64,000 nt of DNA from Paenibacillus sp. FSL R5-0517. Its GTDB lineage: Bacteria > Bacillota > Bacilli > Paenibacillales > Paenibacillaceae. The position numbers and the translations under genes were made by a program. Within the stretch, counting starts at the first letter, position 1. Each line of letters opens with the position of its first letter. The DNA lies in NCBI RefSeq assembly GCF_037974355.1, contig NZ_CP150235.1, forward strand, positions 5,580,001 through 5,644,000, given 5' to 3'. This document shows positions 1 to 64,000 of the stretch, one piece after another. The notes below the pieces were generated by a model. That model did not search any database. It was given only the letters and a program-made list of their open reading frames with translations, and had not been told where the DNA came from.

Positions 1-865
1 AATTGTCGTCTGTCCCCGGGAAGATCGTGGCAAACTGTGGATACGAATCATAGGAGAAGAAATCCAATAAGTCCTCTGTCATTTCATGATTATCCAAGTG
101 CCCAAACGTACCGTTTGTGGTGATCCAATGTTTCGGGTCCAGTTCCCGAATAATGTCCACCTGAACCTTGGCAAATGAAATAGTATTGGCTGAGATGAAT
201 CTCTTTTCATCCAATGCCAAATGAGGATTTGGCGATGTACTGACCATATTTTGGGTAAGGTGGACTTGCTCCCAGTCGGTATAGGTCTGACTCCAGAAAA
301 CGGTTCCCCAAGCCTGGTTCAGATTCTCTAATGATTCATAACGATCCTTAAGCCATTCACGGAAAGCGACATGATCTGCCTCAGCGTAGAACACATCCAT
401 ATGGCAATTGAATTCGTTATCGATCTGCCAGCCAATGAGAGCCGGATGATCTTTATAGGCAATCACCATATTACGCACGATTTTTTCACATTGCTGTCTG
501 TAGATGGGGCTGCTGTAGTTGGTATGGCGTCGCATGCCGTGTTGATACAATACGCCGTCTTTATTCGCATTTAATACTTCAGGGTATTTTGAGGTTAACC
601 ACGCTGGTGGAGTTGCAGTTGGTGTTCCTAAAATAACGCTCAAACCATATTGATGTGCCAGATCCATTGCCTTCTGGAAAAAACTAAAATTAAACTGGTC
701 TTCTTCCGGTTCAAAGATGGACCATGCGAATTCAGCCATCCGAATAACAGTAATATTCATCTCTCGCATTCTGCGGAAATCGTCCTCCCACAACGCTTCC
801 GACCAATGCTCAGGGTAATAACAGACCCCCATTTTCAATTCATCCATATGTATAGACTTTGCCAT
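1..865 (-). CDS. Beta-galactosidase, GH42 family (N-terminal part, cut by window edge)
   Basis: About 288 residues of a glycoside hydrolase family 42 enzyme that hydrolyses terminal beta-galactosides, probably in the cytoplasm. The N-terminus reads MGVCYYPEHW soon after the start, the usual opening of the GH42 (beta/alpha)8 barrel. The acid/base glutamate is in WQIDNEF (Glu near residue 151). The rest of the barrel and the trimerisation domains lie outside the window. Start: an in-frame ATG at 871 is only 3 bases from the AAGGGGG ribosome binding site, whereas ATG 865 has 9 bases of spacing, so 865 is preferred. It is divergent from an AraC-type regulator, which suggests local control by a galactoside or pectin-derived sugar. 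The substrate cannot be told from sequence alone. Confidence 0.9.
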   Translation of the reverse strand, partial: MAKSIHMDELKMGVCYYPEHWSEALWEDDFRRMREMNITVIRMAEFAWSIFEPEEDQFNFSFFQKAMDLAHQYGLSVILGTPTATPPAWLTSKYPEVLNANKDGVLYQHGMRRHTNYSSPIYRQQCEKIVRNMVIAYKDHPALIGWQIDNEFNCHMDVFYAEADHVAFREWLKDRYESLENLNQAWGTVFWSQTYTDWEQVHLTQNMVSTSPNPHLALDEKRFISANTISFAKVQVDIIRELDPKHWITTNGTFGHLDNHEMTEDLLDFFSYDSYPQFATIFPGTDDN

Positions 866-917
866 CTTCATTTGCCCCCTTAACCTGCCATATTGCCTCC
901 ATTCTATTGGAACCTTC

Positions 918-967
918 ACTTATAATAAATGACAAGATTATGCGACTTATAATAAAATATTGTCATT
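918..967. promoter_or_regulatory. Candidate operator between GH42 gene and AraC regulator
   Basis: The 12-base word ACTTATAATAAA occurs twice in direct orientation, at 918-929 and 945-956, 27 bases apart. An inverted pair AATGACAA (928-935) / TTGTCATT (960-967) overlaps them. Direct repeats two to three helical turns apart are typical of AraC-family sites. The site lies in the divergent intergenic region. Binding is inferred, not shown. Confidence 0.4.
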
Positions 968-1046
968 ACTATAGATTCAAATCACAGTTGGCTGAATCTA
1001 TTTGCATTGATTACATAAAAATATTGCGTTCAAATGGAGGATGCAC

Positions 1047-1898
1047 GTGAAAGAACACATCTTTCTCCCCAAGCCGATTTTCCCCAGACATGTATGCTTT
1101 CCCGATTTTATTGGAGGGTACAGTGACTTTCCGAAGCATCGTGTGCATCGAGAATATGGCACTACTGAAATTAACTTGGATCAATGTTACAACCTGCACC
1201 TTGTACTCAGCGGCAAAGGATTCCTTGACACCGGAACCACACGATATGAGTTAATGCAAGGGCAGGGATTCCTCTATGGCCCCGGTCTCAGACAAACCTA
1301 CTACTCCGATTCGGATGATCCTTGGAGTATTCGTTGGATTCACTTCTACGGCGTTCGTCTCGAAGAATTGTTAAATGGAAAAGGCGTTGACGAGCCATGG
1401 CTGTTTCAATGTTCCAACTTCCCGGTGGTTACCGCGCTCATGGATCGATTAATGGGGCTCGGAAGAGGTTATCAAGTGGAAGACGAGCACAGCATGGCAG
1501 CTACGCTGTATGAGCTTCTGACCCGATTGCAATCTGCGGCGAGCCGAATCAATGTTTCGCTTAATCACACTTCAGAGCGAATTCGTGAAGCTGGGAATTA
1601 TATTCGTTCCCATAGTAACGAGCACATCACGCTTGAACATGTAGCGGGAATTGCCGGATACAGCACAACGTACTTTAGCCGTAAGTTCAGTCAGACGTTT
1701 GGCATCTCCTTCCCGGAATTCCTCATGGAATCCAGATTACTCCATGCAAAGCAGCTGCTCGCGACAACCAACCTTTCCATTAAACAAATTACGCTGGAAA
1801 CGGGATTCTCACAATCAAGCTACTTCATCCGATGTTTCAGAACCCAGGAAAACGTAACACCCCTGCAATTTCGCATGATGCACAATCATTCGTTATAG
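1047..1898 (+). CDS. AraC-family transcriptional regulator
   Basis: A 283-residue regulator with an N-terminal cupin-like sugar-sensing half (around YNLHLVLSGKG and GQGFLYGPG) and a C-terminal pair of helix-turn-helix motifs (LEHVAGIAGYSTTYFSRKF and IKQITLETGFSQSSYF). It is divergent from the GH42 gene and probably activates it when a galactoside is present. Start choice: an ATG at 1041 directly abuts the GGAGG (no spacing), while GTG 1047 in the same frame has 7 bases, so GTG 1047 is likelier. The length and two-domain plan are standard for the family. Confidence 0.88.
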   Translation: MKEHIFLPKPIFPRHVCFPDFIGGYSDFPKHRVHREYGTTEINLDQCYNLHLVLSGKGFLDTGTTRYELMQGQGFLYGPGLRQTYYSDSDDPWSIRWIHFYGVRLEELLNGKGVDEPWLFQCSNFPVVTALMDRLMGLGRGYQVEDEHSMAATLYELLTRLQSAASRINVSLNHTSERIREAGNYIRSHSNEHITLEHVAGIAGYSTTYFSRKFSQTFGISFPEFLMESRLLHAKQLLATTNLSIKQITLETGFSQSSYFIRCFRTQENVTPLQFRMMHNHSL

Positions 1899-1932
1899 GC
1901 ACGGCACATATTTCTTAATCAAGCTGACGCAA

Positions 1933-1975
1933 AAGAAGACACTGCATACAACATACAGAGTCTTCTTCGCTCATT
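1933..1975 (+). terminator. Stem-loop after the AraC gene
   Basis: AAGAAGAC (1933-1940) pairs with GTCTTCTT (1960-1967). A short T-rich stretch (CATTTTTC) follows at 1971-1978. It sits between the plus-strand AraC gene and the converging DUF3024 gene and may serve both. The loop is long (19 bases), so strength is uncertain. Confidence 0.45.
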
Positions 1976-2014
1976 TTTCATAAGTGCTCATTCGTATCCT
2001 CGTCATCGTCGCCC

Positions 2015-2350
2015 TTACTCACGCCAGAACAGTCCAGCCTCATCCCGTTCCACCTGTTCAAGCATATCCTCAAAATCAGAACAAGGTGTAATAATATCTA
2101 CCGGGTTCCAGCTGCTTTGTTCATCTCTGGCATACACTTTCCACTGATTTTCTTCCCAGTAGAATCGGGCAATGTGCATCTTATCCCATTGATACCGTTC
2201 CTCGGCGGGTCTTTCTTCGGTCAGGATCAGTTCATTGTCATTCATCTCATATGTCAACTTCACCATCGTACGCAGTGGCGCAGGTACCTTCTCATGAATA
2301 TATCCGTTCATTACGGACTGAATTCTTCGTAACGTAAACAAGTCCAACAT
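2015..2350 (-). CDS. DUF3024-like protein of unknown function
   Basis: A 111-residue soluble protein starting MLDLFTLRRIQSVMNGYI. It has the order seen in DUF3024 proteins: an N-terminal helix, a strand-rich middle with EERP, then repeated aromatic/acidic motifs (ARFYWEENQWKVYARD) and a C-terminal GLFWRE. The function of that family is unknown. An upstream extension of the frame exists but lacks an SD. The ATG at 2350 has AAAGG about 11 bases upstream. No membrane segment or signal peptide is seen. It lies alone, converging with the AraC gene and followed upstream by rpsN2. Confidence 0.6.
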   Translation of the reverse strand: MLDLFTLRRIQSVMNGYIHEKVPAPLRTMVKLTYEMNDNELILTEERPAEERYQWDKMHIARFYWEENQWKVYARDEQSSWNPVDIITPCSDFEDMLEQVERDEAGLFWRE

Positions 2351-2462
2351 GAAGATGCACACCCTTTCAGCAAAATAACACCCTGCTCTACACACCGCAT
2401 GTAGCCAAACACACAACAATCTGCCTTCATGCAAAGAGGGTCAGCCACATCCCTTGATCATT

Positions 2463-2732
2463 TTACCAGCTGGATTTAGTTACACCTGGAATCTGTCCTT
2501 GATGGGCCAGTTCTCTGAACTTGATTCGAGACACCTTGAACTTGCGTAGATAACCCCGCGGGCGGCCCGTCACTTCGCAACGGTTCTTCAGTCTGGTCGG
2601 AGATGCATTACGCGGCAATTTCTGCAAGGCTTCGTAATCCCCTTTTTCCTTCAATTCCCGGCGCAGATCCGCATATTTCGCCACGATCGCTTGGCGTTGC
2701 TTCTCACGTACCACTTTTGATTTTTTAGCCAT
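2463..2732 (-). CDS. rpsN: 30S ribosomal protein S14, zinc-independent paralogue
   Basis: An 89-residue S14 of the small ribosomal subunit. It starts [14 protein letters not shown] and carries the S14 signature region around [18 protein letters not shown]. The zinc-binding S14 form has two CxxC pairs; this one has a single cysteine, so it is the zinc-free (C-minus) version. In Bacillus this paralogue is made under zinc starvation to release zinc from the ribosome. Here it lies 81 bp downstream of a Zur-controlled GTPase gene on the same strand and is probably co-transcribed. SD AAGGAG with 9-base spacing supports the start. Confidence 0.93.
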
Positions 2733-2813
2733 GAAATCCAGCTCCTTTATCCCTTGAATTTAGTTTACATGGTGATACCGCTCTACTCCAAATACAGAAC
2801 ATCATCTTCCGAC

Positions 2814-4010
2814 TTATACAGCTTCCACAGACCATGGTAGGGGATTATCAAAATGGCCCCAGTCGGCCAGCATTTCTTCATCACTGAGCAGGCATTGGTC
2901 CAGCTCATCTTCAATACTGGCACGTTCCATGTCGATTCCAATCATGACAAGCTCCGTCTGGCGATCTCCCCACTGGGCATCCCATTTCTCCAGCACATCC
3001 GGCTCGTTACGCAAAATTTCTTCTTTGTCTGCTTCCGGCAAAGCCGCGACCCAATGTCCCGCAGGACCAAATTGAATGGATGGTCCTGCCTGACTCAGGC
3101 TTGCAGCAACATCTCCTTGGGCGGCAAGCCATACCAAGCCTTTGGCACGTACCACTTCTTCCGGCCAGTAACTCATGAATTCAGCCAGACGGGAAGGGTG
3201 GAATGGCTTTCTGCGGCGATAAACGAAGGAAGCAATGCCATATTCCTCCGTTTCCGGTGTATGCGACTCCTTCTCCAGCTCCTGAATCCATCCAGCGGAC
3301 ATGCTCACCTTTTCAAAATCAAAAAGGCCTGTATTCAGAATCTCAGACGGATTCACCTGTCCATTCTCAGTGCGAATGATTTTGGCATTAGGCTGTAGCT
3401 TGCGGATGATGCCTTCCAGCTTGTTCAGCTCGGTGTCATCGACCAGATCACATTTGTTCAGCAGCAGTACATCACAGGTTTCGATCTGATCAATCAACAA
3501 GTCTACGACGTCACGGGTGTCCTCATCTCCGGTCGCCTGATTACGATCCAGAAGACTCTGTCCTGATCCAAAATCATGCCAGAATCGATTGGCATCCACC
3601 ACAGTTACCAGACAGTCCAGTCTGGCCAGGCTAGTCAGGTCAATGCCCGACTCCTCATCCGCATATGTAAAGGTCTGTGCGACAGGTACAGGTTCACTGA
3701 TACCAGTGGATTCGATCAAAATATAATCATACTTGCCTTCATTCACCAGCTTCTCAATCTCCTGCATCAGATCATCCCGCAAGGTGCAGCAGATACAACC
3801 GTTCGATAACTCCACCAGCTTCTCTTCGGTTCGAGACAAGCTTGCCTCCCCCTTAACCAGCGCAGCATCGATATTCACCTCACTCATGTCGTTGACGATT
3901 ACGGCAACCTTAAGCCCTTGTCTGTTGTTCAACACGTGATTTAAAACGGTTGTTTTCCCTGAACCGAGGTAACCACTTAGTACGGTTACCGGAATTTGCT
4001 TTTGTGTCAT
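2814..4010 (-). CDS. zagA: COG0523/CobW-family GTPase, ZagA (YciC)-type zinc metallochaperone
   Basis: 398 residues of the G3E GTPase family. Walker A is GYLGSGKT (13-20), the CxCC metal motif is CICC (72-75), and the guanine-specificity motif is NKCD. A CobW C-terminal domain begins around residue 260. Family members bind Zn(II) through CxCC and use GTP to deliver it to client enzymes. In B. subtilis, YciC/ZagA is Zur-repressed and supports folate synthesis in zinc limitation. Here a Zur box and a sigma-A promoter lie directly upstream and rpsN2 follows, both supporting a zinc role rather than cobalamin synthesis. SD AAGGAG with 9-base spacing. Confidence 0.93.
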   Translation of the reverse strand: MTQKQIPVTVLSGYLGSGKTTVLNHVLNNRQGLKVAVIVNDMSEVNIDAALVKGEASLSRTEEKLVELSNGCICCTLRDDLMQEIEKLVNEGKYDYILIESTGISEPVPVAQTFTYADEESGIDLTSLARLDCLVTVVDANRFWHDFGSGQSLLDRNQATGDEDTRDVVDLLIDQIETCDVLLLNKCDLVDDTELNKLEGIIRKLQPNAKIIRTENGQVNPSEILNTGLFDFEKVSMSAGWIQELEKESHTPETEEYGIASFVYRRRKPFHPSRLAEFMSYWPEEVVRAKGLVWLAAQGDVAASLSQAGPSIQFGPAGHWVAALPEADKEEILRNEPDVLEKWDAQWGDRQTELVMIGIDMERASIEDELDQCLLSDEEMLADWGHFDNPLPWSVEAV

Positions 4011-4053
4011 AGAAATCTACTCCTTATATGTGCAGTCTGCGTAATGCAGACTT

Positions 4054-4074
4054 TAATAGTAATTATTACGATTA
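4054..4074 (-). promoter_or_regulatory. Zur operator (zagA)
   Basis: The halves TAATAGTAAT and ATTACGATTA around a central T form an inverted repeat with 9 of 10 positions paired. This matches the Bacillus Zur box core TCGTAAT-N-ATTACGA. It lies 9 bases downstream of the -10 element of the zagA promoter, so Zn-Zur bound here would block transcription. An almost identical site precedes cntK. Confidence 0.88.
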
Positions 4075-4083
4075 ACAACATTG

Positions 4084-4113
4084 ACTATAATCCTGTTGCA
4101 CAGTCGTTGTCAA
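4084..4113 (-). promoter_or_regulatory. Sigma-A promoter of zagA-rpsN
   Basis: On the minus strand, -35 TTGACA (4108-4113) and -10 TATAGT (4084-4089) are separated by 18 bases. The Zur box overlaps the expected start point just downstream. This is a near-consensus promoter, in keeping with strong expression once Zur is released. Confidence 0.7.
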
Positions 4114-4346
4114 ACTATTTTTACGAAATACTCCAGGAAAATGGATATGAGAAACATCTATCGACGTACTTTCAGAGAAGGTAGACCGTCTTCAGTTGAA
4201 GTTTTTCTTAAGATAATTGAACTGTTCAGATCCTTTGAAAACTTATAAATTTTAAGATATAAAAAAGACCCATGATCTGTCTCCTGCCGCTTGTATCCTG
4301 ATGATACGTGCCGGAAAATTCAGTTCATGAGCCTTTACTTTACTAT

Positions 4347-5612
4347 TCAGCTTGCTGCCACAGATCTAGCCTTATTGCCCGCTTCCATCCGTTGCCTGAA
4401 CACCAGCACCAGAACCATCGCTGCAATAGACAGCAACGTACAGATCATGAACATAGTCGAATATGAACTCACCTGCACAATAAGCCCCATTGCCAGTCCA
4501 CCCAGAGAGAATCCGAGGTCATACGAGGACATGAAGATGCCCATGAGTACATATCTGGAATCCGCAGGCAGCACAAAAGACAAGTATGTGGTTAATGTCG
4601 GGTACAACAATGCCAGAGCAAAACCGCTAAATACAGCAGAAAGATACACCAGTGGCCCGATGGTCTCCATGAGACTGAGCAGCTGGGTTCCCATTGCTGC
4701 ACACAGCATCAGCCCTGCCATAAGCCAGGTATTCCAGCTGCCGTCAGACGGAATTTTTTTACGCAAAATAAACCTGCACAGAATGACAACCAATCCCTGA
4801 ATCGTCAGAAACACGCCTGCACTTGCCATTCCGGTGGATACCATATACAAGGGAAGAAAGGTCGCTGTTGCCCCAAAAACGCAGGACGCAAATAACATCA
4901 CTACACTGCTGATCAGCAGTGGTGTACTGCGCCAAATGCCGCCGAATGAACGAAACATGTCACCCAAGGTATACGATTTGTTCTGCACGGTACTCCGTGG
5001 CAGATCCACATTATATCCAATCAGAAGTGGCAGAGCAGCCAGTCCGATCATTAGCAGCGTAAACGCCAGATCACTGGCATTTTCCCAGATTTGTATGGCA
5101 AGGATCGGAATGACCAGAGAAGGAACCATCGTAAACAGGGTGTACATGGACAGCCCTTGTGCCCGGTCTTTGTCCTCCAGCTTTTCCACAATGCCTGCCT
5201 GCATCGTCATGGAGAAAAAGGCCGTAGCCACCCCTTGCAAGGCCCGCAGCCACAGATACGTCTCCACACCAAAAACAACAAATAACAGCAGCGTTCCGGC
5301 ATGCAAAAGCAATAACCATTGCATCACACGAAGTGGGCCATGCTTACCCAGCAGCTGTGCTGCGAAAGGTCTCAAGAGCATACAGGTGAACATATATGCC
5401 CCCATCATCAGACCGATCTCAGCCTGATTCAATCCGGCGGCTTCACTTCGCAAAGGCAGAATAATCGTCAAAGCCGAATTCGCCGCAAAAAACAAAAAGG
5501 CCAGCATATAAAACCGGATAAACGAAAAGGATACCGGATTTAATTTTCCATTGGATGTTGCCGTCATCGAAGACTTCAAACGTTCGTCACCACTTTCTCT
5601 TCTGGCAGTCAA
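4347..5612 (-). CDS. cntE: MFS transporter, CntE-like metallophore exporter (second copy)
   Basis: About 421 residues with 12 predicted membrane helices, major facilitator superfamily. It is last in the opine-metallophore operon, where CntE proteins export the apo-metallophore. It is a paralogue of the gene just upstream: both share MGAYMFT near helix 2, a LYPTLTTYLSFVLP stretch and a DGSW motif in the central part. The start is uncertain. The frame overlaps the preceding gene by 4 bases with a TTG at 5612 (coupled translation is plausible); ATG 5567 is an alternative. A weak stem with a T-run on the minus strand near 4261-4285 may terminate the operon. Confidence 0.75.
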   Translation of the reverse strand: MTARRESGDERLKSSMTATSNGKLNPVSFSFIRFYMLAFLFFAANSALTIILPLRSEAAGLNQAEIGLMMGAYMFTCMLLRPFAAQLLGKHGPLRVMQWLLLLHAGTLLLFVVFGVETYLWLRALQGVATAFFSMTMQAGIVEKLEDKDRAQGLSMYTLFTMVPSLVIPILAIQIWENASDLAFTLLMIGLAALPLLIGYNVDLPRSTVQNKSYTLGDMFRSFGGIWRSTPLLISSVVMLFASCVFGATATFLPLYMVSTGMASAGVFLTIQGLVVILCRFILRKKIPSDGSWNTWLMAGLMLCAAMGTQLLSLMETIGPLVYLSAVFSGFALALLYPTLTTYLSFVLPADSRYVLMGIFMSSYDLGFSLGGLAMGLIVQVSSYSTMFMICTLLSIAAMVLVLVFRQRMEAGNKARSVAAS

Positions 5613-6802
5613 CTCACAGATGTACCTGTCACGGGTCTACGCCGTTCATAGGCAAAAACGATCATTACCGCTCCTAGGATAGCACACATCCTGTACATAA
5701 ATGAATAGGAAGAGAAGTCAGCAACGGGTCCCATAATCACACCACCCAGAGAAATACCCAGATCCGCCATCGCGATAAATAACCCGATCAGGACGTTCCG
5801 ATTCAGCTTAGGCAACACAAAAGACAAATAGGTCGTAAGTGTTGGATACAGGATCGCCTGAGCAATTCCCATGAATACAGCCCCCACATAGAAAAAGACT
5901 ACGCCTCCTGTCACGGCATAACTGACACATTGCGCAGCTACGACGAGCAAACACATGGTGCCCATCATGAAAGGAGAATGCCAACTGCCATCAGACGGAA
6001 TCCTTTTCCTAAGCATGATTCGAGCCAGCACCACCGTCCCAGCCTGAAGCATCAGATACACACCCGCATTCCCATTTGGTACTTGACTCGCATACAGCGG
6101 AATAAAGGTGGTAATCGCACCAAATACAACGGAAGCGGCGAGCATTAACACACTGCATCGAAACAGAAACGGATTCTTCACCAACTGACCAAAGGATTCC
6201 CACATACTGACGTTCTGCTCCGAAAGATTCTCAGCAGGTTGCTCCTTGTTTGGTTCCATTTTGGCGGTGTACCCGAAGACGCCAGTACAGACGGCAATGC
6301 CGATCAGAACCACTGTAAAATAATCCATGCCTCCCGCCTGCCAGATTCCTAACGCGATAACAGGCCCCACGATTCCCGGAATATAACTGAAGAGTGAATA
6401 ATATGAAATCCCCTGAGAGCGATCTTTCTCCGGAAGGGCATCAATAATGCCAATCTGCAAAGCCATGGAGAAGAACGCTGTGGAAACTCCTTGCAAAATA
6501 CGAGCAACCAAATAACCGCCGAGTCCCGTAAAGGGATATAAAATCAGCGCAAATCCATTGATAATCAGAATCAGACGCAATATTTTGATCGGTCCGTACT
6601 TTTGAATCATCCGACCTGCCCATGGTCTGAAAAACATGGTTGTGAACATATAAGCGCCCATGATCAGTCCGATCATTGTACCGCTCGCGCCCAAGAACTC
6701 CCCTTGCAATGGGATGATCACGTTAAGAATGGCATTGGCACTGAAATAAAGAAGAACCAATATGTACAAGCGCAAAAAAGGCCAAGACATCGCTCCACTC
6801 AC
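5609..6802 (-). CDS. cntE: MFS transporter, CntE-like metallophore exporter (first copy)
   Basis: 397 residues, 12 membrane helices, major facilitator superfamily. It lies 14 bp after cntF, in the position held by the opine exporter CntE in Staphylococcus. The likely role is efflux of the newly made, metal-free metallophore across the cytoplasmic membrane. It begins with GTG at 6802, 10 bases after AGGGGG. The next in-frame ATG is too far from the SD. It is followed with a 4-base overlap by a second, similar MFS gene. The substrate is inferred from context only. Confidence 0.8.
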   Translation of the reverse strand: MSGAMSWPFLRLYILVLLYFSANAILNVIIPLQGEFLGASGTMIGLIMGAYMFTTMFFRPWAGRMIQKYGPIKILRLILIINGFALILYPFTGLGGYLVARILQGVSTAFFSMALQIGIIDALPEKDRSQGISYYSLFSYIPGIVGPVIALGIWQAGGMDYFTVVLIGIAVCTGVFGYTAKMEPNKEQPAENLSEQNVSMWESFGQLVKNPFLFRCSVLMLAASVVFGAITTFIPLYASQVPNGNAGVYLMLQAGTVVLARIMLRKRIPSDGSWHSPFMMGTMCLLVVAAQCVSYAVTGGVVFFYVGAVFMGIAQAILYPTLTTYLSFVLPKLNRNVLIGLFIAMADLGISLGGVIMGPVADFSSYSFMYRMCAILGAVMIVFAYERRRPVTGTSVS

Positions 6803-6816
6803 AATGGGTATTCCCC

Positions 6817-7569
6817 CTAAAATGGTATTAAATGATTCAATAATCTCTTCGCATAGTCGGACTGTACGTCTTTGAGTTGCTTGATTGGAACGATCTCTAC
6901 AACCTGTCCCTCTCTGAAAATGATCACCCTGTCACAGATATAGGCTGCCGCCTGTATATCATGCGTGATAAAGACATAGCTTAGCTTGTAGATTTCCTTA
7001 AGCTCTTTCAACAATTGCAGCACCTGAATCTGGACAGACACGTCCAGTGAGCTGATCGCTTCATCCAACACAATGCATTTGGGGGCGGTGGAGATGGCCC
7101 TGGCTATACACACTCTCTGTGCCTCCCCGCCGGACAGTTCGTGCGGATATTTGGATCTATAGGAGGAGTCCAATCCAACTTGGTTCAGCAGCAGATCGAC
7201 CTTCGCCGAGTTGCCCTGATCCTTCCGCAGCTTTTGCTGCGCTTGCATGGGTTCCATAATGGCAGCTTCCACGGTAAGAAATGGATTGATGGAAGACGTA
7301 TAATTTTGAAAAACGGCGCTGATGTTACCCATCCGTGCACGTCGATCCTGTACGTCTTTACCATCCAGCGAGATCATTCCACGATCCGGCCGTTCAATGC
7401 CGAGAATCAGACGGCCCAATGTGGATTTGCCGCTTCCGCTTTCACCGATGATGCCCAGACATTCGCCATGCTGGCATTCAAAGGTAACCTGTTTCAACAC
7501 TTGTTGTTGGTGCTTGGAGAACAGTCCGCCCTGGTTATATGATTTTTCGATACCTTCCACCTTTAGCAT
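6817..7569 (-). CDS. cntF: ABC importer ATPase, opine-metallophore uptake (CntF)
   Basis: 250 residues, oligopeptide/nickel-type ABC ATPase. It has Walker A GESGSGKST, signature LSGGEAQR, Walker B CIVLDEA and the switch histidine in FITHDIQ. It pairs with CntD to energise uptake of the metal-loaded metallophore through CntBC. It starts directly after cntD stops (adjacent bases), with SD GGGGG and 8-base spacing. It is short compared with typical OppF/DppF ATPases (about 320 residues), as is usual for Cnt/Nik ATPases. Confidence 0.88.
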   Translation of the reverse strand: MLKVEGIEKSYNQGGLFSKHQQQVLKQVTFECQHGECLGIIGESGSGKSTLGRLILGIERPDRGMISLDGKDVQDRRARMGNISAVFQNYTSSINPFLTVEAAIMEPMQAQQKLRKDQGNSAKVDLLLNQVGLDSSYRSKYPHELSGGEAQRVCIARAISTAPKCIVLDEAISSLDVSVQIQVLQLLKELKEIYKLSYVFITHDIQAAAYICDRVIIFREGQVVEIVPIKQLKDVQSDYAKRLLNHLIPF

Positions 7570-8379
7570 CTATGAGTCCCCCTGCATCAACGCCTTAAAA
7601 TGATTGCTCAGCTCAAGCCGGGTAGAGACCAGATACTGCGTATAGGCATGCTTAGGCTGTGTCAAAACAGAATGCATGCTGCCACGCTCGACGATCTTGC
7701 CGTCTTTCATGACCATCACGTCATCTGCAATCTTCTGCACGACGCCGAGATCATGGGAGATGAACATCATGGAACAGCCCACGCGTTCGCGTAATTGAAT
7801 CAATTGTTCCACCACTTCATATTGGGAGATCGTATCCAGCGCCGTTGTCGGTTCATCCGCAATAATCAAATCGGGCTCAAGCACCAATGCCAGTGCAATC
7901 ATGATTCGCTGCAGCATCCCACCGGACAGCTGATGTGGATATTGATTCAGAATCTCGCGCGGATGTCTGAGCATGACGCTTTCCATGGCATGGATGATTT
8001 TCCGCTCAATCTCGCGGGTGTTCCAGCCAAAATGCTGCTGAAGTGTCTCCCTGATATGCACACCAATGACACAGGAGGGATCAAAAGCACTCATGCCATT
8101 CTGCAAAATCATACACAGATGCTTGCCCCGCTTACGCCGCATCTCCGGTTCCGAAAGCTGGTTCAGGTCTTCGCCCTGAAATAAGATCGTGCCCGATTGG
8201 CGAATCCACGGCTTGTTCAGTCGCATGATGGCCCTGCACGTGACGGACTTGCCGCTACCACTTTCCCCCACGATGGCCATACAGCTTCCCTGTTTAACTT
8301 CGAATGAACTGTTATGAATGATCACTTTGTCTGTGTTGATGTCCCATACTTTCAGATGCTCAACCTCGACTATATTCAT
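7570..8379 (-). CDS. cntD: ABC importer ATPase, opine-metallophore uptake (CntD)
   Basis: 269 residues with Walker A GESGSGKSVT, signature LSGGMLQR, Walker B LIIADEP and FISHDLG. It is the NikD/DppD-like partner of CntF in the metallophore importer and acts at the inner face of the membrane. Its start overlaps the end of cntC by 20 bases, and it ends next to the start of cntF, typical of a tightly coupled transporter operon. Confidence 0.88.
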   Translation of the reverse strand: MNIVEVEHLKVWDINTDKVIIHNSSFEVKQGSCMAIVGESGSGKSVTCRAIMRLNKPWIRQSGTILFQGEDLNQLSEPEMRRKRGKHLCMILQNGMSAFDPSCVIGVHIRETLQQHFGWNTREIERKIIHAMESVMLRHPREILNQYPHQLSGGMLQRIMIALALVLEPDLIIADEPTTALDTISQYEVVEQLIQLRERVGCSMMFISHDLGVVQKIADDVMVMKDGKIVERGSMHSVLTQPKHAYTQYLVSTRLELSNHFKALMQGDS

Positions 8380-9256
8380 AAGCGGCCTTTCTCACCTCAC
8401 TTTCGTAAGACTTGTCAGACTTACCTTGAGAGGTCATCAATTTGGGGTCCAGAGCCACTTGAAGGGCATCCGATAGAAAATTAAAAGCAGACACCACCAC
8501 TACAATGGCCAGGCCCGGTGCCAACATCAATTCAGGTCTGGAGAACATGACTTCCCTCGCCTCATTGAGCATCATCCCCCACTCCGCATGCGGAGCTTGA
8601 ATGCCAAGCCCCAGAAAGGAAAGGCCGGAGATCTGCAACATCATTGAACACATGGAGCCACTCGCAATGACGGCAATATCGGCAAAGGTAACCGGAACAA
8701 TATGTTTGGTTATAATTCTCAGATTAGGTGTGCCGGAGGCTTTGGCGAATTTCACATAATCCATATCGGAGAATTGCATCACAGATGTGCGAATAACGCG
8801 GGCAAACCAGGCCCATTTCATGCACACAAAAGCAATCAAAATGTTCTCCAGTCCTGCACCCAAAATGCCAACCACCGCCAGTGTCATCACGTATCCGGGA
8901 AAAGACAGCATAATATCACAGACTCTCATGATCCATGCATCCACTTTTCCCTTGAAGTAACCCGCGACGAATCCAACAATGGCCCCGATCAGAACAGACA
9001 GACTAAGTGCAACCAGAACCCATAACACACTTGGACGGATGCCATAGATAAGCCGGGATAATACACATCTGCCCAGATGATCATTGCCTAGTAGATACTC
9101 CCAGGACGAGGAGGCATAACGAAGCTTCATATTCACTTGTCCAGGATCATGCGGCGCAATAAGAGGGGCGAGAATTCCCGCCATAAGCGTTGCGATAATC
9201 ACCACCAAAGAGGTCATGGCCAGCTTGTCTTTACTCAGATTTATCAGTATACGCAT
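8360..9256 (-). CDS. cntC: ABC importer permease, opine-metallophore uptake (CntC)
   Basis: 298 residues of the DppC/NikC permease family: an N-terminal helix, an external loop (HDPGQVNMKLRYASSSWEYL), then five helices with the EAA loop around YVKFAKASGTPNLRIITKHI that docks the ATPases. It forms the membrane channel with CntB. The ATG at 9256 overlaps the cntB stop codon. Confidence 0.88.
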   Translation of the reverse strand: MRILINLSKDKLAMTSLVVIIATLMAGILAPLIAPHDPGQVNMKLRYASSSWEYLLGNDHLGRCVLSRLIYGIRPSVLWVLVALSLSVLIGAIVGFVAGYFKGKVDAWIMRVCDIMLSFPGYVMTLAVVGILGAGLENILIAFVCMKWAWFARVIRTSVMQFSDMDYVKFAKASGTPNLRIITKHIVPVTFADIAVIASGSMCSMMLQISGLSFLGLGIQAPHAEWGMMLNEAREVMFSRPELMLAPGLAIVVVVSAFNFLSDALQVALDPKLMTSQGKSDKSYESEVRKAAYEYSRG

Positions 9257-10188
9257 CAGAATTCCTTTCTCAATCGGGGATTCATCGCCGCATTCAAGAT
9301 GTCGGATAACGTGTTAAACAAGACAAAGGTGACAGCCAACATCAGAACATACGCCTGAATAATCGGAAAATCCCTGCTTAAAATGGATTTCACGCTGAGT
9401 CTCCCTAGCCCCGGCCAGGAAAACACATTTTCGATGACTACCGTACTGCCCAGCACGATCGGGATCGCCATACAAAAGATGGACACGGCCACCTGTAATG
9501 AATTTCTCAGAATATGCAGGGTAACTTTCTTCTCGCTCAGACCACTTGCCCGTGCATATAACACATAGTCCTCATTCATATTGCTCAACATGGAACTTCG
9601 AACCGTTCGGAAGTAAATGCCCGTATAACTCACCGTGATTACAATCACCGGTAGAATGTAGCTTCGATACGAGTCCATGCCACTGGTAGGTAACAGGTCC
9701 AGCTTGACGGAAAAATACCAGATCATCATGGCTGCAAGCCAGTAAGATGGCATGGCGGTAAGGAAAAATGATACACCTCTGACCGATCGATCCAGCAGCT
9801 TGCCTTCTCTCATCGCACAGATCACACCCAGCAGAATGGACAGCGCAATAATGAATACCGATGAGACAAGTGTTAACTTCAATGTGTTCATAAAAGCAGG
9901 CCCCATCAATGACCACACGGGTTCACCTGATACATAAGAGTTGCCAAAGTCCAACTGCACAACAGCCATGATCCAGTTCACATACTGGATCATGAACGGC
10001 TGATCGAACCCCAATGCCTGGTTGGTCTGGTCAATTAATTCCTCTGTAATCTGCGGAACTTCCTGTGCCTGTAAGACAACAACCGCCGGGTCCAAGGGAG
10101 ATAGATTAATCAGAACAAACGTTATAAATGAAATGATAATCAGTAAAGGGATGGTTAACAGAATCCTTTTGACGATATAACTTCCCAT
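9256..10188 (-). CDS. cntB: ABC importer permease, opine-metallophore uptake (CntB)
   Basis: 310 residues of the DppB/NikB permease family. An N-terminal signal-anchor helix (YIVKRILLTIPLLIIISFIT) is followed by a periplasm-type loop and five more helices. The EAA loop is near YVLYARASGLSEKKVTLHIL. Start: ATG 10194 abuts GGAG, while ATG 10188 has 6 bases of spacing and is preferred. A palindromic repeat element fills the gap to cntA, so this is the one point where the operon's coding genes are spaced apart downstream of cntA. Confidence 0.88.
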   Translation of the reverse strand: MGSYIVKRILLTIPLLIIISFITFVLINLSPLDPAVVVLQAQEVPQITEELIDQTNQALGFDQPFMIQYVNWIMAVVQLDFGNSYVSGEPVWSLMGPAFMNTLKLTLVSSVFIIALSILLGVICAMREGKLLDRSVRGVSFFLTAMPSYWLAAMMIWYFSVKLDLLPTSGMDSYRSYILPVIVITVSYTGIYFRTVRSSMLSNMNEDYVLYARASGLSEKKVTLHILRNSLQVAVSIFCMAIPIVLGSTVVIENVFSWPGLGRLSVKSILSRDFPIIQAYVLMLAVTFVLFNTLSDILNAAMNPRLRKEF

Positions 10189-10202
10189 ATCCATCTCCGC
10201 TC

Positions 10203-10395
10203 TATTTAAATTGAACTAAACAATATTTACACTACACTCCGATGACAGAACAACCTTCCGATCGCTGTTATCCCCAGATTTTTTTGATTCCTTTAAATAG
10301 GGAAAATCCGGGGATAAAGGCGAACGCTCCGCTTCTTCAGGCTCTTTCTGTCCTCTCCGTTTTGTGTAAATGTTTAGTTCAATTTATATATTTAA
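10203..10395. repeat. Palindromic MITE-like element, copy A
   Basis: About 190 bp. The ends are inverted: AAATTGAACTAAACA...TTTACAC on the left and GTGTAAATGTTTAGTTCAATTT on the right. An inner arm TTATCCCC (10268-10275) pairs with GGGGATAA (10310-10317). Between these arms lie ACAGAACAACC / GGCTCTTTCTGTCC. The right end overlaps the last codons and stop of cntA. The same element recurs at seven other places in this window. Confidence 0.85.
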
Positions 10396-12016
10396 AATTC
10401 ATTTGTTCAAATGGTAGTTCATATTGGGTCTGCTTGAATGAGATTCCATCAAGATTCTCGGGAGCGACAACAGTGACACGCCCGTTGGTAATCGGAATGA
10501 ACACCGCTTCATCATGGACGATCTTCATAATGTCAGCATACAGGGATTGGCGGGAGTCCTCATCCGTGGAGATCATGACCGCATCGATTTTCTTGTACAA
10601 TTCATCCGCTTCGGCAATTCCGCTTGTCGTATGCTTGTATGCTGAATCTGACGTAAATGCAGCAATGGTACTCTGTGGATCATAGGCCAGTCCCCAGGTT
10701 TGATTAAAGAGCAGGTCATATTCCCCGGTGGCTCTCCGATTCGCAATGGAAGTGGACTCTTCGCCCAAGATTTCAAGCTGAATTCCCAATTCTTTCATGG
10801 AATACTGGATCAATTCGGCCTGTATTTTCTGTGAAGACGAATTGCTGTCATAATATAATTTCATGGCTAAAGGCTGACCGTTCTTCGTTCTCACAACTTC
10901 ACCATCTGCCAATGCCCAACCAGCTTGGTCCAGAAGCTTTTTAGCCAATTCCGGATCATACTCCCGTTTCTTAAGGTCTACCTTGGCGTAATTGACATTG
11001 GCCGAAAATAGCGTATCCGCTACAGTCTGCGTTCCGTTGAAAATATCTTTACTGATCGTTTCCCGATCAATGGCAACCCATAGCGCTTCCCGCACTGCCG
11101 TTTCCTGAACCGGACTATTCTGGCGACTGCTGTTGGCTACGATCATATTGGTGTTCATCGCTTCACTTCGAACCACTTGATAATCACCAGATTCAGCTAA
11201 TTGGTCCATGGCCTCGACATCGATACTATCTGCTCCCCGGTCATCGGTGAACACAAAGTTAATCTCTCCTTTTTGCAATGCCAGAAATGTTGTTTCCCCT
11301 GCCGGAAGAACCTTGGATGTGATCTTCTTAATTGCAGGTGCACCACCCCAATAGTCTTCATTGGCTTCAAACGTGGCGTTCTCTTCGACTTTATGAGCAG
11401 TAAGCTTGTAAGGTCCTGTACCATGGAAACCACTTACTCCGTCTTTGGTTCCGCCATCCTTGAAATCCTTGGGGGATAAGAAGACGTAAGGTCTTGTCAT
11501 GGACAATTCCACCAGTGCCGGATAATAGGGTTCCGAAAGTGTGAGCTCCACCGTATGCTCATCGATAACCTTCACATTCGTGATTTTGGTAGACAGCTTG
11601 ATCCAGGCATGTTTTTCAGCGTTGGCCTGTACTGCATCGATATTTTGTTTAACCGCCTCTGCGTTGAACGGCTCTCCATCATGGAATTTCACATCTTGTC
11701 GCAGATGAAAGGTATAGATCTTGCCATCCTCGGAGATATCCCATGATTCTGCCAGCAATGGCTTGATTCCATCAGGGGTGTTTTCCACCAGTGACTCATA
11801 TACCATCCCTTGGGCAGGCATGGAACCTGTGTATAGATGGGGATTCATGTCATTAATATCTTTGGCAGAAGCATAGATAAGTTCCGTTTGTACCTGGCTA
11901 TGGGCAGGCTCCGTTTGGGCGCTCTCTTTCTCTTTTGTGCTCTGAGCGCATCCTGCCAGCACCGTAATGGCAGATACCAGCAATAATATAGATGTAAAAG
12001 TAAGACCCTTTTTCAC
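10379..12016 (-). CDS. cntA: Opine-metallophore-binding lipoprotein (CntA), ABC importer solute-binding protein
   Basis: 545 residues of the SBP_bac_5 family (NikA/OppA type). The signal peptide is MKKGLTFTSILLLVSAITVLAGC, with a lipobox LAGC placing the lipidated Cys at about residue 23, so it is anchored outside the membrane. It should capture the metal-opine complex and hand it to CntBCDF. The GTG start at 12016 has GGGAGG 7 bases upstream; a longer frame to 12049 lacks an SD. It is flanked on both sides by copies of the palindromic element, one of which supplies the end of the reading frame. Confidence 0.88.
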   Translation of the reverse strand: MKKGLTFTSILLLVSAITVLAGCAQSTKEKESAQTEPAHSQVQTELIYASAKDINDMNPHLYTGSMPAQGMVYESLVENTPDGIKPLLAESWDISEDGKIYTFHLRQDVKFHDGEPFNAEAVKQNIDAVQANAEKHAWIKLSTKITNVKVIDEHTVELTLSEPYYPALVELSMTRPYVFLSPKDFKDGGTKDGVSGFHGTGPYKLTAHKVEENATFEANEDYWGGAPAIKKITSKVLPAGETTFLALQKGEINFVFTDDRGADSIDVEAMDQLAESGDYQVVRSEAMNTNMIVANSSRQNSPVQETAVREALWVAIDRETISKDIFNGTQTVADTLFSANVNYAKVDLKKREYDPELAKKLLDQAGWALADGEVVRTKNGQPLAMKLYYDSNSSSQKIQAELIQYSMKELGIQLEILGEESTSIANRRATGEYDLLFNQTWGLAYDPQSTIAAFTSDSAYKHTTSGIAEADELYKKIDAVMISTDEDSRQSLYADIMKIVHDEAVFIPITNGRVTVVAPENLDGISFKQTQYELPFEQMNFKYIN

Positions 12017-12035
12017 AACATTTCCTCCCGATGAG

Positions 12036-12226
12036 CAAATAAAATTCAAACATTACACAAGACCACTACGTGGTCAGAACAACCTTCCGATCGCCGTTAT
12101 CCCCAGATTTTTTGATCTCTTTTCCAAAGAGAAAATCCGGGGATAAATGCGAACGCTCCGCTTCTTCAGGTTTTTTCTGCCCCCTCCGTTACTGTGTAAA
12201 ACAAAATTTAATTTGCATTATTTAAA
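12036..12226. repeat. Palindromic MITE-like element, copy B
   Basis: About 190 bp between cntM and cntA, same orientation as copy A. The core arms are TTATCCCC (12097-12104) and GGGGATAA (12139-12146). The ends carry TTACACA and TGTGTAA with AT-rich flanks resembling AAATTNAATTT. It lies only a few bases from the cntM stop codon. Confidence 0.82.
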
Positions 12227-12231
12227 TGTAA

Positions 12232-13533
12232 CTAGACCCTACTACTTACAAGTCCGGTGCAGATCATGCGGATATCCTCTTCAAAGGATTGGATCACAAA
12301 GGCATCGGATAAACGTTGATCTGTTTTCGTACGGGCAACTTCCTGAATCTTCGCCTCGTATGTGGCGATAAAATGATCCATGGTTGGACAGCTCACATCC
12401 AGGTGTCTGGCTATGCCCTGAATGATTTTGATGCGGTAGTAATCTTCATTGGGCATACGGGGGATGTCCAGTTCCCCTTCGCGGTTCATGAACGTTTGAC
12501 GGAATGGGACTGCTGAAAAGTCAAAATATTTGCCTTCCGAATCGGGTTCCGAGAATGGATCAATCAATAATGAGGTGTACCGTATGTATAATAAATACTC
12601 TTGATGAATGACCTGCAGCTGATTGAAATTCTCGATATCCTGGCGTGATATACTCTCTAATCGAACCGGATAGTTGTCATCCGTCATGAATTGAAGCAGG
12701 TTCACTCCCTGGATATGGAGTCGGTCCGTTATATTCATAATCTCCTGCCACTGTGCCCGCATATCCCGTATCAAAACTTGAGTAATCGGACCTTCGGGAT
12801 ACATCTTGTATACATATTTCTGAATATCCGATGCTTCAAAGATGGCCTTTAATGAGAAGTCGTTCATGAACAAGGGCGGATGCACATACAACGAGATATT
12901 TCTCGTTTCCGCCTCCAGTGGGGAAGTCATGACTTCCAACGCAATACCCAAACGCTCATAAGCTTGGCATAGCTTGTTAACCTGTTCAGACGGGTATTGA
13001 TTGGAACCGATATAGACCTTTTTCTTGACCCCCGTTGTCATGACATGATTAGACGGATGTTCGTGCATCCAACGGGTATCTCCGAGGTAGGTCGAGAAAC
13101 TGATCACTTCAGGCACTGTATTACGCTCTCTCATATAATGGGTCACTAATCGATTCGACCCAAACGTCGGAGAGACCAAAACGATACATTTCAGTTGTTT
13201 GATGAATTGTTCACTCATTTGTTCCAATACATCAATATAAGCATCCGTAGTTACAGCCAAAATGAGCGTGTCCCACTCACCCTGAATGGTGTCATATCCC
13301 TTGAACACATGATCAACGAAACATTCACCTGCAAGCGGTTGATGTTTCTCATTTTGAATGCTGACCTCAACACGCCCATTGCTCTGTTCAAGGGCTGCGA
13401 ATACGGACGCTGAACGAACCGATGGTCTCCCCGCAATACCAATGCAGCAGTTGAGATAATCTTTGAATGTTACCGCAAGCTGAATGGATGCAGGGCCGGT
13501 TCCAAATATCAGAATTCGCTGAAGATTGCTCAT
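12232..13533 (-). CDS. cntM: Opine (staphylopine-type) dehydrogenase, CntM
   Basis: 433 residues. An N-terminal Rossmann motif GTGPASIQ (11-18) binds NAD(P)H, and the remainder fits the opine dehydrogenase fold of the staphylopine/pseudopaline group. The enzyme reductively condenses the CntL product with a 2-oxo acid, the last step of metallophore synthesis. Whether the acid is pyruvate (staphylopine) or 2-oxoglutarate (pseudopaline, bacillopaline) cannot be read safely here. Paenibacillus bacillopaline is reported to use 2-oxoglutarate. SD AGGAGG with 5-base spacing. The order cntK-L-M is the same as in Staphylococcus. Confidence 0.9.
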   Translation of the reverse strand: MSNLQRILIFGTGPASIQLAVTFKDYLNCCIGIAGRPSVRSASVFAALEQSNGRVEVSIQNEKHQPLAGECFVDHVFKGYDTIQGEWDTLILAVTTDAYIDVLEQMSEQFIKQLKCIVLVSPTFGSNRLVTHYMRERNTVPEVISFSTYLGDTRWMHEHPSNHVMTTGVKKKVYIGSNQYPSEQVNKLCQAYERLGIALEVMTSPLEAETRNISLYVHPPLFMNDFSLKAIFEASDIQKYVYKMYPEGPITQVLIRDMRAQWQEIMNITDRLHIQGVNLLQFMTDDNYPVRLESISRQDIENFNQLQVIHQEYLLYIRYTSLLIDPFSEPDSEGKYFDFSAVPFRQTFMNREGELDIPRMPNEDYYRIKIIQGIARHLDVSCPTMDHFIATYEAKIQEVARTKTDQRLSDAFVIQSFEEDIRMICTGLVSSRV

Positions 13534-13599
13534 AATAACCTCCTATATTCAAAGTTCAACCTGGAATCCATTTGGACGTACTTGAGACGCACTTGCATT

Positions 13600-14394
13600 C
13601 TATGCTTTCTGGTACAACGCAATATCGAACACATCATCCGGGCGCAGGATATGGTCTATCAGCTTCCACTTGGTACTGTCCGTCGCTCTCATCGGATAAT
13701 TAAATAAGGACTTTAACTGGTCACCATATCTCATGGCTACAACCACCTGTGCATTTGTCAGGGCATGCAGTTGATCAAGCAGATCATATTTAGGGGCCAC
13801 GGTAGAGCTGAAAATGATATGTGTTGCTTCCTTGGTATACTCCAGATTTTCCAGCAAGGTTGACTCCAGATGAATCTTCAAACCTGCGCCCAGCGTCTTT
13901 ACCACCTTCTGCCCGAGTGTAATGGATTCTTCATCAATATCGATCCCGACAACCTGTGCACCTGTTCGCTTGGCGATGAGTAATGGTGTCATGGGGAAGG
14001 AACCGGAGCCTACCAGCAATACTTTGGAATCGGAGGTAACCTGGAAGCTGCCGAATTCTTTATCGATACACTCTTCGATGTTTCTGAAATAATCGGCAAT
14101 CTGTACATCCCCGTTCTCTAACTTCAATGCACGATATTTCTCCATGATCGCCACACACTGGGCGGATTTATTTCTTAACTGCCATATAAGCGAATCCAGT
14201 TCTTCCAACTCCGAATGCCCCAACTGTTCCCAAGCTGCCTTATTCTCCGAATCGGTCACAAAGAGGGAGTAGTCATTGATCACAGCCTCCAGCTCTGCAC
14301 TATGCTGAATCGTATGATCGTACTTGCTCGCGAGCTTATCGAATTTCTCTGCAAACTCACTCAAACATGTCTGAAAATGGACCAATGTGATCAT
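13600..14394 (-). CDS. cntL: Nicotianamine synthase-like aminobutanoyltransferase, CntL
   Basis: 264 residues. It has a helical N-terminus and a SAM-binding Rossmann domain with GSGSFP at 129-134, the same glycine/proline-rich loop as nicotianamine synthase. CntL moves one aminobutanoyl group from S-adenosylmethionine to histidine, unlike plant NAS, which does this repeatedly. The neighbouring CntK supplies D-histidine, so D-His is the expected acceptor. SD AGGGGG with 7-base spacing. It sits between the racemase and dehydrogenase genes with short gaps. Confidence 0.9.
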   Translation of the reverse strand: MITLVHFQTCLSEFAEKFDKLASKYDHTIQHSAELEAVINDYSLFVTDSENKAAWEQLGHSELEELDSLIWQLRNKSAQCVAIMEKYRALKLENGDVQIADYFRNIEECIDKEFGSFQVTSDSKVLLVGSGSFPMTPLLIAKRTGAQVVGIDIDEESITLGQKVVKTLGAGLKIHLESTLLENLEYTKEATHIIFSSTVAPKYDLLDQLHALTNAQVVVAMRYGDQLKSLFNYPMRATDSTKWKLIDHILRPDDVFDIALYQKA

Positions 14395-14437
14395 TTCTTT
14401 TCCCCCTATATGTTGTCTCGATCATCTATCATGTACC

Positions 14438-15298
14438 TCATGCGTTTACAACGCTCCATTCTGCTGGAGCATCTATGAAGGCTTTGCCTTGTGCGACAAT
14501 GCCAACAGATCCCTCAATCGTAATACTCTCAAGTTCCGCGGCATTCCACTGGACCATCACTTTGATCGCACCACCAGGCTGCTTGATGTACTGCGTAATC
14601 TGCCTCTGCTGGCTCCATGCGAGATAGGCACCCACGGAGGCCGTACCCGAACCACACCCTCTCTCCCAGATCAGACTATCCAGCTCTGGAACATAGATGA
14701 GAGGAGCCATTTCTTGCGAGTGCGATTGATATAACAAGATACCGATCAGCTTATCTCCCAGGGTTACTCCCAGTAACCTTGCAAGGGTCTGTGCCCTCTT
14801 CTTCATCGGATCGTCGAAGTCATCCACTTCAATCACGATATGGATGAACTCGGCGTACCGGATGATTACCATATCCAGCTCGATGCCTTCGTACCGGATG
14901 GTTCGCTGTTCAATCTGCTTTGGAACCGGCATGGTTACCCGGCAGTCATATTCATTCTGCTGCTTCTTCACATGGCACATGATCAATTGATCGATTCCGG
15001 AAACTTCCAGCACGATGTCCATAGATTTCTCTTGTGCCAGCCCTGCTTCAGATGCGTGGTGTGCTGCAAGTGCCATGCAGGCATTGCCACAGAACTCGCC
15101 GCCGGACATTTCCAGACGGGCCACAGCTTCCGGTCTCCTTGTTGGTTCAATGAATCCCACTTGCTCGGCGTAAACGTTATCATACGACATTAGGCGGGTA
15201 GCAATATGACTGTATTGCTCGGCTGCATGATCCGTTTTAACCAGAATCGTCATGTTTTGAGTGGGACTGAACTTGATAAAATCGATCTCCTGTTTCAT
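14438..15298 (-). CDS. cntK: Histidine racemase, DapF-fold, CntK
   Basis: 286 residues with the diaminopimelate epimerase fold. The two catalytic cysteines are visible: Cys70 in GGEFCGNA and Cys215 in WERGCGSGTA. In Staphylococcus the homologue converts L-His to D-His for staphylopine; the dedicated dapF of lysine synthesis is normally elsewhere. The ATG at 15298 has AGGAG about 11 bases upstream. A longer frame to 15397 would run through the Zur box and the promoter, so it is rejected. As the first gene of the operon it is directly under Zur control. Confidence 0.9.
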   Translation of the reverse strand: MKQEIDFIKFSPTQNMTILVKTDHAAEQYSHIATRLMSYDNVYAEQVGFIEPTRRPEAVARLEMSGGEFCGNACMALAAHHASEAGLAQEKSMDIVLEVSGIDQLIMCHVKKQQNEYDCRVTMPVPKQIEQRTIRYEGIELDMVIIRYAEFIHIVIEVDDFDDPMKKRAQTLARLLGVTLGDKLIGILLYQSHSQEMAPLIYVPELDSLIWERGCGSGTASVGAYLAWSQQRQITQYIKQPGGAIKVMVQWNAAELESITIEGSVGIVAQGKAFIDAPAEWSVVNA

Positions 15299-15330
15299 CG
15301 CAGCGACTACTCCTGTTCTTCTTTTTTGTT

Positions 15331-15351
15331 TAATAGTAATAATTACGATTA
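15331..15351 (-). promoter_or_regulatory. Zur operator (cnt operon)
   Basis: The inverted halves TAATAGTAAT and ATTACGATTA surround a central A; 9 of 10 positions pair. It is identical to the zagA site except for the centre base. It is placed 13 bases downstream of the -10 element, so Zn-Zur would block initiation or elongation. This supports zinc as the main metal of the encoded opine. Confidence 0.9.
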
Positions 15352-15364
15352 AAAGGTCGAGAAA

Positions 15365-15394
15365 AATATAGCACATCCTTTTGGAAAGCGTCAA
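15365..15394 (-). promoter_or_regulatory. Sigma-A promoter of the cnt operon
   Basis: On the minus strand, -35 TTGACG (15389-15394) and -10 TATATT (15365-15370) are separated by 18 bases, with the Zur box just downstream. No other good promoter is seen between here and the preceding terminator. Confidence 0.65.
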
Positions 15395-15553
15395 CAAATA
15401 TTTCCATTTTAAAAAGACTGCAACTCATTCGTTCCTTCATTTCCCCTCCTGCAAAAAACCAAACAGAGCTGACGTTTCTGCGCCACCCCTGCATAAATAT
15501 ACCATCTGATAAGATTAAACGAATTGATGTTCCTACCGCTCTTGCTATAAAAG

Positions 15554-15592
15554 AAATACAAAAAAAACGGTTGCCGCAGAACGGAACCGTTT
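15554..15592 (-). terminator. Intrinsic terminator of the organosulfur cluster
   Basis: On the minus strand AAACGGTT, a 12-base loop, AACCGTTT and then a run of T form a classic terminator. It lies 35 bp after the M20 hydrolase stop codon and insulates it from the cnt operon promoter. Confidence 0.85.
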
Positions 15593-15626
15593 CGATCTGG
15601 ATAGGATACAAAATTCATTGTACCTA

Positions 15627-16853
15627 TCACTCTTGATGTGCTTGCACATTGTGCAGTGCTTGCTCAGCTAATGCAGCCAGAAGATGTGCTCCCAGCGGCA
15701 ATGCCCGTTCATCCACATCAAAGCCAGGGTGATGCCACTCATGCGGGCCAGAGGTGCCCAAGAAGAGGAACAGGCCCGGAACTTCTTTTTGATAAAAAGA
15801 GAAGTCCTCCCCTGCTGGAGAAGGCAGCGGTCTAACGCGATTTAATCCAATCTCACTTGCAATTTGTTCCGCTGCAAACGCGAGAGCTTCATCGTTGACC
15901 ACGGCAGGTGGTCCTTGAATCCAGCGAACCGTAGCCCGTGTGCCATAAGCTGCCGCCACACCGGTCACCACCTGATTGAAACGCTCGCGAATCCGTGCAC
16001 GCACTTTCTCATCAAAGGTGCGCACTGTGCCATCGAGTATCGCTTCATCTGGAATGACGTTCCAGGCTGTACCGCTGTGGAGCTTGGTAACGCTGATGAC
16101 GGCGCTCTCCTGTGCTCCTACATTACGACTCACAATCGCCTGTAGAGCCGTAACGATATGTGCGGCAACCACGATCGGATCAATGCCTGCTTCAGGCACG
16201 GCTGCATGGGTGCCTACACCTTCCACTTTGACAACAAAACCGTCTGCGGCCGCCATCAATGCGCCTTCCCGAATGCCTACCGTACCCACCTGAAGATCAG
16301 GTTTGTTATGCAACCCGAATACGGCCCGAACATCGGATAATGCGCCGCTCTGGATCACTTGCCGTGCACCCGTTGCTTTTTCCTCCGATGGCTGGAACAA
16401 CAAGCGTACTTTCCCCGGGAGCGTGGACTCGCGCTGTTTCAGTAATCGTGCAGCACCAATCAGAATCGCCGTGTGTGCGTCATGTCCGCAGGCATGCATC
16501 TTTCCAGCCACCTGCGAGGCAAATTCCAGCTTCGTCTCTTCCTGAATGGGCAGCGCATCAATATCCGCTCTTAGGGCGATCACCGGGCCGTCTCCTTGGC
16601 CTACTTCAGCGACAAGCCCTGTCCGCAGCACATATTCGTCTGCAATACGGACACCTTCCTCTTCCAGCCAGCTGCGAATGGCTGCCGTCGTTTCCTTTTC
16701 CTCGCCAGACAATTCCGGGTTGCGATGCAGGTGTCGCCGAATGGTGATTAAATGTTCCGCGAATGCTTCCTCCCGTTCACCGTGAAGCTCATGCTCGGGG
16801 CCCTGTATTTGCTCTACAGCCTGCTGCTTGGGCTGTTCCAGATCACTTTTCAT
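15627..16853 (-). CDS. M20 family amidohydrolase (N-acyl amino acid / S-substituted cysteine deacylase)
   Basis: 408 residues of the M20D hippurate hydrolase/SndA group. Metal-site motifs are ALRADIDALPI, ACGHDAH, PSEEK and the late PAGEDFSFY and HPGF region. These enzymes remove N-acyl groups from amino acids. Homologues in the B. subtilis ytmI and yxe operons deacetylate N-acetyl S-alkylcysteines such as S-(2-succino)cysteine. The neighbouring monooxygenases, flavin reductase and peptide-type importer point to the same kind of pathway. ATG 16853 has GGGAGG 7 bases upstream. It is the last gene before a terminator. Confidence 0.85.
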   Translation of the reverse strand: MKSDLEQPKQQAVEQIQGPEHELHGEREEAFAEHLITIRRHLHRNPELSGEEKETTAAIRSWLEEEGVRIADEYVLRTGLVAEVGQGDGPVIALRADIDALPIQEETKLEFASQVAGKMHACGHDAHTAILIGAARLLKQRESTLPGKVRLLFQPSEEKATGARQVIQSGALSDVRAVFGLHNKPDLQVGTVGIREGALMAAADGFVVKVEGVGTHAAVPEAGIDPIVVAAHIVTALQAIVSRNVGAQESAVISVTKLHSGTAWNVIPDEAILDGTVRTFDEKVRARIRERFNQVVTGVAAAYGTRATVRWIQGPPAVVNDEALAFAAEQIASEIGLNRVRPLPSPAGEDFSFYQKEVPGLFLFLGTSGPHEWHHPGFDVDERALPLGAHLLAALAEQALHNVQAHQE

Positions 16854-16903
16854 CACATGGCCTCCCATTCGTATATATTCTCTGCTATATTAACTGCCTA
16901 CTT

Positions 16904-17965
16904 CTATCCGATTGCGGCTTCCTGTGTCTTGGATTCCAGTGCAAATTCGCTTAGTCCCTGCTCTGCCAGAATTTCACGCAACAATTCAAATGAACGAATT
17001 CGCTTGGTAAAGTCCCGTGTAGCTGTAGTCACAATGAACTCTTCCACCGCAAAATCCTGCTGAAACTTCAGCAGTGCCTGACCTACGATTTCCTTCGTAC
17101 CCCGGGTCACACTTGGCTCCAGAATCTCGATCCGATAGCTCTCGTTTGATTGACGTCCGAATTCTTCCGCCTGTTCCACAGAACCCACCGTCAGCACCTT
17201 TCCACTCTCCAGATGGATCTTCACCAGCATATGCTCGCTCGCAAGTCCTTCCGCTTCTTCCTCACTCTCCGCCACAATCAGGGATAAAGCCAGTGCAGCG
17301 TAAGGCACCCTTCCCTGAGAACGATCGAATTGCTCGCGATATACACGGATGGCCTCAAGCGCTACCTCAATATTACTGTTAATGAACAGTGAAAAAACAT
17401 ATGGGAGTCCCAGTTCCGCAGCCATGCCTGCACTATCAACACTGGCTCCAAGTACGTACAGTTCCGCTGGAATGTCGGACACAGGCGAAGCGCTGAGACC
17501 TGCAAGTGGATGGGATGGATCTTCAAACGGCTCATTGTGGATGTATCGTTTCACCTGAACAATTTTCTCTTGAAGTGATGCCGCACCCTGAATCCCTTCC
17601 TGTAACGCCTGTGTTGAACGCGGTAATCCACCTGGTGCACGACCAATTCCCAGGTCAACTCTTCCTGGTCCGAGCGCTGCGAGGATATTGAAATTTTCGG
17701 CGACTTTGTATGGACTGTAATGCTGGAGCATCACTCCGCCAGACCCCAGCCGAATCCGCTTCGTATGCGCAAGCAAGTGGGAGATGAGTACCTCCGGGGA
17801 GGAACCTGCAACATGCCCTGAATCATGGTGCTCCGATACCCAGAACCGATGGAATCCAAGCTGCTCTGCCCGCTGTGCCAGCTCAATCGTATGCCGAAAA
17901 GCATCCACCGCCGTTTCCCCTTCATAGATGGGAGTCTGATCCAAAATGCCCACACGAATACTCAT
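16904..17965 (-). CDS. Luciferase-like flavin-dependent monooxygenase (MsnO8/YtmO type)
   Basis: 353 residues with the bacterial luciferase TIM barrel: MSIRVGILDQTP start, FHRFWVSEHHD, LGSGGVMLQHYSPYKVAENF and GPGRVDLGIGRAPGG. It uses reduced FMN and oxygen to cleave C-S or oxidise a small organic substrate. The identity of that substrate is inferred from context (organosulfur). FMNH2 would come from the SsuE-like reductase encoded at 19147-19695. ATG 17965 has AGGAGG with 8-base spacing; the longer frame to 18010 lacks support. Confidence 0.85.
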   Translation of the reverse strand: MSIRVGILDQTPIYEGETAVDAFRHTIELAQRAEQLGFHRFWVSEHHDSGHVAGSSPEVLISHLLAHTKRIRLGSGGVMLQHYSPYKVAENFNILAALGPGRVDLGIGRAPGGLPRSTQALQEGIQGAASLQEKIVQVKRYIHNEPFEDPSHPLAGLSASPVSDIPAELYVLGASVDSAGMAAELGLPYVFSLFINSNIEVALEAIRVYREQFDRSQGRVPYAALALSLIVAESEEEAEGLASEHMLVKIHLESGKVLTVGSVEQAEEFGRQSNESYRIEILEPSVTRGTKEIVGQALLKFQQDFAVEEFIVTTATRDFTKRIRSFELLREILAEQGLSEFALESKTQEAAIG

Positions 17966-18010
17966 ATCCTTCTCCTCCTTGATTGTGCTGAACCGCTGAT
18001 ATTGAATCAC

Positions 18011-18200
18011 TATTAAGTTGAACTAGAGATGTTACACGTTATCACTCCGATTGCAGTACCAGCTTCCGATCGCTCTTATCCCCAGATTTTCTGTACTCCC
18101 TTGGTGCAAGGGAAAAATCCGTTGATAAATTCGCACGCTTCGCTTCTTCAGATTGGTTCTGCACTCTCCGTTTTGGTGTAAAAGTCGGATTCAACATAGA
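18011..18200. repeat. Palindromic MITE-like element, copy C
   Basis: About 190 bp between the LysR and luciferase-like genes. Left end AAGTTGAACTAGAGATGTTACAC; right end GTGTAAAAGTCGGATTCAAC. The core has TTATCCCC (18076-18083), but the opposite arm is GTTGATAA instead of GGGGATAA, a variant also seen in copy E. It ends 4 bp from the LysR stop codon. Confidence 0.8.
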
Positions 18201-18204
18201 CGCT

Positions 18205-19077
18205 CTATAACTGTCGCAGCAGTTCCCCGAAGGGCTCTGCCAATGGCGAATATTCTTCCTTTAACGTGACAACGCTGATCTGCAATGATACACCTGCCAC
18301 CTCATGTACCTGAATGGGGAACAACTCCTGATTCTGCACTTCCTTCTTCACCGTGAGTCCCGGGAGAAAAGCAATGCCTGCCCCTTGCATAACCAGTTTC
18401 TTCGCTGTCTCCGAATTGTCGACATGATATGTAATATTCGGAGGATGTTCCAGCGAGTCGAAAGCCCGGTGAATGCGAAGCCAGTCCAATGAACCACATT
18501 CGAAAAAGACCAGTTGCTCATGCCGGATCGCTTCCATGCTGACATGCCCGCTCTCCATGAATGGATGTCCTTTGTACACATAGAGCTGAATTGGATCTTC
18601 ATAAAAAGCAACCGTACGGATCGCAGGATGCATCACCTTGCGTACAAAAGCAAGATCGATCTCCTGACCAAGCAATTTGGCAATCAGCTGATCCGTCGTT
18701 GCCGTCGTCAGTTTGATATTAATTTCGGGGTAAGCTTCCTTGATCTTGGGTAGAAAATCGGGAATGACATAATTCGAGACCGATACTGTACTCCCCAGTC
18801 GAAGTGCATCCGGTGTTGTCTTGCGTTGTTGAATCTTCTGCTTGCCCTTCTGAATGACTTGCAGCACTTGCTGCGCATACGGCAGGAATTTCCGACCTTC
18901 TTCTGTCAGGACAATTTGCTTGCCAAGCCGATCAAACAACTTGCAGCCCAGCTCCCTTTCCAGTGACTGAATGCGAGCTGTGACCGAAGGTTGGGACAAG
19001 AAGAGTACTTCGGCAGCCTTATTGAAGCTTCCATAATGATTGATATATACAAATGCTTCAATATTCTCGATATTCAT
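18205..19077 (-). CDS. LysR-family regulator of the organosulfur cluster
   Basis: 290 residues: a winged helix-turn-helix at 1-65 (FNKAAEVLFLSQPSVTARIQ) and a substrate-binding effector domain. It resembles CysL/YtlI-type regulators of sulfur genes in Bacillus, but exact orthology cannot be fixed from sequence alone. It lies within the run of cluster genes on the same strand, unlike the usual divergent LysR layout. ATG 19077 has GGAGG 5 bases upstream; an earlier ATG at 19095 does not. Confidence 0.85.
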   Translation of the reverse strand: MNIENIEAFVYINHYGSFNKAAEVLFLSQPSVTARIQSLERELGCKLFDRLGKQIVLTEEGRKFLPYAQQVLQVIQKGKQKIQQRKTTPDALRLGSTVSVSNYVIPDFLPKIKEAYPEINIKLTTATTDQLIAKLLGQEIDLAFVRKVMHPAIRTVAFYEDPIQLYVYKGHPFMESGHVSMEAIRHEQLVFFECGSLDWLRIHRAFDSLEHPPNITYHVDNSETAKKLVMQGAGIAFLPGLTVKKEVQNQELFPIQVHEVAGVSLQISVVTLKEEYSPLAEPFGELLRQL

Positions 19078-19146
19078 GAGCGCCTCCGTATCCACGTCCG
19101 CAGACGTTTGATCTTATATTGATTTATCCAATACACTTACTTGGTT

Positions 19147-19695
19147 TTATGATATCGTAATCCCATCCTTTTCCAGTGTCAATCTCAATTCATCCAGCGA
19201 GCGATCCAGACGTGTAGTAATATCTGCCGAGAGTACGAATTGTCCATCATTCAGTCGTTCAATTCCCTGATCCACAGCATACACACCACCCAGGATATGT
19301 CTTCCACCAAGGGCCGCCAGTACAGGCTTCAATGCATAATCAATGGCGAGCAGATGAGCAATAGAGCCACCGATAACGAGTGGAAGTGTCAACTTGCCCC
19401 GTAGACCTTCTTGCGGAATCAGATCCAGGAACAGCTTGAGCACTCCCGAGTACGATGCCTTGTATACCGGCGTAGCTACAATGACTGCATCCGCGGCTTC
19501 AACGACAGCCAGTGCATCCCGAATGAATGAGCTGCCGAACCGGGCTTGCACCAGATCCTCAGCGGGTAGATCCGCAACATGAATGACTTCAACGGTGATG
19601 CCTGCCTCCGTTAATTTTTGGCTGCTGTAATCCGTCAGACCTGTCAAACGCGAACGTTTGGAAGGTGATCCGGCAATAATGACGACATGTGGCAT
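19147..19695 (-). CDS. NADPH-dependent FMN reductase (SsuE-like)
   Basis: 182 residues with a flavodoxin-like fold: VVIIAGSPSKRSR phosphate loop and the TPVYKASYSGVLKLFLD segment typical of SsuE/MsuE. It makes reduced FMN for two-component monooxygenases, two of which are encoded in this cluster. SD GAGGAGG upstream of ATG 19695. It starts a sub-block after the permease genes with a gap of about 120 bp. Confidence 0.88.
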   Translation of the reverse strand: MPHVVIIAGSPSKRSRLTGLTDYSSQKLTEAGITVEVIHVADLPAEDLVQARFGSSFIRDALAVVEAADAVIVATPVYKASYSGVLKLFLDLIPQEGLRGKLTLPLVIGGSIAHLLAIDYALKPVLAALGGRHILGGVYAVDQGIERLNDGQFVLSADITTRLDRSLDELRLTLEKDGITIS

Positions 19696-19818
19696 AACGT
19701 ATTCCTCCTCAAGCGTAAACTGCTGTCGCCGTCCTCTGGTGGCACAGCTACCGTTTCGCAGTGAAATATAAAAATGGATAGGGTGAAAATTATAACTTCT
19801 TATATTTTGGTATAGCGG

Positions 19819-20736
19819 TCAGGCCGCTCCTTTTACTTTGGGGTCCAACCGATCGCGAATATCGTCTCCAATCAGATTAACCGCCAGTACAAACAACGTG
19901 ATCGCAAGCCCCGGGAACGTACAGATCCACCAGGCAACCGTTAGATACCCTCTACCTTGGGAGAGCAATGCACCCCAATCCGGAATTTCTTTCAACACCC
20001 CAAGCCCAAGAAAACTCAGTCCTGAACCCGTTAAGATCGATGTCCCTACGCCCAACGTAGCCATGACCAGCAACGGTGACAATGAATGTGGCAGTACATG
20101 TTTCCAGAAAATACGTGTATTGGAACCACCCAGTGAACGTGTCGCTGTAATGAAAGGCAGACCTTTGACCGATATGACTTGCCCACGCATGACCCGTGCG
20201 TACCCCGGAATGGAGGAAACAGCAACAGCCAGTGCAATGTTCATCAGTCCTGGCCCGAGAGCAGCGGCAACAGACAATGCCAGGAGCACGCCGGGTACAG
20301 CCATCAGAATATCAACAGCTCGCATGGTAATCGTGTCGACAATGCCTCCGGCATAACCGGAGATAATACCAAGCGCACTACCGACAATACCGCCTACAAG
20401 TACCGAAGCGAATCCAATGAGCAATGAATCTCTGCTCCCATGTACAACCACACTGAAGATATCCCTGCCAAAATAGTCCGTCCCGAACAGGTGTGCAGCG
20501 GAGGGAGCCTGCAGAATGGCATCCGTCATCATCTGCGTTGGATCATAGGGCGCAATCCATCCCGGCACAATCGCACATGCTACGGTAAAGACCACCACCA
20601 GCAATGCTGCATAAAAGAATAATCGGGATACCGCGAATGAGACGCGATAACGCCAAGGGCGGCGATTCCATAGACGGATACGTCCTGCACCGCCTGCCCA
20701 TGCTTTTTTGTCACTAACCAAAGGTTTCATGCTCAT
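19819..20736 (-). CDS. Peptide-type ABC transporter permease (DppC/GsiD family)
   Basis: 305 residues. An N-terminal basic region is followed by a signal-anchor helix near residue 35 and five further helices, with the EAA loop around GLPFITATRSLGGSNTRIFW. It probably imports a sulfur-containing amino acid or peptide derivative with the next two genes. The start is ambiguous: ATG 20736 has 11-base spacing to GGAGG, while TTG codons at 20742 and 20745 are closer. No ATPase gene is present in the cluster. Confidence 0.85.
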   Translation of the reverse strand: MSMKPLVSDKKAWAGGAGRIRLWNRRPWRYRVSFAVSRLFFYAALLVVVFTVACAIVPGWIAPYDPTQMMTDAILQAPSAAHLFGTDYFGRDIFSVVVHGSRDSLLIGFASVLVGGIVGSALGIISGYAGGIVDTITMRAVDILMAVPGVLLALSVAAALGPGLMNIALAVAVSSIPGYARVMRGQVISVKGLPFITATRSLGGSNTRIFWKHVLPHSLSPLLVMATLGVGTSILTGSGLSFLGLGVLKEIPDWGALLSQGRGYLTVAWWICTFPGLAITLFVLAVNLIGDDIRDRLDPKVKGAA

Positions 20737-20796
20737 GAGCAACAACGCCTCCTTCCATACTCCTAGTCAGGACACTGCTGACTATTCCATCCAATA

Positions 20797-21729
20797 TCAT
20801 GTTCGGACTGCACGCCGAACCCGGGGATCAATGTACGAATACGAAATATCCACCAGCAGGTTCAGGACCACATAGATAATGGATGTAAAGAAAACAACGC
20901 CTTGTACCACGGGCAGATCCTTGGCCATTAGCGCATCCGCAATGATCCGGCCGATTCCTTGTCTGGAGAAGACGGTCTCCACCACAACGGTTCCAGCAAG
21001 TAGATCACCGATCAGCATGCCGATTACTGTTACAGCAGGGATCAGTGCATTACGAAGTGCATGACCATACATGATGGCACGTTCCGAAAGGCCTTTGGCC
21101 CGTAAAGCCACGATAAACGGTTCGTTGATGACTTCCAGCATACTGTTCCGTACCATCCGTACAATAAATCCTGCACCCACGAGACCCAGTGTAGCCGCGG
21201 GAAGAACCAGTGAACTGAAACCGTCGGAACCCATGGCCGGGAACCAGCCAAGCTGTACCGAGAATAACAGGATGAGCAATATCCCCGTCCAGAAGGTTGG
21301 CATGGAGATGCCGAACAACCCAACGAGCCGGGCGACAAAATCAATTACGCCATTGCGATGAATGGCAGACAATACACCGAGTGTAATTCCGATTGTAATG
21401 GCAATGATTGAGCTGAGAGCAGTCAAAGCCATTGTAGCTGGAAAATGTTCCAGTATCTTCGGCAAGACCGGATCAGAATTGATCATGGATTTGCCAAAAT
21501 CCCCACGCAGCATATCACCGAAATAGTTGGCAAACTGAATGTAAAACGGCTGATCCAATCCAAGCTGCGCCCGCAGATTCTCGATCATCTCCGGCGTAGC
21601 CGAGGATGGATCCAGCATGAGCAGAACCGGATCACCCGGCAGAAGATACATGATGCAGTATACCAGCACCGAAGCTCCGAAAATAACCAGAAGCGATGTT
21701 GCAAGTCTCGACAGTATCGTTTGAACCAT
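20797..21729 (-). CDS. Peptide-type ABC transporter permease (DppB/GsiC family)
   Basis: 310 residues with six membrane helices. The N-terminal helix ends in LPGDPVLLML and the EAA loop is near FIVALRAKGLSERAIMYGHA. It is the channel partner of the adjacent DppC-like permease. SD AAGGAG about 10 bases upstream. It differs clearly from CntB, so the two importers are separate systems. Confidence 0.87.
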   Translation of the reverse strand: MVQTILSRLATSLLVIFGASVLVYCIMYLLPGDPVLLMLDPSSATPEMIENLRAQLGLDQPFYIQFANYFGDMLRGDFGKSMINSDPVLPKILEHFPATMALTALSSIIAITIGITLGVLSAIHRNGVIDFVARLVGLFGISMPTFWTGILLILLFSVQLGWFPAMGSDGFSSLVLPAATLGLVGAGFIVRMVRNSMLEVINEPFIVALRAKGLSERAIMYGHALRNALIPAVTVIGMLIGDLLAGTVVVETVFSRQGIGRIIADALMAKDLPVVQGVVFFTSIIYVVLNLLVDISYSYIDPRVRRAVRT

Positions 21730-21770
21730 ACCGGGATATCTCCTTCCTGTATCTGGATTGACCCTTCATG

Positions 21771-23417
21771 CTAGGGCTGAATACGAACATCATTGAAGAG
21801 GGGATAACCCAGGGAATCAAACTTGATACCTTCCACCTTTTTGGATGCTGCAACGGTATACGGGAATACATAGATCGGCAGAATCACCGCTTGCTCAATC
21901 AGATATTGTTGAATCTGATTGTAGATCTCGACACGTTTATCCGCGTCACTCTCAACGGCCCCCTGCTCCAGCAGTTCATCGATCTTTGGATCAGACAAAC
22001 CGGATAAGGTCGGACGCTGCCCCTCTGCACTCGTATGATAGAAGGCGTACAAGGCATTTGGATCAGAATTGACCTGGCTATTGCCATAGAGATCATAATC
22101 CCAGTTCTGATAGATGACCGTTGCTACGTCTTTCGTAATCTCCACTTCAACGGCGATGCCTACCTGTTTCAGCTGTTGCTGGATAATCGCAGCAATGTCA
22201 TTGCGTTTCTCCCGATTGGGTGAACCATCGACATAACGCAGGGTCAGCTTCTGGCCGTCTTTGGCACGAATACCGTCTGCACCTTTCACCCAGCCTTGTT
22301 CATCGAGCAGCTGATTGGCTTTGTTGATGTCAGGGTTAATGCTTCCTTCCAGCGATGCATCATAACCCAGAATTCCAGGAGACAGTGCAGACCACGCTCG
22401 TTCGTAGTTGCCGAGATACAATGTTTTGACAATCGATTCCACATCTACGGCAGATTGTACCGCCTGTCTTACTTTCACATCATCCCAAGGCGCTTTGCGC
22501 AGATTGAAAAAGAGTGTGTACGGCAATCCAACTGTATTAGCCTGCAACAATTGTTGGTTCGGATCGTTCTTTAATGCAGCGATATTTTGCGGCGGAACGG
22601 TCTCGGCAGCGAGTACCTGACCACTCTGAACACTTCCAATGCGTGTCGCTTCTTCCGGTACGATCTTGAATGTGATCGTATCCACATGAGGTGCGGCTTT
22701 ATTTTCAACCGTCTCAGGTCCCCAATTATAATCCTTGTTTTTGGCAACGACGATATCCGCATTTTCATCCCATTTCACAAAGGTATACGGACCTGTGCCC
22801 ACCGGATTTTTACCTAACTGGTCGCCATATTTTTGGGCAGCTGTAGGGGATACGATCCCCAGAAGTGCCTGACTCAGATTGCCGAGAAAAGCCTGCGATG
22901 GTGAATCCAGATTTACCTTGATGGTATATTCATCAATGACCTCGGAGGAGCTATAGGGTCTAATCAGGGCTAGAGAATTGGCAGCTTTGGTGGCCGGATC
23001 AATCACTCGGTCCAGATTGTATTTCACGGCTTCCGCATTAAACGGCGTACCATCATGGAACTTCACGCCTTCACGCAGCTTGAACGTATAACTCTTGCCG
23101 TCCTCGGATACGCTCCATTCTGTGGCAAGCCAAGGTTTGATGGAGCCATCAGGCAGCTGCACAACCAGATTGTCGTAGATCGTCCGGATGGCGCGTACCG
23201 TTACGGCAAGCCCACTGCGATGAGGGTCCAACGTATCCGGTGAAGTCGCGAGTGCAAAAGTCAGGTTGCCTCCTTCGGCTTGCTCGCCCTGTTCTCCGCC
23301 CGAAGCCTGAGCAGCACCGTTCGCACTGCCCCCCGCCGCTGCTCCGCAACCGGATAATACCATCACCAATACTGCTGCCAATGCCATATATTTCATCCAT
23401 GAGATAGACCTGTTCAT
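21771..23417 (-). CDS. Solute-binding lipoprotein of peptide-type ABC importer
   Basis: 548 residues of SBP_bac_5. The signal peptide (MNRSISWMKYMALAAVLVMV) ends in a lipobox LSGC, followed by a Gly/Ala/Gln/Glu linker, then the binding domain (ATSPDTLDPHRSG). The closest general type is the glutathione/dipeptide binders (GsiB, DppA). The ligand is unknown; context suggests an S-substituted cysteine or small thioether peptide. SD GGGGG with 7-base spacing. The copy of the TCCTATGAGTT motif upstream may mark a promoter. Confidence 0.87.
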   Translation of the reverse strand: MNRSISWMKYMALAAVLVMVLSGCGAAAGGSANGAAQASGGEQGEQAEGGNLTFALATSPDTLDPHRSGLAVTVRAIRTIYDNLVVQLPDGSIKPWLATEWSVSEDGKSYTFKLREGVKFHDGTPFNAEAVKYNLDRVIDPATKAANSLALIRPYSSSEVIDEYTIKVNLDSPSQAFLGNLSQALLGIVSPTAAQKYGDQLGKNPVGTGPYTFVKWDENADIVVAKNKDYNWGPETVENKAAPHVDTITFKIVPEEATRIGSVQSGQVLAAETVPPQNIAALKNDPNQQLLQANTVGLPYTLFFNLRKAPWDDVKVRQAVQSAVDVESIVKTLYLGNYERAWSALSPGILGYDASLEGSINPDINKANQLLDEQGWVKGADGIRAKDGQKLTLRYVDGSPNREKRNDIAAIIQQQLKQVGIAVEVEITKDVATVIYQNWDYDLYGNSQVNSDPNALYAFYHTSAEGQRPTLSGLSDPKIDELLEQGAVESDADKRVEIYNQIQQYLIEQAVILPIYVFPYTVAASKKVEGIKFDSLGYPLFNDVRIQP

Positions 23418-23481
23418 ATCGCTTCCCCCTCTGTGTATACAGGTGTCATTATAATGATGCGTATATCTAATACTTGATATA

Positions 23482-23492
23482 TCCTATGAGTT
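23482..23492. promoter_or_regulatory. Recurring TCCTATGAGTT motif, copy 1
   Basis: TCCTATGAGTT at 23482-23492, followed by TTTTAA, 65 bp upstream of the solute-binding protein gene. The same word with a similar flank occurs at 24974-24984, upstream of the monooxygenase gene, and a shortened form near 25647-25660. It may be a binding site of the cluster's LysR regulator or of a cysteine regulator. This is inference. Confidence 0.35.
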
Positions 23493-23534
23493 AAGTCGGT
23501 TTTAAAATAGTGTGAATGGTTGAGTTCATCTCAA

Positions 23535-24884
23535 TTATGCCAGATCAGATACCACTTGCTCCCTGGCAGCCGTATAACGGTTAACCGGAATTTTCACCCC
23601 AAGATTACCTCGCAATGTATCGTGTTCATAGTCCGTACGATAGAGGCCGCGCTCTTGCAGAATTGGAACAACCAGTTTTACGAAATCAGACAATCCACTT
23701 GGCAATTCGGAAGCAATAATGAAACCGTCAGCCGCTTCCGTCTCAAACCATTCCTGAATTTTGTCAGCAACCTGCTCCGGTGTGCCGAGGAATTTGCTGC
23801 GTGGTGTTGCTGCCCGCAGTGCCACTTCACGCAAGGTCAACCCTTGCTCCTTGGCATCCTTCTTAATCTTGTCCGTGCCACTGCGGAAACTGTTGCTTCC
23901 AATTCCGTTCAACTCCGGGAAAGGTTCATCCAATGGATATTGGGAGAAATCATGATGTTCGAAGAATCGTCCCAGGTAATCCAATGCTTTGTCTATCGTG
24001 ACCAAGCTTGCGATTTCCTGATATTTCTGTTCAGCTTCCTCTTCCGTCCGTCCAACAATAGGATTGATACCTGGCAGAATGACAATATCCTGTGAAGAAC
24101 GTCCATAGGAAGCGGCCCGTGTTTTGACATCCTTATAGAATGCCTGAGCATCTTCAATCGTATCGTGTCCGGTAAAGACAGCATCCGCTTCTTGCGCAGC
24201 CAGGTTTTTGCCATCTTCTGAAGAACCTGCCTGGAAAATTACCGGCTGCCCTTGCCGTGAACGGGCAATGTTGAGCGGACCCTGTACGGAGAAGAATTCT
24301 CCTTCATGATTAAGGGTGTGCAGCTTGGATGGATCGAAGAATACACCGCTCTCTTTGTCTCTTACAAAGGCATCATCTTCCCACGAGTCCCACAATCCTT
24401 TGGTTACCTGCAGATATTCCGTAGCGATGCGGTACCGTTCCGGATGCGTTGGATGATTACTCTTGCTATAGTTCTTCGCTGTACCTTCCAGCGGGGAGGT
24501 CACAACGTTCCAGCCTGCACGGCCATCACTGATCTGATCAAGAGAACCGAACTGTCTGGCTACGGTGAAGGGATCACTATAGGATGTCGATAGGGTACCC
24601 ACCAGTCCAATCCGTGAAGTAACGGCAGCCAAAGCGGACAGGATACTGATTGGTTCGAAACGATTCAGGAAATGGGGAATGGATTTCTCGGTAATATACA
24701 GACCGTCTGCGATAAATACAAGATCGAACTTGCCTTCTTCCGCTTTCAGCGTCTGACGTTTGTAGAACTCAAAGTTAACGCTGGCATCTGCCTGAACTTC
24801 CGGGTGTCTCCATGTCGTATTGCTGCCTCCGACGCCGTGTACAATTGCTCCGAATTTCAAACTGCGTTTCGCTGTCATGTGCAT
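23535..24884 (-). CDS. Flavin-dependent monooxygenase, NtaA/SnaA/DszA (YtnJ/YxeK) family
   Basis: 449 residues of the class C flavin monooxygenases: [20 protein letters not shown] start, [31 protein letters not shown] and the late [15 protein letters not shown]. Relatives oxidise nitrilotriacetate, dibenzothiophene sulfone or S-(2-succino)cysteine derivatives with FMNH2. Together with the M20 deacylase and the YtnI-like redoxin this strongly recalls the ytm/yxe sulfur operons of B. subtilis. ATG 24884 has AAGGA 7 bases upstream; ATG 24878 is possible. Confidence 0.88.
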
Positions 24885-25220
24885 TCCGCCTTCCTTGGAT
24901 TAAAATCTTCAAAAGAATGTTCAAGGGTCGTTCTGAAGGGTTAACATATGCGAATCAACTAAAAGTTAACTATTCCTATGAGTTTGGTTTGTTTTAATTT
25001 CACAAATCTTATCACTGCCCCGTAAAAGGGTCAACAGCGCGACTAATAGATTTTTTCTATATGTGTATTGAAGATGTGAATGTACGTATCATGGAGTTAG
25101 ATGCAGAGCATTTACATCTCCTAAAGGCCTCCGGTTCATAAACATTCCAACTGCTGCATCATGCCTATTGCATCATGCAACAGCTGGAACTGCCAGATTC
25201 AAAGTGTACATGGATCCTCG
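24885..25220. other. Intergenic region with copy 2 of the TCCTATGAGTT motif
   Basis: 336 bp between the glutaredoxin-like and monooxygenase genes. It contains TCCTATGAGTT at 24974-24984 and AT-rich flanks, a likely internal promoter or operator region. No ORF, T-box, S-box or other known riboswitch pattern was recognised. Confidence 0.4.
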
Positions 25221-25499
25221 TCAGACTGCTGCTGCTTCGTCCGGTTGTGCCAGAAGTTCGGCCAGCTTTTCCAGATCAGGTTCCAGCAAGGCTTCGAACT
25301 TGCCGTCCCCTCCCACTTCAATAACGGGTACATGCCGAATGCCATATTTAGCTTCAAGCACATCACGCAGTACGTCATTACCCTGTACTTCAATGTTCTC
25401 GAAAGGCTGGTTTCGCTCTGTCAGAAATGCTTTCACTTCCCCGCAGAAATGACAGCCTGTTTTGCTCCACAGCACGACTTTTTTGGTTGATGATGACAT
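25221..25499 (-). CDS. Glutaredoxin-like thiol-disulfide protein (YtnI-like)
   Basis: 92 residues with a thioredoxin fold. The active site is CHFC (Cys16, Cys19), the cis-proline is in RHVPVIEVGGDG, and the acidic C-terminus ends in Ala residues. The length equals that of B. subtilis YtnI, which lies in the ytmI sulfur operon. It may deliver electrons or accept a thiol product in organosulfur breakdown. The start at 25499 is chosen because the ATG at 25505 is one base from GGAGG; 25499 has 7 bases of spacing. Confidence 0.82.
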   Translation of the reverse strand: MSSSTKKVVLWSKTGCHFCGEVKAFLTERNQPFENIEVQGNDVLRDVLEAKYGIRHVPVIEVGGDGKFEALLEPDLEKLAELLAQPDEAAAV

Positions 25500-25699
25500 C
25501 GACATACCTCCTGCTAGGTTTTAAAATTAAGGTCCGGGGAATTCCTCCGAATGCTCTAGACCTTCAATTCCCATCTGTTATATAAGAATTATGGCTATAA
25601 ATGTACTCCTGCGCCCTTCATGCGTCAATGGATCTGCTAATAGAATAATCCTATAGTTAAATAGAAAGATTAAATTTTATATTTGAAAGATGAACGATT

Positions 25700-26668
25700 T
25701 TACAGGAAAGATTGCCTATTATTTCGACAAACCTGTTCAAAAGCTTGTTTCGCTAATACAGTGTAAAACTTGATCTGATCCGGACTTCGATCTATAGCCC
25801 ACCTTAATGTATCGAAAGCTTTCAACAGCAACACATGTCTCGCTTGATTCAGTTCATGTTCCTGCTCTTGTATACTTGTCCCATAGCCTTCTAAAAACGC
25901 TCTCAATTGTTCGTTATCAGGCCCATTCCCTTGTAGCTGGCATTGCATGAGTTGAATGATATCCCCATACGGCACGACAGTAACCTCTGCATTTCCCCAA
26001 TCCAAAAGGGTTATCTCACCCGTAGAACTCACAATTGTATTCTTCAAGGAGAGGTCGCCATGGCACAAACCAAAGCGGAACTTTTGCATTTTTAATTGTT
26101 CAAACCATTGCCTTACGACCTGTGATTCCTTCATCGTAATGACACCAAGCTCGATCAGCGGGTCCTGCTCCGTCAGACTATTGATATTGTACTGAACATA
26201 ACCTTGCCAACTGCCATCTGATCCTGGATGCGGGGGAGAATAAAATTGATTTTGTACCTCATCGTGCATTTCCCTTCCAAAGCCATTCACTGAGATGGAT
26301 TGAAACTGTTTTGTGTACTCTCCGAGTTTTCTCCAAATCACGGTTGGAGACACTGTCGTGTCCAAACCGTTATCCCCTTCCACAACCGTTTGAATCATAT
26401 AGGCATGTTCGGCGTTGACTCCAACGGATAATGTCTTTGGCACAGGGATACCGGCACTTGCTGCCCGTTCGATACACCATTTTTCTTTCACAAAGGTGGA
26501 ATATGTATCTGGATCGTTCATGCGTACAACCACTTTACGACTTGCCGTCTCCACCAGGCAGACTTGATTGACAAAACCTTTGCCGAGGATATGATGAGAG
26601 CATTTTACTTTTTCAAGCAGAAAATCACTGGCAATCTGTTCAGCTTGTCTGACTACAGAATTCTTCAT
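25700..26668 (-). CDS. Aminoglycoside phosphotransferase-family kinase
   Basis: 322 residues of the APH/choline kinase-like superfamily. The catalytic loop is HGDLSLKNT, the metal-binding segment is LLDWGNAE, and the N-lobe has GKGFVNQVCLVE and VVRMND. Such proteins phosphorylate small molecules (aminoglycosides, macrolides, homoserine, methylthioribose and others). The substrate is not clear from context. GAGG with 7-base spacing precedes ATG 26668. It stands alone next to repeat copy D. Confidence 0.8.
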   Translation of the reverse strand: MKNSVVRQAEQIASDFLLEKVKCSHHILGKGFVNQVCLVETASRKVVVRMNDPDTYSTFVKEKWCIERAASAGIPVPKTLSVGVNAEHAYMIQTVVEGDNGLDTTVSPTVIWRKLGEYTKQFQSISVNGFGREMHDEVQNQFYSPPHPGSDGSWQGYVQYNINSLTEQDPLIELGVITMKESQVVRQWFEQLKMQKFRFGLCHGDLSLKNTIVSSTGEITLLDWGNAEVTVVPYGDIIQLMQCQLQGNGPDNEQLRAFLEGYGTSIQEQEHELNQARHVLLLKAFDTLRWAIDRSPDQIKFYTVLAKQAFEQVCRNNRQSFL

Positions 26669-26704
26669 CCCGTATCCTCCCTCAATCGCTTTACTTTAAG
26701 TGGT

Positions 26705-26975
26705 CTATATAAGTTGAACTAATCATTTATACGATAACGGATAGGAAAGAAAAAACCTGAAAAAGCGAAGCTACAAGCTTTCTGCAAGAAAGCTACTTCG
26801 AAAGCATACACTTCGTCTACAAGCTTTCTGAAAGAAAGCTGCATCGGAAGCATACGCTATCCCTGGATTTCCCCTTGAGAAAGGGAATCGAAAGCATCTG
26901 GGGATAACAGCGATTGGAAGGTTATTCTGTCAACGTAGTGTCAGTATAAATAATCTTCAGTTCAAATTATATAGT
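26705..26975. repeat. Palindromic MITE-like element, copy D (long, internally duplicated)
   Basis: About 270 bp, reversed relative to copies A-C. Ends: TATATAAGTTGAACTAATC on the left and CAGTTCAAATTATATAG on the right. It contains the CTGGGGATAACAGCGATTGG core and two tandem copies of a hairpin module (ACAAGCTTTCTGCAAGAAAGCT and ACAAGCTTTCTGAAAGAAAGCT with CGGAAGCATACGCT). This is the only copy where the inner hairpin is doubled. Confidence 0.8.
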
Positions 26976-26998
26976 TAACATCTCATATGTAATATTCG

Positions 26999-27056
26999 GA
27001 TGCGGAATGAATCAGAGCGATTACACAGGATATCGCTGCATCTTCCATTCCGCATC
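26999..27056 (-). terminator. Strong two-part stem-loop after the glycosyltransferase operon
   Basis: GATGCGGAATG (26999-27009) pairs perfectly with CATTCCGCATC (27046-27056). Inside, AGCGAT (27016-27021) pairs with ATCGCT (27032-27037). It lies 35 bp past the stop codon of the 569-residue glycosyltransferase. There is no clear T-run, so it could be a stabilising 3' structure rather than a true intrinsic terminator. Confidence 0.55.
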
Positions 27057-27090
27057 ATGCTGCTGATCCGGATATACAGATTGCCTGACA

Positions 27091-28800
27091 TTACAGATCC
27101 GGGTTCAAGAGCTGAGGTGGGGCGATAATCGGCCATCCTTCTTCCAACGAATTCAGCTGTTCCGCAGACACGCTGATAATATGCCCGGAATGTATACCCC
27201 AACGTTCTGCGGCATAGACCGATACAAATCGTCTCCGCTTGCCTCCGCTGATCTGATATCGAATCTCGGGTGCATCCACTGCGGCAACAATACTTCCTTC
27301 TGCCCAGAGATGTGGAGAATCCTGGACCGCTTTATTCTGCACCTGATGTGACTCCATCGTCCAACCTTGCACGTCACCTGCTGATATCAGTGCATCTCCG
27401 GCAGGAATGGCGAGCAGATCCGGTTTGGCCACCTGAACAGGTGATATTCCACGAGGTACAGGAATGTTCAGCTTACGCCGCCGACCGCCAGTTAACGTAT
27501 AGACATCACCTTTCGCATCCGACAGGAACGCACCTTCCGGGTAGAACTCACAACTTCGTCTAAACTGTAATGCTGGATCTTGGCTACCCTGTGTTGAGAT
27601 TCGCTGACGCGAATCGATTGTGCTCATGTCTCTATCCTCCTGTTGGCCGGATGAGGTACCAGAGGTGTGTTGGCTCGCCAACCGGGACGTCTCGGCAACC
27701 AGGCCATGAGGATCTCCCCACTTTTGGTTATAAAACTGCTCGTTATCCTTGTTCACTACTGCAAAATCCTGCTCACCCAATGCTTTCATGCTGACACTTC
27801 CAAAGTGATGGATAAAGGCATCCCCGGCTACCGCAAGCTGGTATCCTGCCAGCTTCACCCGAATGATCCAGTCGTCATCTTCATAATTGCCCACCGCGTA
27901 CCCTTCGTCCAGATAACCTACCCGTTCCAGCAGTTCCCGCGAGAATAGCCAGCAGAATCCGACCAGACGATCCGTGATTCGATGTTTGTCTGCATCGGGA
28001 CGATTCTGTGTGGCGGCAAAAGACCACATCTCTCCTACCTCACGATATGGAACCTCGATCTGCTGATCCCCGCCAATATAGTTGGTCACCGGACCCACCA
28101 CACCAATCTTCGGATCACTGGCAAGACATGTCATCATATTATCCAGCCAACCCGGAGTAACCAGCGTATCGTTGTTCAGTACAATGATATGTCGTCCTCT
28201 CGCCATCATCAGCCCGTGATTAACACCTCCGGCAAACCCCCGGTTTTGATCCAATGCTGCTACCCTCACCATGCCGCCTTTGCGGAGCATAGCCTTGGCA
28301 GTTCCATCCTTGGAGGCATTATCCACGACAATGATTTCGTAGGGGGCAGGTGTATGCTTTTCAATACTGGACACACATTGCAGCACATACTCCCGTTGAT
28401 TGTACGTGGGAATAATGATGCTAACTCCTTCAAAAACCAGACCAAATGAACTCTGTCCCTGGCGGACACCTTCGTCGTATCCTCTATGATAACCCTGTTT
28501 GTAGAGCCTGGCTCTGGTTGCGCGGCTGCTTTTACCGTTGCGTCTGGATTTCCGCGTTGAGCGACGACCTGCTGCATGCAGGACGACCATGGCAGGTCGC
28601 GAGACATCGCGCTGTGAGGCAGGGCGAGCCGTTTTTTTGCCGCTGCTTATACTCCCATTCCGGCTGTTTTCACTGCGAGTGCTGTTATTTGACGTGATGT
28701 TGTGATGACTGTGACCCTTTCGACGGATGTCGTTTCGAACATTAACCTTCTTGCTGCGGCCATGACGTTCTTCCCCGCGCTGTTGATCGGGTGTGCTCAT
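27091..28800 (-). CDS. GT2 glycosyltransferase with basic N-tail and duplicated C-terminal domain
   Basis: 569 residues. Residues 1-100 are low complexity and very basic. A motif YKQGYHRGYDEGVRQGQ follows near 102-118. The GT2 (GT-A) domain begins at VSIIIPTYN (about 126), with NNDT as the DxD-like site and YEDDDWI as the likely catalytic acidic cluster. Residues about 395-569 hold two copies of a strand-rich motif (YTLTGGRRRKLN and YQISGGKRRRFV). Related GTs act on protein or wall glycans. ATG 28800 has GGAGG 7 bases upstream. It is last in a six-gene operon and paralogous to the 31148-31921 gene. Confidence 0.82.
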   Translation of the reverse strand: MSTPDQQRGEERHGRSKKVNVRNDIRRKGHSHHNITSNNSTRSENSRNGSISSGKKTARPASQRDVSRPAMVVLHAAGRRSTRKSRRNGKSSRATRARLYKQGYHRGYDEGVRQGQSSFGLVFEGVSIIIPTYNQREYVLQCVSSIEKHTPAPYEIIVVDNASKDGTAKAMLRKGGMVRVAALDQNRGFAGGVNHGLMMARGRHIIVLNNDTLVTPGWLDNMMTCLASDPKIGVVGPVTNYIGGDQQIEVPYREVGEMWSFAATQNRPDADKHRITDRLVGFCWLFSRELLERVGYLDEGYAVGNYEDDDWIIRVKLAGYQLAVAGDAFIHHFGSVSMKALGEQDFAVVNKDNEQFYNQKWGDPHGLVAETSRLASQHTSGTSSGQQEDRDMSTIDSRQRISTQGSQDPALQFRRSCEFYPEGAFLSDAKGDVYTLTGGRRRKLNIPVPRGISPVQVAKPDLLAIPAGDALISAGDVQGWTMESHQVQNKAVQDSPHLWAEGSIVAAVDAPEIRYQISGGKRRRFVSVYAAERWGIHSGHIISVSAEQLNSLEEGWPIIAPPQLLNPDL

Positions 28801-28866
28801 ATTGCTCCCTCCATTTCCACTCGTCCGTGAGGCCAATGCGCATATGACCAGCCTCCGGACGGTCCA

Positions 28867-30291
28867 CTAGAGTTGAAGCTCTCCTTTTACCAGTTTGTCA
28901 GCCAAATGTCCAAAATCAAAAGCGACCTTGCCGAGTTCACCCGCGATTCGTCGACACAGAATGACCGCCGGAATACCCGCTGCCACCAATGCAATATCGA
29001 AGGCATGTTCTGCGGTTAGCTGCATCACACTCGGAATGTCCATCACTCCCGTCACAGAACCAATGATGCCTGTGACATGAATCCCCCGGTTATGCAGCAG
29101 CGCTCCAAGCTCTGCGGCCTGGCTGCCTATAAGCAAAACCCGTCGCCCTTGCAGCAATGGCAGCAGCAAGCCGGACTGGTGCAGACTGTAATTGATGGTA
29201 GAGCTGGTCAACTTCAGCCGGGACCAGTCGATTCCGAAGTGACGCAATACGGGGAAGAGCAGCCCCTGGAATGTGGGCGCCCGCGAGATCGGGACGCCAA
29301 CCCAGTCGGCGGCCTGAATGGCTTCCGCAAGCATCGCGCGGATGTCGGGGGTTGAGCATGGCACCCCTGCATAGGGCAGAAACGGTGCCAGCTCCTGCAC
29401 TTCCTGGCCGGGCAGCACCGTATCGGCTGCCAGCGTCAGCAGTTCGCCATCTCCGAGGCGAACGACAGACAAGGGGCGCTGCGCATCCAGCGCCGCCACG
29501 ATGTGTCCAGCCATCTCATGCGGGCTGGACAGCCGGGTCAGGCTGGGCGCGTATTGGCGAAATCCCGCCGCGATCAAATCTGCCGCCGCCGCGACAGGCA
29601 GAATGTGATCCGGCGGGATATGCTGCGCCACCAGCGCCTCCCCGCCGGCGAATACGCCGTCGCGGTAGCCCTCGGCATAGCCGCCGGGCACGGCCTGCGC
29701 CTGCACTGCGTGCTCCGCGAGCTGTGCAGGCGCAGGCAAGCCCTTGGCGCTGCCCGCATGCGCGGCGGCAGCGCCATCCCGCCCCGCGGGAGCGACACCC
29801 TTCGGATGTGTCGCTTGGCGCGGGGCGGGGCCAGCACCGCTGGCAGGCATCGCCTGTGGCGTGCTGGCTTGCGGTGCTGGCATGGGCGCACGGCGCATCG
29901 CCGTGCGCTGCTTGGCGCGGGCAGCGGCACGCCCGCCCCGCGTGGGTGCAGGCTTGCGCCCAGCAGTGGCCTGGCGCGGGCCGGCTTTGCCTTTGCGGGT
30001 GCGGCTGGCTCTCGCCGCTTTGCTCGCGCTCGCAGGGCCAGCTTTGCCTGCTCTGCCAACAACAGTGCCTGGGCTGCTCGCTTTGCCTGCACGAACCTTA
30101 TGCGCTGCGCCGGCAGATGTCCCCGCTTTCGTCAGGGTACTGCGTTTCCCTGACTTCACACCTTTGACTCCAGCAGGCCCGGTACCTGCTGCTATCGGAG
30201 TGCCACTGCCCATTAATACAGCCGGGTGGATGCCCCGGGGCTTACCTGACACAGTGACCTCAGCAGACCCGGTGCGTGTTACTACTCTCAC
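28867..30291 (-). CDS. GT-D-fold glycosyltransferase with long Ala/Arg/Lys-rich tail
   Basis: 474 residues. The C-terminal half has the GT-D signature RLGDGE (278-283) and matches the DUF1792/GT-D glycosyltransferases that modify Ser-rich glycoproteins in streptococci. Residues about 20-205 are a histone-H1-like tail of Ala, Gly, Lys, Arg and Pro, encoded by very GC-rich DNA (roughly 29600-30150), unlike its neighbours. GGYAEGYRDGVFAGGEAL links tail and enzyme. The GTG start at 30291 has AGGAGGG with 6-base spacing; the longer frame to 30414 is not supported. Confidence 0.8.
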   Translation of the reverse strand: MRVVTRTGSAEVTVSGKPRGIHPAVLMGSGTPIAAGTGPAGVKGVKSGKRSTLTKAGTSAGAAHKVRAGKASSPGTVVGRAGKAGPASASKAARASRTRKGKAGPRQATAGRKPAPTRGGRAAARAKQRTAMRRAPMPAPQASTPQAMPASGAGPAPRQATHPKGVAPAGRDGAAAAHAGSAKGLPAPAQLAEHAVQAQAVPGGYAEGYRDGVFAGGEALVAQHIPPDHILPVAAAADLIAAGFRQYAPSLTRLSSPHEMAGHIVAALDAQRPLSVVRLGDGELLTLAADTVLPGQEVQELAPFLPYAGVPCSTPDIRAMLAEAIQAADWVGVPISRAPTFQGLLFPVLRHFGIDWSRLKLTSSTINYSLHQSGLLLPLLQGRRVLLIGSQAAELGALLHNRGIHVTGIIGSVTGVMDIPSVMQLTAEHAFDIALVAAGIPAVILCRRIAGELGKVAFDFGHLADKLVKGELQL

Positions 30292-30419
30292 GCCATTCCC
30301 TCCTTTGGCATGCACGAGGATGGTCGCTGCGCAAAGCGCCGGAGCATCCTTCCAGCTCCGGCGCAGGGTGTTCTGCTCCCATGGGGCACCGCACAGCGGC
30401 AGCATCAGGCGCATTCATT

Positions 30420-31151
30420 TTAGGGCAATTGTCCTTTCATGCGAACGGCTGCTTCCTGGAGCGAATCAAATGTACCTGCATCACTCCAGTATTTCTGCAA
30501 AATGTCGTATTCCAGTCCGCCAGCAGACGCGTAGTGATTATTCACATCCGTAATTTCGAGTTCTCCGCGCGCAGACGGCGAGATATTACGAATCAGGTTA
30601 AAAACATGATCATCATACATGTATATTCCTGTCACACAATAAGAGGTTTTCGGCTGGCTTGGCTTCTCCTCAATATACGAGATTCGCTGCGGATGCTGTG
30701 GATCAAAGACAGGCACCCCGTAACGTCGTGCATCATCCACCTCTTTGAGCAGGACTCGTGCTGTACCCACAGGTTGCTGCATGTAGCGGTCCACATAAGG
30801 CTTCAGATCATCACTGAAGAGATTATCGCCGAGAAGCACAACGAATTTTTCGCCAGGAAGAATAAAGGATGTCGCCAGATCCAATGCTTCCGCGATCCCG
30901 CCTGCCTTTTCCTGAATACGATAAGTCAACTTGACCCCATGATCCGCTCCGCCACCAAGATACTCTGTATATAGCCCGGCGGAATGTTTGTTAATCACAA
31001 TCAATATTTCATCAACACCTGCCTGGCGGAGCCTGTCAATGCCGTACATAATCATCGGATGTTTTCCGACCGGAAGCAGATGTTTGTTAATGAGCCGGGT
31101 CAGCGGATACAGTCTAGTTCCTGTTCCGCCGGCAAGAATTACACCTTTCAT
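30420..31151 (-). CDS. Sugar-1-phosphate nucleotidyltransferase (RmlA/SpsI-like)
   Basis: 243 residues with the nucleotidyltransferase motifs GGTGTRLYPLT (8-18), KHLLPVG, and LLGDNLFSDD for the metal-binding aspartate. It makes an NDP-hexose, most likely dTDP-glucose, as donor or precursor for the surrounding glycosyltransferases. It is shorter than classical RmlA (about 290 residues), like the SpsI type found in spore-coat polysaccharide operons. The start overlaps the preceding GT2 stop by 4 bases. No rmlBCD genes are in the window. Confidence 0.87.
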   Translation of the reverse strand: MKGVILAGGTGTRLYPLTRLINKHLLPVGKHPMIMYGIDRLRQAGVDEILIVINKHSAGLYTEYLGGGADHGVKLTYRIQEKAGGIAEALDLATSFILPGEKFVVLLGDNLFSDDLKPYVDRYMQQPVGTARVLLKEVDDARRYGVPVFDPQHPQRISYIEEKPSQPKTSYCVTGIYMYDDHVFNLIRNISPSARGELEITDVNNHYASAGGLEYDILQKYWSDAGTFDSLQEAAVRMKGQLP

Positions 31152-31921
31152 TCCACGTTCCCTCCTTCATCGGATATGTCCATATATTCAAGCGGATCGA
31201 CATGCCATTTGTTCATAAAAATCGAACGATTACGCTCAAGCAGTTGTTTCCATGCTATCGGATCTGTCTTCTGGAAGCTGGCACTTCCCTGATGATGCAC
31301 GAGAACATCTCCACATACCAGCAAGCGATAACCCTGCAATCTTGCTCTATAACAATAATCATCATCTTCATAGTGTCCCGGAGAATAGGCCTCGTCAAGC
31401 AGTCCAACCGATTCCACGACATTTCGTTTCATCAGCATGCACAGACCGACAATCCGACGAACTTCCCTCCACCTTGAAGAATCCGCAATATTATTGGAAT
31501 TGGCCAACTCCTGAAAATGTTCCATGTCACGGAACGTCAGTTCAATCTGCTGGATGCCGCTTGCATAGTTCGTAACAGGACCCGTGATCCCAATACTTAC
31601 GTCACTGTACAGAGCCATTCGCAGATTCTCCAGCCAACGGGGCGTGACCGTAACATCATTGTTCAACAGCAGCAGTTCATCCCCGCAAGCTGCTCGAAGT
31701 CCAGCGTTACACGCGGCCGGAAATCCCCGATTGTCCGGAAACCTTACAAATCGAATTCGCTCTAGCGCGCAATATTCAGCCGTTCCATCCGTCGAGCCGT
31801 TATCAACAACGATAATTTCATACGACGCAGGATCGCCTGAGTATTGACGTATGGCATCGATGCAGGGCCTGATCAGATCCAGACCGTTGTACGTTGGGAT
31901 AATGATACTCGTCAGTGTCAT
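31148..31921 (-). CDS. GT2 family glycosyltransferase
   Basis: 257 residues, only the catalytic domain: TSIIIPTYNGLDLIRPCIDA, EIIVVDNGSTDGT, LLNNDVTVTP and HYEDDDYCYRARLQG. It lacks the basic tail of its paralogue at 27091-28800, with which it shares GPVTNY and the late CGDVLVHHQGS region. ATG 31921 has AGGAG 8 bases upstream. It overlaps both neighbours by 4 bases, so translation is coupled. Confidence 0.86.
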   Translation of the reverse strand: MTLTSIIIPTYNGLDLIRPCIDAIRQYSGDPASYEIIVVDNGSTDGTAEYCALERIRFVRFPDNRGFPAACNAGLRAACGDELLLLNNDVTVTPRWLENLRMALYSDVSIGITGPVTNYASGIQQIELTFRDMEHFQELANSNNIADSSRWREVRRIVGLCMLMKRNVVESVGLLDEAYSPGHYEDDDYCYRARLQGYRLLVCGDVLVHHQGSASFQKTDPIAWKQLLERNRSIFMNKWHVDPLEYMDISDEGGNVE

Positions 31922-33033
31922 CTGGCGTTCCTCCTGTAAGCCACTTCTGCACGGGAGAGTGTGTGAGCCTGAGCTGAATTCCAACCTGTACCCAGTAATG
32001 TAGCCAGTGCCTCCAGATGATCTCCGATGATCAATCTGGCGACATCATTCCCACTTCCCGTGTTACCAGGACGCAACCGATTGGAACGAATAACATCCAC
32101 CTGACTTGGTGCGGAGACGTTCATTCCATGCTGAATAGCTAGACTTTGTGCTTTAGGTGGAACGGCCAGTGATGCTGGCTTCACCGTCTGAATCATACGA
32201 CGAGATAATGCATGAGGCACGGCTGTCATGGAGTTGGAACCGAGATCTGCCCGGCCTAATATTCGGTTCAGATATGCTTTGATCCTGCTTACCTCATCCT
32301 GCCCGGCAAACGCAGGAAGCAAAGACGTCAGATTATTCAACGCCACATCCTGTCCCCGATCAACGGCGAACAGAAAGGGTGCAAGCTGTTCAGCCGGGAC
32401 GACCATATCTCCATCCACAAAGAGTACCGACTCCGCATCCGTCATCTTGGCTCCAAGAGCCCGCCCGACATCATGTCCTGCCCGATCCGGTTCATAGACT
32501 ACTGTAAGACCAGGTTGCTTTAGTACCTGTTTCAAACTGTCATCTGTCGTTCCATTCAGTACGACAATGATATCCGTCAGAGGCAATCGCTTTAATTGCA
32601 ATAACACCTGCCCCAGTGTGTGTTCCTCATTACAGGCACAGACAACGGCAGCAGCCGAATGACGAAGGGGAACTGGCACGATCTGCAATGAATGTCCCGA
32701 GGCATGAGCATAACCCTGCATAAATGCCTTACCTGCCTTCAGGGCTAGATCGAAGTTGCTTAGTTCCTTAACGTTCGCCGCGTGTGCATTCCATACGAGA
32801 CGTGCGTGTTTGTCTGATGCTGTATTGTTCGCCTTCGCCTCGTTTCCTGCAACTTGCCCCGCTTCCCACATCAAGTGCAGATCCACTTGGCCAGACGTTG
32901 ATCGGCTTTTTCTTGTTTTTTGAAGCTCCACATGCTTCTTGTTCCCACGACGCCTGTTAATTCCTATTCTTGCTACTCTCGTTCGTCTATTTGTTGTCCG
33001 CCTGCGGCGGGCAATCCCTGATCGTCCCTTCAT
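31918..33033 (-). CDS. GT2-like glycosyltransferase with basic N-tail
   Basis: 371 residues. Residues 1-50 are Arg/Lys-rich (GIARRRRTTNRRTRVARIG), then a helical region with AFMQGYAHASGHSL, then a GT-A domain: AAVVCACNEEHTLGQVL, IIVVLNGTTD, DRAGHDVGRALG and FVDGDMVVP with the DGD metal motif. It is a paralogue of the next upstream gene: both have GHD-GR, PAEQLAP or PAEHLAP, and SMTAVPHALSRR or SMTAIPHAISRK. ATG 33033 has GGAGG 7 bases upstream. A 4-base overlap joins it to the next gene. Confidence 0.82.
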   Translation of the reverse strand: MKGRSGIARRRRTTNRRTRVARIGINRRRGNKKHVELQKTRKSRSTSGQVDLHLMWEAGQVAGNEAKANNTASDKHARLVWNAHAANVKELSNFDLALKAGKAFMQGYAHASGHSLQIVPVPLRHSAAAVVCACNEEHTLGQVLLQLKRLPLTDIIVVLNGTTDDSLKQVLKQPGLTVVYEPDRAGHDVGRALGAKMTDAESVLFVDGDMVVPAEQLAPFLFAVDRGQDVALNNLTSLLPAFAGQDEVSRIKAYLNRILGRADLGSNSMTAVPHALSRRMIQTVKPASLAVPPKAQSLAIQHGMNVSAPSQVDVIRSNRLRPGNTGSGNDVARLIIGDHLEALATLLGTGWNSAQAHTLSRAEVAYRRNAR

Positions 33034-33074
33034 TTCCTCACCTCCAGCATGTTGCATCATCCGATGCGACATGC

Positions 33075-34031
33075 TTACCTCGCCAGGTTGCGAACACGTT
33101 TCAGATCGGTATACCCTCCGCGGGGGCCGAGCGTATCCGTAATCCACTTAATCGCTGCCATATGATCATTCAGCACCACTTGACTTAGCGGATCAGGTCC
33201 GCTTCGCTTTTTGATTCGTACTGCATTCATTCTACCCACAGGTACGTGGTGAACAGCGCGTACCCGAAGTCCACCGATCACAGCCTTGGCTTGTGCGAGT
33301 GGCGGAACTTCCAGTGAGGATATTCCCATGACCTCAAGTCCTTTTCGGCTTATTGCATGTGGGATAGCTGTCATGGATGCCCCCCGGAGATCGGATCTTG
33401 CGAGTATGCTGTTCAACATGTGTTTGGCCTCCACGACCGGATGAACAGGATGACGAGTAACTGGCCCATGGTAGTCGTTAAGTGCCACATCCGTTCCCTT
33501 CAGCACAGCTTTCACATAAGGTGCAAGGTGCTCTGCAGGAATGGAAATATCTGCATCAGTAAAAAGCAAAACCTGACCACAGGCCGCCTCTGCGCCTACT
33601 TTTCGTCCTCCATCATGCCCCAGTGCTTCTGCATACGTAAGCACTCGTGCTCCAGCTCGTTTGGCTGCGTTAGCCGTGCCGTCTGTTGAGCCATTCACAA
33701 TGACAAGCACCTCAGCATCACGGCATATCCGCAGCGCTTCACGTACAACTGTACCAATCGTTTTCTCCTCATTCATAGCAGGGATAATCACCGACAGCAG
33801 CGGACGCTGAGAACCATCCCCATGGGCAGGTGCATCACTCATGCCATTTTCCGCTCCATTCTCTACTCCATCCCTAGCCTTTGACATCAGCTGTCTGGAT
33901 GGGATAACGAACGTATAGGCCTTTGTACCCTTTTTGTGTCCAGACTTCCCTCTTCGTTTCTTCAGCACTGTTTTTCTGCGTGTCTCATTTGAGCGGGCTG
34001 CATAACGTGCTGTGGTACGGGTTTTGCGCAA
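33075..34031 (-). CDS. GT2-like glycosyltransferase, first gene of the operon
   Basis: 318 residues from a TTG start, or 324 from ATG 34049. A basic N-tail (RKTRTTARYAARSNETRRK) precedes a GT-A domain: LSVIIPAMNEEKTIGTVV, VLVIVNGSTDGT, GHDGGRKVG and LFTDADISIP. TTG 34031 has GGGAGG 8 bases upstream, whereas ATG 34049 has no good SD. It heads the six-gene minus-strand operon that ends at 27091. No promoter was identified with confidence upstream. Confidence 0.78.
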   Translation of the reverse strand: MRKTRTTARYAARSNETRRKTVLKKRRGKSGHKKGTKAYTFVIPSRQLMSKARDGVENGAENGMSDAPAHGDGSQRPLLSVIIPAMNEEKTIGTVVREALRICRDAEVLVIVNGSTDGTANAAKRAGARVLTYAEALGHDGGRKVGAEAACGQVLLFTDADISIPAEHLAPYVKAVLKGTDVALNDYHGPVTRHPVHPVVEAKHMLNSILARSDLRGASMTAIPHAISRKGLEVMGISSLEVPPLAQAKAVIGGLRVRAVHHVPVGRMNAVRIKKRSGPDPLSQVVLNDHMAAIKWITDTLGPRGGYTDLKRVRNLAR

Positions 34032-34049
34032 CAGTTTCACCTCCCGCAT

Positions 34050-36367
<2,318 letters not shown>

Positions 36368-36470
36368 AATCTTACTTTATCGTGATTGAACTTATAATGT
36401 AATCATCCTAATGGTATCCAAACGTTCAGACACCCCCCACCGTCCGAACGGATTAAGCTTAGTTCTAACC

Positions 36471-36507
36471 AAAAGCGGTGTCCCGGACAACTCTGGACAC
36501 CGCTTTT
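36471..36507. terminator. Bidirectional terminator between protease and repeat-protein genes
   Basis: AAAAGCGGTGTCC (36471-36483) pairs perfectly with GGACACCGCTTTT (36495-36507), 13 bp with an 11-base loop. The A and T ends can serve both converging genes. Confidence 0.85.
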
Positions 36508-36540
36508 GTCATTCGTGTAATAAGGATACAACATCCTGCA

Positions 36541-39500
36541 CTATCCTTGCGAAGGTCCCGCAGCAATCCATGACAATAACCCGTACGTATGCTTGCAATC
36601 TGCCGTACGCGACACCTCAAGCACTGCTTCGTCTTCACTTTGCGAGAGCAGGGAAATCTGGAATCCCCGATCATTGCTCATACCCACAATCACATAATGT
36701 TCTGAAGCAAATGACTCTTCAAAAACAACGGTTACCTCTGTGCTTCCTTCACTCTCTGGCAGGACAAAAGCTTCCATTCCGAATTGTTGTACAACCGGTT
36801 GCTTGCTTACGCTGCGAACGGGTTGGAAGGCCAGATGTTTGGCCTGAACTGCCCCCGATTGCAACTGGCTGCTGCCTACGGCATCATTACACAGATGCTC
36901 CTGTGTAACCGATTGTTCACTTAACACAAACTCCGTCGTTCCAGCGTTCTCCTGTGACTGTTCAAGCTGCGGTTGCTGAGCCTGATCTGCCTGTTCTGTG
37001 GTGAACAAGGCCGCCTCTGGTTCGCCAAGCTGATCACTTGGAGATAGCAACTCTTGTTGTTGCTCCGGCTCCTGATTCGATGTCTCGTGAATTTGTGTTA
37101 CTTCCAGAACAGGACCGGGTATTCCTTCGACCAGGGTCTGCTGTAAAGGCTCTGCTGCTTCGCTCTCCGTTTGAATTAATCCCTCTTGTCTTCGGATCGC
37201 TGCCAGTTGCTCCAGCGTTTCTCCACTGAACTGACGAATCGCATTCCATATCTCTTCGCTCAAATGTGCCGGACCTACAATCCCTGCATTTAAGTGATTG
37301 GAAGTAATACTCTGATCACTCAGTTTGCTGCCGTTCACGCTGCCATCGGCCAATTTGGCACTAGTGACGGACCCATTTTGCAGATGAACACCGCTTACCG
37401 CTTCTTCTTCCAGATGGGTTGTGCGAATACTGTGTTCTTGAATATGTTCAGCAAGGATCGATCCATCCTGAATATGCCTAGATTGCACACTGTTGTCTGC
37501 CAAGTGGATAGCCGATACCGCACCTTCAAGCAATTTATTACCGTTAACACTGCCGTCCGCCATTTTGGCACTTGTTATGGAACCATTGTGCAGGTGAATC
37601 GCACTTACCGATTCTGCTTTGAGGTGAGAGATCCCAATGCTACGCTCCTGAATATGGTCAGCATGTATGGCTCTCTCCTGGATATGACGGGATTGTATAC
37701 TTCCATTTGCAATGTGGACATCCGACACCGCATCTTCAAGCAATTTGCTGCCCGTTACACTGCCATCGGTCAGTTTGGCACCCGTTATTGACCCATCTTG
37801 CAGATGAACCGCACTTATTGCCTCTTCCTCTATATGGGACGTACCGATGCTATGCTCCTGAATATGATCAGCAAGGATTGCTCCTGCCTGGATATGGCGA
37901 GTTTGCACACTTTCGGATGCGATATGGCTCCCGCATACAGCATCATCGAGCAATTTGCTGCCGTTTATGCTACCGTCAGCCAATTTAGCACTTGTGACCG
38001 ATCCATTTTGCAGATGAACGGCACTTACCGCTTCCTCTTCCAGATGGGTTGTGCCGATGCTTCGCTCCTGAATATGATCAGCATGAATGGCTCCTGCCTG
38101 AATATGCCCGGATTGTACACTGTCCGATGCGATATGAATCCCCGATACCGTGCCTTCGAGTAACTTGCTGCCCGTTATACTGTTATCCGCCAGTTTGGCA
38201 CTTGTGACAGATCCATTTTGCAAATGAATAGCACTTACCGCTTCCTCTTCCAAATGTGCCGTGCCGATGCTCCGCTCTTGAATATGATCAGCATGAATGG
38301 CTCCTGCTTGAATCTGACGGGATTGCACACTATCATCTGCCATGTGGATATCCGATACCGATCCTTCAAGCAGCTTGCTGCCCGTTACACTGCCGTCGGC
38401 CAACTTGGTACTTGTGACAGACCCATTTTGCAGATGAATGGCACTTACCGCTTCCTCTTCCAAGTGATACATGCCGATGCTGTGCTCCTGAATATGGTCA
38501 GCCAGGATTGCTCCTTCCTGAATATGGCGGGATTGCACACTTTCGGATGCGATATGGATTCCCGACACCGCATCTTCGAGCAATTTGCTGCCGGTTACAC
38601 TGCTGTCGGCCAGTTTGGCACTGACGACGGACCCATTTTGCAGATGAACGGCACTTACTGCTTCCTCTTCCAGATGGATTGTGCCGATGCTTCGTTCCTG
38701 GATGTGTCCAGCATGAATGGCGTCTGCCTGAATATGCTCGGATTGCACGCTTTCGGATGCAATATGCATCCCCGATACCGTACCTTCGAGTAACTTGCTG
38801 CCATTTATACTGCCGTCCGCCAGTTTGGCACTCGTAACAGATCCATTTTGCAGATGAAACTCACTCACGGACTCCTCATCCAGATGAATTGAGCCAATAC
38901 TGCATTCTTGAATATGATCAGCCAGGATTGCTCCTTCCTGGATATGACGCGTTTGCACACTTTCGTTGGCAATGTGAGTAGCTGATACTGCCCCTGCAGC
39001 TAATTTGCTGCCATCAACACTACCGCTTGCTAGTTTGGAGCGTGTTACGGATTCATCCTGCAAAATAATCGTACTTACCGCCTCTTCTTCCAGATGAGAC
39101 GTTCCGATGCTGCGTTCATGGATATGATGAGGAAGAATTTCACCATCCTGAATATGACGGGAATGTACAGCTCCTTGCTGCAGATGAACAGCACTTGTCG
39201 ACTCTGCCTGGAGATGCAAACCACTGATCAAACCTGGCTGAAGATGAGCCGCTGTAATGGATAAAGGGGCCAGATGGTCTGTTTCGACAGATCCAGGTGC
39301 CAAGTGATGTGATGTGACCACCTGTTCAGCAATATGCTCCGCATGAATGATGTCTGCCTTCAGATGCTGTGAGCTTATTACTTGAGTTCCCAAATGTTCA
39401 GCTTTCACGCTGCCTTCAGCCAAATGCACGGATTGTACTACAGATGGCTGCAAGTGCTCGCTACCTACAGCACCCTGTTGCAGTTCTGTCCCGGATACCG

Positions 39501-41790
39501 AGTCTGCTGCCAAATGGTCCGCACTTACGGACCCGTGCCGAAGTTTGTTTCCCGTAATACTTCCATCAGCAAATAATTCCGGTGTGCGTATTTCCTCCGA
39601 CAAATGTTCCAGGGAAACGGCATGCTGCTTCAGGTGATATCCGCGAATCGTTCCGGCTGGAATATGTTTGGCATTAATACTTTCTGCCATAATTTTGGAA
39701 GAAGTCACGCTTCCGTCTGCCAGTTTAGCTGACGTAACTGCAAAATCCGCCAGTTTATCTGTGGCAACACTCTCTGGTGAGAGCTTCGGTGAGGTAACCG
39801 CATGATCGGTTAGATGAGGTGGAAAAATGGACCCACCAGCCAACTGGGCTGAAGTTATACTGCCAGGAGCCAATTTTTCCGTTGTGACCGCCGCCCGTGC
39901 AATAGCATCTGTTTCAACACTGCCTGGTTGAAGATGAGGTGCGCCTACGGCATGTTCTGTCAGATGATCTGATTTCACTGCATACGGCCTCAGGGCCTCG
40001 GAACCCACGCTCCCTGGAGCGAGATGTGTACCTGTGACTCCACCGTTCGCAAGATGCGAGGAACTAACACTTCCCGGGGCAAGCACTCTGCTGCTCACCG
40101 ATGCCGTTCCAAGCTTTTCTGTTGTCACACTTCCATCCGCGAGCTTAACATCTGTAACAGCAGCATCCTGCAATTCATACGTACCTACGGAGGTCTCTGC
40201 AAGATGCCGCTCAGATACTACGCCATCTGCGAGTGCATCTCCGGATACACTTCCTGTCGACAGATGAGTTGCCTCGATGCTTCCACTAGCAATATGAATG
40301 GAATGAATTGCGGAATTATCCACATGTACTGGCGTGATTCCCCGATTTGCAATGTGTTCCGCACGAATGGAACCTTTGGCAAGATGTTTACCCTGTACGG
40401 CTTCATCCGCAATTTTGGAAGAAATGATGCTTTGATCAGCGATCTTGGAAGCCGTAATGGATTGCTCCAGCAATTTTGCTGTTCCAACAGACTGGTCTGC
40501 CAGTTTGCTGCTGGTTACTGCACCTTCCGTCAAATGCTCACTGCCCACTTCTCCATTGCCAATCTGTTCCTTGCCAACGGCATGAGCGCGAATCTGGCTT
40601 GAACCGATTGAACCGTCCAGTAGATGTCTTCCACTTAGTGAACCCTCAGCCAAATGTCTAGTTTGTATGGACCCATCCTCAATCTGGTCACTTCCAATAC
40701 TGCCACTCGATAGTTGTGAACGGCCGACAGCCCCTTCTGCCAGATGAGTCTGTTTAACAGCACCTGCCTGAATATGGTGAGACTCGATGGATAGTTCTTC
40801 AATTTTGCTGCCTGTGACAGCAGCTTCACGGATTTTGGATGTAGTCACCGCATCATCAGCCAGTTTGGAAGTATGCACTGCTCCTCCGGTGAGGTGCCTT
40901 GTATCCACGCCGCTAATCGCGATCTTGTCTCCAGTTACGGCATGATTCTTGATTAACTCTTCCGTTACCAGCATGCGGCTGAGATGTCTTGTGCCGATCG
41001 AACCATCGGCAATTTTGGTCGAATCGATGACCTGATTGCCAAGCTTCTGAGAAGTTATACTGCCATCTCTGATTTTCTCACCGGCGATAGAAGCATTTCG
41101 TATTTTGTGACCAGATACAGAACCGTCAATCAAGTGCTCCTCAGATACCGACGCTTCTGCAAGTTTCGCGGAAACAATGGCCCCGTCTGCAATATGAATG
41201 CTGGTCACTGCATAATCCTGCAATGCTTCACTGCCGACCGCATCCGGTTTCAGCTTGGAGGCATCCACAGAGAAAGGAGCCAGTTTGCTCTCCGTAACAG
41301 CAAATTCACTCAAATCATCCGTGTAGATGTAATGTCCGGTATGACCCGGCATCTGGTTCTGGTTCAGGATCTGCAGCCGATCCCTGTTTGTGATCTCTTG
41401 TTTGTTGATGTCCTGCTTGTTAATGTCCTGCTCTTCTACCAGAGCGGGCGGAGCCACGCTGCTAACCTGAAGCTGCTTTTCGGAGTCATCTTGCGTCTCA
41501 ACTTCCTTACTATCAGACGCTACGTGGTCCGTCTTGATTTCGGCTTCGGTCTCTAGCTCCACCAACTCGTTCATTGTTGCAGGTAGTTCTGTTGATTCTA
41601 GCAGGAATTCTTCCGAAGCCTGAACAGCTCTCGAATCCCTTTTATTCGTATTCAATCGTTCTTCCCTATTCACAGTGAAACCGGAATTCATCTTGTCTGC
41701 CCTGCGATCCGTCAGTTCCAATTCCTTGAATTTTGGGCTCACATGCCGCAGTTTCGGCGTCGGAACCTTCTTTTTGCCATTTTTACTCAT
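36541..41790 (-). CDS. Giant acidic decapeptide-repeat protein (1749 aa), probable spore-surface protein
   Basis: No signal peptide is seen; it starts MSKNGKKKVPTPKLRHV. Residues 1-160 are charged linker. From about 165 to 1500 it is an almost unbroken series of ten-residue units of the type xSVTSAKLADG or SIGTxHLEEEA, with hydrophobic residues at fixed positions and Ser/Thr at the turn. This suggests a beta-helix-like fibre. Residues 905-1464 are eight exact 70-residue super-repeats. After a Gln/Glu-rich spacer the protein ends in a compact domain closing with YGLLSWIAAG, which recalls the so-called WIAG-tail of Paenibacillus proteins. AAGGAG 8 bases upstream. Glycosylation by the neighbouring GTs is inferred. 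Confidence 0.85.
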   Translation of the reverse strand: MSKNGKKKVPTPKLRHVSPKFKELELTDRRADKMNSGFTVNREERLNTNKRDSRAVQASEEFLLESTELPATMNELVELETEAEIKTDHVASDSKEVETQDDSEKQLQVSSVAPPALVEEQDINKQDINKQEITNRDRLQILNQNQMPGHTGHYIYTDDLSEFAVTESKLAPFSVDASKLKPDAVGSEALQDYAVTSIHIADGAIVSAKLAEASVSEEHLIDGSVSGHKIRNASIAGEKIRDGSITSQKLGNQVIDSTKIADGSIGTRHLSRMLVTEELIKNHAVTGDKIAISGVDTRHLTGGAVHTSKLADDAVTTSKIREAAVTGSKIEELSIESHHIQAGAVKQTHLAEGAVGRSQLSSGSIGSDQIEDGSIQTRHLAEGSLSGRHLLDGSIGSSQIRAHAVGKEQIGNGEVGSEHLTEGAVTSSKLADQSVGTAKLLEQSITASKIADQSIISSKIADEAVQGKHLAKGSIRAEHIANRGITPVHVDNSAIHSIHIASGSIEATHLSTGSVSGDALADGVVSERHLAETSVGTYELQDAAVTDVKLADGSVTTEKLGTASVSSRVLAPGSVSSSHLANGGVTGTHLAPGSVGSEALRPYAVKSDHLTEHAVGAPHLQPGSVETDAIARAAVTTEKLAPGSITSAQLAGGSIFPPHLTDHAVTSPKLSPESVATDKLADFAVTSAKLADGSVTSSKIMAESINAKHIPAGTIRGYHLKQHAVSLEHLSEEIRTPELFADGSITGNKLRHGSVSADHLAADSVSGTELQQGAVGSEHLQPSVVQSVHLAEGSVKAEHLGTQVISSQHLKADIIHAEHIAEQVVTSHHLAPGSVETDHLAPLSITAAHLQPGLISGLHLQAESTSAVHLQQGAVHSRHIQDGEILPHHIHERSIGTSHLEEEAVSTIILQDESVTRSKLASGSVDGSKLAAGAVSATHIANESVQTRHIQEGAILADHIQECSIGSIHLDEESVSEFHLQNGSVTSAKLADGSINGSKLLEGTVSGMHIASESVQSEHIQADAIHAGHIQERSIGTIHLEEEAVSAVHLQNGSVVSAKLADSSVTGSKLLEDAVSGIHIASESVQSRHIQEGAILADHIQEHSIGMYHLEEEAVSAIHLQNGSVTSTKLADGSVTGSKLLEGSVSDIHMADDSVQSRQIQAGAIHADHIQERSIGTAHLEEEAVSAIHLQNGSVTSAKLADNSITGSKLLEGTVSGIHIASDSVQSGHIQAGAIHADHIQERSIGTTHLEEEAVSAVHLQNGSVTSAKLADGSINGSKLLDDAVCGSHIASESVQTRHIQAGAILADHIQEHSIGTSHIEEEAISAVHLQDGSITGAKLTDGSVTGSKLLEDAVSDVHIANGSIQSRHIQERAIHADHIQERSIGISHLKAESVSAIHLHNGSITSAKMADGSVNGNKLLEGAVSAIHLADNSVQSRHIQDGSILAEHIQEHSIRTTHLEEEAVSGVHLQNGSVTSAKLADGSVNGSKLSDQSITSNHLNAGIVGPAHLSEEIWNAIRQFSGETLEQLAAIRRQEGLIQTESEAAEPLQQTLVEGIPGPVLEVTQIHETSNQEPEQQQELLSPSDQLGEPEAALFTTEQADQAQQPQLEQSQENAGTTEFVLSEQSVTQEHLCNDAVGSSQLQSGAVQAKHLAFQPVRSVSKQPVVQQFGMEAFVLPESEGSTEVTVVFEESFASEHYVIVGMSNDRGFQISLLSQSEDEAVLEVSRTADCKHTYGLLSWIAAGPSQG
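37399..39078 (-). repeat. Eight 210-bp tandem repeats inside the giant repeat gene
   Basis: Units start (minus strand) at 39078, 38868, 38658, 38448, 38238, 38028, 37818 and 37608, each exactly 210 bp. A partial ninth unit begins at 37398. Each codes for seven decapeptides, typically opening VSAVHLQNGSVTSAKLADGS. No indel is seen in any unit although the sequences differ at many sites. The N-terminal half of the protein has more diverged decapeptides without this higher order. Confidence 0.93.
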
Positions 41791-42270
41791 GCAGCTTGCT
41801 CCTTCCTCAAACGTTCATCTCCGGCATCATATGCTTCCATATGGGCATCTGCCACTTCATTTATGACTTTTGCGAATGCCAGAGCACCAATGTATAGGCA
41901 TCAAGACAGGAAGGTTCGATGAACTTCGTGGAAATAGGCGTGTCAGGATGGTAGAGGAAAGGCGGCTGTCCACGCCCCCGTCCCAATCATGTCATAGAAT
42001 ATTATGTCTATGTCGTGTCTGAGAACTCCTGAAGTACATCGTTCACCGTCTTTTCTCCCCGTGCTGCGGCACTTTCCCTTGCTTGGAACGAAAATTCGGC
42101 CAAACCTGCTTCCTTCGGAGTTTTCAGTCATGACCTAAGCTAACGCTCGTGCATAGCGATGCACTTACACACCGGTCTGCGTTATCGCGATGTCTGAGCC
42201 ATGCGGTGACAGGCCGGCATTCCATGAATGGACGATCCATGGTCGCGATAACATCGAAGGAGGAACGGTC
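41791..42270. other. Divergent intergenic region upstream of the repeat gene and yheCD-like gene
   Basis: 480 bp without a gene. Near the right end an inverted repeat GTTATCGCGA (42181-42190) / TCGCGATAAC (42243-42252) encloses smaller hairpins (such as CATTCCATGAATG), directly before the SD of the ATP-grasp gene. CATAGAATA at 41993-42001 fits a sigma-K -10 pattern, but no well-spaced -35 was found, so sporulation control is only a guess. Confidence 0.35.
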
Positions 42271-43404
42271 ATGCTCCAAGAAACGATCGGTATTATGTTC
42301 GATTCACGCATGTACCGGGGGATACCGGCCGGAAGGACCGGTCAGGAATCACTCGCGAATTATGAACAGGCAGCGGCCAGTTATGGATTAACCCCCTGCT
42401 TTTTGCGGCTGGAAGATATTGATTCGGATCAAAAAACATGTTTAGCCTATGTAAAAAAAGAAGGCAGATATGTTCGCGAGCGCATGTTATTGCCCTCCGT
42501 CATTCATAACCGTTCACTTCAGCTTCGACGGACAGAACAGCATCAGATCAGCAAGCTGATGTTGCAGGGCATTCAGGTATTCAACGTTCGCAACCGGTAC
42601 CGTAAAGATCACATTCATGACATGCTTCATCAGGATCTCATCTTAAGAGAACACCTGCCCCATGCCGTTAAAGCTACGCCAGAATCTCTGGCCTATATGA
42701 TGGAACATTATGATGACCTGGTCATCAAACCATGCAGCGGTAGCATCGGTCATGGTATTATGCGTGTCTTTGAACGAGATGGACAGTGGAAACTAACCTG
42801 TGAGACGAAGGCTGCACGTAGAGGATGGGCAACCTTCCGATTGAGCAAAGGACAGCTTCCTTCCTCCACCCTAAGGCGGATCTTTCGTCATGCCTACCTC
42901 ATTGAACAGCGTATCCCTCTGGTGCGTTATGAGGGCAGACCGGTCGATCTGAGGGTATCCGTACAGCGTGGCGGTGATGGCTTGTGGGGAATTACAGGCA
43001 TGTTTGCCAAAGCGGCTCCTGCGCATACGTTTGTCACCAACATCGCCCAAGGCGGTAAAGTCATGAAACTTGCAGAGGCTCTTGGTGGGGCAGTGGAATC
43101 CGAATTTGATCTAGCCCGACTGGAGCACAGAATTGAATTCGTTGCACTCCGAATTGCCCGTATATTAGCGGCCAGTCTTCCACATCTGGCTGATCTGGGC
43201 CTTGATCTCGGGATAACGCGCAATGGCCAGATCTATTTTATTGAATGTAATGGACGCGACCAGCGTTATGGATTTCGCAAGGCGGGAATGTCGGAACAAT
43301 GGAAGACAACGTACAGCAATCCCATGGCTTATGGTCGTCTGCTGCTGGAACAGAATTCGAGAATTCCAAGACAACCGCAGACATACGATAGGAGATCATA
43401 TTGA
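42271..43404 (+). CDS. YheC/YheD-family ATP-grasp spore-coat-associated protein
   Basis: 377 residues. The N-terminus (IGIMFDSRMYRGI) is typical of YheC/YheD. The C-terminal ATP-grasp part shows LVIKPCSGSIGHGI (nucleotide-binding loop) and FIECNGRDQRYG (metal-binding end). B. subtilis YheC and YheD are found in the spore coat; their reaction is not established. The ATP-grasp fold suggests an amide-forming ligase. ATG 42271 has AAGGAGG 7 bases upstream; earlier frame codons lack support. It is transcribed away from the giant repeat gene. Confidence 0.85.
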   Translation: MLQETIGIMFDSRMYRGIPAGRTGQESLANYEQAAASYGLTPCFLRLEDIDSDQKTCLAYVKKEGRYVRERMLLPSVIHNRSLQLRRTEQHQISKLMLQGIQVFNVRNRYRKDHIHDMLHQDLILREHLPHAVKATPESLAYMMEHYDDLVIKPCSGSIGHGIMRVFERDGQWKLTCETKAARRGWATFRLSKGQLPSSTLRRIFRHAYLIEQRIPLVRYEGRPVDLRVSVQRGGDGLWGITGMFAKAAPAHTFVTNIAQGGKVMKLAEALGGAVESEFDLARLEHRIEFVALRIARILAASLPHLADLGLDLGITRNGQIYFIECNGRDQRYGFRKAGMSEQWKTTYSNPMAYGRLLLEQNSRIPRQPQTYDRRSY

Positions 43405-43439
43405 TTTCGTGTGCATTCTGTGTCAATATTATGCAGAAC

Positions 43440-43456
43440 GGCCGGTCTTGCCGGCC
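43440..43456. other. Stem-loop between the yheCD-like gene and psd
   Basis: GGCCGG (43440-43445) pairs with CCGGCC (43451-43456) across a 5-base loop, 35 bp after the ATP-grasp stop. No T-run follows, so it may be an mRNA structure near the psd start rather than a terminator. Confidence 0.4.
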
Positions 43457-43489
43457 TTGAAGTTCGCATTAACCCTAAGGGGGATATTC

Positions 43490-44281
43490 ATGGCAAAAAC
43501 GCTGTTGCGATTAATGACCGAGCTTTCTTCGCGCAAATGGATCTCCCGGACTGTGGGAGCCTTCTCCAAAAGCCGGGGAAGTAAGGCATTTATCCCTTAT
43601 TTTGTCCGGACCTACGACATCCCTGTTCAGGAGGCCGAGAAAGATTGGAAGGAATACCGTTCACTGAACGATTTCTTTACCCGCAAGTTAAAGCCGGGCA
43701 TGCGCCCGTTGGAACTTTCAGAGCATGCACTGATCAGCCCGGTAGATGCCAAGATTACGGCAGCCGGTCCAATATCTGCAGGGACACTCCTGAATGTTAA
43801 GGGACAAAATTATACACTTGCTGAATTATTAAACCATTCTCCCCATTTGGAGAAGTACAAGCACGGATACGGATTCGTTCTCTATCTCAGCCCTCGCGAC
43901 TATCACCGCATTCATGCACCTGTCAGCGGCCGCAAAATAGAGAGCGAACACATCAAGGGCAAAGTTTATCCCGTGAATGACTTTGGGCTGACCCATATGA
44001 AATCCGTGCTTAGTCGAAACGAGCGGCTCATTACGTATATCGCACACGATTACGGTGAAGTGGCGGTTGTCAAAGTGGGTGCAATGAACGTGAGTAGCAT
44101 ACAGTATGCTAACGCGGACACAAGTACCTGGGCACAAGGCGATGATCTGGCCTATTTTGAATTCGGTTCCACTGTTGTTCTGCTCACGCAGAGTGGTACA
44201 TTTGAACCAAAACCAGGCCTACAGCCAGGCGATTCGGTCAAAATGGGTGCATTGCTTGGACGTTTGAAACCGAAGAATTAA
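43490..44281 (+). CDS. psd: Phosphatidylserine decarboxylase proenzyme
   Basis: 263 residues. It removes CO2 from phosphatidylserine to give phosphatidylethanolamine at the membrane. The self-cleavage site is in YFEFGSTVVLL, where Ser227 of the GST motif becomes the pyruvoyl group of the alpha chain. Other family features are PVDAKI and YLSPRDYHRIHAPVSG. The length agrees with the short Firmicutes type. ATG 43490 has AAGGGGG with 6-base spacing; the open frame back to 43223 overlaps the preceding gene and is rejected. It may be co-transcribed with the ATP-grasp gene. Confidence 0.93.
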   Translation: MAKTLLRLMTELSSRKWISRTVGAFSKSRGSKAFIPYFVRTYDIPVQEAEKDWKEYRSLNDFFTRKLKPGMRPLELSEHALISPVDAKITAAGPISAGTLLNVKGQNYTLAELLNHSPHLEKYKHGYGFVLYLSPRDYHRIHAPVSGRKIESEHIKGKVYPVNDFGLTHMKSVLSRNERLITYIAHDYGEVAVVKVGAMNVSSIQYANADTSTWAQGDDLAYFEFGSTVVLLTQSGTFEPKPGLQPGDSVKMGALLGRLKPKN

Positions 44282-44297
44282 TGGTCCATACGCAAAT

Positions 44298-44345
44298 AAA
44301 GAGGATGGCGCAGCACCTGTAACCAGGTATTGCGCCATCCTCTTT
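44298..44345. terminator. Long hairpin terminator after psd
   Basis: AAAGAGGATGGCGCA (44298-44312) pairs perfectly with TGCGCCATCCTCTTT (44331-44345), 15 bp. The loop holds a further ACCTG/CAGGT pair. It lies 16 bp after the psd stop and could serve the converging AraC gene as well. Confidence 0.8.
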
Positions 44346-44627
44346 ATGTCTTCATATCGATCCATGTATACATGCAATACGAAGCTTCGCTCCGTCATTA
44401 TTGGTCTGCTGAGTTCTCCTCAAAACCACACATCTTGCAAGTCTTCTGCCGGTTTGACACGACGCAGACGGTTCCGGAAAATATTGCATCCCTTCGTAGA
44501 GCATCCCCGGTTGCGGACCCGACGTTTTCCGTTCATCACAAGTTCCCCCTTTTGGTCATCTGGAATGCTAGATATTTACCCTTGCGTTCCAGACTTGAAA
44601 CGTTGTCATGTTCTTCCCATCCGAATT

Positions 44628-45413
44628 TTAACGAATCTCGGACGGGCTTTTGCCTGTATACTGCTTGAACTGACGACTGAAGAAGAAAATATCCCGGTAT
44701 CCCAGAGCATCTGCCACTTCGGTCACATTCATGCCGGTATGCACCAGCAGATGTTCCGCCCGTTCAATACGCATGCGGATAATATAAGATTGCACCGATG
44801 ATCCGACCAGTTCCTTGAACTTGATCGAGAAGTACCGGGGCGATAAGCCCGCTCGGGCAGCCAGATCTTCCACCCGATGTGTAATCCCTGGATGCTGACG
44901 CACATAATTGGCGACCTCCTGGATAACATCGGACAACTGGTTGCTTACCTTTTTCTCCACAGGTTCTTCCGTATCGGCGCGCAGCAAATGAATCATCAAT
45001 TGCTTCAGAATCAATCGACTCTCTTCATCACGTCCGTACACATCCGATAAGAACAGTCTTACATAACGTGCCAGCAAGTGCTCAAATTCCACCGTTTCCT
45101 GTACCTCACGATAGGACTGAGGCACATCAGTCACAGGTCCGTCCACATCGAAGTGAATATACGTAAGTACCAACGGTTTTTGTTTATTATGTGTTGCAGT
45201 AGGATGATCTCCTGGCCTGAATAAAAAACAACTCCCCTTACCAACTTCATACGACTGGTCATTCAGTACAAGCGTTCCTTCACCACTCCATACATAAAAT
45301 AAATCATAGTTTTGCATCGGTTTTTCCCGCTTCTGCCACTTCCAGCCCGGTTCACAGACAATTTTGGCGACAGCGGGCAAAATAACAAATGATGACGGCG
45401 ATGCCTGCAGCAT
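44628..45413 (-). CDS. AraC-family transcriptional regulator
   Basis: 261 residues: an N-terminal cupin domain (LFYVWSGEGTLVLNDQSYEVG, then FLFRPGDHPTATHN with metal-site-like histidines) and two C-terminal helix-turn-helix motifs (VEDLAARAGLSPRYFSIKFKE and VTEVADALGYRDIFFFSRQF). The target is unknown; no sugar gene is adjacent. ATG 45413 has GGGGG 9 bases upstream. Confidence 0.87.
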   Translation of the reverse strand: MLQASPSSFVILPAVAKIVCEPGWKWQKREKPMQNYDLFYVWSGEGTLVLNDQSYEVGKGSCFLFRPGDHPTATHNKQKPLVLTYIHFDVDGPVTDVPQSYREVQETVEFEHLLARYVRLFLSDVYGRDEESRLILKQLMIHLLRADTEEPVEKKVSNQLSDVIQEVANYVRQHPGITHRVEDLAARAGLSPRYFSIKFKELVGSSVQSYIIRMRIERAEHLLVHTGMNVTEVADALGYRDIFFFSRQFKQYTGKSPSEIR

Positions 45414-45591
45414 GTCGCCACTCCCCCTTGATAGTTAATCTCTCTGCATATGGCATCATTCTGATCTGAATCTCACATCTTCAATCAAGGCCATATGTAT
45501 TTCAGCATCTAGCATCATTCAATCCAACTTGCTCATATATGATCTCTGCTCTTACAGGAGCGAAATGTCTTATCCTATTATACAGCGGAAT

Positions 45592-47049
45592 TCACCGAAA
45601 CGAAAATGTGCACTTCTCCCAGGCTATCCGCATTCGCCGGATTCCCTCTGTCATCTCTTCTTTCTCCAGATGTGCAAAAGCAAAGCAGGCCGCCGGATGA
45701 CCTGAAGTCAGCCGATATCGCTCTGCATCCCGAAACAGTATGCCATCCTCCCGAGCGAACTTTTTAAACCGCTGATAACTGTCTGCATCGCCATTCCAGG
45801 TAGCGTAGATATGCAGTCCTGCATCACCAAGCTGCATCTTGAATGCTTCCGGCAACTGTAGCTCCATCTCTCGGACAAAAAAATCATGCCGTTCCCCGTA
45901 TAACCGGGTTAACCGCCGTAAGTGCCTCAGGTAACCCCCTCTGGTCATAAATTTGGCCAGTGCGCGCTGCTCCAACAGCGCGGGAGGTACCGGCTCATAC
46001 AGCGCCTTGGCAGCAAGGAGAGGTTCCACCAGACCAGGTGGCAATACGGCATAGCCAAGTCGGAACGAAGCAACCATCGTTTGTGAGAATGAACCGACAT
46101 AGATGACACGCTGTTCACGATCAAGCACTTTGAGGGGTTCAATTGGTCTTCCGCCCCATCGGAATTCACTGTCATAATCGTCTTCGATAATGACCGCATT
46201 CCGCTTCGAGGCCCACGCAAGCAAGGCACGTCTTCTGTCCAACCCCAGCACGGCACCTGTTGGAAACTGACGGGTAGGGGTGACAAATAACGTCTGTGCC
46301 TCCCAAGGCTGCGGAATAATGCCTGCAGCATCCACATCTGCCGGGATGATGTACCCGCCACAGGACTTGACGGCATGGGCGATACCCGGATAACCCGGAT
46401 TCTCCAATACAACTGCTGCATTCTCCGTAATCAGCAGTTGAGACAGTAAGGTTATGCCTTGCATTGACCCACTGAACAATACAATCTGAGATGCTTCAGC
46501 CTGGATGCCACGAGTCCATCTGAGATGGGAGGCGATGGCCTCACGCAGTTCCGGATCACCAGCTGCACCGCTCGATTCTCGCCAACCACTGCGATGAACA
46601 GCAGCGAGCGCACTCTTCCATTCCCCTAGCGGGAAATGTTCGGCAGGCATGCGCTGCATTTGAAAATCAATGACGGACGGCTTCGGTGAAGACATTGTGG
46701 TCCGCAGGACCTCATGTTGCGTATTCAACCTCTGTACCCGCTCGCCCCAGGGAGAGAGACTGAGAACGGCTTCCTGTTTCTCATTTTCCTGGGCGGATAA
46801 TGTTTCGGTTACAAAGGTACCTCTTCCCCGATGCGCATGGACATAACCATCCGCAAGCAGCATGTCGTATACCTGAGCTACCGAGCCACGTGACATCTCA
46901 TATTGCCTTGCCAACTCACGGGTGGAAGGAAGTCTTGTGCCTCCCGCCAATGTGCCTGCATGAATGGCATCACGTAACGCATGGTACAATGCCTCATACT
47001 TGTATCGATGCTGAAGTTCATAGGTATCCATCGGCAGCCACAATTCCAT
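45592..47049 (-). CDS. MocR/GabR-type regulator lacking the PLP lysine
   Basis: 485 residues: a GntR winged helix at about 15-80 (LPSTRELARQYEMSRGSVAQVYD) and a class I aminotransferase-like domain. Where MocR proteins usually have the Schiff-base lysine in GSFSK, this one reads GSFSQTMVASFRLGY, with Gln at about 323. NPGYPG, EDDYDSEFRW and FPTG are kept. It may still bind PLP or another ligand non-covalently. It is divergent from a PNPOx-like gene, which is a likely target. Start: ATG 47052 is 3 bases from GAGAGG, ATG 47049 is 6, so 47049 is preferred. Confidence 0.88.
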   Translation of the reverse strand: MELWLPMDTYELQHRYKYEALYHALRDAIHAGTLAGGTRLPSTRELARQYEMSRGSVAQVYDMLLADGYVHAHRGRGTFVTETLSAQENEKQEAVLSLSPWGERVQRLNTQHEVLRTTMSSPKPSVIDFQMQRMPAEHFPLGEWKSALAAVHRSGWRESSGAAGDPELREAIASHLRWTRGIQAEASQIVLFSGSMQGITLLSQLLITENAAVVLENPGYPGIAHAVKSCGGYIIPADVDAAGIIPQPWEAQTLFVTPTRQFPTGAVLGLDRRRALLAWASKRNAVIIEDDYDSEFRWGGRPIEPLKVLDREQRVIYVGSFSQTMVASFRLGYAVLPPGLVEPLLAAKALYEPVPPALLEQRALAKFMTRGGYLRHLRRLTRLYGERHDFFVREMELQLPEAFKMQLGDAGLHIYATWNGDADSYQRFKKFAREDGILFRDAERYRLTSGHPAACFAFAHLEKEEMTEGIRRMRIAWEKCTFSFR

Positions 47050-47204
47050 CATGCACCTCTCTTCATTCGTCTTCATTATGTATCCTGACCAATTGGCCTA
47101 CTAAAGTGAATCTAAATTGGATCTATTTCATTGTCAATGTATGAACTATTGTTATCCATAAGATATGGCGTTCTATTATACATTTCATTGATGGGGGAAT
47201 ACAC

Positions 47205-47822
47205 ATGAGACGGAAAGAATTCACAGTAGATGAAGAACAAGAAATTACGGCATTTCTGGATCAGTGCTCCTTCGGGTTTCTGGGGACGGTCAGTCCGGAT
47301 GCACAACCACGGGTTACGCCACTGAATTTCGTTTATATGGACGGTTGCTTTTATTTCCACGGCAGTCTGGCTGGCGAGAAGATGAAACAGATCAAACAGG
47401 ATTCGTCGGTCAGTTTCACGGTAGCTGAAGAATTCTCCTTGATTCCATCCTATTTCAGTGATCCCGAGCTTGCTTGCCCAGCGACTTCATTCTTCAAAAG
47501 TGTCATGGCCTTCGGTCAGGCAGAACCGGTTAAGGATCTGGACATTAAGGCTAAGGTACTGCAACGATTCATGGAAAAACTCCAGCCGCAAGGCGGATAT
47601 GTACCGATTGATGCTACTGACCCGCGTTACACAGGCAACCTCAAAGCTGTAGCCGTTGTAAGAATCATCCCCGAACGAGTCACTGCCAAATTTAAATTCG
47701 GACAAAATTGGTCCATTGAACGCTTGGATCATATACGGGGTGAACTGGAACAGCGCAATGAGGGACGAGATGCTGAAACCGCTGAGATGATGCAGAAATA
47801 TTGTCCATTTCATCAGCAATAA
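47205..47822 (+). CDS. Pyridoxamine 5'-phosphate oxidase-like FMN-binding protein
   Basis: 205 residues with the split-barrel flavin-binding fold: FGFLGTVSPDAQPRVTPLNFVY, GCFYFHGSLAGEKMKQI, SVSFTVAEEF and FFKSVMAFGQAEPV. It belongs to the NimA/PNPOx-like group, which binds FMN, heme or F420-like cofactors, rather than to the classical PdxH family. Its position divergent from a MocR regulator suggests vitamin B6- or amine-linked control. SD GGGGG with 7-base spacing before ATG 47205. Confidence 0.82.
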   Translation: MRRKEFTVDEEQEITAFLDQCSFGFLGTVSPDAQPRVTPLNFVYMDGCFYFHGSLAGEKMKQIKQDSSVSFTVAEEFSLIPSYFSDPELACPATSFFKSVMAFGQAEPVKDLDIKAKVLQRFMEKLQPQGGYVPIDATDPRYTGNLKAVAVVRIIPERVTAKFKFGQNWSIERLDHIRGELEQRNEGRDAETAEMMQKYCPFHQQ

Positions 47823-47930
47823 ATTTCATTTTCAGAGGATTCATCCAAGGATAAATTCAGCTAATTCGCACCTCGAAACCCTCTGCAACAACGCGGTAAA
47901 GTGATATAACTGTCATATTGCGTAATTTCC

Positions 47931-47959
47931 GTGACGGGGGCATGTCAAGGTGATATAAT
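47931..47959 (+). promoter_or_regulatory. Sigma-A promoter of the aminotransferase gene
   Basis: -35 GTGACG (47931-47936) and a perfect -10 TATAAT (47954-47959) are separated by 17 bases. The -10 ends 41 bp before the ATG. Confidence 0.6.
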
Positions 47960-48000
47960 GTTAGGCAGTTGAATCACAAAGACTTGGAAGGATGAAAAGA

Positions 48001-49299
48001 ATGAATCCACTGGCTGAACAGTTGAACGAAAGTATTCAGACAGGCAGCAGTCACGTCTACTCCATGCTGTCACAGCTTGGCAAAGAAATTTATTTTCCAA
48101 AAGAGGGGATTTTGAGTCAATCTGCTGAAGCAGCAAGCTTGGCCAAGACCCATAATGCCACGATTGGTATCGCCCTGGAGGGTGGTGTGCCGATGCATCT
48201 CCAGGTTATTCAGGAGAAGCTGTCTGCATTCCAGCCAAAGGATCTGTATCCTTACGCTCCACCTGCAGGCAAACCTGAATTGCGGACCGTCTGGAGAGAC
48301 AAGATGCTGAAGGAGACGCCTTCCCTGGAAGGCAAAACATTCGGCAATCCGATTGTAACCAATGCATTAACCCATGGACTAAGTATCGTAGCCGACCTGT
48401 TCACCGATGAAGGGGACGCTGTCATATATCCGGATAAAAACTGGGAAAATTACGAGCTGACCTTCGGCATCCGTCGTCATGGCCAGTTGGTTCATTATCC
48501 CCTGTTCGATGATCAATTGAACTTCAACAGTGACGGTCTGCTTCAGGCGTTGCTTGATCAAAAGGACAAAGGTAAAGCCATCGTGCTGCTCAACTTCCCG
48601 AATAACCCTACAGGTTATACGCCTGGAGCCAAAGAAGCAGATGCCATTGTAAACACGATTCGTCAGGCAGCTGAAGCTGGCGTGAACGTGGTTGCTGTAA
48701 CAGATGATGCGTACTTTGGGCTGTTCTTCGAAGATTCCATTCATGAATCCCTGTTTGGCAAGCTTGCCAACATTCATCCACGTGTGTTGACCGTAAAAGT
48801 GGATGGTGCAACCAAGGAAGAGTTCGTATGGGGCTTCCGCGTTGGATTCATTACGTATGCCCATGAAGATGCAGCCGTTCTGCATGCATTGGAACAAAAA
48901 ACACTCGGTATTATCCGGGCAACGATCTCCAGCGGCCCGCATCCTTCCCAGACTTTTGTATTGGATGCACTCAAAGCACCGGAGTTTGAAGCACAGAAAC
49001 AGGAGAAGTTCGAGATTATGAAAGGCCGCGCCAATAAAGTGAAGGCCATTCTCGATAGCGGAAAGTATGATGATGCATGGGATTATTATCCGTTCAACTC
49101 CGGTTACTTCATGTGCCTGAAGCTGAAAGAAGTTGGCGCTGAAGAACTTCGGAGCCATCTACTTCACAAATACGGCGTGGGTACAATCGCGCTTGGTGAA
49201 GCGGATCTGCGCATCGCATTCTCCTGTATTGAAGAATCCGGATTGGAAGATCTGTATGAAACCGTCTATCGTGGAGTTCAGGATCTGCGGACGACTTAG
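48001..49299 (+). CDS. PLP-dependent class I/II aminotransferase
   Basis: 432 residues with the fold type I aminotransferase core: FPNNPTGYTPG, AVTDDAYFGLFFED and the PLP lysine in VDGATKEEFVWGFRVGF. The C-terminus has YFMCLKL and the Arg region LRIAFSC. The substrate is uncertain; it may be an aromatic or branched amino acid. ATG 48001 has GGAAGG 9 bases upstream, while ATG 47992 directly abuts it. It is a single-gene unit with its own promoter and terminator. Confidence 0.88.
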   Translation: MNPLAEQLNESIQTGSSHVYSMLSQLGKEIYFPKEGILSQSAEAASLAKTHNATIGIALEGGVPMHLQVIQEKLSAFQPKDLYPYAPPAGKPELRTVWRDKMLKETPSLEGKTFGNPIVTNALTHGLSIVADLFTDEGDAVIYPDKNWENYELTFGIRRHGQLVHYPLFDDQLNFNSDGLLQALLDQKDKGKAIVLLNFPNNPTGYTPGAKEADAIVNTIRQAAEAGVNVVAVTDDAYFGLFFEDSIHESLFGKLANIHPRVLTVKVDGATKEEFVWGFRVGFITYAHEDAAVLHALEQKTLGIIRATISSGPHPSQTFVLDALKAPEFEAQKQEKFEIMKGRANKVKAILDSGKYDDAWDYYPFNSGYFMCLKLKEVGAEELRSHLLHKYGVGTIALGEADLRIAFSCIEESGLEDLYETVYRGVQDLRTT

Positions 49300-49331
49300 T
49301 TAAAACAGACCTGAACCCTGAATGATATAAG

Positions 49332-49390
49332 AACCCTCTGTATGCCGGGACGACGTTACATGTCTCCGAATATATAGAGGGTTTTTGGTT
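49332..49390 (+). terminator. Intrinsic terminator after the aminotransferase gene
   Basis: AACCCTCTGTA (49332-49342) pairs with TATAGAGGGTT (49373-49383) with one mismatch, followed by a T-rich tail (TTTGGTTCTTTTT). Confidence 0.8.
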
Positions 49391-49559
49391 CTTTTTGTGT
49401 TTTACAACTCGCCAGATATCACTGCTACACCCGGACAGCTGCCCAAAAGCTCGAAATTCTGGCTTTACCGGGCATCGGCCCAATCAGCCCACCCCCAAGG
49501 CACATAGTATACGATGTACGCAAGGGCGTGCCAAACAACCACTTGAAAGGGGAATGACC

Positions 49560-49685
49560 ATGTCTGGAGTTGAAGATACAAGAGGCGGTTATGGATGCGG
49601 CGGTTACGGAGGATTTACGAACACAGGTGCCATTCTTGTTCTGTTCATCTTGCTCGTTATTATCACGAAATCATTCCTCTGTTAG
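49560..49685 (+). CDS. YjcZ-like small membrane peptide, sporulation-type
   Basis: 41 residues: MSGVEDTRGGYGCGGYGGF, a Gly/Tyr-rich head, then one hydrophobic segment (AILVLFILLVIITKSFLC). This is the plan of the YjcZ family of very small sporulation proteins in Bacillus and Paenibacillus, whose function is unknown. ATG 49560 follows AAAGGGG by 7 bases. An ATG at 49554 in frame is too close. It has its own strong terminator. Confidence 0.8.
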   Translation: MSGVEDTRGGYGCGGYGGFTNTGAILVLFILLVIITKSFLC

Positions 49686-49736
49686 TACTGAATACACACA
49701 CATGCGCGGAGAAGCAAGTGATCTGATGGCAACATG

Positions 49737-49785
49737 AAGAAGGGTATTCCGGGACACAGCCCGGAATACCCTTCTTTGTTGTTCT
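49737..49785 (+). terminator. Intrinsic terminator after the YjcZ-like gene
   Basis: AAGAAGGGTATTCCGGG (49737-49753) pairs perfectly with CCCGGAATACCCTTCTT (49760-49776), 17 bp with a 6-base loop, then TTGTTGTT. Confidence 0.9.
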
Positions 49786-49854
49786 ATTAATGATCACCGT
49801 CCAACTCAACCACCATCTGGGCTGGAGTGAGGTACATTAGGTTCAATCATTCGT

Positions 49855-51072
49855 TCACTCATCTTCCTCTTCCTTCAACCACTTGTTGCCTTGCGAACGG
49901 CGCATAATCACAATCACCAGTATGCCCAAAATAAGGGCTACTCCGGTGACAGTCAGTCCACTCGCTCCGGCAGCCAGCATAGGCAGCCACATGAACAACG
50001 CAGCCAACGCATGTAGATGGAATATGAACCCCAACACCTGAGAACGACGACTCTCTCCCGAGATCGGATAGATCATGATCCAGAACGATTCACTATGACT
50101 GCGGCGCAGCGCACCAAGCTGTACACCTGCAAGCAACAGGAAGAACAGATACACGCCTACACCAAAGTAGCTGCCTGCTGTCCACCAGGATAGTAACATG
50201 CCCAATACAACTAGGCGCAACACGATGGAGAATACTTCGGTTCGAATAAACGTTTTGGTTATTAAGTAACGGTAAGCTTTCCCCGCGTTCCATGGAAGAC
50301 CGCTCCCCCATTTGCTAAGCCAACGACGCGAACTTACTTTCTGTCCGGATGAAGGTACATCCACAAACCAGCCGAGCGTCCGCATCACCCTGCCAGCCTG
50401 CCCCTGCTCCACCTGAATCAGTCGTTCCCACGCTACCCTATGTTTCACCGGTATACGCAAGGCGACGATATAGACGACAGCCAGTAACAGCAGGAACCAT
50501 ACGCTGCGCTGTGGTGGTTGCCACAGCCATGCGCCAACCGCCAGCACTGCCAGAGCCCAACGCAAGAGACGATATGCTCTTGATGCCCCGACCTGAACCA
50601 TTCTTAGCTCTTGCCATGCTCCATAACTGGACAGCCCTTTCCACAGCAGCAGGAATACGATGAACCAGCCAAATGGCCGTGCATCCAGATCTGCTCTAAC
50701 ATAGAGAGGCCACAGTGTAACAAACACAAGCAGCAGACCCAGACTTTTATAGATGATGCCCCGGGCAAAGCTGTTCTTCAAATATTCCTGCATCCGGTAT
50801 TCCTGTGGTCGCAGGAACACAATATCTGCCGGAAGCAGATATGTACGATAACTGCTAAACAGCACCAGTGGCGCGAGCAGTAACAATGCAATCCAGCGAA
50901 TCGGGAATTCTGCGGGAATGTTCTGAACAAACGATGTATACCAGGCGGAGAACGCAATGACGAGAAATAAAAAGACCATAGCTACACCGCTCTGGATGAC
51001 ATATCCCAGATAAGGAAGAATTCCGTTCCAGAATCCTGTGCGTCTTTGCTTCCATAGCAGCTTGAGATCCAT
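49855..51072 (-). CDS. ecsB: ABC transporter membrane protein, EcsB family
   Basis: 405 residues with about eight to ten hydrophobic segments, starting MDLKLLWKQRRTGFWNG. It is the membrane partner of EcsA. In B. subtilis the Ecs transporter affects protein secretion, competence and intramembrane proteolysis; its substrate is not known. It overlaps or abuts the ecsA stop. ATG 51072 is placed 7 bases after an AGGG, while a TTG at 51078 lies too close. The C-terminus is acidic (EEEDE). Confidence 0.85.
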   Translation of the reverse strand: MDLKLLWKQRRTGFWNGILPYLGYVIQSGVAMVFLFLVIAFSAWYTSFVQNIPAEFPIRWIALLLLAPLVLFSSYRTYLLPADIVFLRPQEYRMQEYLKNSFARGIIYKSLGLLLVFVTLWPLYVRADLDARPFGWFIVFLLLWKGLSSYGAWQELRMVQVGASRAYRLLRWALAVLAVGAWLWQPPQRSVWFLLLLAVVYIVALRIPVKHRVAWERLIQVEQGQAGRVMRTLGWFVDVPSSGQKVSSRRWLSKWGSGLPWNAGKAYRYLITKTFIRTEVFSIVLRLVVLGMLLSWWTAGSYFGVGVYLFFLLLAGVQLGALRRSHSESFWIMIYPISGESRRSQVLGFIFHLHALAALFMWLPMLAAGASGLTVTGVALILGILVIVIMRRSQGNKWLKEEEDE

Positions 51073-51074
51073 GC

Positions 51075-51827
51075 TCAATCCCTGCCTTGTACTAGGGAAT
51101 AGAACATGTGCTCCAGCGTGGCATCCGATTCCCCGAATTGAAGGCGCAATTCATTCAATGTCCCTTGAGCAATCACCTGTCCGCGGTGCAGAACAATAAA
51201 ACGGTCACAATAATTTTCAATCGTGGACAGAATGTGTGAACTCAGCAGGATGGATGATCCCGAAGCTTTCATCTCAAGCATAAAATCAAGCAAGGAGCGA
51301 ATACCCAGCGGGTCCAGCCCCAGAAAAGGCTCATCAATAATGTACAGTGGCGGTCCTGCCACAAAAGCACACATAATCATGACCTTTTGCCGCATGCCCT
51401 TGGACAGGTGAGTCGACAGACTTGTACTTTTTTCATTCATACGGAATAATTGCAGTAATTTCTCCGTACGTTGCTTGAAGTCAGCCTCCGACACATTGTA
51501 CGCTCTTGCCGTAAACTCCAGGTGCTCCATTACCGTCATCTCATCATACAGTTCAGGTGATTCCGGTACGAATGCCATGGCCGATTGATAGATCTGGGCA
51601 TCCTCGTCCCGCTTCTTGCCCATCACTCGTACTTCACCCTGTTGAGGTGTCATCAAGCCGAGAATATGTTTCATGGTTGTACTTTTGCCAGCACCGTTTA
51701 AGCCGATTAGTCCAACCATCTCTCCACGTCCGACTTCCAGATCGATACCGTGAAGGACCGGCCGTTTGGCACTATAACCTCCGCTTAGCCCGCTGATTTG
51801 CAGAACAGGCGATTGAACATTTTCCAT
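51075..51827 (-). CDS. ecsA: ABC transporter ATPase, EcsA family
   Basis: 250 residues: Walker A GLNGAGKST, signature HLSKGMRQK (the LSxGM variant usual in this group), Walker B LYIIDEPFLGLDP and the switch region LLSSHIL. It powers EcsB. ecsB follows immediately, giving an ecsAB operon. The DEAD-box helicase gene ends 28 bp upstream on the same strand, with no terminator seen, so read-through is possible. Confidence 0.88.
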   Translation of the reverse strand: MENVQSPVLQISGLSGGYSAKRPVLHGIDLEVGRGEMVGLIGLNGAGKSTTMKHILGLMTPQQGEVRVMGKKRDEDAQIYQSAMAFVPESPELYDEMTVMEHLEFTARAYNVSEADFKQRTEKLLQLFRMNEKSTSLSTHLSKGMRQKVMIMCAFVAGPPLYIIDEPFLGLDPLGIRSLLDFMLEMKASGSSILLSSHILSTIENYCDRFIVLHRGQVIAQGTLNELRLQFGESDATLEHMFYSLVQGRD

Positions 51828-51854
51828 CTATTCCTGCACCCCTTTCGTCAGATT

Positions 51855-53228
51855 CTATTCTTCGGAGCGTGGCGTTTTGTCTTTACTCCACTTGGGTGCT
51901 CCCTTGTTTTTACGATCCTGATCTCGCTCCGTGCGTCCTGTATTGCCAGCAGGTTTGCTGCCCGATGGACGCGAATTGGAAATCGTAGCTCGGGTACCGC
52001 CATTGCGGCTGCCCTGACCTGGTTTACGATCTCTGGATTGTCCTGGTTTTCTGGAGAACGAATGTCCCTCCGGGCGCGTATCCGGACGCGGATCAGCCTC
52101 CAATACTTTACCGCCGAAGAGTACACGTTCTGACAGTTCGATTCCAAGCTCGCGAGCGAATTTGCGCATAATGAAAATCTGAGTTTCATCCACAATGGAG
52201 AGTACAATACCCGAACGTCCCATTCGGCCTGTACGACCTGCGCGGTGAACATAGTGCTCCGAATCAAAGGCAGGGTCATAGTTAATGACCATTGGCAATC
52301 CTTCGATATCCAGTCCTCTGGCAGCGACTTCGCTGGCAATCAGCAATTGCAGTTTGCCATTACGGAAGGCAGACAATACGTTACTTCGGGTCACTTTGTC
52401 AGCATCCCCATACAGTGCAGCAGCGGACAAGCCCAGATGATTCATTTTTGCTTCCACTTCACCAATATCTTCGGTTGCATTCACAAATACGATTGCGCGA
52501 TCCGGATTATACTGTCTAACCAGACGACGCAGCATGTCGATTTTGTTACGGTTTTCTTCTACAAAATAATAATGCTCAAGGCCCGCAGCCGTAGCGCGAT
52601 CCGGTTCGATTCCGATCTGAACAGGCTCTTTCATCTCACGCTTCGCGAGTCCAGCCGTATGCTCATCAATCGTTGCGGACAGGAAGATCAACTGACGGTC
52701 CCGCAATGCGCTTTTGAGTACAAAGTTTACGTCACTTACGCCACCAAGTTGGAACACTTGGTCCGCTTCATCGATAACAATCGTAGAGACGTTGTGCATT
52801 TTCAGTTTTTTGAGTGTAATCAATTCCTTCAGTCGTCCCGGTGTGCCCACAACCAATTGTGGATGCTCACGCAGCTTCTCGATCTGACGTTTTGCCGCCG
52901 CGCCACCAATCAGACCCAATACACCAATTTTGCGTTCTTCCCCGTAGCGCTGTGCCTCACGTACAATCTGCATCGCCAGCTCTTGTGTAGGTGCAATAAC
53001 GAGTTTCTGCGTACCTTTGACATCCATTTTGATGGATTGTAGCATTGGCAGGAGATATGCCAGCGTTTTCCCTGTTCCCGTCTGGGATTTGGATACAACA
53101 TCCCGGCCTTCCAGAATAACTGGTATGGTCTGAGCCTGTACAGGTGAAGGTTCGTTAATGCCATGTTTCGCCAAAACGGCCTCCAGATCCTGTTCCACGC
53201 CAATTGAAGCAAATGTTTGATTCGTCAT
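51855..53228 (-). CDS. DEAD-box ATP-dependent RNA helicase
   Basis: 457 residues with all core motifs: Q-motif region (FASIGV... PSPVQAQTIP), Walker A SQTGTGKT, PTQELA, DEAD box IDEADQVF, SAT in FLSATID, and HRAGRTGRMGRSG. The C-terminal 90 residues are a basic Arg/Gly/Ser-rich tail that probably adds RNA binding. It resembles the smaller Bacillus helicases of the YfmL/CshC group that act in ribosome assembly or mRNA turnover; the exact orthologue is not fixed. ATG 53228 follows AAAGGA by 9 bases. Confidence 0.9.
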   Translation of the reverse strand: MTNQTFASIGVEQDLEAVLAKHGINEPSPVQAQTIPVILEGRDVVSKSQTGTGKTLAYLLPMLQSIKMDVKGTQKLVIAPTQELAMQIVREAQRYGEERKIGVLGLIGGAAAKRQIEKLREHPQLVVGTPGRLKELITLKKLKMHNVSTIVIDEADQVFQLGGVSDVNFVLKSALRDRQLIFLSATIDEHTAGLAKREMKEPVQIGIEPDRATAAGLEHYYFVEENRNKIDMLRRLVRQYNPDRAIVFVNATEDIGEVEAKMNHLGLSAAALYGDADKVTRSNVLSAFRNGKLQLLIASEVAARGLDIEGLPMVINYDPAFDSEHYVHRAGRTGRMGRSGIVLSIVDETQIFIMRKFARELGIELSERVLFGGKVLEADPRPDTRPEGHSFSRKPGQSRDRKPGQGSRNGGTRATISNSRPSGSKPAGNTGRTERDQDRKNKGAPKWSKDKTPRSEE

Positions 53229-53262
53229 GTATGTCCATCCTTTTAAATTATTCATTTTGATG

Positions 53263-53494
53263 TTATATAAGTTCAACTAATCATTATTTACACTGACACT
53301 TCGAGGACAGAACAACCTTCCGATCACTGTTATCCCCAGCTTTTTTTGATTCCTTTTTTAAAAGGAAAAATCCGTTGATAAAGGTGAAGCGTATGCTTCC
53401 GATGCAGCTTTCTTTCAGAAAGCTTTTAGCTTCGCTTCTTCAGGTTATTTCTGTCCTCTCCGTTATTGTGTAAATGTTAGTTGAACATATAAGT
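53263..53494. repeat. Palindromic MITE-like element, copy E
   Basis: About 230 bp upstream of the helicase gene. Ends: TATAAGTTCAACTAATCATT...TTTACAC on the left and GTGTAAATGTTAGTTGAACATATAAG on the right. The core is TTATCCCC on one side and GTTGATAA on the other. It contains one copy of the AGCTTTCTTTCAGAAAGCT hairpin module next to GCGTATGCTTCCGATGC. Confidence 0.85.
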
Positions 53495-53598
53495 TGCTTG
53501 TACGGATATAACCGAAGCCTGTCATCACATTACCTTTCATTATATGCGAAAAAAGCCCGTGTACCAAATCTTATTCCAGGATTGTATGTAAACACGCC

Positions 53599-53630
53599 AA
53601 AAAAAAGAAAAGCCCCTCGGCGGAGCCTTT
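53599..53630 (-). terminator. Intrinsic terminator of the SDR gene
   Basis: On the minus strand AAAGGCTCC and GGGGCTTTT form a 9-bp stem (two G-U pairs) with a 5-base loop, followed by TTTTCTTTTTTTT. It lies 34 bp past the SDR stop. Confidence 0.82.
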
Positions 53631-53663
53631 CTCTCATCCCGTATATGATGCCTCGTATCACAT

Positions 53664-54437
53664 TTACTTCTGATTCATTACACCGTGCGACAATCGATCT
53701 GCAAGACGAGGAAATAGCTGGTACAGCCATATGCCAGCAGAAGCAAGTCTTGGCAGATTCACTTCTTCCTTGCGCTTTTTCATTGCCCGAATCATATGAC
53801 CCGCAACATCTTCCGGTTTCAACATCATCCAACGTACATTATTCACATAATTGCCAGATGGGTCAGCCCGTTGGAAGAATGGTGTATCAATCGGACCTGG
53901 ATTAATCGTTGTCACCATGACGCCGGTCTTGCGAAGCTCTTGACGAAGCGCATTACTAAATCCGAGCACAGCATGTTTCGTTGCTGTATAGGAAGCGGAT
54001 TTGGCTGTACCGATTTTGCCAGCCATCGAGGCCACGTTCACGATCTGACCTTTGCCCCGTTCCAGCATTTGTGGAAGCACTGCTTTGGTGCAGCGGACAA
54101 TGCCCATGTAATTCACGTCCATCATCTCATCGAATTCCTGTACAGACATCTCCGTCATTACCGCGAATTTCCCGTAACCAGCGTTGTTCAACAAAATGTC
54201 GATTCGTCCGTATTTATGCAATATTGCCTCCACAGCTGCCTGAACCTGCTCACTATCCGTAACATCAAGTGTGAGTAATTCATGCGGCCCTTTCAGCGAA
54301 GCACCAATCTCTTCCAACTTGTCCCGCGAACGGGCAGCCAGAATCGGGATGGCTCCTTCTTCTATCAGCATCTGCGCACACAGCGCACCGATACCACTCG
54401 ATGCACCTGTAATAAACACTACCTGGTCTTTCAGCAT
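53664..54437 (-). CDS. Short-chain dehydrogenase/reductase
   Basis: 257 residues of the classical SDR family: TGASSGIG cofactor loop (8-15), NNAGYG, a catalytic Ser in NVASMAG and the YTATK active site, then NPGPIDTPFF. It uses NAD(P)H to reduce or oxidise a small carbonyl compound that cannot be deduced. The C-terminal hydrophobic patch (GIWLYQLFPRLADRL) resembles membrane-associated YqjQ-like SDRs. ATG 54437 follows GGAGG by 9 bases; the longer frame to 54482 is unsupported. Confidence 0.88.
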   Translation of the reverse strand: MLKDQVVFITGASSGIGALCAQMLIEEGAIPILAARSRDKLEEIGASLKGPHELLTLDVTDSEQVQAAVEAILHKYGRIDILLNNAGYGKFAVMTEMSVQEFDEMMDVNYMGIVRCTKAVLPQMLERGKGQIVNVASMAGKIGTAKSASYTATKHAVLGFSNALRQELRKTGVMVTTINPGPIDTPFFQRADPSGNYVNNVRWMMLKPEDVAGHMIRAMKKRKEEVNLPRLASAGIWLYQLFPRLADRLSHGVMNQK

Positions 54438-54493
54438 ACCCGATGTCCTCCCGTATTGAACACATATTGCCTCTTGAGGCATATGGCTCTATT

Positions 54494-54952
54494 CTACGAG
54501 ATCATGACCTGAATATCCATCTCACCAATGCCATCCATCAGCAAAGGAATGCTCAGTGCTTTTGTTGCACTAAATGTGGTCAGATGTTCGGACTTCATCA
54601 CTTGTGGAGGTGTAATATCAACTACAACACCCTGGTTCGACAGGATGGTGCTGGCATTACCACTGATCATATTACCCAGTTCCGAAATTGCACTTTTGCT
54701 CATTTCATCCATCTCTGTAATGACAAAACCGCCCATCATTGCAGATACAATTTTCAATGCAACTTGTTCATTGATTCCAAATACTATGTTTCCGCTAAGT
54801 TGTCCAGTCATTCCAATCACGATCCAGACATGGTCTGCAATGAACTCTACATTTTTCACGCCAAGACTCCCGGTGGAAGGCGAAACCTGGATGAGCTGTT
54901 CGAATACGTTCCGTGCCGATTCCAGGAAAGGATTAATCACTTCCGCTTTCAC
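54494..54952 (-). CDS. cheX: CheX-type chemotaxis phosphatase
   Basis: 152 residues with the CheX/CheC fold. The central segment MSKSAISELGNMISGNAS matches the conserved E-x-x-N phosphatase motif that acts on CheY-P. MKAEVINPFLESARNVFEQ is the usual opening. It would reset flagellar signalling. It starts with GTG 54952, 9 bases after GGGGG. No other chemotaxis gene is nearby. Confidence 0.88.
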   Translation of the reverse strand: MKAEVINPFLESARNVFEQLIQVSPSTGSLGVKNVEFIADHVWIVIGMTGQLSGNIVFGINEQVALKIVSAMMGGFVITEMDEMSKSAISELGNMISGNASTILSNQGVVVDITPPQVMKSEHLTTFSATKALSIPLLMDGIGEMDIQVMIS

Positions 54953-55408
54953 TGTCTATGTCCCCCTCACACTGGGTTATTGGTCACACACCAAAAGTCC
55001 CATATTCATTAAATTTATTATACTTTATCACGTACAAGAATTCATTAAGAATTCGTTAAATCATGTGTACTATAATTTATCGTCATCCGTGGGGCAAATG
55101 TTTATAGCTGATTCTAGCGAATAAACGGAGCTTTTCACTTCTTTTGAAGAAAGCATTTCGATCATCGTGCGTGGTAAAAGGCATTTAGGACTTTATTACT
55201 GCTTTTTCATAACTGTTAAAAAAATCAAATTCTTGTATTCACGTTTTTTTCACAGTCTCTTGAACTACTTTTACTCCCGATAATTCCCTTCATTGCTCTG
55301 CTGTCCTGAATCACCTATAATTTAAGATAACGGAACAATAACCAGTTACGGGATTTCATCACACCACATCTACATATCGAAGATACTTTTCCTGCAAGGA
55401 GGCCACCT
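54953..55408. other. Divergent intergenic region between cheX and a LysR gene
   Basis: About 455 bp, AT-rich. It includes a weak dyad (ATAACGGAAC...CCAGTTAC near 55327-55349) that could be a LysR site. No gene, repeat element or riboswitch was recognised. Confidence 0.3.
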
Positions 55409-56311
55409 ATGAACATAAGCCAACTGGAGACACTAATTACCATTTCCAAAACGATGAGCTTCCGCAAAGCGGGTGAACTTCTCAACTTGACTCAGCCTGC
55501 CGTCTCAGCCCAGATCAAAAGCCTCGAAGACGAATTCAGCACCGTTCTTGTGGATCGTAACCAACCCGTTACCCTCACAGACCGTGGACAGGTATTTCTG
55601 GAACATGCTGAACGGATGCTCGACATCGTTGATGAGTTGAAACAAAAATTATCTGATCTCGATGAAACGCCTCAGGGACGGATTGTGTTAGGCACAACGA
55701 CTTCCATTGCTATTCAGATCTTGCCAAGGGTGTTATCCTATTTCCAAGATCAATTCCCGCTCATCAAAACCAGTATTCAATCCCTTCCTTCATCACAGAT
55801 CTATACCCAGGTCGAAAATGGTCTGGTTGATATTGGTATCGGTTATCTCACGGAGCGTAATCCCAACCTGAATACGTCTGTGCTGTACTATGACACATTT
55901 GAACTCGTGGTATCTCCTTCCCACCCGTTGGCGAAGAAAAAACATGCTGCAGTGGATGTACTCCGGAGCACTCCATTGATTCTGCTGTCTCCTGATACCG
56001 TAGGGCGACGATTTACGGAAACCATTTTCAAGAAACATAATATTGAACCCAATATTGTAATGGAGTTGTCCAGCAGCGAAGAAGTGAAACGGATGGTCGA
56101 AATTGATCTCGGGGCAGCTGTCATCTCCAAACAATCTGTTGCGCATGAGTTGCGTCAAGGTACATTGCGTATGATACCCTTAAGTGAGCTGGAGGTCAGT
56201 CATCCTGTTGGTGTCATCTATAAGTCCAGCCGGTACCTCAACTCCGCGATGCAGCAATTCATAAGTGACCTCAAAGGCATGCCGGAAACCCAATTCATCA
56301 GTTCAGAATGA
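55409..56311 (+). CDS. LysR-family transcriptional regulator
   Basis: 300 residues: winged helix-turn-helix at 1-65 (FRKAGELLNLTQPAVSAQIKSLE) and an effector-binding domain. It is followed 30 bp later by a PHP-domain phosphatase gene on the same strand. SD AAGGAGG precedes ATG 55409. The effector and targets are unknown. Confidence 0.87.
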   Translation: MNISQLETLITISKTMSFRKAGELLNLTQPAVSAQIKSLEDEFSTVLVDRNQPVTLTDRGQVFLEHAERMLDIVDELKQKLSDLDETPQGRIVLGTTTSIAIQILPRVLSYFQDQFPLIKTSIQSLPSSQIYTQVENGLVDIGIGYLTERNPNLNTSVLYYDTFELVVSPSHPLAKKKHAAVDVLRSTPLILLSPDTVGRRFTETIFKKHNIEPNIVMELSSSEEVKRMVEIDLGAAVISKQSVAHELRQGTLRMIPLSELEVSHPVGVIYKSSRYLNSAMQQFISDLKGMPETQFISSE

Positions 56312-56341
56312 CAATGAGCCATGAGAAAGGAAGGATTCCAT

Positions 56342-57151
56342 ATGAAATTTGATCTTCATACCCATCATTTTCGTTGTGGTCACGCAGACGGCAACATCCG
56401 CGATTATATAGAGGCAGGTATTAAGGCAGGGCTTCAGGCCATCGGGATCTCGGATCATACGCCATACTTTGGCAGTGAGCTTGAGCAGGCATTTCCACGG
56501 ATCGCAATGGGCAAGTCTGAATTGCAGCATTATGTGAAAGAAGTCCTTGCTCTGAAAGAGGAGTACGCTGGTAAAATCGATGTGTTACTCGGCATTGAAT
56601 CGGATTACTTCCCTGTTCATGCAGAATTGTACCGTACCACACTGGGACAGTATCCTTTTGACTATATTATTGGTTCCGTTCATCATACCGAGGATGTAAG
56701 CATCTTCAACAAAACGCGGTGGAACGGACTGAGCGATGCTCGCAAAGTTGAAGTGAAAGAGAGCTATTATTCATTAATCCGGCAATCGGCACGCAGCGGC
56801 ATGTTCCAGATTCTTGGACACATTGACGCGATGAAAGGAAATTATCCACCGTTCTCCGAAATTATTGCGGATCAGGCCATTGATGAAACGTTGCAGGTCA
56901 TTGCAGAATCCAATGTAGCGATCGAAATTAACACATCTGGCAAAACCAAACTCAGCGGTGGCTGGTACCCTTCAGATGCCATTCTGGAACGCGCCCATCA
57001 TTATGGGGTGAAGGTGACTTTTGGATCGGACGCTCATAAACCACAGCGGGTTGCAGATGAGCTGGATGATGTTCGTACACGTCTGCTGGAGATCGGATTC
57101 ACTGAATGGGTGTATTTTAAGCAGAAACAGATGCAGGTTGTATCACTGTAA
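56342..57151 (+). CDS. PHP-domain phosphatase, histidinol-phosphatase (HisK/HisJ) family
   Basis: 269 residues. The metal-binding motifs of the PHP fold are HTHHFRCGHADG near the N-terminus, ISDHTPY, GSVHHTED, ILGHIDAMKG and GSDAHKP at the end. HisK-type enzymes convert histidinol phosphate to histidinol. Outside a his operon the function could be on another phosphate ester. ATG 56342 follows AAAGGAAGGA; an ATG at 56321 is less well placed. A strong terminator follows. Confidence 0.85.
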   Translation: MKFDLHTHHFRCGHADGNIRDYIEAGIKAGLQAIGISDHTPYFGSELEQAFPRIAMGKSELQHYVKEVLALKEEYAGKIDVLLGIESDYFPVHAELYRTTLGQYPFDYIIGSVHHTEDVSIFNKTRWNGLSDARKVEVKESYYSLIRQSARSGMFQILGHIDAMKGNYPPFSEIIADQAIDETLQVIAESNVAIEINTSGKTKLSGGWYPSDAILERAHHYGVKVTFGSDAHKPQRVADELDDVRTRLLEIGFTEWVYFKQKQMQVVSL

Positions 57152-57170
57152 AAAATATAGAACCACAGGT

Positions 57171-57211
57171 AACCCCCACAGCGCGCTTGTTTACGCCGTG
57201 GGGGTTTTGTA
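57171..57211 (+). terminator. Intrinsic terminator after the PHP phosphatase gene
   Basis: AACCCCCACAGCG (57171-57183) pairs with CGCCGTGGGGGTT (57194-57206), 12 of 13 positions, followed by TTGT. Confidence 0.85.
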
Positions 57212-57217
57212 TTGCCC

Positions 57218-57449
57218 TATATAAGGAAATATAATTAAATTTTACACGATAACGAAGAGGACTGAATAACGTGAAGAAGCGAAGCGGTCGCCTAAAAGCT
57301 TTCTGAAAGAAAGCTGCATCGGAAGCATACGCTATCAACAGATTTACCCTTTTCAAAAGGAAATCAAAAAACCTGGGGATAACAGTGATCGGAAAGTTAT
57401 TCTGTCATCGGAGTAGCCAGTGTAAATACCCCATAGTTAACTTATATGG
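57218..57449. repeat. Palindromic MITE-like element, copy F
   Basis: About 230 bp, reversed relative to copy E. It carries TTTTACACGATAACG, one copy of the AAAGCTTTCTGAAAGAAAGCT module with CGGAAGCATACGCTATC, the core CTGGGGATAACAGTGATCGG, and ends CAGTGTAAAT...AGTTAACTTATATGG. The outer ends are more diverged than in A and E. Confidence 0.8.
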
Positions 57450-57451
57450 AC

Positions 57452-57480
57452 AAAAAAAATGAACCCGCTCGCGCGGGTCC
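57452..57480 (-). terminator. Intrinsic terminator of the GNAT gene
   Basis: On the minus strand ACCCGC, GCGA, GCGGGT then TCATTTTTTTT. It lies next to repeat copy F, about 145 bp past the GNAT stop codon. Confidence 0.75.
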
Positions 57481-57622
57481 CAACAGCATTATCTATTATC
57501 AAAAAGGGGGTCATGAGATAAGTTTACCCCCTGTCTGTTAGAGTTCAATTGCAGCTATATTTCAATTGTGTAACAAATGATTGAAGTTCGATTCTTTCAC
57601 GTTTTACTACTCTTACTCTATG

Positions 57623-58255
57623 TTATTGCGGCTTGTCAGATACCAGTGTGTGCAAGTCTTTCTCCTGAAGCGGGCGTACGTATTGTTCCCGATACATGCT
57701 ATACACTTTAACATCCATCAGAGATTCTGATCCTTCGTCATCCTCATCATGCAGTCCAAATGAGGGAAGACTCCGTTCGTAAGTCATTCCTATTTTGCTT
57801 AGCACCCGTTGTGACGAAACATTGGCCTCATAACAACGTGCCTCCACCCTCCACAGATGAAGATCGTCAAATCCAAACTGCAGCAGCCGTTGTACCGCCT
57901 CGGTAGCCACACCTCTGCCCCAACAGGACCTGTTCAGGATATAACCAATCTGTGCGGTACCATTCTGATCATTCCAGTGCTGGAAAGAGGTAATCCCAAT
58001 GACCTGTTCCTTACCTCTCCAGCAGATCCCATAATGTAACGAATCCAGCTTGGCACTGCTGCTTCGTATCTGGTTCAATAACCGTCTCGCCCTGATCGGT
58101 GTGGGCTGGCTTCCCCGATTCACATATCGTATGACTTGAGGATCGGAAAAAAGTTCCGATAATGTGCTGTAATCACTTTGACGCAATGCTCGCAGGACAA
58201 GACGCTCTGTCCACAAAGCCGGCAGACCTTGAACCAGCATTTTTCGGGTAAGCAT
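57623..58255 (-). CDS. GNAT-family N-acetyltransferase (RimJ/RimL type)
   Basis: 210 residues: TERLVLRALRQSDYSTL at the N-terminus, IGYILNRSCWGRGVATEAV (acetyl-CoA pyrophosphate loop with GRGVA), and VEARCYEANVSSQRVLSKIGM. It transfers an acetyl group from acetyl-CoA to a protein N-terminus or small amine. The substrate is unknown. ATG 58255 follows AAGGAG by 8 bases. Confidence 0.87.
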   Translation of the reverse strand: MLTRKMLVQGLPALWTERLVLRALRQSDYSTLSELFSDPQVIRYVNRGSQPTPIRARRLLNQIRSSSAKLDSLHYGICWRGKEQVIGITSFQHWNDQNGTAQIGYILNRSCWGRGVATEAVQRLLQFGFDDLHLWRVEARCYEANVSSQRVLSKIGMTYERSLPSFGLHDEDDEGSESLMDVKVYSMYREQYVRPLQEKDLHTLVSDKPQ

Positions 58256-58422
58256 GACAATCGCTCCTTTTGCCTAACGGGCTTGAGTCCGGTAAGACAA
58301 GCATGCTCTGAAGGTGATCCGGCGTAATATCATATAAACGAGTCCACGAACTTTAGTATTCGCATTATAGTATTAACATATTGCATCATTCAATTCCTAA
58401 CGCTAAAGAGCCCAGGTGTTGA

Positions 58423-59154
58423 CTACTCCTGCAACCCGCGGTAGATGCCCGTACGAATCTCACGGATATAGAAATCCAGTGCCGGAACATTCGCGGACTG
58501 CGCAATCTGTACTTCTCGCTCAATATCATAAGGTACCCGCACAAATTGAACATTGAACGGGGTATTGCTATCGTTGCTCTCTTCACCCTCCAGAATACAG
58601 TAGGAAGCCTGGGGAAGATCTAGCGGATTACCGACACTGCCTGCATTAAACAGTAATTTTCCATTCATATACTGCAAATATGCATTATGCACATCCCCAT
58701 AACCTACAACATCTGCAACACCTTGCACAGACTCATCAGTCGGAGAATCAAACATCGCCAATCTCTTTTCCATTGCGTCCCAAGGCTGCACACGATGGTA
58801 CACACTTTGAGGTGATGCGTGGACCAAACGGATGGTGCGACCGCTCAGTTGAAATTGATGACTGAAGGGCAGGCTCGCCAAATACGCCAATCGTTCCTCA
58901 CCCAACCGTTCTGCTTGCCACGTAAAGTTCTCGTTGTCCTGGTTAACCGCAACCAGTTCATCCCAGTTACCGCGGATGACAATTTCACACGCCGCTCTAA
59001 TCCCATCCACAACCTGCACCGGTTCTGGTCCCTTGCCCACGAGGTCACCAAGACAAAAGATTCGCTTTACGCCGCGACTTTTGATATCTTCCAGCACTGC
59101 TTCCCAGGCAGTCATGTTGCCATGAATGTCGGATACAATCGCAATTCGTTCCAT
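58423..59154 (-). CDS. Metallophosphoesterase (YfcE/MJ0936-like)
   Basis: 243 residues: SDIHGN at 7-12, LGDLVGKGP, RGNWD, then LVHASP and GYGDVHNAY, the five metal-site blocks of calcineurin-like phosphoesterases. The group includes phosphodiesterases and diadenosine polyphosphatase-like enzymes. The exact substrate is unclear. ATG 59154 follows GGAGG by 8 bases. Repeat copy G lies directly upstream. Confidence 0.85.
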   Translation of the reverse strand: MERIAIVSDIHGNMTAWEAVLEDIKSRGVKRIFCLGDLVGKGPEPVQVVDGIRAACEIVIRGNWDELVAVNQDNENFTWQAERLGEERLAYLASLPFSHQFQLSGRTIRLVHASPQSVYHRVQPWDAMEKRLAMFDSPTDESVQGVADVVGYGDVHNAYLQYMNGKLLFNAGSVGNPLDLPQASYCILEGEESNDSNTPFNVQFVRVPYDIEREVQIAQSANVPALDFYIREIRTGIYRGLQE

Positions 59155-59170
59155 CTGGATAACCTCCATT

Positions 59171-59404
59171 CATGTTGAATCGTTCACTGTTGTACGTTTA
59201 CACTTGCCACTCCGATGACAGAATAACCTTCCGATCGCTGTTATCCCCAGATTTTTTTATTCCCTACTTCAAAGGGAAAATACGGAGATAGCGTATGCTT
59301 CCGATGTAGCTTTCTTTCAGAAAGCTTTTAGGCGAACAGTTCGCTTCTTCACGTTATTTCTGTACTCTCTGTTCTCATGTAAAAAGTTTAGTTGAACTAA
59401 TATG
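59171..59404. repeat. Palindromic MITE-like element, copy G
   Basis: About 235 bp between two metallophosphoesterase genes, same orientation as copy E. It has GTTTACACTTG, CGCTGTTATCCCC, one AGCTTTCTTTCAGAAAGCT module, and the right end ATGTAAAAAGTTTAGTTGAAC. The second core arm is degraded (ATACGGAGATAG). Confidence 0.82.
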
Positions 59405-59418
59405 ATCTCATATTCCTT

Positions 59419-60393
59419 TTATGTGGTTAATCCTTTAAGCTCAAAAACTGTTAATTCCGGTCTGCACAAAAAACGAATGGGCAGTTGGGTCATGCCAAAA
59501 CCACGATTCACATACACGGGCATCTGTGTCTGAGTGGAGTAATATACCCCCTGGACATTCGTGTAATACAGCCCCTGAACATACTTGTGTGAACCTCGGG
59601 GAGTTGTCAGTGCCCCTACCCATGGAAATCGTACCTGTCCACCATGGCTATGACCGGAAAGCTGCAATCCGAAACCATAGGGCGTGGCAATGTCGGCATA
59701 ATCCGGTTCATGCATAAGCAGCAATTTCCACAAATCTTGATTCAATCCCTTGATGGCTTGGGCAGGATCAGGCCTGCCTGTAAGTGCGTCATCCAAACCA
59801 GCTATGGCCAGACGTTCGCCCCCTTGTTCAATCACCACATGTTCGTTCCTTAACAACTTGAACCCTGCTTCATGGAACATGGCAGCCACTTCATTCTGCT
59901 GTCCGCCCCGATAATCATGATTCCCCAAAACAGCAAATTTGCCATACTTGGCTTGCATGGAGGCGAGTAACGGAATACATTCACGCATCGGCTCTGATTC
60001 CCTCTCGACTATGTCTCCGGTAAAACAAATCAAGTCCGGTTGCTGCTCCTCAATCGTTGCCGCCAGCTTTCTCATCTCTTTCACTCCGGTATGAAAACCA
60101 AGATGGGCATCACTGAACTGAACTACACGCAATCCGTCAAACGCCTTTGGGAACTTCGGAAGTTTCAGTTCCACTTGCTTGATTTCCAGACGACGTGGCT
60201 CCCAAAGCCAGGCATAACCCCCGGTGAGCAAGCTCGCACCCGCCGTCATCAAAATCATGCGCAATAAGAAACTTCGGCGAGAGGGATCATGATCCTTTTC
60301 CTCTCCAGGAAACACAGACTCTTCTGAACCCGGTGCCTTGTACGAGCGCTGGGACGGCGAGTTTTTGCTACCCTGACGCGGTGTCTCTGCCAT
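59419..60393 (-). CDS. Tat-exported metallophosphoesterase (YkuE/YaeI-like)
   Basis: 324 residues. A charged N-terminus of about 40 residues leads to the twin-arginine signal SRRSFLLRMILMTAGASLL. The phosphoesterase motifs are FSDAHLGF, CFTGDIVE, GNHDYRGG, LMHEPD and LSGHSHGGQ. B. subtilis YkuE is a Tat substrate of this type that ends in the cell wall; E. coli YaeI is a related enzyme. Here the protein probably acts outside the membrane on a phospholipid or wall phosphoester. ATG 60393 follows GGAGGGGGAG. Confidence 0.88.
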   Translation of the reverse strand: MAETPRQGSKNSPSQRSYKAPGSEESVFPGEEKDHDPSRRSFLLRMILMTAGASLLTGGYAWLWEPRRLEIKQVELKLPKFPKAFDGLRVVQFSDAHLGFHTGVKEMRKLAATIEEQQPDLICFTGDIVERESEPMRECIPLLASMQAKYGKFAVLGNHDYRGGQQNEVAAMFHEAGFKLLRNEHVVIEQGGERLAIAGLDDALTGRPDPAQAIKGLNQDLWKLLLMHEPDYADIATPYGFGLQLSGHSHGGQVRFPWVGALTTPRGSHKYVQGLYYTNVQGVYYSTQTQMPVYVNRGFGMTQLPIRFLCRPELTVFELKGLTT

Positions 60394-60473
60394 ATCTCCC
60401 CCTCCTTCTACGCTCCATATCCATCCCCTTAGTATATCATATTCTTCATGGGTAGCCCGGTTCCTCTGCTTCA

Positions 60474-60500
60474 GCACAAAAAGAAGCCGGGATCTCCGGC
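60474..60500 (-). terminator. Intrinsic terminator of the sdhCAB operon
   Basis: On the minus strand GCCGG, a 5-base loop, CCGGC, then TTCTTTTTGTG. It lies about 70 bp after the sdhB stop. Confidence 0.65.
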
Positions 60501-60568
60501 ATGTTGCTGCACGGGATCACGACTTCTACTATGTTGCAGATTACACTTCTGCACCTGTTATGACGAGA

Positions 60569-61333
60569 TTATACACCCAACCAGCGTTTGAACATATGCT
60601 TGGTTGTTTGTTTGTTCATTTCCGCAATGGAGGTTGTCAATGGAATGCCTTTTGGACAGGATTGCACGCAGTTCTGTGAGTTACCACAGCCCTCAATGCC
60701 TCCGTCTTCCATCAACGCTTCCAGACGATCGTCGGCGTTCATCTCCCCTGTTGGGTGAGCATTGAACAGGCGCACTTGGGACAGTGCTGCTGGACCGATA
60801 AAGTCTGTTTTCTCATTGACGTTCGGGCATGCCTCAAGACATACACCACATGTCATGCATTTGGACAGCTCGTATGCCCACTGACGCTTCTTCTCAGGCA
60901 TCCGTGGACCTGGACCGAGGTCATAGGTACCATCGATTGGAATCCATGCTTTTACGCGTTTCAGGGCGCCAAACATCCGGCTACGGTCAATGACCAGGTC
61001 ACGAACCACCGGGAAGGTCTTCATCGGTTCGATACGAACAGGCTGTTCGAGCTTGTCGATCAGGGCTGCACATGCTTGACGTGGCTTGCCGTTGATAACC
61101 ATGGAGCAGGCACCACAGACTTCTTCGAGACAGTTGGAATCCCAGCATACAGGAGCAATGGATTTGCCATCTGTATTGACCGGATTACGCTGAATCTCCA
61201 TCAGGGCGCTGATCACATTCATGTTGGGACGGTACGGTAGCTCAAATTCTTCGTTGTACGAAGATGACTCCGGGCTGTCTTGACGGGTGATGATAAACTT
61301 GACGGTTTTGTTGGCTGTAGCTTGTTCCGCCAT
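60569..61333 (-). CDS. sdhB: Succinate dehydrogenase iron-sulfur subunit
   Basis: 254 residues. The [2Fe-2S] cysteines are in CWDSNCLEEVCGACSM plus a later Cys; the [4Fe-4S] and [3Fe-4S] ligands are in CMTCGVCLEACP and CGNSQNCVQSCP. The subunit passes electrons from SdhA to the menaquinone site of SdhC. ATG 61333 has GGAGGGG upstream; the longer frame to 61381 is unsupported. A 417-bp gap holding repeat copy H separates it from sdhA, unusual for an sdh operon. Confidence 0.95.
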   Translation of the reverse strand: MAEQATANKTVKFIITRQDSPESSSYNEEFELPYRPNMNVISALMEIQRNPVNTDGKSIAPVCWDSNCLEEVCGACSMVINGKPRQACAALIDKLEQPVRIEPMKTFPVVRDLVIDRSRMFGALKRVKAWIPIDGTYDLGPGPRMPEKKRQWAYELSKCMTCGVCLEACPNVNEKTDFIGPAALSQVRLFNAHPTGEMNADDRLEALMEDGGIEGCGNSQNCVQSCPKGIPLTTSIAEMNKQTTKHMFKRWLGV

Positions 61334-61750
61334 ATCGTTGTCCCCTCCTCTGGTGACGATGATTGTATTGCTGATGCGCAAAGTTACTGGTTTGGTGCAC
61401 GGGAGACGCTTCGTCAGCGGAATGCCCCTCTGATCGCTGTTATCCCCGGATTTTTTTGATCAACCCTTCACAGGGTTAAAATCCGGGGATAAAGGCGAGC
61501 GCTTCGCTTCTTCTGGGCATTTCCGCTTCCTCCGCTACGTCGTGCACTGAGTCACTTTGCTGGAAACTGCACTCCATTCATGCTGGATGGGCAGTATTGA
61601 AGTGCTGAAGCATTGCTAGGCGCTTGCTTCTTCTGGGTATTTCCCTCACGTTGATGGCAGTAACTTTGAAGAAGGCTCTGCTTCTCCAAAGTTCTCCTGC
61701 CTCTCCGTTCAGGTGCTTACTATTTAACCTTATAAATAAATCCGTGATAT
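61334..61750. other. Long gap between sdhA and sdhB
   Basis: 417 bp. The left part holds repeat copy H. Near 61620-61720 a second, more decayed fragment (CTTGCTTCTTCTGGGTATTTCC... CCTCTCCGTTCAGG) repeats its right half. No gene is seen. Confidence 0.55.
61388..61556. repeat. Palindromic MITE-like element, copy H (short, inside the sdh operon)
   Basis: About 170 bp with perfect core arms: GTTATCCCCGGATTTTTTTGA and TTAAAATCCGGGGATAA, enclosing a small AACCCTTCACAGGGTT hairpin. GGTGCAC and GTGCAC replace the TTTACAC ends of other copies, and the AT-rich outer ends are missing. Confidence 0.75.
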
Positions 61751-63493
61751 TTAATCCTTGGAGTAATCCCGGATACGTGGTGGGATCAGGGATACGTCTA
61801 CTGGCTCGTACGAGATTTTCGGGCCTTCCTTCGACCAGCTTGCGATGGTCGTTTTCAGGAACTCTTCGTCATTACGTTCCGTGAATTCCGGTTTGTAATG
61901 CGCGCCGCGGCTTTCGTTACGGAGCAGAGCGCCGAGAGTCATTGCTTCTGCCAGTTCAATCATGTTCCACAATTGACGGGTAAACGCTGCACCCGGATTG
62001 TTCCAACCGGAGCTATCGTACATGTTGATTTTGCCATAACGCTCTTTCAATTCCTTGATCTTGCCAATCGTGGCTTCAAGCTTGTCGTTGTAGCGTACAA
62101 CCGTCATGTTGGCTGTCATCCACTCGCCAAGCTCTTTATGAATAACATAGGCATTTTCTGTACCCTGCATTTTCATGATGCCTTCGTATTTATCGCTTTG
62201 TTGTTTGGTGTGTTTCTCAAATACGGAAGAAGGGATATCCGCGGACGATTTTTTGAGTCCTTTGATATATTCAGCCGCTTTTGGTCCAGCCACCATACCA
62301 CCATAGATCGCGGATACCAATGAGTTGGCACCCAGACGGTTTGCACCATGGTATTGATATTCACATTCACCAGCTGCGAACAGCCCTGGAATGTTGGTCA
62401 TTTGGTTGTAATCTACCCACATGCCGCCCATGGAATAATGGACTGCCGGGAAGATTTTCATTGGGATTTTACGCGGGTCATCGCCCATGAACTTCTCATA
62501 GATCTCAATGATTCCGCCCAGTTTAACGTCCAGTTCCTTCGGATCTTTATGAGACAAGTCGAGATAAACCATGTTCTCACCGTTCACGCCCAGCCCCATA
62601 TCCACGCAGACGCTGAAGATCTCACGTGTTGCAATATCACGCGGAACCAGGTTTCCGTAGGAAGGATACTTTTCTTCGAGGAAGTACCAAGGCTTGCCGT
62701 CTTTGTAAGTCCAGATCCGTCCACCTTCACCACGCGCGGATTCGGACATGAGACGCAGCTTGTCATCCCCTGGAATGGCTGTTGGGTGAATCTGAATGAA
62801 CTCCCCGTTTGCGTAATTTACACCTTGTTGATACACGGCACTTGCCGCTGTACCTGTGTTAATGACCGAGTTAGTCGTTTTACCGAAGATGATACCCGGA
62901 CCACCACTCGCCAGAATAACCGCTTCTGCCGGGAAGGTCTGCACCTTCATCGTTTTCAGATCCTGAGCTACAATCCCGCGACATACGCCTTCATCATCCA
63001 AAACCGCCTGCAGGAACTCCCAGTTCTCATATTTCGTAACCAGGCCCGCTGCTTCCCAGCGACGTACCTGTTCGTCTAATGCATAGAGCAATTGTTGTCC
63101 TGTTGTCGCTCCGGCAAATGCGGTACGGTGATGCTTCGTTCCCCCGAAACGACGGAAATCAAGCAAACCTTCCGGTGTCCGGTTAAACATTACGCCCATA
63201 CGGTCCATCAGGTGAATGATGCCAGGTGCTGCTTCGCACATCGCTTTAACCGGAGGTTGGTTCGCAAGGAAGTCACCGCCGTATACCGTATCGTCAAAGT
63301 GTACCCATGGGGAGTCACCCTCACCCTTGGTATTTACCGCTCCGTTAATGCCGCCTTGTGCGCATACAGAGTGGGATCGTTTAACAGGAACCAGTGAAAA
63401 TAAATGAACATGGACTCCGGCTTCAGCCGATTTGATCGCCGCCATCAAGCCCGCGAGACCGCCGCCCACAATAATTACATTCGTTGATGCCAT
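61751..63493 (-). CDS. sdhA: Succinate dehydrogenase flavoprotein subunit
   Basis: 580 residues. It oxidises succinate to fumarate at the membrane surface. The FAD-binding loop is GGGLAG (10-15), and the FAD-attaching His lies in KRSHSVCAQGG. Active-site regions include FIQIHPTAIPG, ESARGEGGR and HYSMGGMW. The length is typical of the Firmicutes enzyme. It follows sdhC by 44 bp. Confidence 0.95.
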   Translation of the reverse strand: MASTNVIIVGGGLAGLMAAIKSAEAGVHVHLFSLVPVKRSHSVCAQGGINGAVNTKGEGDSPWVHFDDTVYGGDFLANQPPVKAMCEAAPGIIHLMDRMGVMFNRTPEGLLDFRRFGGTKHHRTAFAGATTGQQLLYALDEQVRRWEAAGLVTKYENWEFLQAVLDDEGVCRGIVAQDLKTMKVQTFPAEAVILASGGPGIIFGKTTNSVINTGTAASAVYQQGVNYANGEFIQIHPTAIPGDDKLRLMSESARGEGGRIWTYKDGKPWYFLEEKYPSYGNLVPRDIATREIFSVCVDMGLGVNGENMVYLDLSHKDPKELDVKLGGIIEIYEKFMGDDPRKIPMKIFPAVHYSMGGMWVDYNQMTNIPGLFAAGECEYQYHGANRLGANSLVSAIYGGMVAGPKAAEYIKGLKKSSADIPSSVFEKHTKQQSDKYEGIMKMQGTENAYVIHKELGEWMTANMTVVRYNDKLEATIGKIKELKERYGKINMYDSSGWNNPGAAFTRQLWNMIELAEAMTLGALLRNESRGAHYKPEFTERNDEEFLKTTIASWSKEGPKISYEPVDVSLIPPRIRDYSKD

Positions 63494-63537
63494 TGATGTT
63501 CACTCCCTTATAAGTCAGCATTTAACTCGATAAATGC

Positions 63538-64000
63538 TTAGATTAGAACTGTTTTTACTACGTCAACCATTGAAGTTACTGCTTGGAAATCCATGCTCCG
63601 GAAAGCGAACAAGGAAGCAATAAACATAATGGAGATAATACCGAACAAGCTCATGCATACATAAGAGGACACACGCTGCGCACGCGGACCCACGGTAATC
63701 CCCCAGCTAACAAGAAACGACCACAGACCGTTGGCAAAGTGGTAGGATGCCGCAACTACACTGATCAGATATAGAATAAATGTTACCGGGTTCATCACGA
63801 TATCGTGAATAACACCGCCTAGCTGTTCGTGGGTGACTGTACCCAACGCAACCTGCACCCGCGTCTCCCATACATGCCAGATAACGAATACAAACGTAAT
63901 AACACCACTGACACGCTGCAACGTATAACGCCAGTTGCGCTCATTGCCATAACGTCCCACGTTAGGCTTGGCCTGATATGCAATATACAGACCGTATACA
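63538..64000 (-). CDS. sdhC: Succinate dehydrogenase cytochrome b558 subunit (N-terminus outside window)
   Basis: The C-terminal 153 residues of the Firmicutes-type SdhC. The frame stays open to the edge (reading ...YGLYIAYQAKPNVGRYG). Membrane helices carry histidines suited to heme b binding (FVIWHVWETR, SYHFANGLWSFLVSWGI). It anchors SdhAB and reduces menaquinone. An internal ATG at 63960 is not the true start. Confidence 0.93.
   Translation of the reverse strand, partial: VYGLYIAYQAKPNVGRYGNERNWRYTLQRVSGVITFVFVIWHVWETRVQVALGTVTHEQLGGVIHDIVMNPVTFILYLISVVAASYHFANGLWSFLVSWGITVGPRAQRVSSYVCMSLFGIISIMFIASLFAFRSMDFQAVTSMVDVVKTVLI

Follow-up and report, generated by a model that had tools for sequence, protein, structure and literature searches.

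Which opine metallophore does the cnt operon of Paenibacillus sp. FSL R5-0517 make, and which metal does it serve? We analysed a window of 64,000 nucleotides (all positions below are those of this whole stretch) and conclude, with a probability of about 0.8, that the operon serves to produce and use a zincophore of the staphylopine type, the identity of the product being predicted from its enzymes. Staphylopine is a broad metallophore and is best known from Staphylococcus aureus. The preliminary description had reported ten collinear genes. All ten open reading frames were found, co-directional on the minus strand from 15298 to 4347, in the order cntK, L, M, A, B, C, D, F, E1 and E2 (Table 1). 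Components were identified with Pfam and NCBIfam profiles, each giving the expected family, and with the closest solved structures, which are those of S. aureus CntM, CntK, CntL and CntA. The motifs initially named are in place: GSGSFP in CntL, GTGPASIQ in CntM and both catalytic cysteines in CntK, i.e. C70 (GGEFCGNAC) and C215 (WERGCGSGT), which are invariant in 70 CntK rows. The full importer and the MFS exporters were also recovered, with CntA, CntC, CntD, CntE and CntB (Opp1B) above their cut-offs and CntF recognised by position. Loci are assigned to the cnt operons by CntM (PF10100), an adjacent NAS-like CntL and a linked importer and exporter, all of which are found here, with cntL directly upstream of cntM. 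With profiles matching every component, the claim of an opine-zincophore operon holds, and the locus is a real and complete member of this known kind.

Table 1. Features of the cnt locus and its surroundings, with window positions and the evidence for each assignment.
Feature	Position	Strand	Evidence
COG0523/CobW-type GTPase, candidate zinc metallochaperone	2814..4010	-	cobW 1.7e-56; CobW_C 1e-23
Second Zur-box-like palindrome TCGTAATAATTACTA	4057..4071	-	46 nt before COG0523 gene
cntE2, second CntE-family MFS protein, TTG start uncertain	4347..5612	-	NF047574 402 bits, 2e-120, cut-off 235
cntE1, MFS exporter	5609..6802	-	NF047574 696 bits, 1e-209
cntF, ATPase	6817..7569	-	position and ABC_tran; top model NikE 248 bits, 9e-74, below cut-off
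cntD, ATPase	7570..8379	-	NF047578 472 bits, 4e-142, above curated cut-off
cntC, permease	8360..9256	-	NF047573 498 bits, 5e-150, above curated cut-off
cntB, permease	9256..10194	-	NF045469 (Opp1B permease) 504 bits, 1.8e-151, above cut-off
Structured mobile repeat inserted in cntA stop codon	10203..10392	-	model R1 216 bits
cntA, metallophore-binding lipoprotein	10379..12019	-	NF047575 977 bits, 1.9e-294, cut-off 800; 5yh8 CntA 9e-184
Structured mobile repeat between cntM and cntA	12031..12221	-	model R1 174 bits
cntM, opine dehydrogenase, Asp152 = SaCntM Asp150 (STYLGDTRW)	12232..13533	-	PF10100 Staph_opine_DH 5.4e-203, 674.8 bits, cut-off 25; NCBIfam 7.5e-170; SaCntM alignment
cntL, nicotianamine-synthase-like 2-aminobutyrate transferase	13600..14394	-	NF033601 1e-86; 7c9m CntL 1e-61
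cntK, histidine racemase, 286 aa	14438..15298	-	NF033599 2e-73; closest structures 6l4l/6jis; Cys70 and Cys215 invariant
Zur-box-like palindrome TCGTAATTATTACTA	15334..15348	-	perfect match; 35 nt upstream of cntK ATG

Nine named Paenibacillus genomes and the majority of the loci sampled across the family share this gene order, which excludes chance. The closest named genomes are those of Paenibacillus xylanexedens, P. amylolyticus and their relatives, whose CntM proteins are 88-90% identical to that of the window; the window therefore probably belongs to this group. Gene content and order, the catalytic and specificity residues, and the Zur-like sites with their conservation are direct observations. 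Four points go beyond the preliminary description: the Zur-like boxes, the COG0523 gene linked to the operon, how old the second exporter is, and the mobile repeats flanking cntA. The added value lies in the call of pyruvate as keto acid, in a second exporter restricted to the genus and in the insertions of the repeat. The three biosynthetic enzymes score below the NCBIfam equivalog cut-offs for staphylopine enzymes (CntK 247/300, CntL 290/350, CntM 565/675 bits), which are annotation thresholds and not a biochemical definition. All three are full length, and no other model outscored the staphylopine-enzyme models. We take these scores to reflect distance from the staphylococci, and not to indicate another product. 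A search for a second zincophore cluster in this genome found none, and its CntM is single.

The two exporters raise the question of whether both serve the same molecule. E1 and E2 are 44% identical. In the tree, all E2 rows group together (SH-aLRT 100), and the branch that connects them with all other CntE-type rows has a length of about 2.5 changes per site. Given this separate clade and long branch, we rejected an origin of E2 by recent tandem duplication, and the tree makes E2 an old paralogue of E1. The simplest reading is that it is redundant with E1 in staphylopine export. A non-redundant role, for example in exporting another opine or a modified one, or in recycling, is possible and carries a smaller but appreciable weight. 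Such a role would suit a protein on its own long branch, confined to the window's genus (and not present throughout it) among the sampled loci with sufficient flank, and, in a comparison of five close relatives, more conserved than any other protein of the operon (98.3%, against 95.4% for E1). Yet E2 exceeds the curated CntE cut-off (402 bits for a threshold of 235), overlaps E1 by 4 nt within the same operon, and is accompanied by no extra biosynthetic gene there.

The nature of the opine depends on two features. In the account on which we rely, the presence of cntK sets D-His in the product, and position 150 of S. aureus CntM (SaCntM) sets the keto acid, Asp giving pyruvate and Ala giving 2-oxoglutarate (PMC7438024). 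The rule on position 150 rests on a few tested enzymes, and SaCntM with Asp changed to Ala uses both keto acids about equally (PMC7438024), so residues other than 150 matter. The intact CntK of the window, with both catalytic cysteines, supports the D-histidine-based opine expected at the outset. The keto acid had been left open pending the CntM residue: Asp152 of the window enzyme aligns with SaCntM Asp150, where P. aeruginosa CntM has Ala, and pyruvate is favoured. The residue is the Asp of the staphylopine (pyruvate) subtype and not the Ala of the bacillopaline (2-oxoglutarate) subtype. Because cntK is present and CntM carries this Asp, we predict staphylopine (D-histidine and pyruvate) and favour a staphylopine-like over a bacillopaline-like product.

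The family survey places this residue in context. Position 150 is Asp in 110, Ala in 19 and Ser in 4 of 133 CntM rows, which include some genomes entered twice, and the CntM tree requires only three changes at this position. The window enzyme falls on the Asp side of the split, as do all first-type CntM examined in its genus. Nearly all Asp150 enzymes of the Paenibacillaceae are accompanied by cntK and a close CntA. In the Ala/Ser150 clade, no CntK was detectable with a profile built from 70 CntK rows, and the binding protein is distant (21-27% identity), in line with the K-less type of PMC7438024. Two loci combine cntK with Ala150: L126, and L181, which has a full K-L-M-A-B-C-D-F-E operon and the arrangement expected of a bacillopaline producer. 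Position 150 therefore varies independently of cntK. Two further loci of the window's genus, L075 (genome G035) and L076 (G003), show a second, K-less Ala150 CntM cluster besides the staphylopine-type one, and given these two cluster types these genomes may make two different zincophores. In another, L074 (G038), cntM is split into two ORFs and cntK is matched as two ORFs; this operon is possibly decaying.

These data bear on the alternative that the product is bacillopaline, made from D-His and 2-oxoglutarate as in P. mucilaginosus, which we consider unlikely. That bacillopaline is the reconstituted Paenibacillus product, from the same genus name in the wide sense and from a gene set of the same kind, and several Paenibacillus genome papers use its name for such clusters. 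The P. mucilaginosus cluster also resembles that of the window in its CntK, Opp-type importer and MFS exporter (PMC7438024). In contrast, PmCntM has Ala at 150 and uses 2-oxoglutarate (PMC7438024), while the window has Asp, not Ala, there, and the CntM of L181, the relative that does combine cntK, Ala150 and the same operon order, is just 61% identical to the window's. The pseudopaline cluster of P. aeruginosa and the yersinopine cluster of Yersinia pestis share CntL and CntM homologues with the window, but are without CntK and have an EamA exporter and other importers (PMC7438024). Staphylopine remains the predicted product. If so, many Paenibacillus of the amylolyticus/xylanexedens/pabuli kind would make staphylopine rather than bacillopaline, so labels drawn from cluster similarity may be mistaken, and the same zincophore may be common to soil bacteria and staphylococci. 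The loci surveyed here, among them L181 with its Ala150 in an otherwise staphylopine-type operon, offer natural material for testing the keto-acid rule based on one residue.

The control regions point to zinc. The box upstream of cntK lies just downstream of a promoter-like TTGACG-18-TATATT (15394-15365), and the second box just after a TTGACA-18-TATAGT (4113-4084). Since both directly follow a sigma-70-like promoter match, they occupy the position where a repressor would block transcription. Both are exact matches on one strand, when about one match with two mismatches is expected by chance per window. The exact pattern occurs six times in the whole genome. Two of these sites fall in the region G000:C1:3843500-3851500 (L011), one at znu-like ABC genes and the other at a further COG0523 GTPase gene. 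The box upstream of cntK is kept in most relatives (nearly all loci having cntK). By analogy with the known Bacillus Zur box, the regulator would be Zur; the mark of its regulon, a putative Zur-box-like operator at the promoter, was found here. The operon is apparently zinc-controlled. The COG0523 GTPase gene is linked to the cnt operon and probably co-regulated with it, and it adjoins E2 in most relatives having E2. It is improbable that the system serves nickel or cobalt in preference to zinc: CntA is related to NikA (621 bits with TIGR02294 nickel_nikA, cut-off 393) and the Opp1B/Opp1C models are named nickel/cobalt permeases, but the more specific CntA model gives 977 bits (cut-off 800), the operator is Zur-like and recurs at the adjacent COG0523 gene, and nickel and cobalt uptake may be a side activity because staphylopine is a broad metallophore.

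From these elements we infer the following product chemistry, regulation and direction of transport. When zinc is scarce, Zur would leave the box at 15334-15348 and the operon would be transcribed. CntK would convert L-His to D-His, CntL would add an aminobutyrate unit taken from SAM, and CntM would catalyse the reductive condensation of the CntL product with pyruvate to give staphylopine. This would be exported by CntE1, with or without E2, and would bind zinc as well as further metals, among them Ni, Co and Cu, the metal-staphylopine complex being imported by CntABCDF. Scarce zinc would probably be passed to client proteins by the COG0523 GTPase, whose gene has a Zur-like box of its own. Among the closest known systems is cntKLMABCDFE of S. 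aureus, which has the same gene order, a CntK, Asp at CntM 150, an Opp-type importer and an MFS exporter. What sets the window apart is that it has two CntE-family proteins, that a COG0523 gene preceded by its own Zur-like box is linked to the operon, and that mobile repeats flank cntA.

These two repeats are both about 190 nt long and in operon sense. The cntM-cntA gap is 212 nt in the window versus 37 nt in L054 and L088. The cntA-cntB gap is 7 nt in L048, L050-L055, L074 and L088, and 184 nt in the window and 185 nt in L049. There, the empty site reads TTTTAAATAGAGC and the filled site TTTTAAATA[TATAAATTGAAC...GTTCAATTTAAA]TAGAGC, so that a past insertion can be seen directly. The pair is consistent with duplication of TA, and other lengths of up to 8 nt fit too. 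The target was the stop codon of cntA, and the repeat end gives a new TGA after three added residues (YIN). This insertion is missing from most relatives, and the repeat jumped in recently. Another copy lies directly after cntE2, in the opposite orientation, in the E2-COG0523 gap of L048, L051 and L052, with a similar situation in L050; in L048 and L051 the repeat end seemingly supplies the stop codon of cntE2.

At least 147 copies of this family lie in the genome, a lower bound since 150 of the 2690 first-look candidates were scored; of 150 Paenibacillaceae genomes sampled, 121 gave matches. The window holds eight: the two of the operon and those at 18010-18204, 26704-26973, 53264-53495, 57220-57448, 59174-59406 and 61371-61570. 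Lengths cluster near 190, 230 and 270 nt, in steps that roughly match a 42-nt internal module found in the longer window copies and present zero, one or two times per copy. Ends could be read in 23 copies, which are flanked most often by CTA (11/23) and TAG (13/23); this suggests CTAG as the preferred target. The strand of the repeat tracks the chromosome half (45+/18- versus 15+/69-, p = 5e-11), which may reflect gene orientation; between co-directional ORFs, 18 of 24 copies are in sense. Folding is stronger than in shuffled sequences (z of -4.5 and -5.4), and two-sided changes affect 7 of 39 base pairs, where shuffles gave 0.9 and slid controls 0-2. As the copies are closely related, these paired changes are moderate evidence for the structure. 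We rejected a known RNA family as the identity of the flanking repeats, there being no Rfam match, and a limited search of open-licence literature returned no published description.

IS630-type miniature elements, such as the Correia and RUP repeats, are about 100-200 nt long with terminal inverted repeats. The repeats are roughly comparable in size, and may share with them the terminal inverted repeats and a duplication of TA, with which the insertion pattern is consistent. They differ from Correia and RUP in sequence and in their zero to two 42-nt modules, and no IS630-type transposase was found in the genome with DDE_3, the sole transposase family searched. It is a rather doubtful proposal that the repeats flanking cntA act as long hairpins in the operon transcript, isolating and stabilising the cntA segment, so that the binding protein is tuned apart from the enzymes and permeases, and that insertions of this widespread Paenibacillaceae family rewire operons at stop codons.

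Two other parts of the window deserve mention. Adjoining the operon, 15627-19695 encodes an M20 peptidase, a luciferase-like monooxygenase, a LysR regulator and an FMN reductase, followed by an Opp-type ABC system; this is probably an uptake cluster unrelated to the cnt operon. Further along, a minus-strand ORF of 1749 codons (36541-41790) contains eight to nine tandem units of 210 nt (37316-39169) and probably encodes a large repetitive surface or fibre-like protein.
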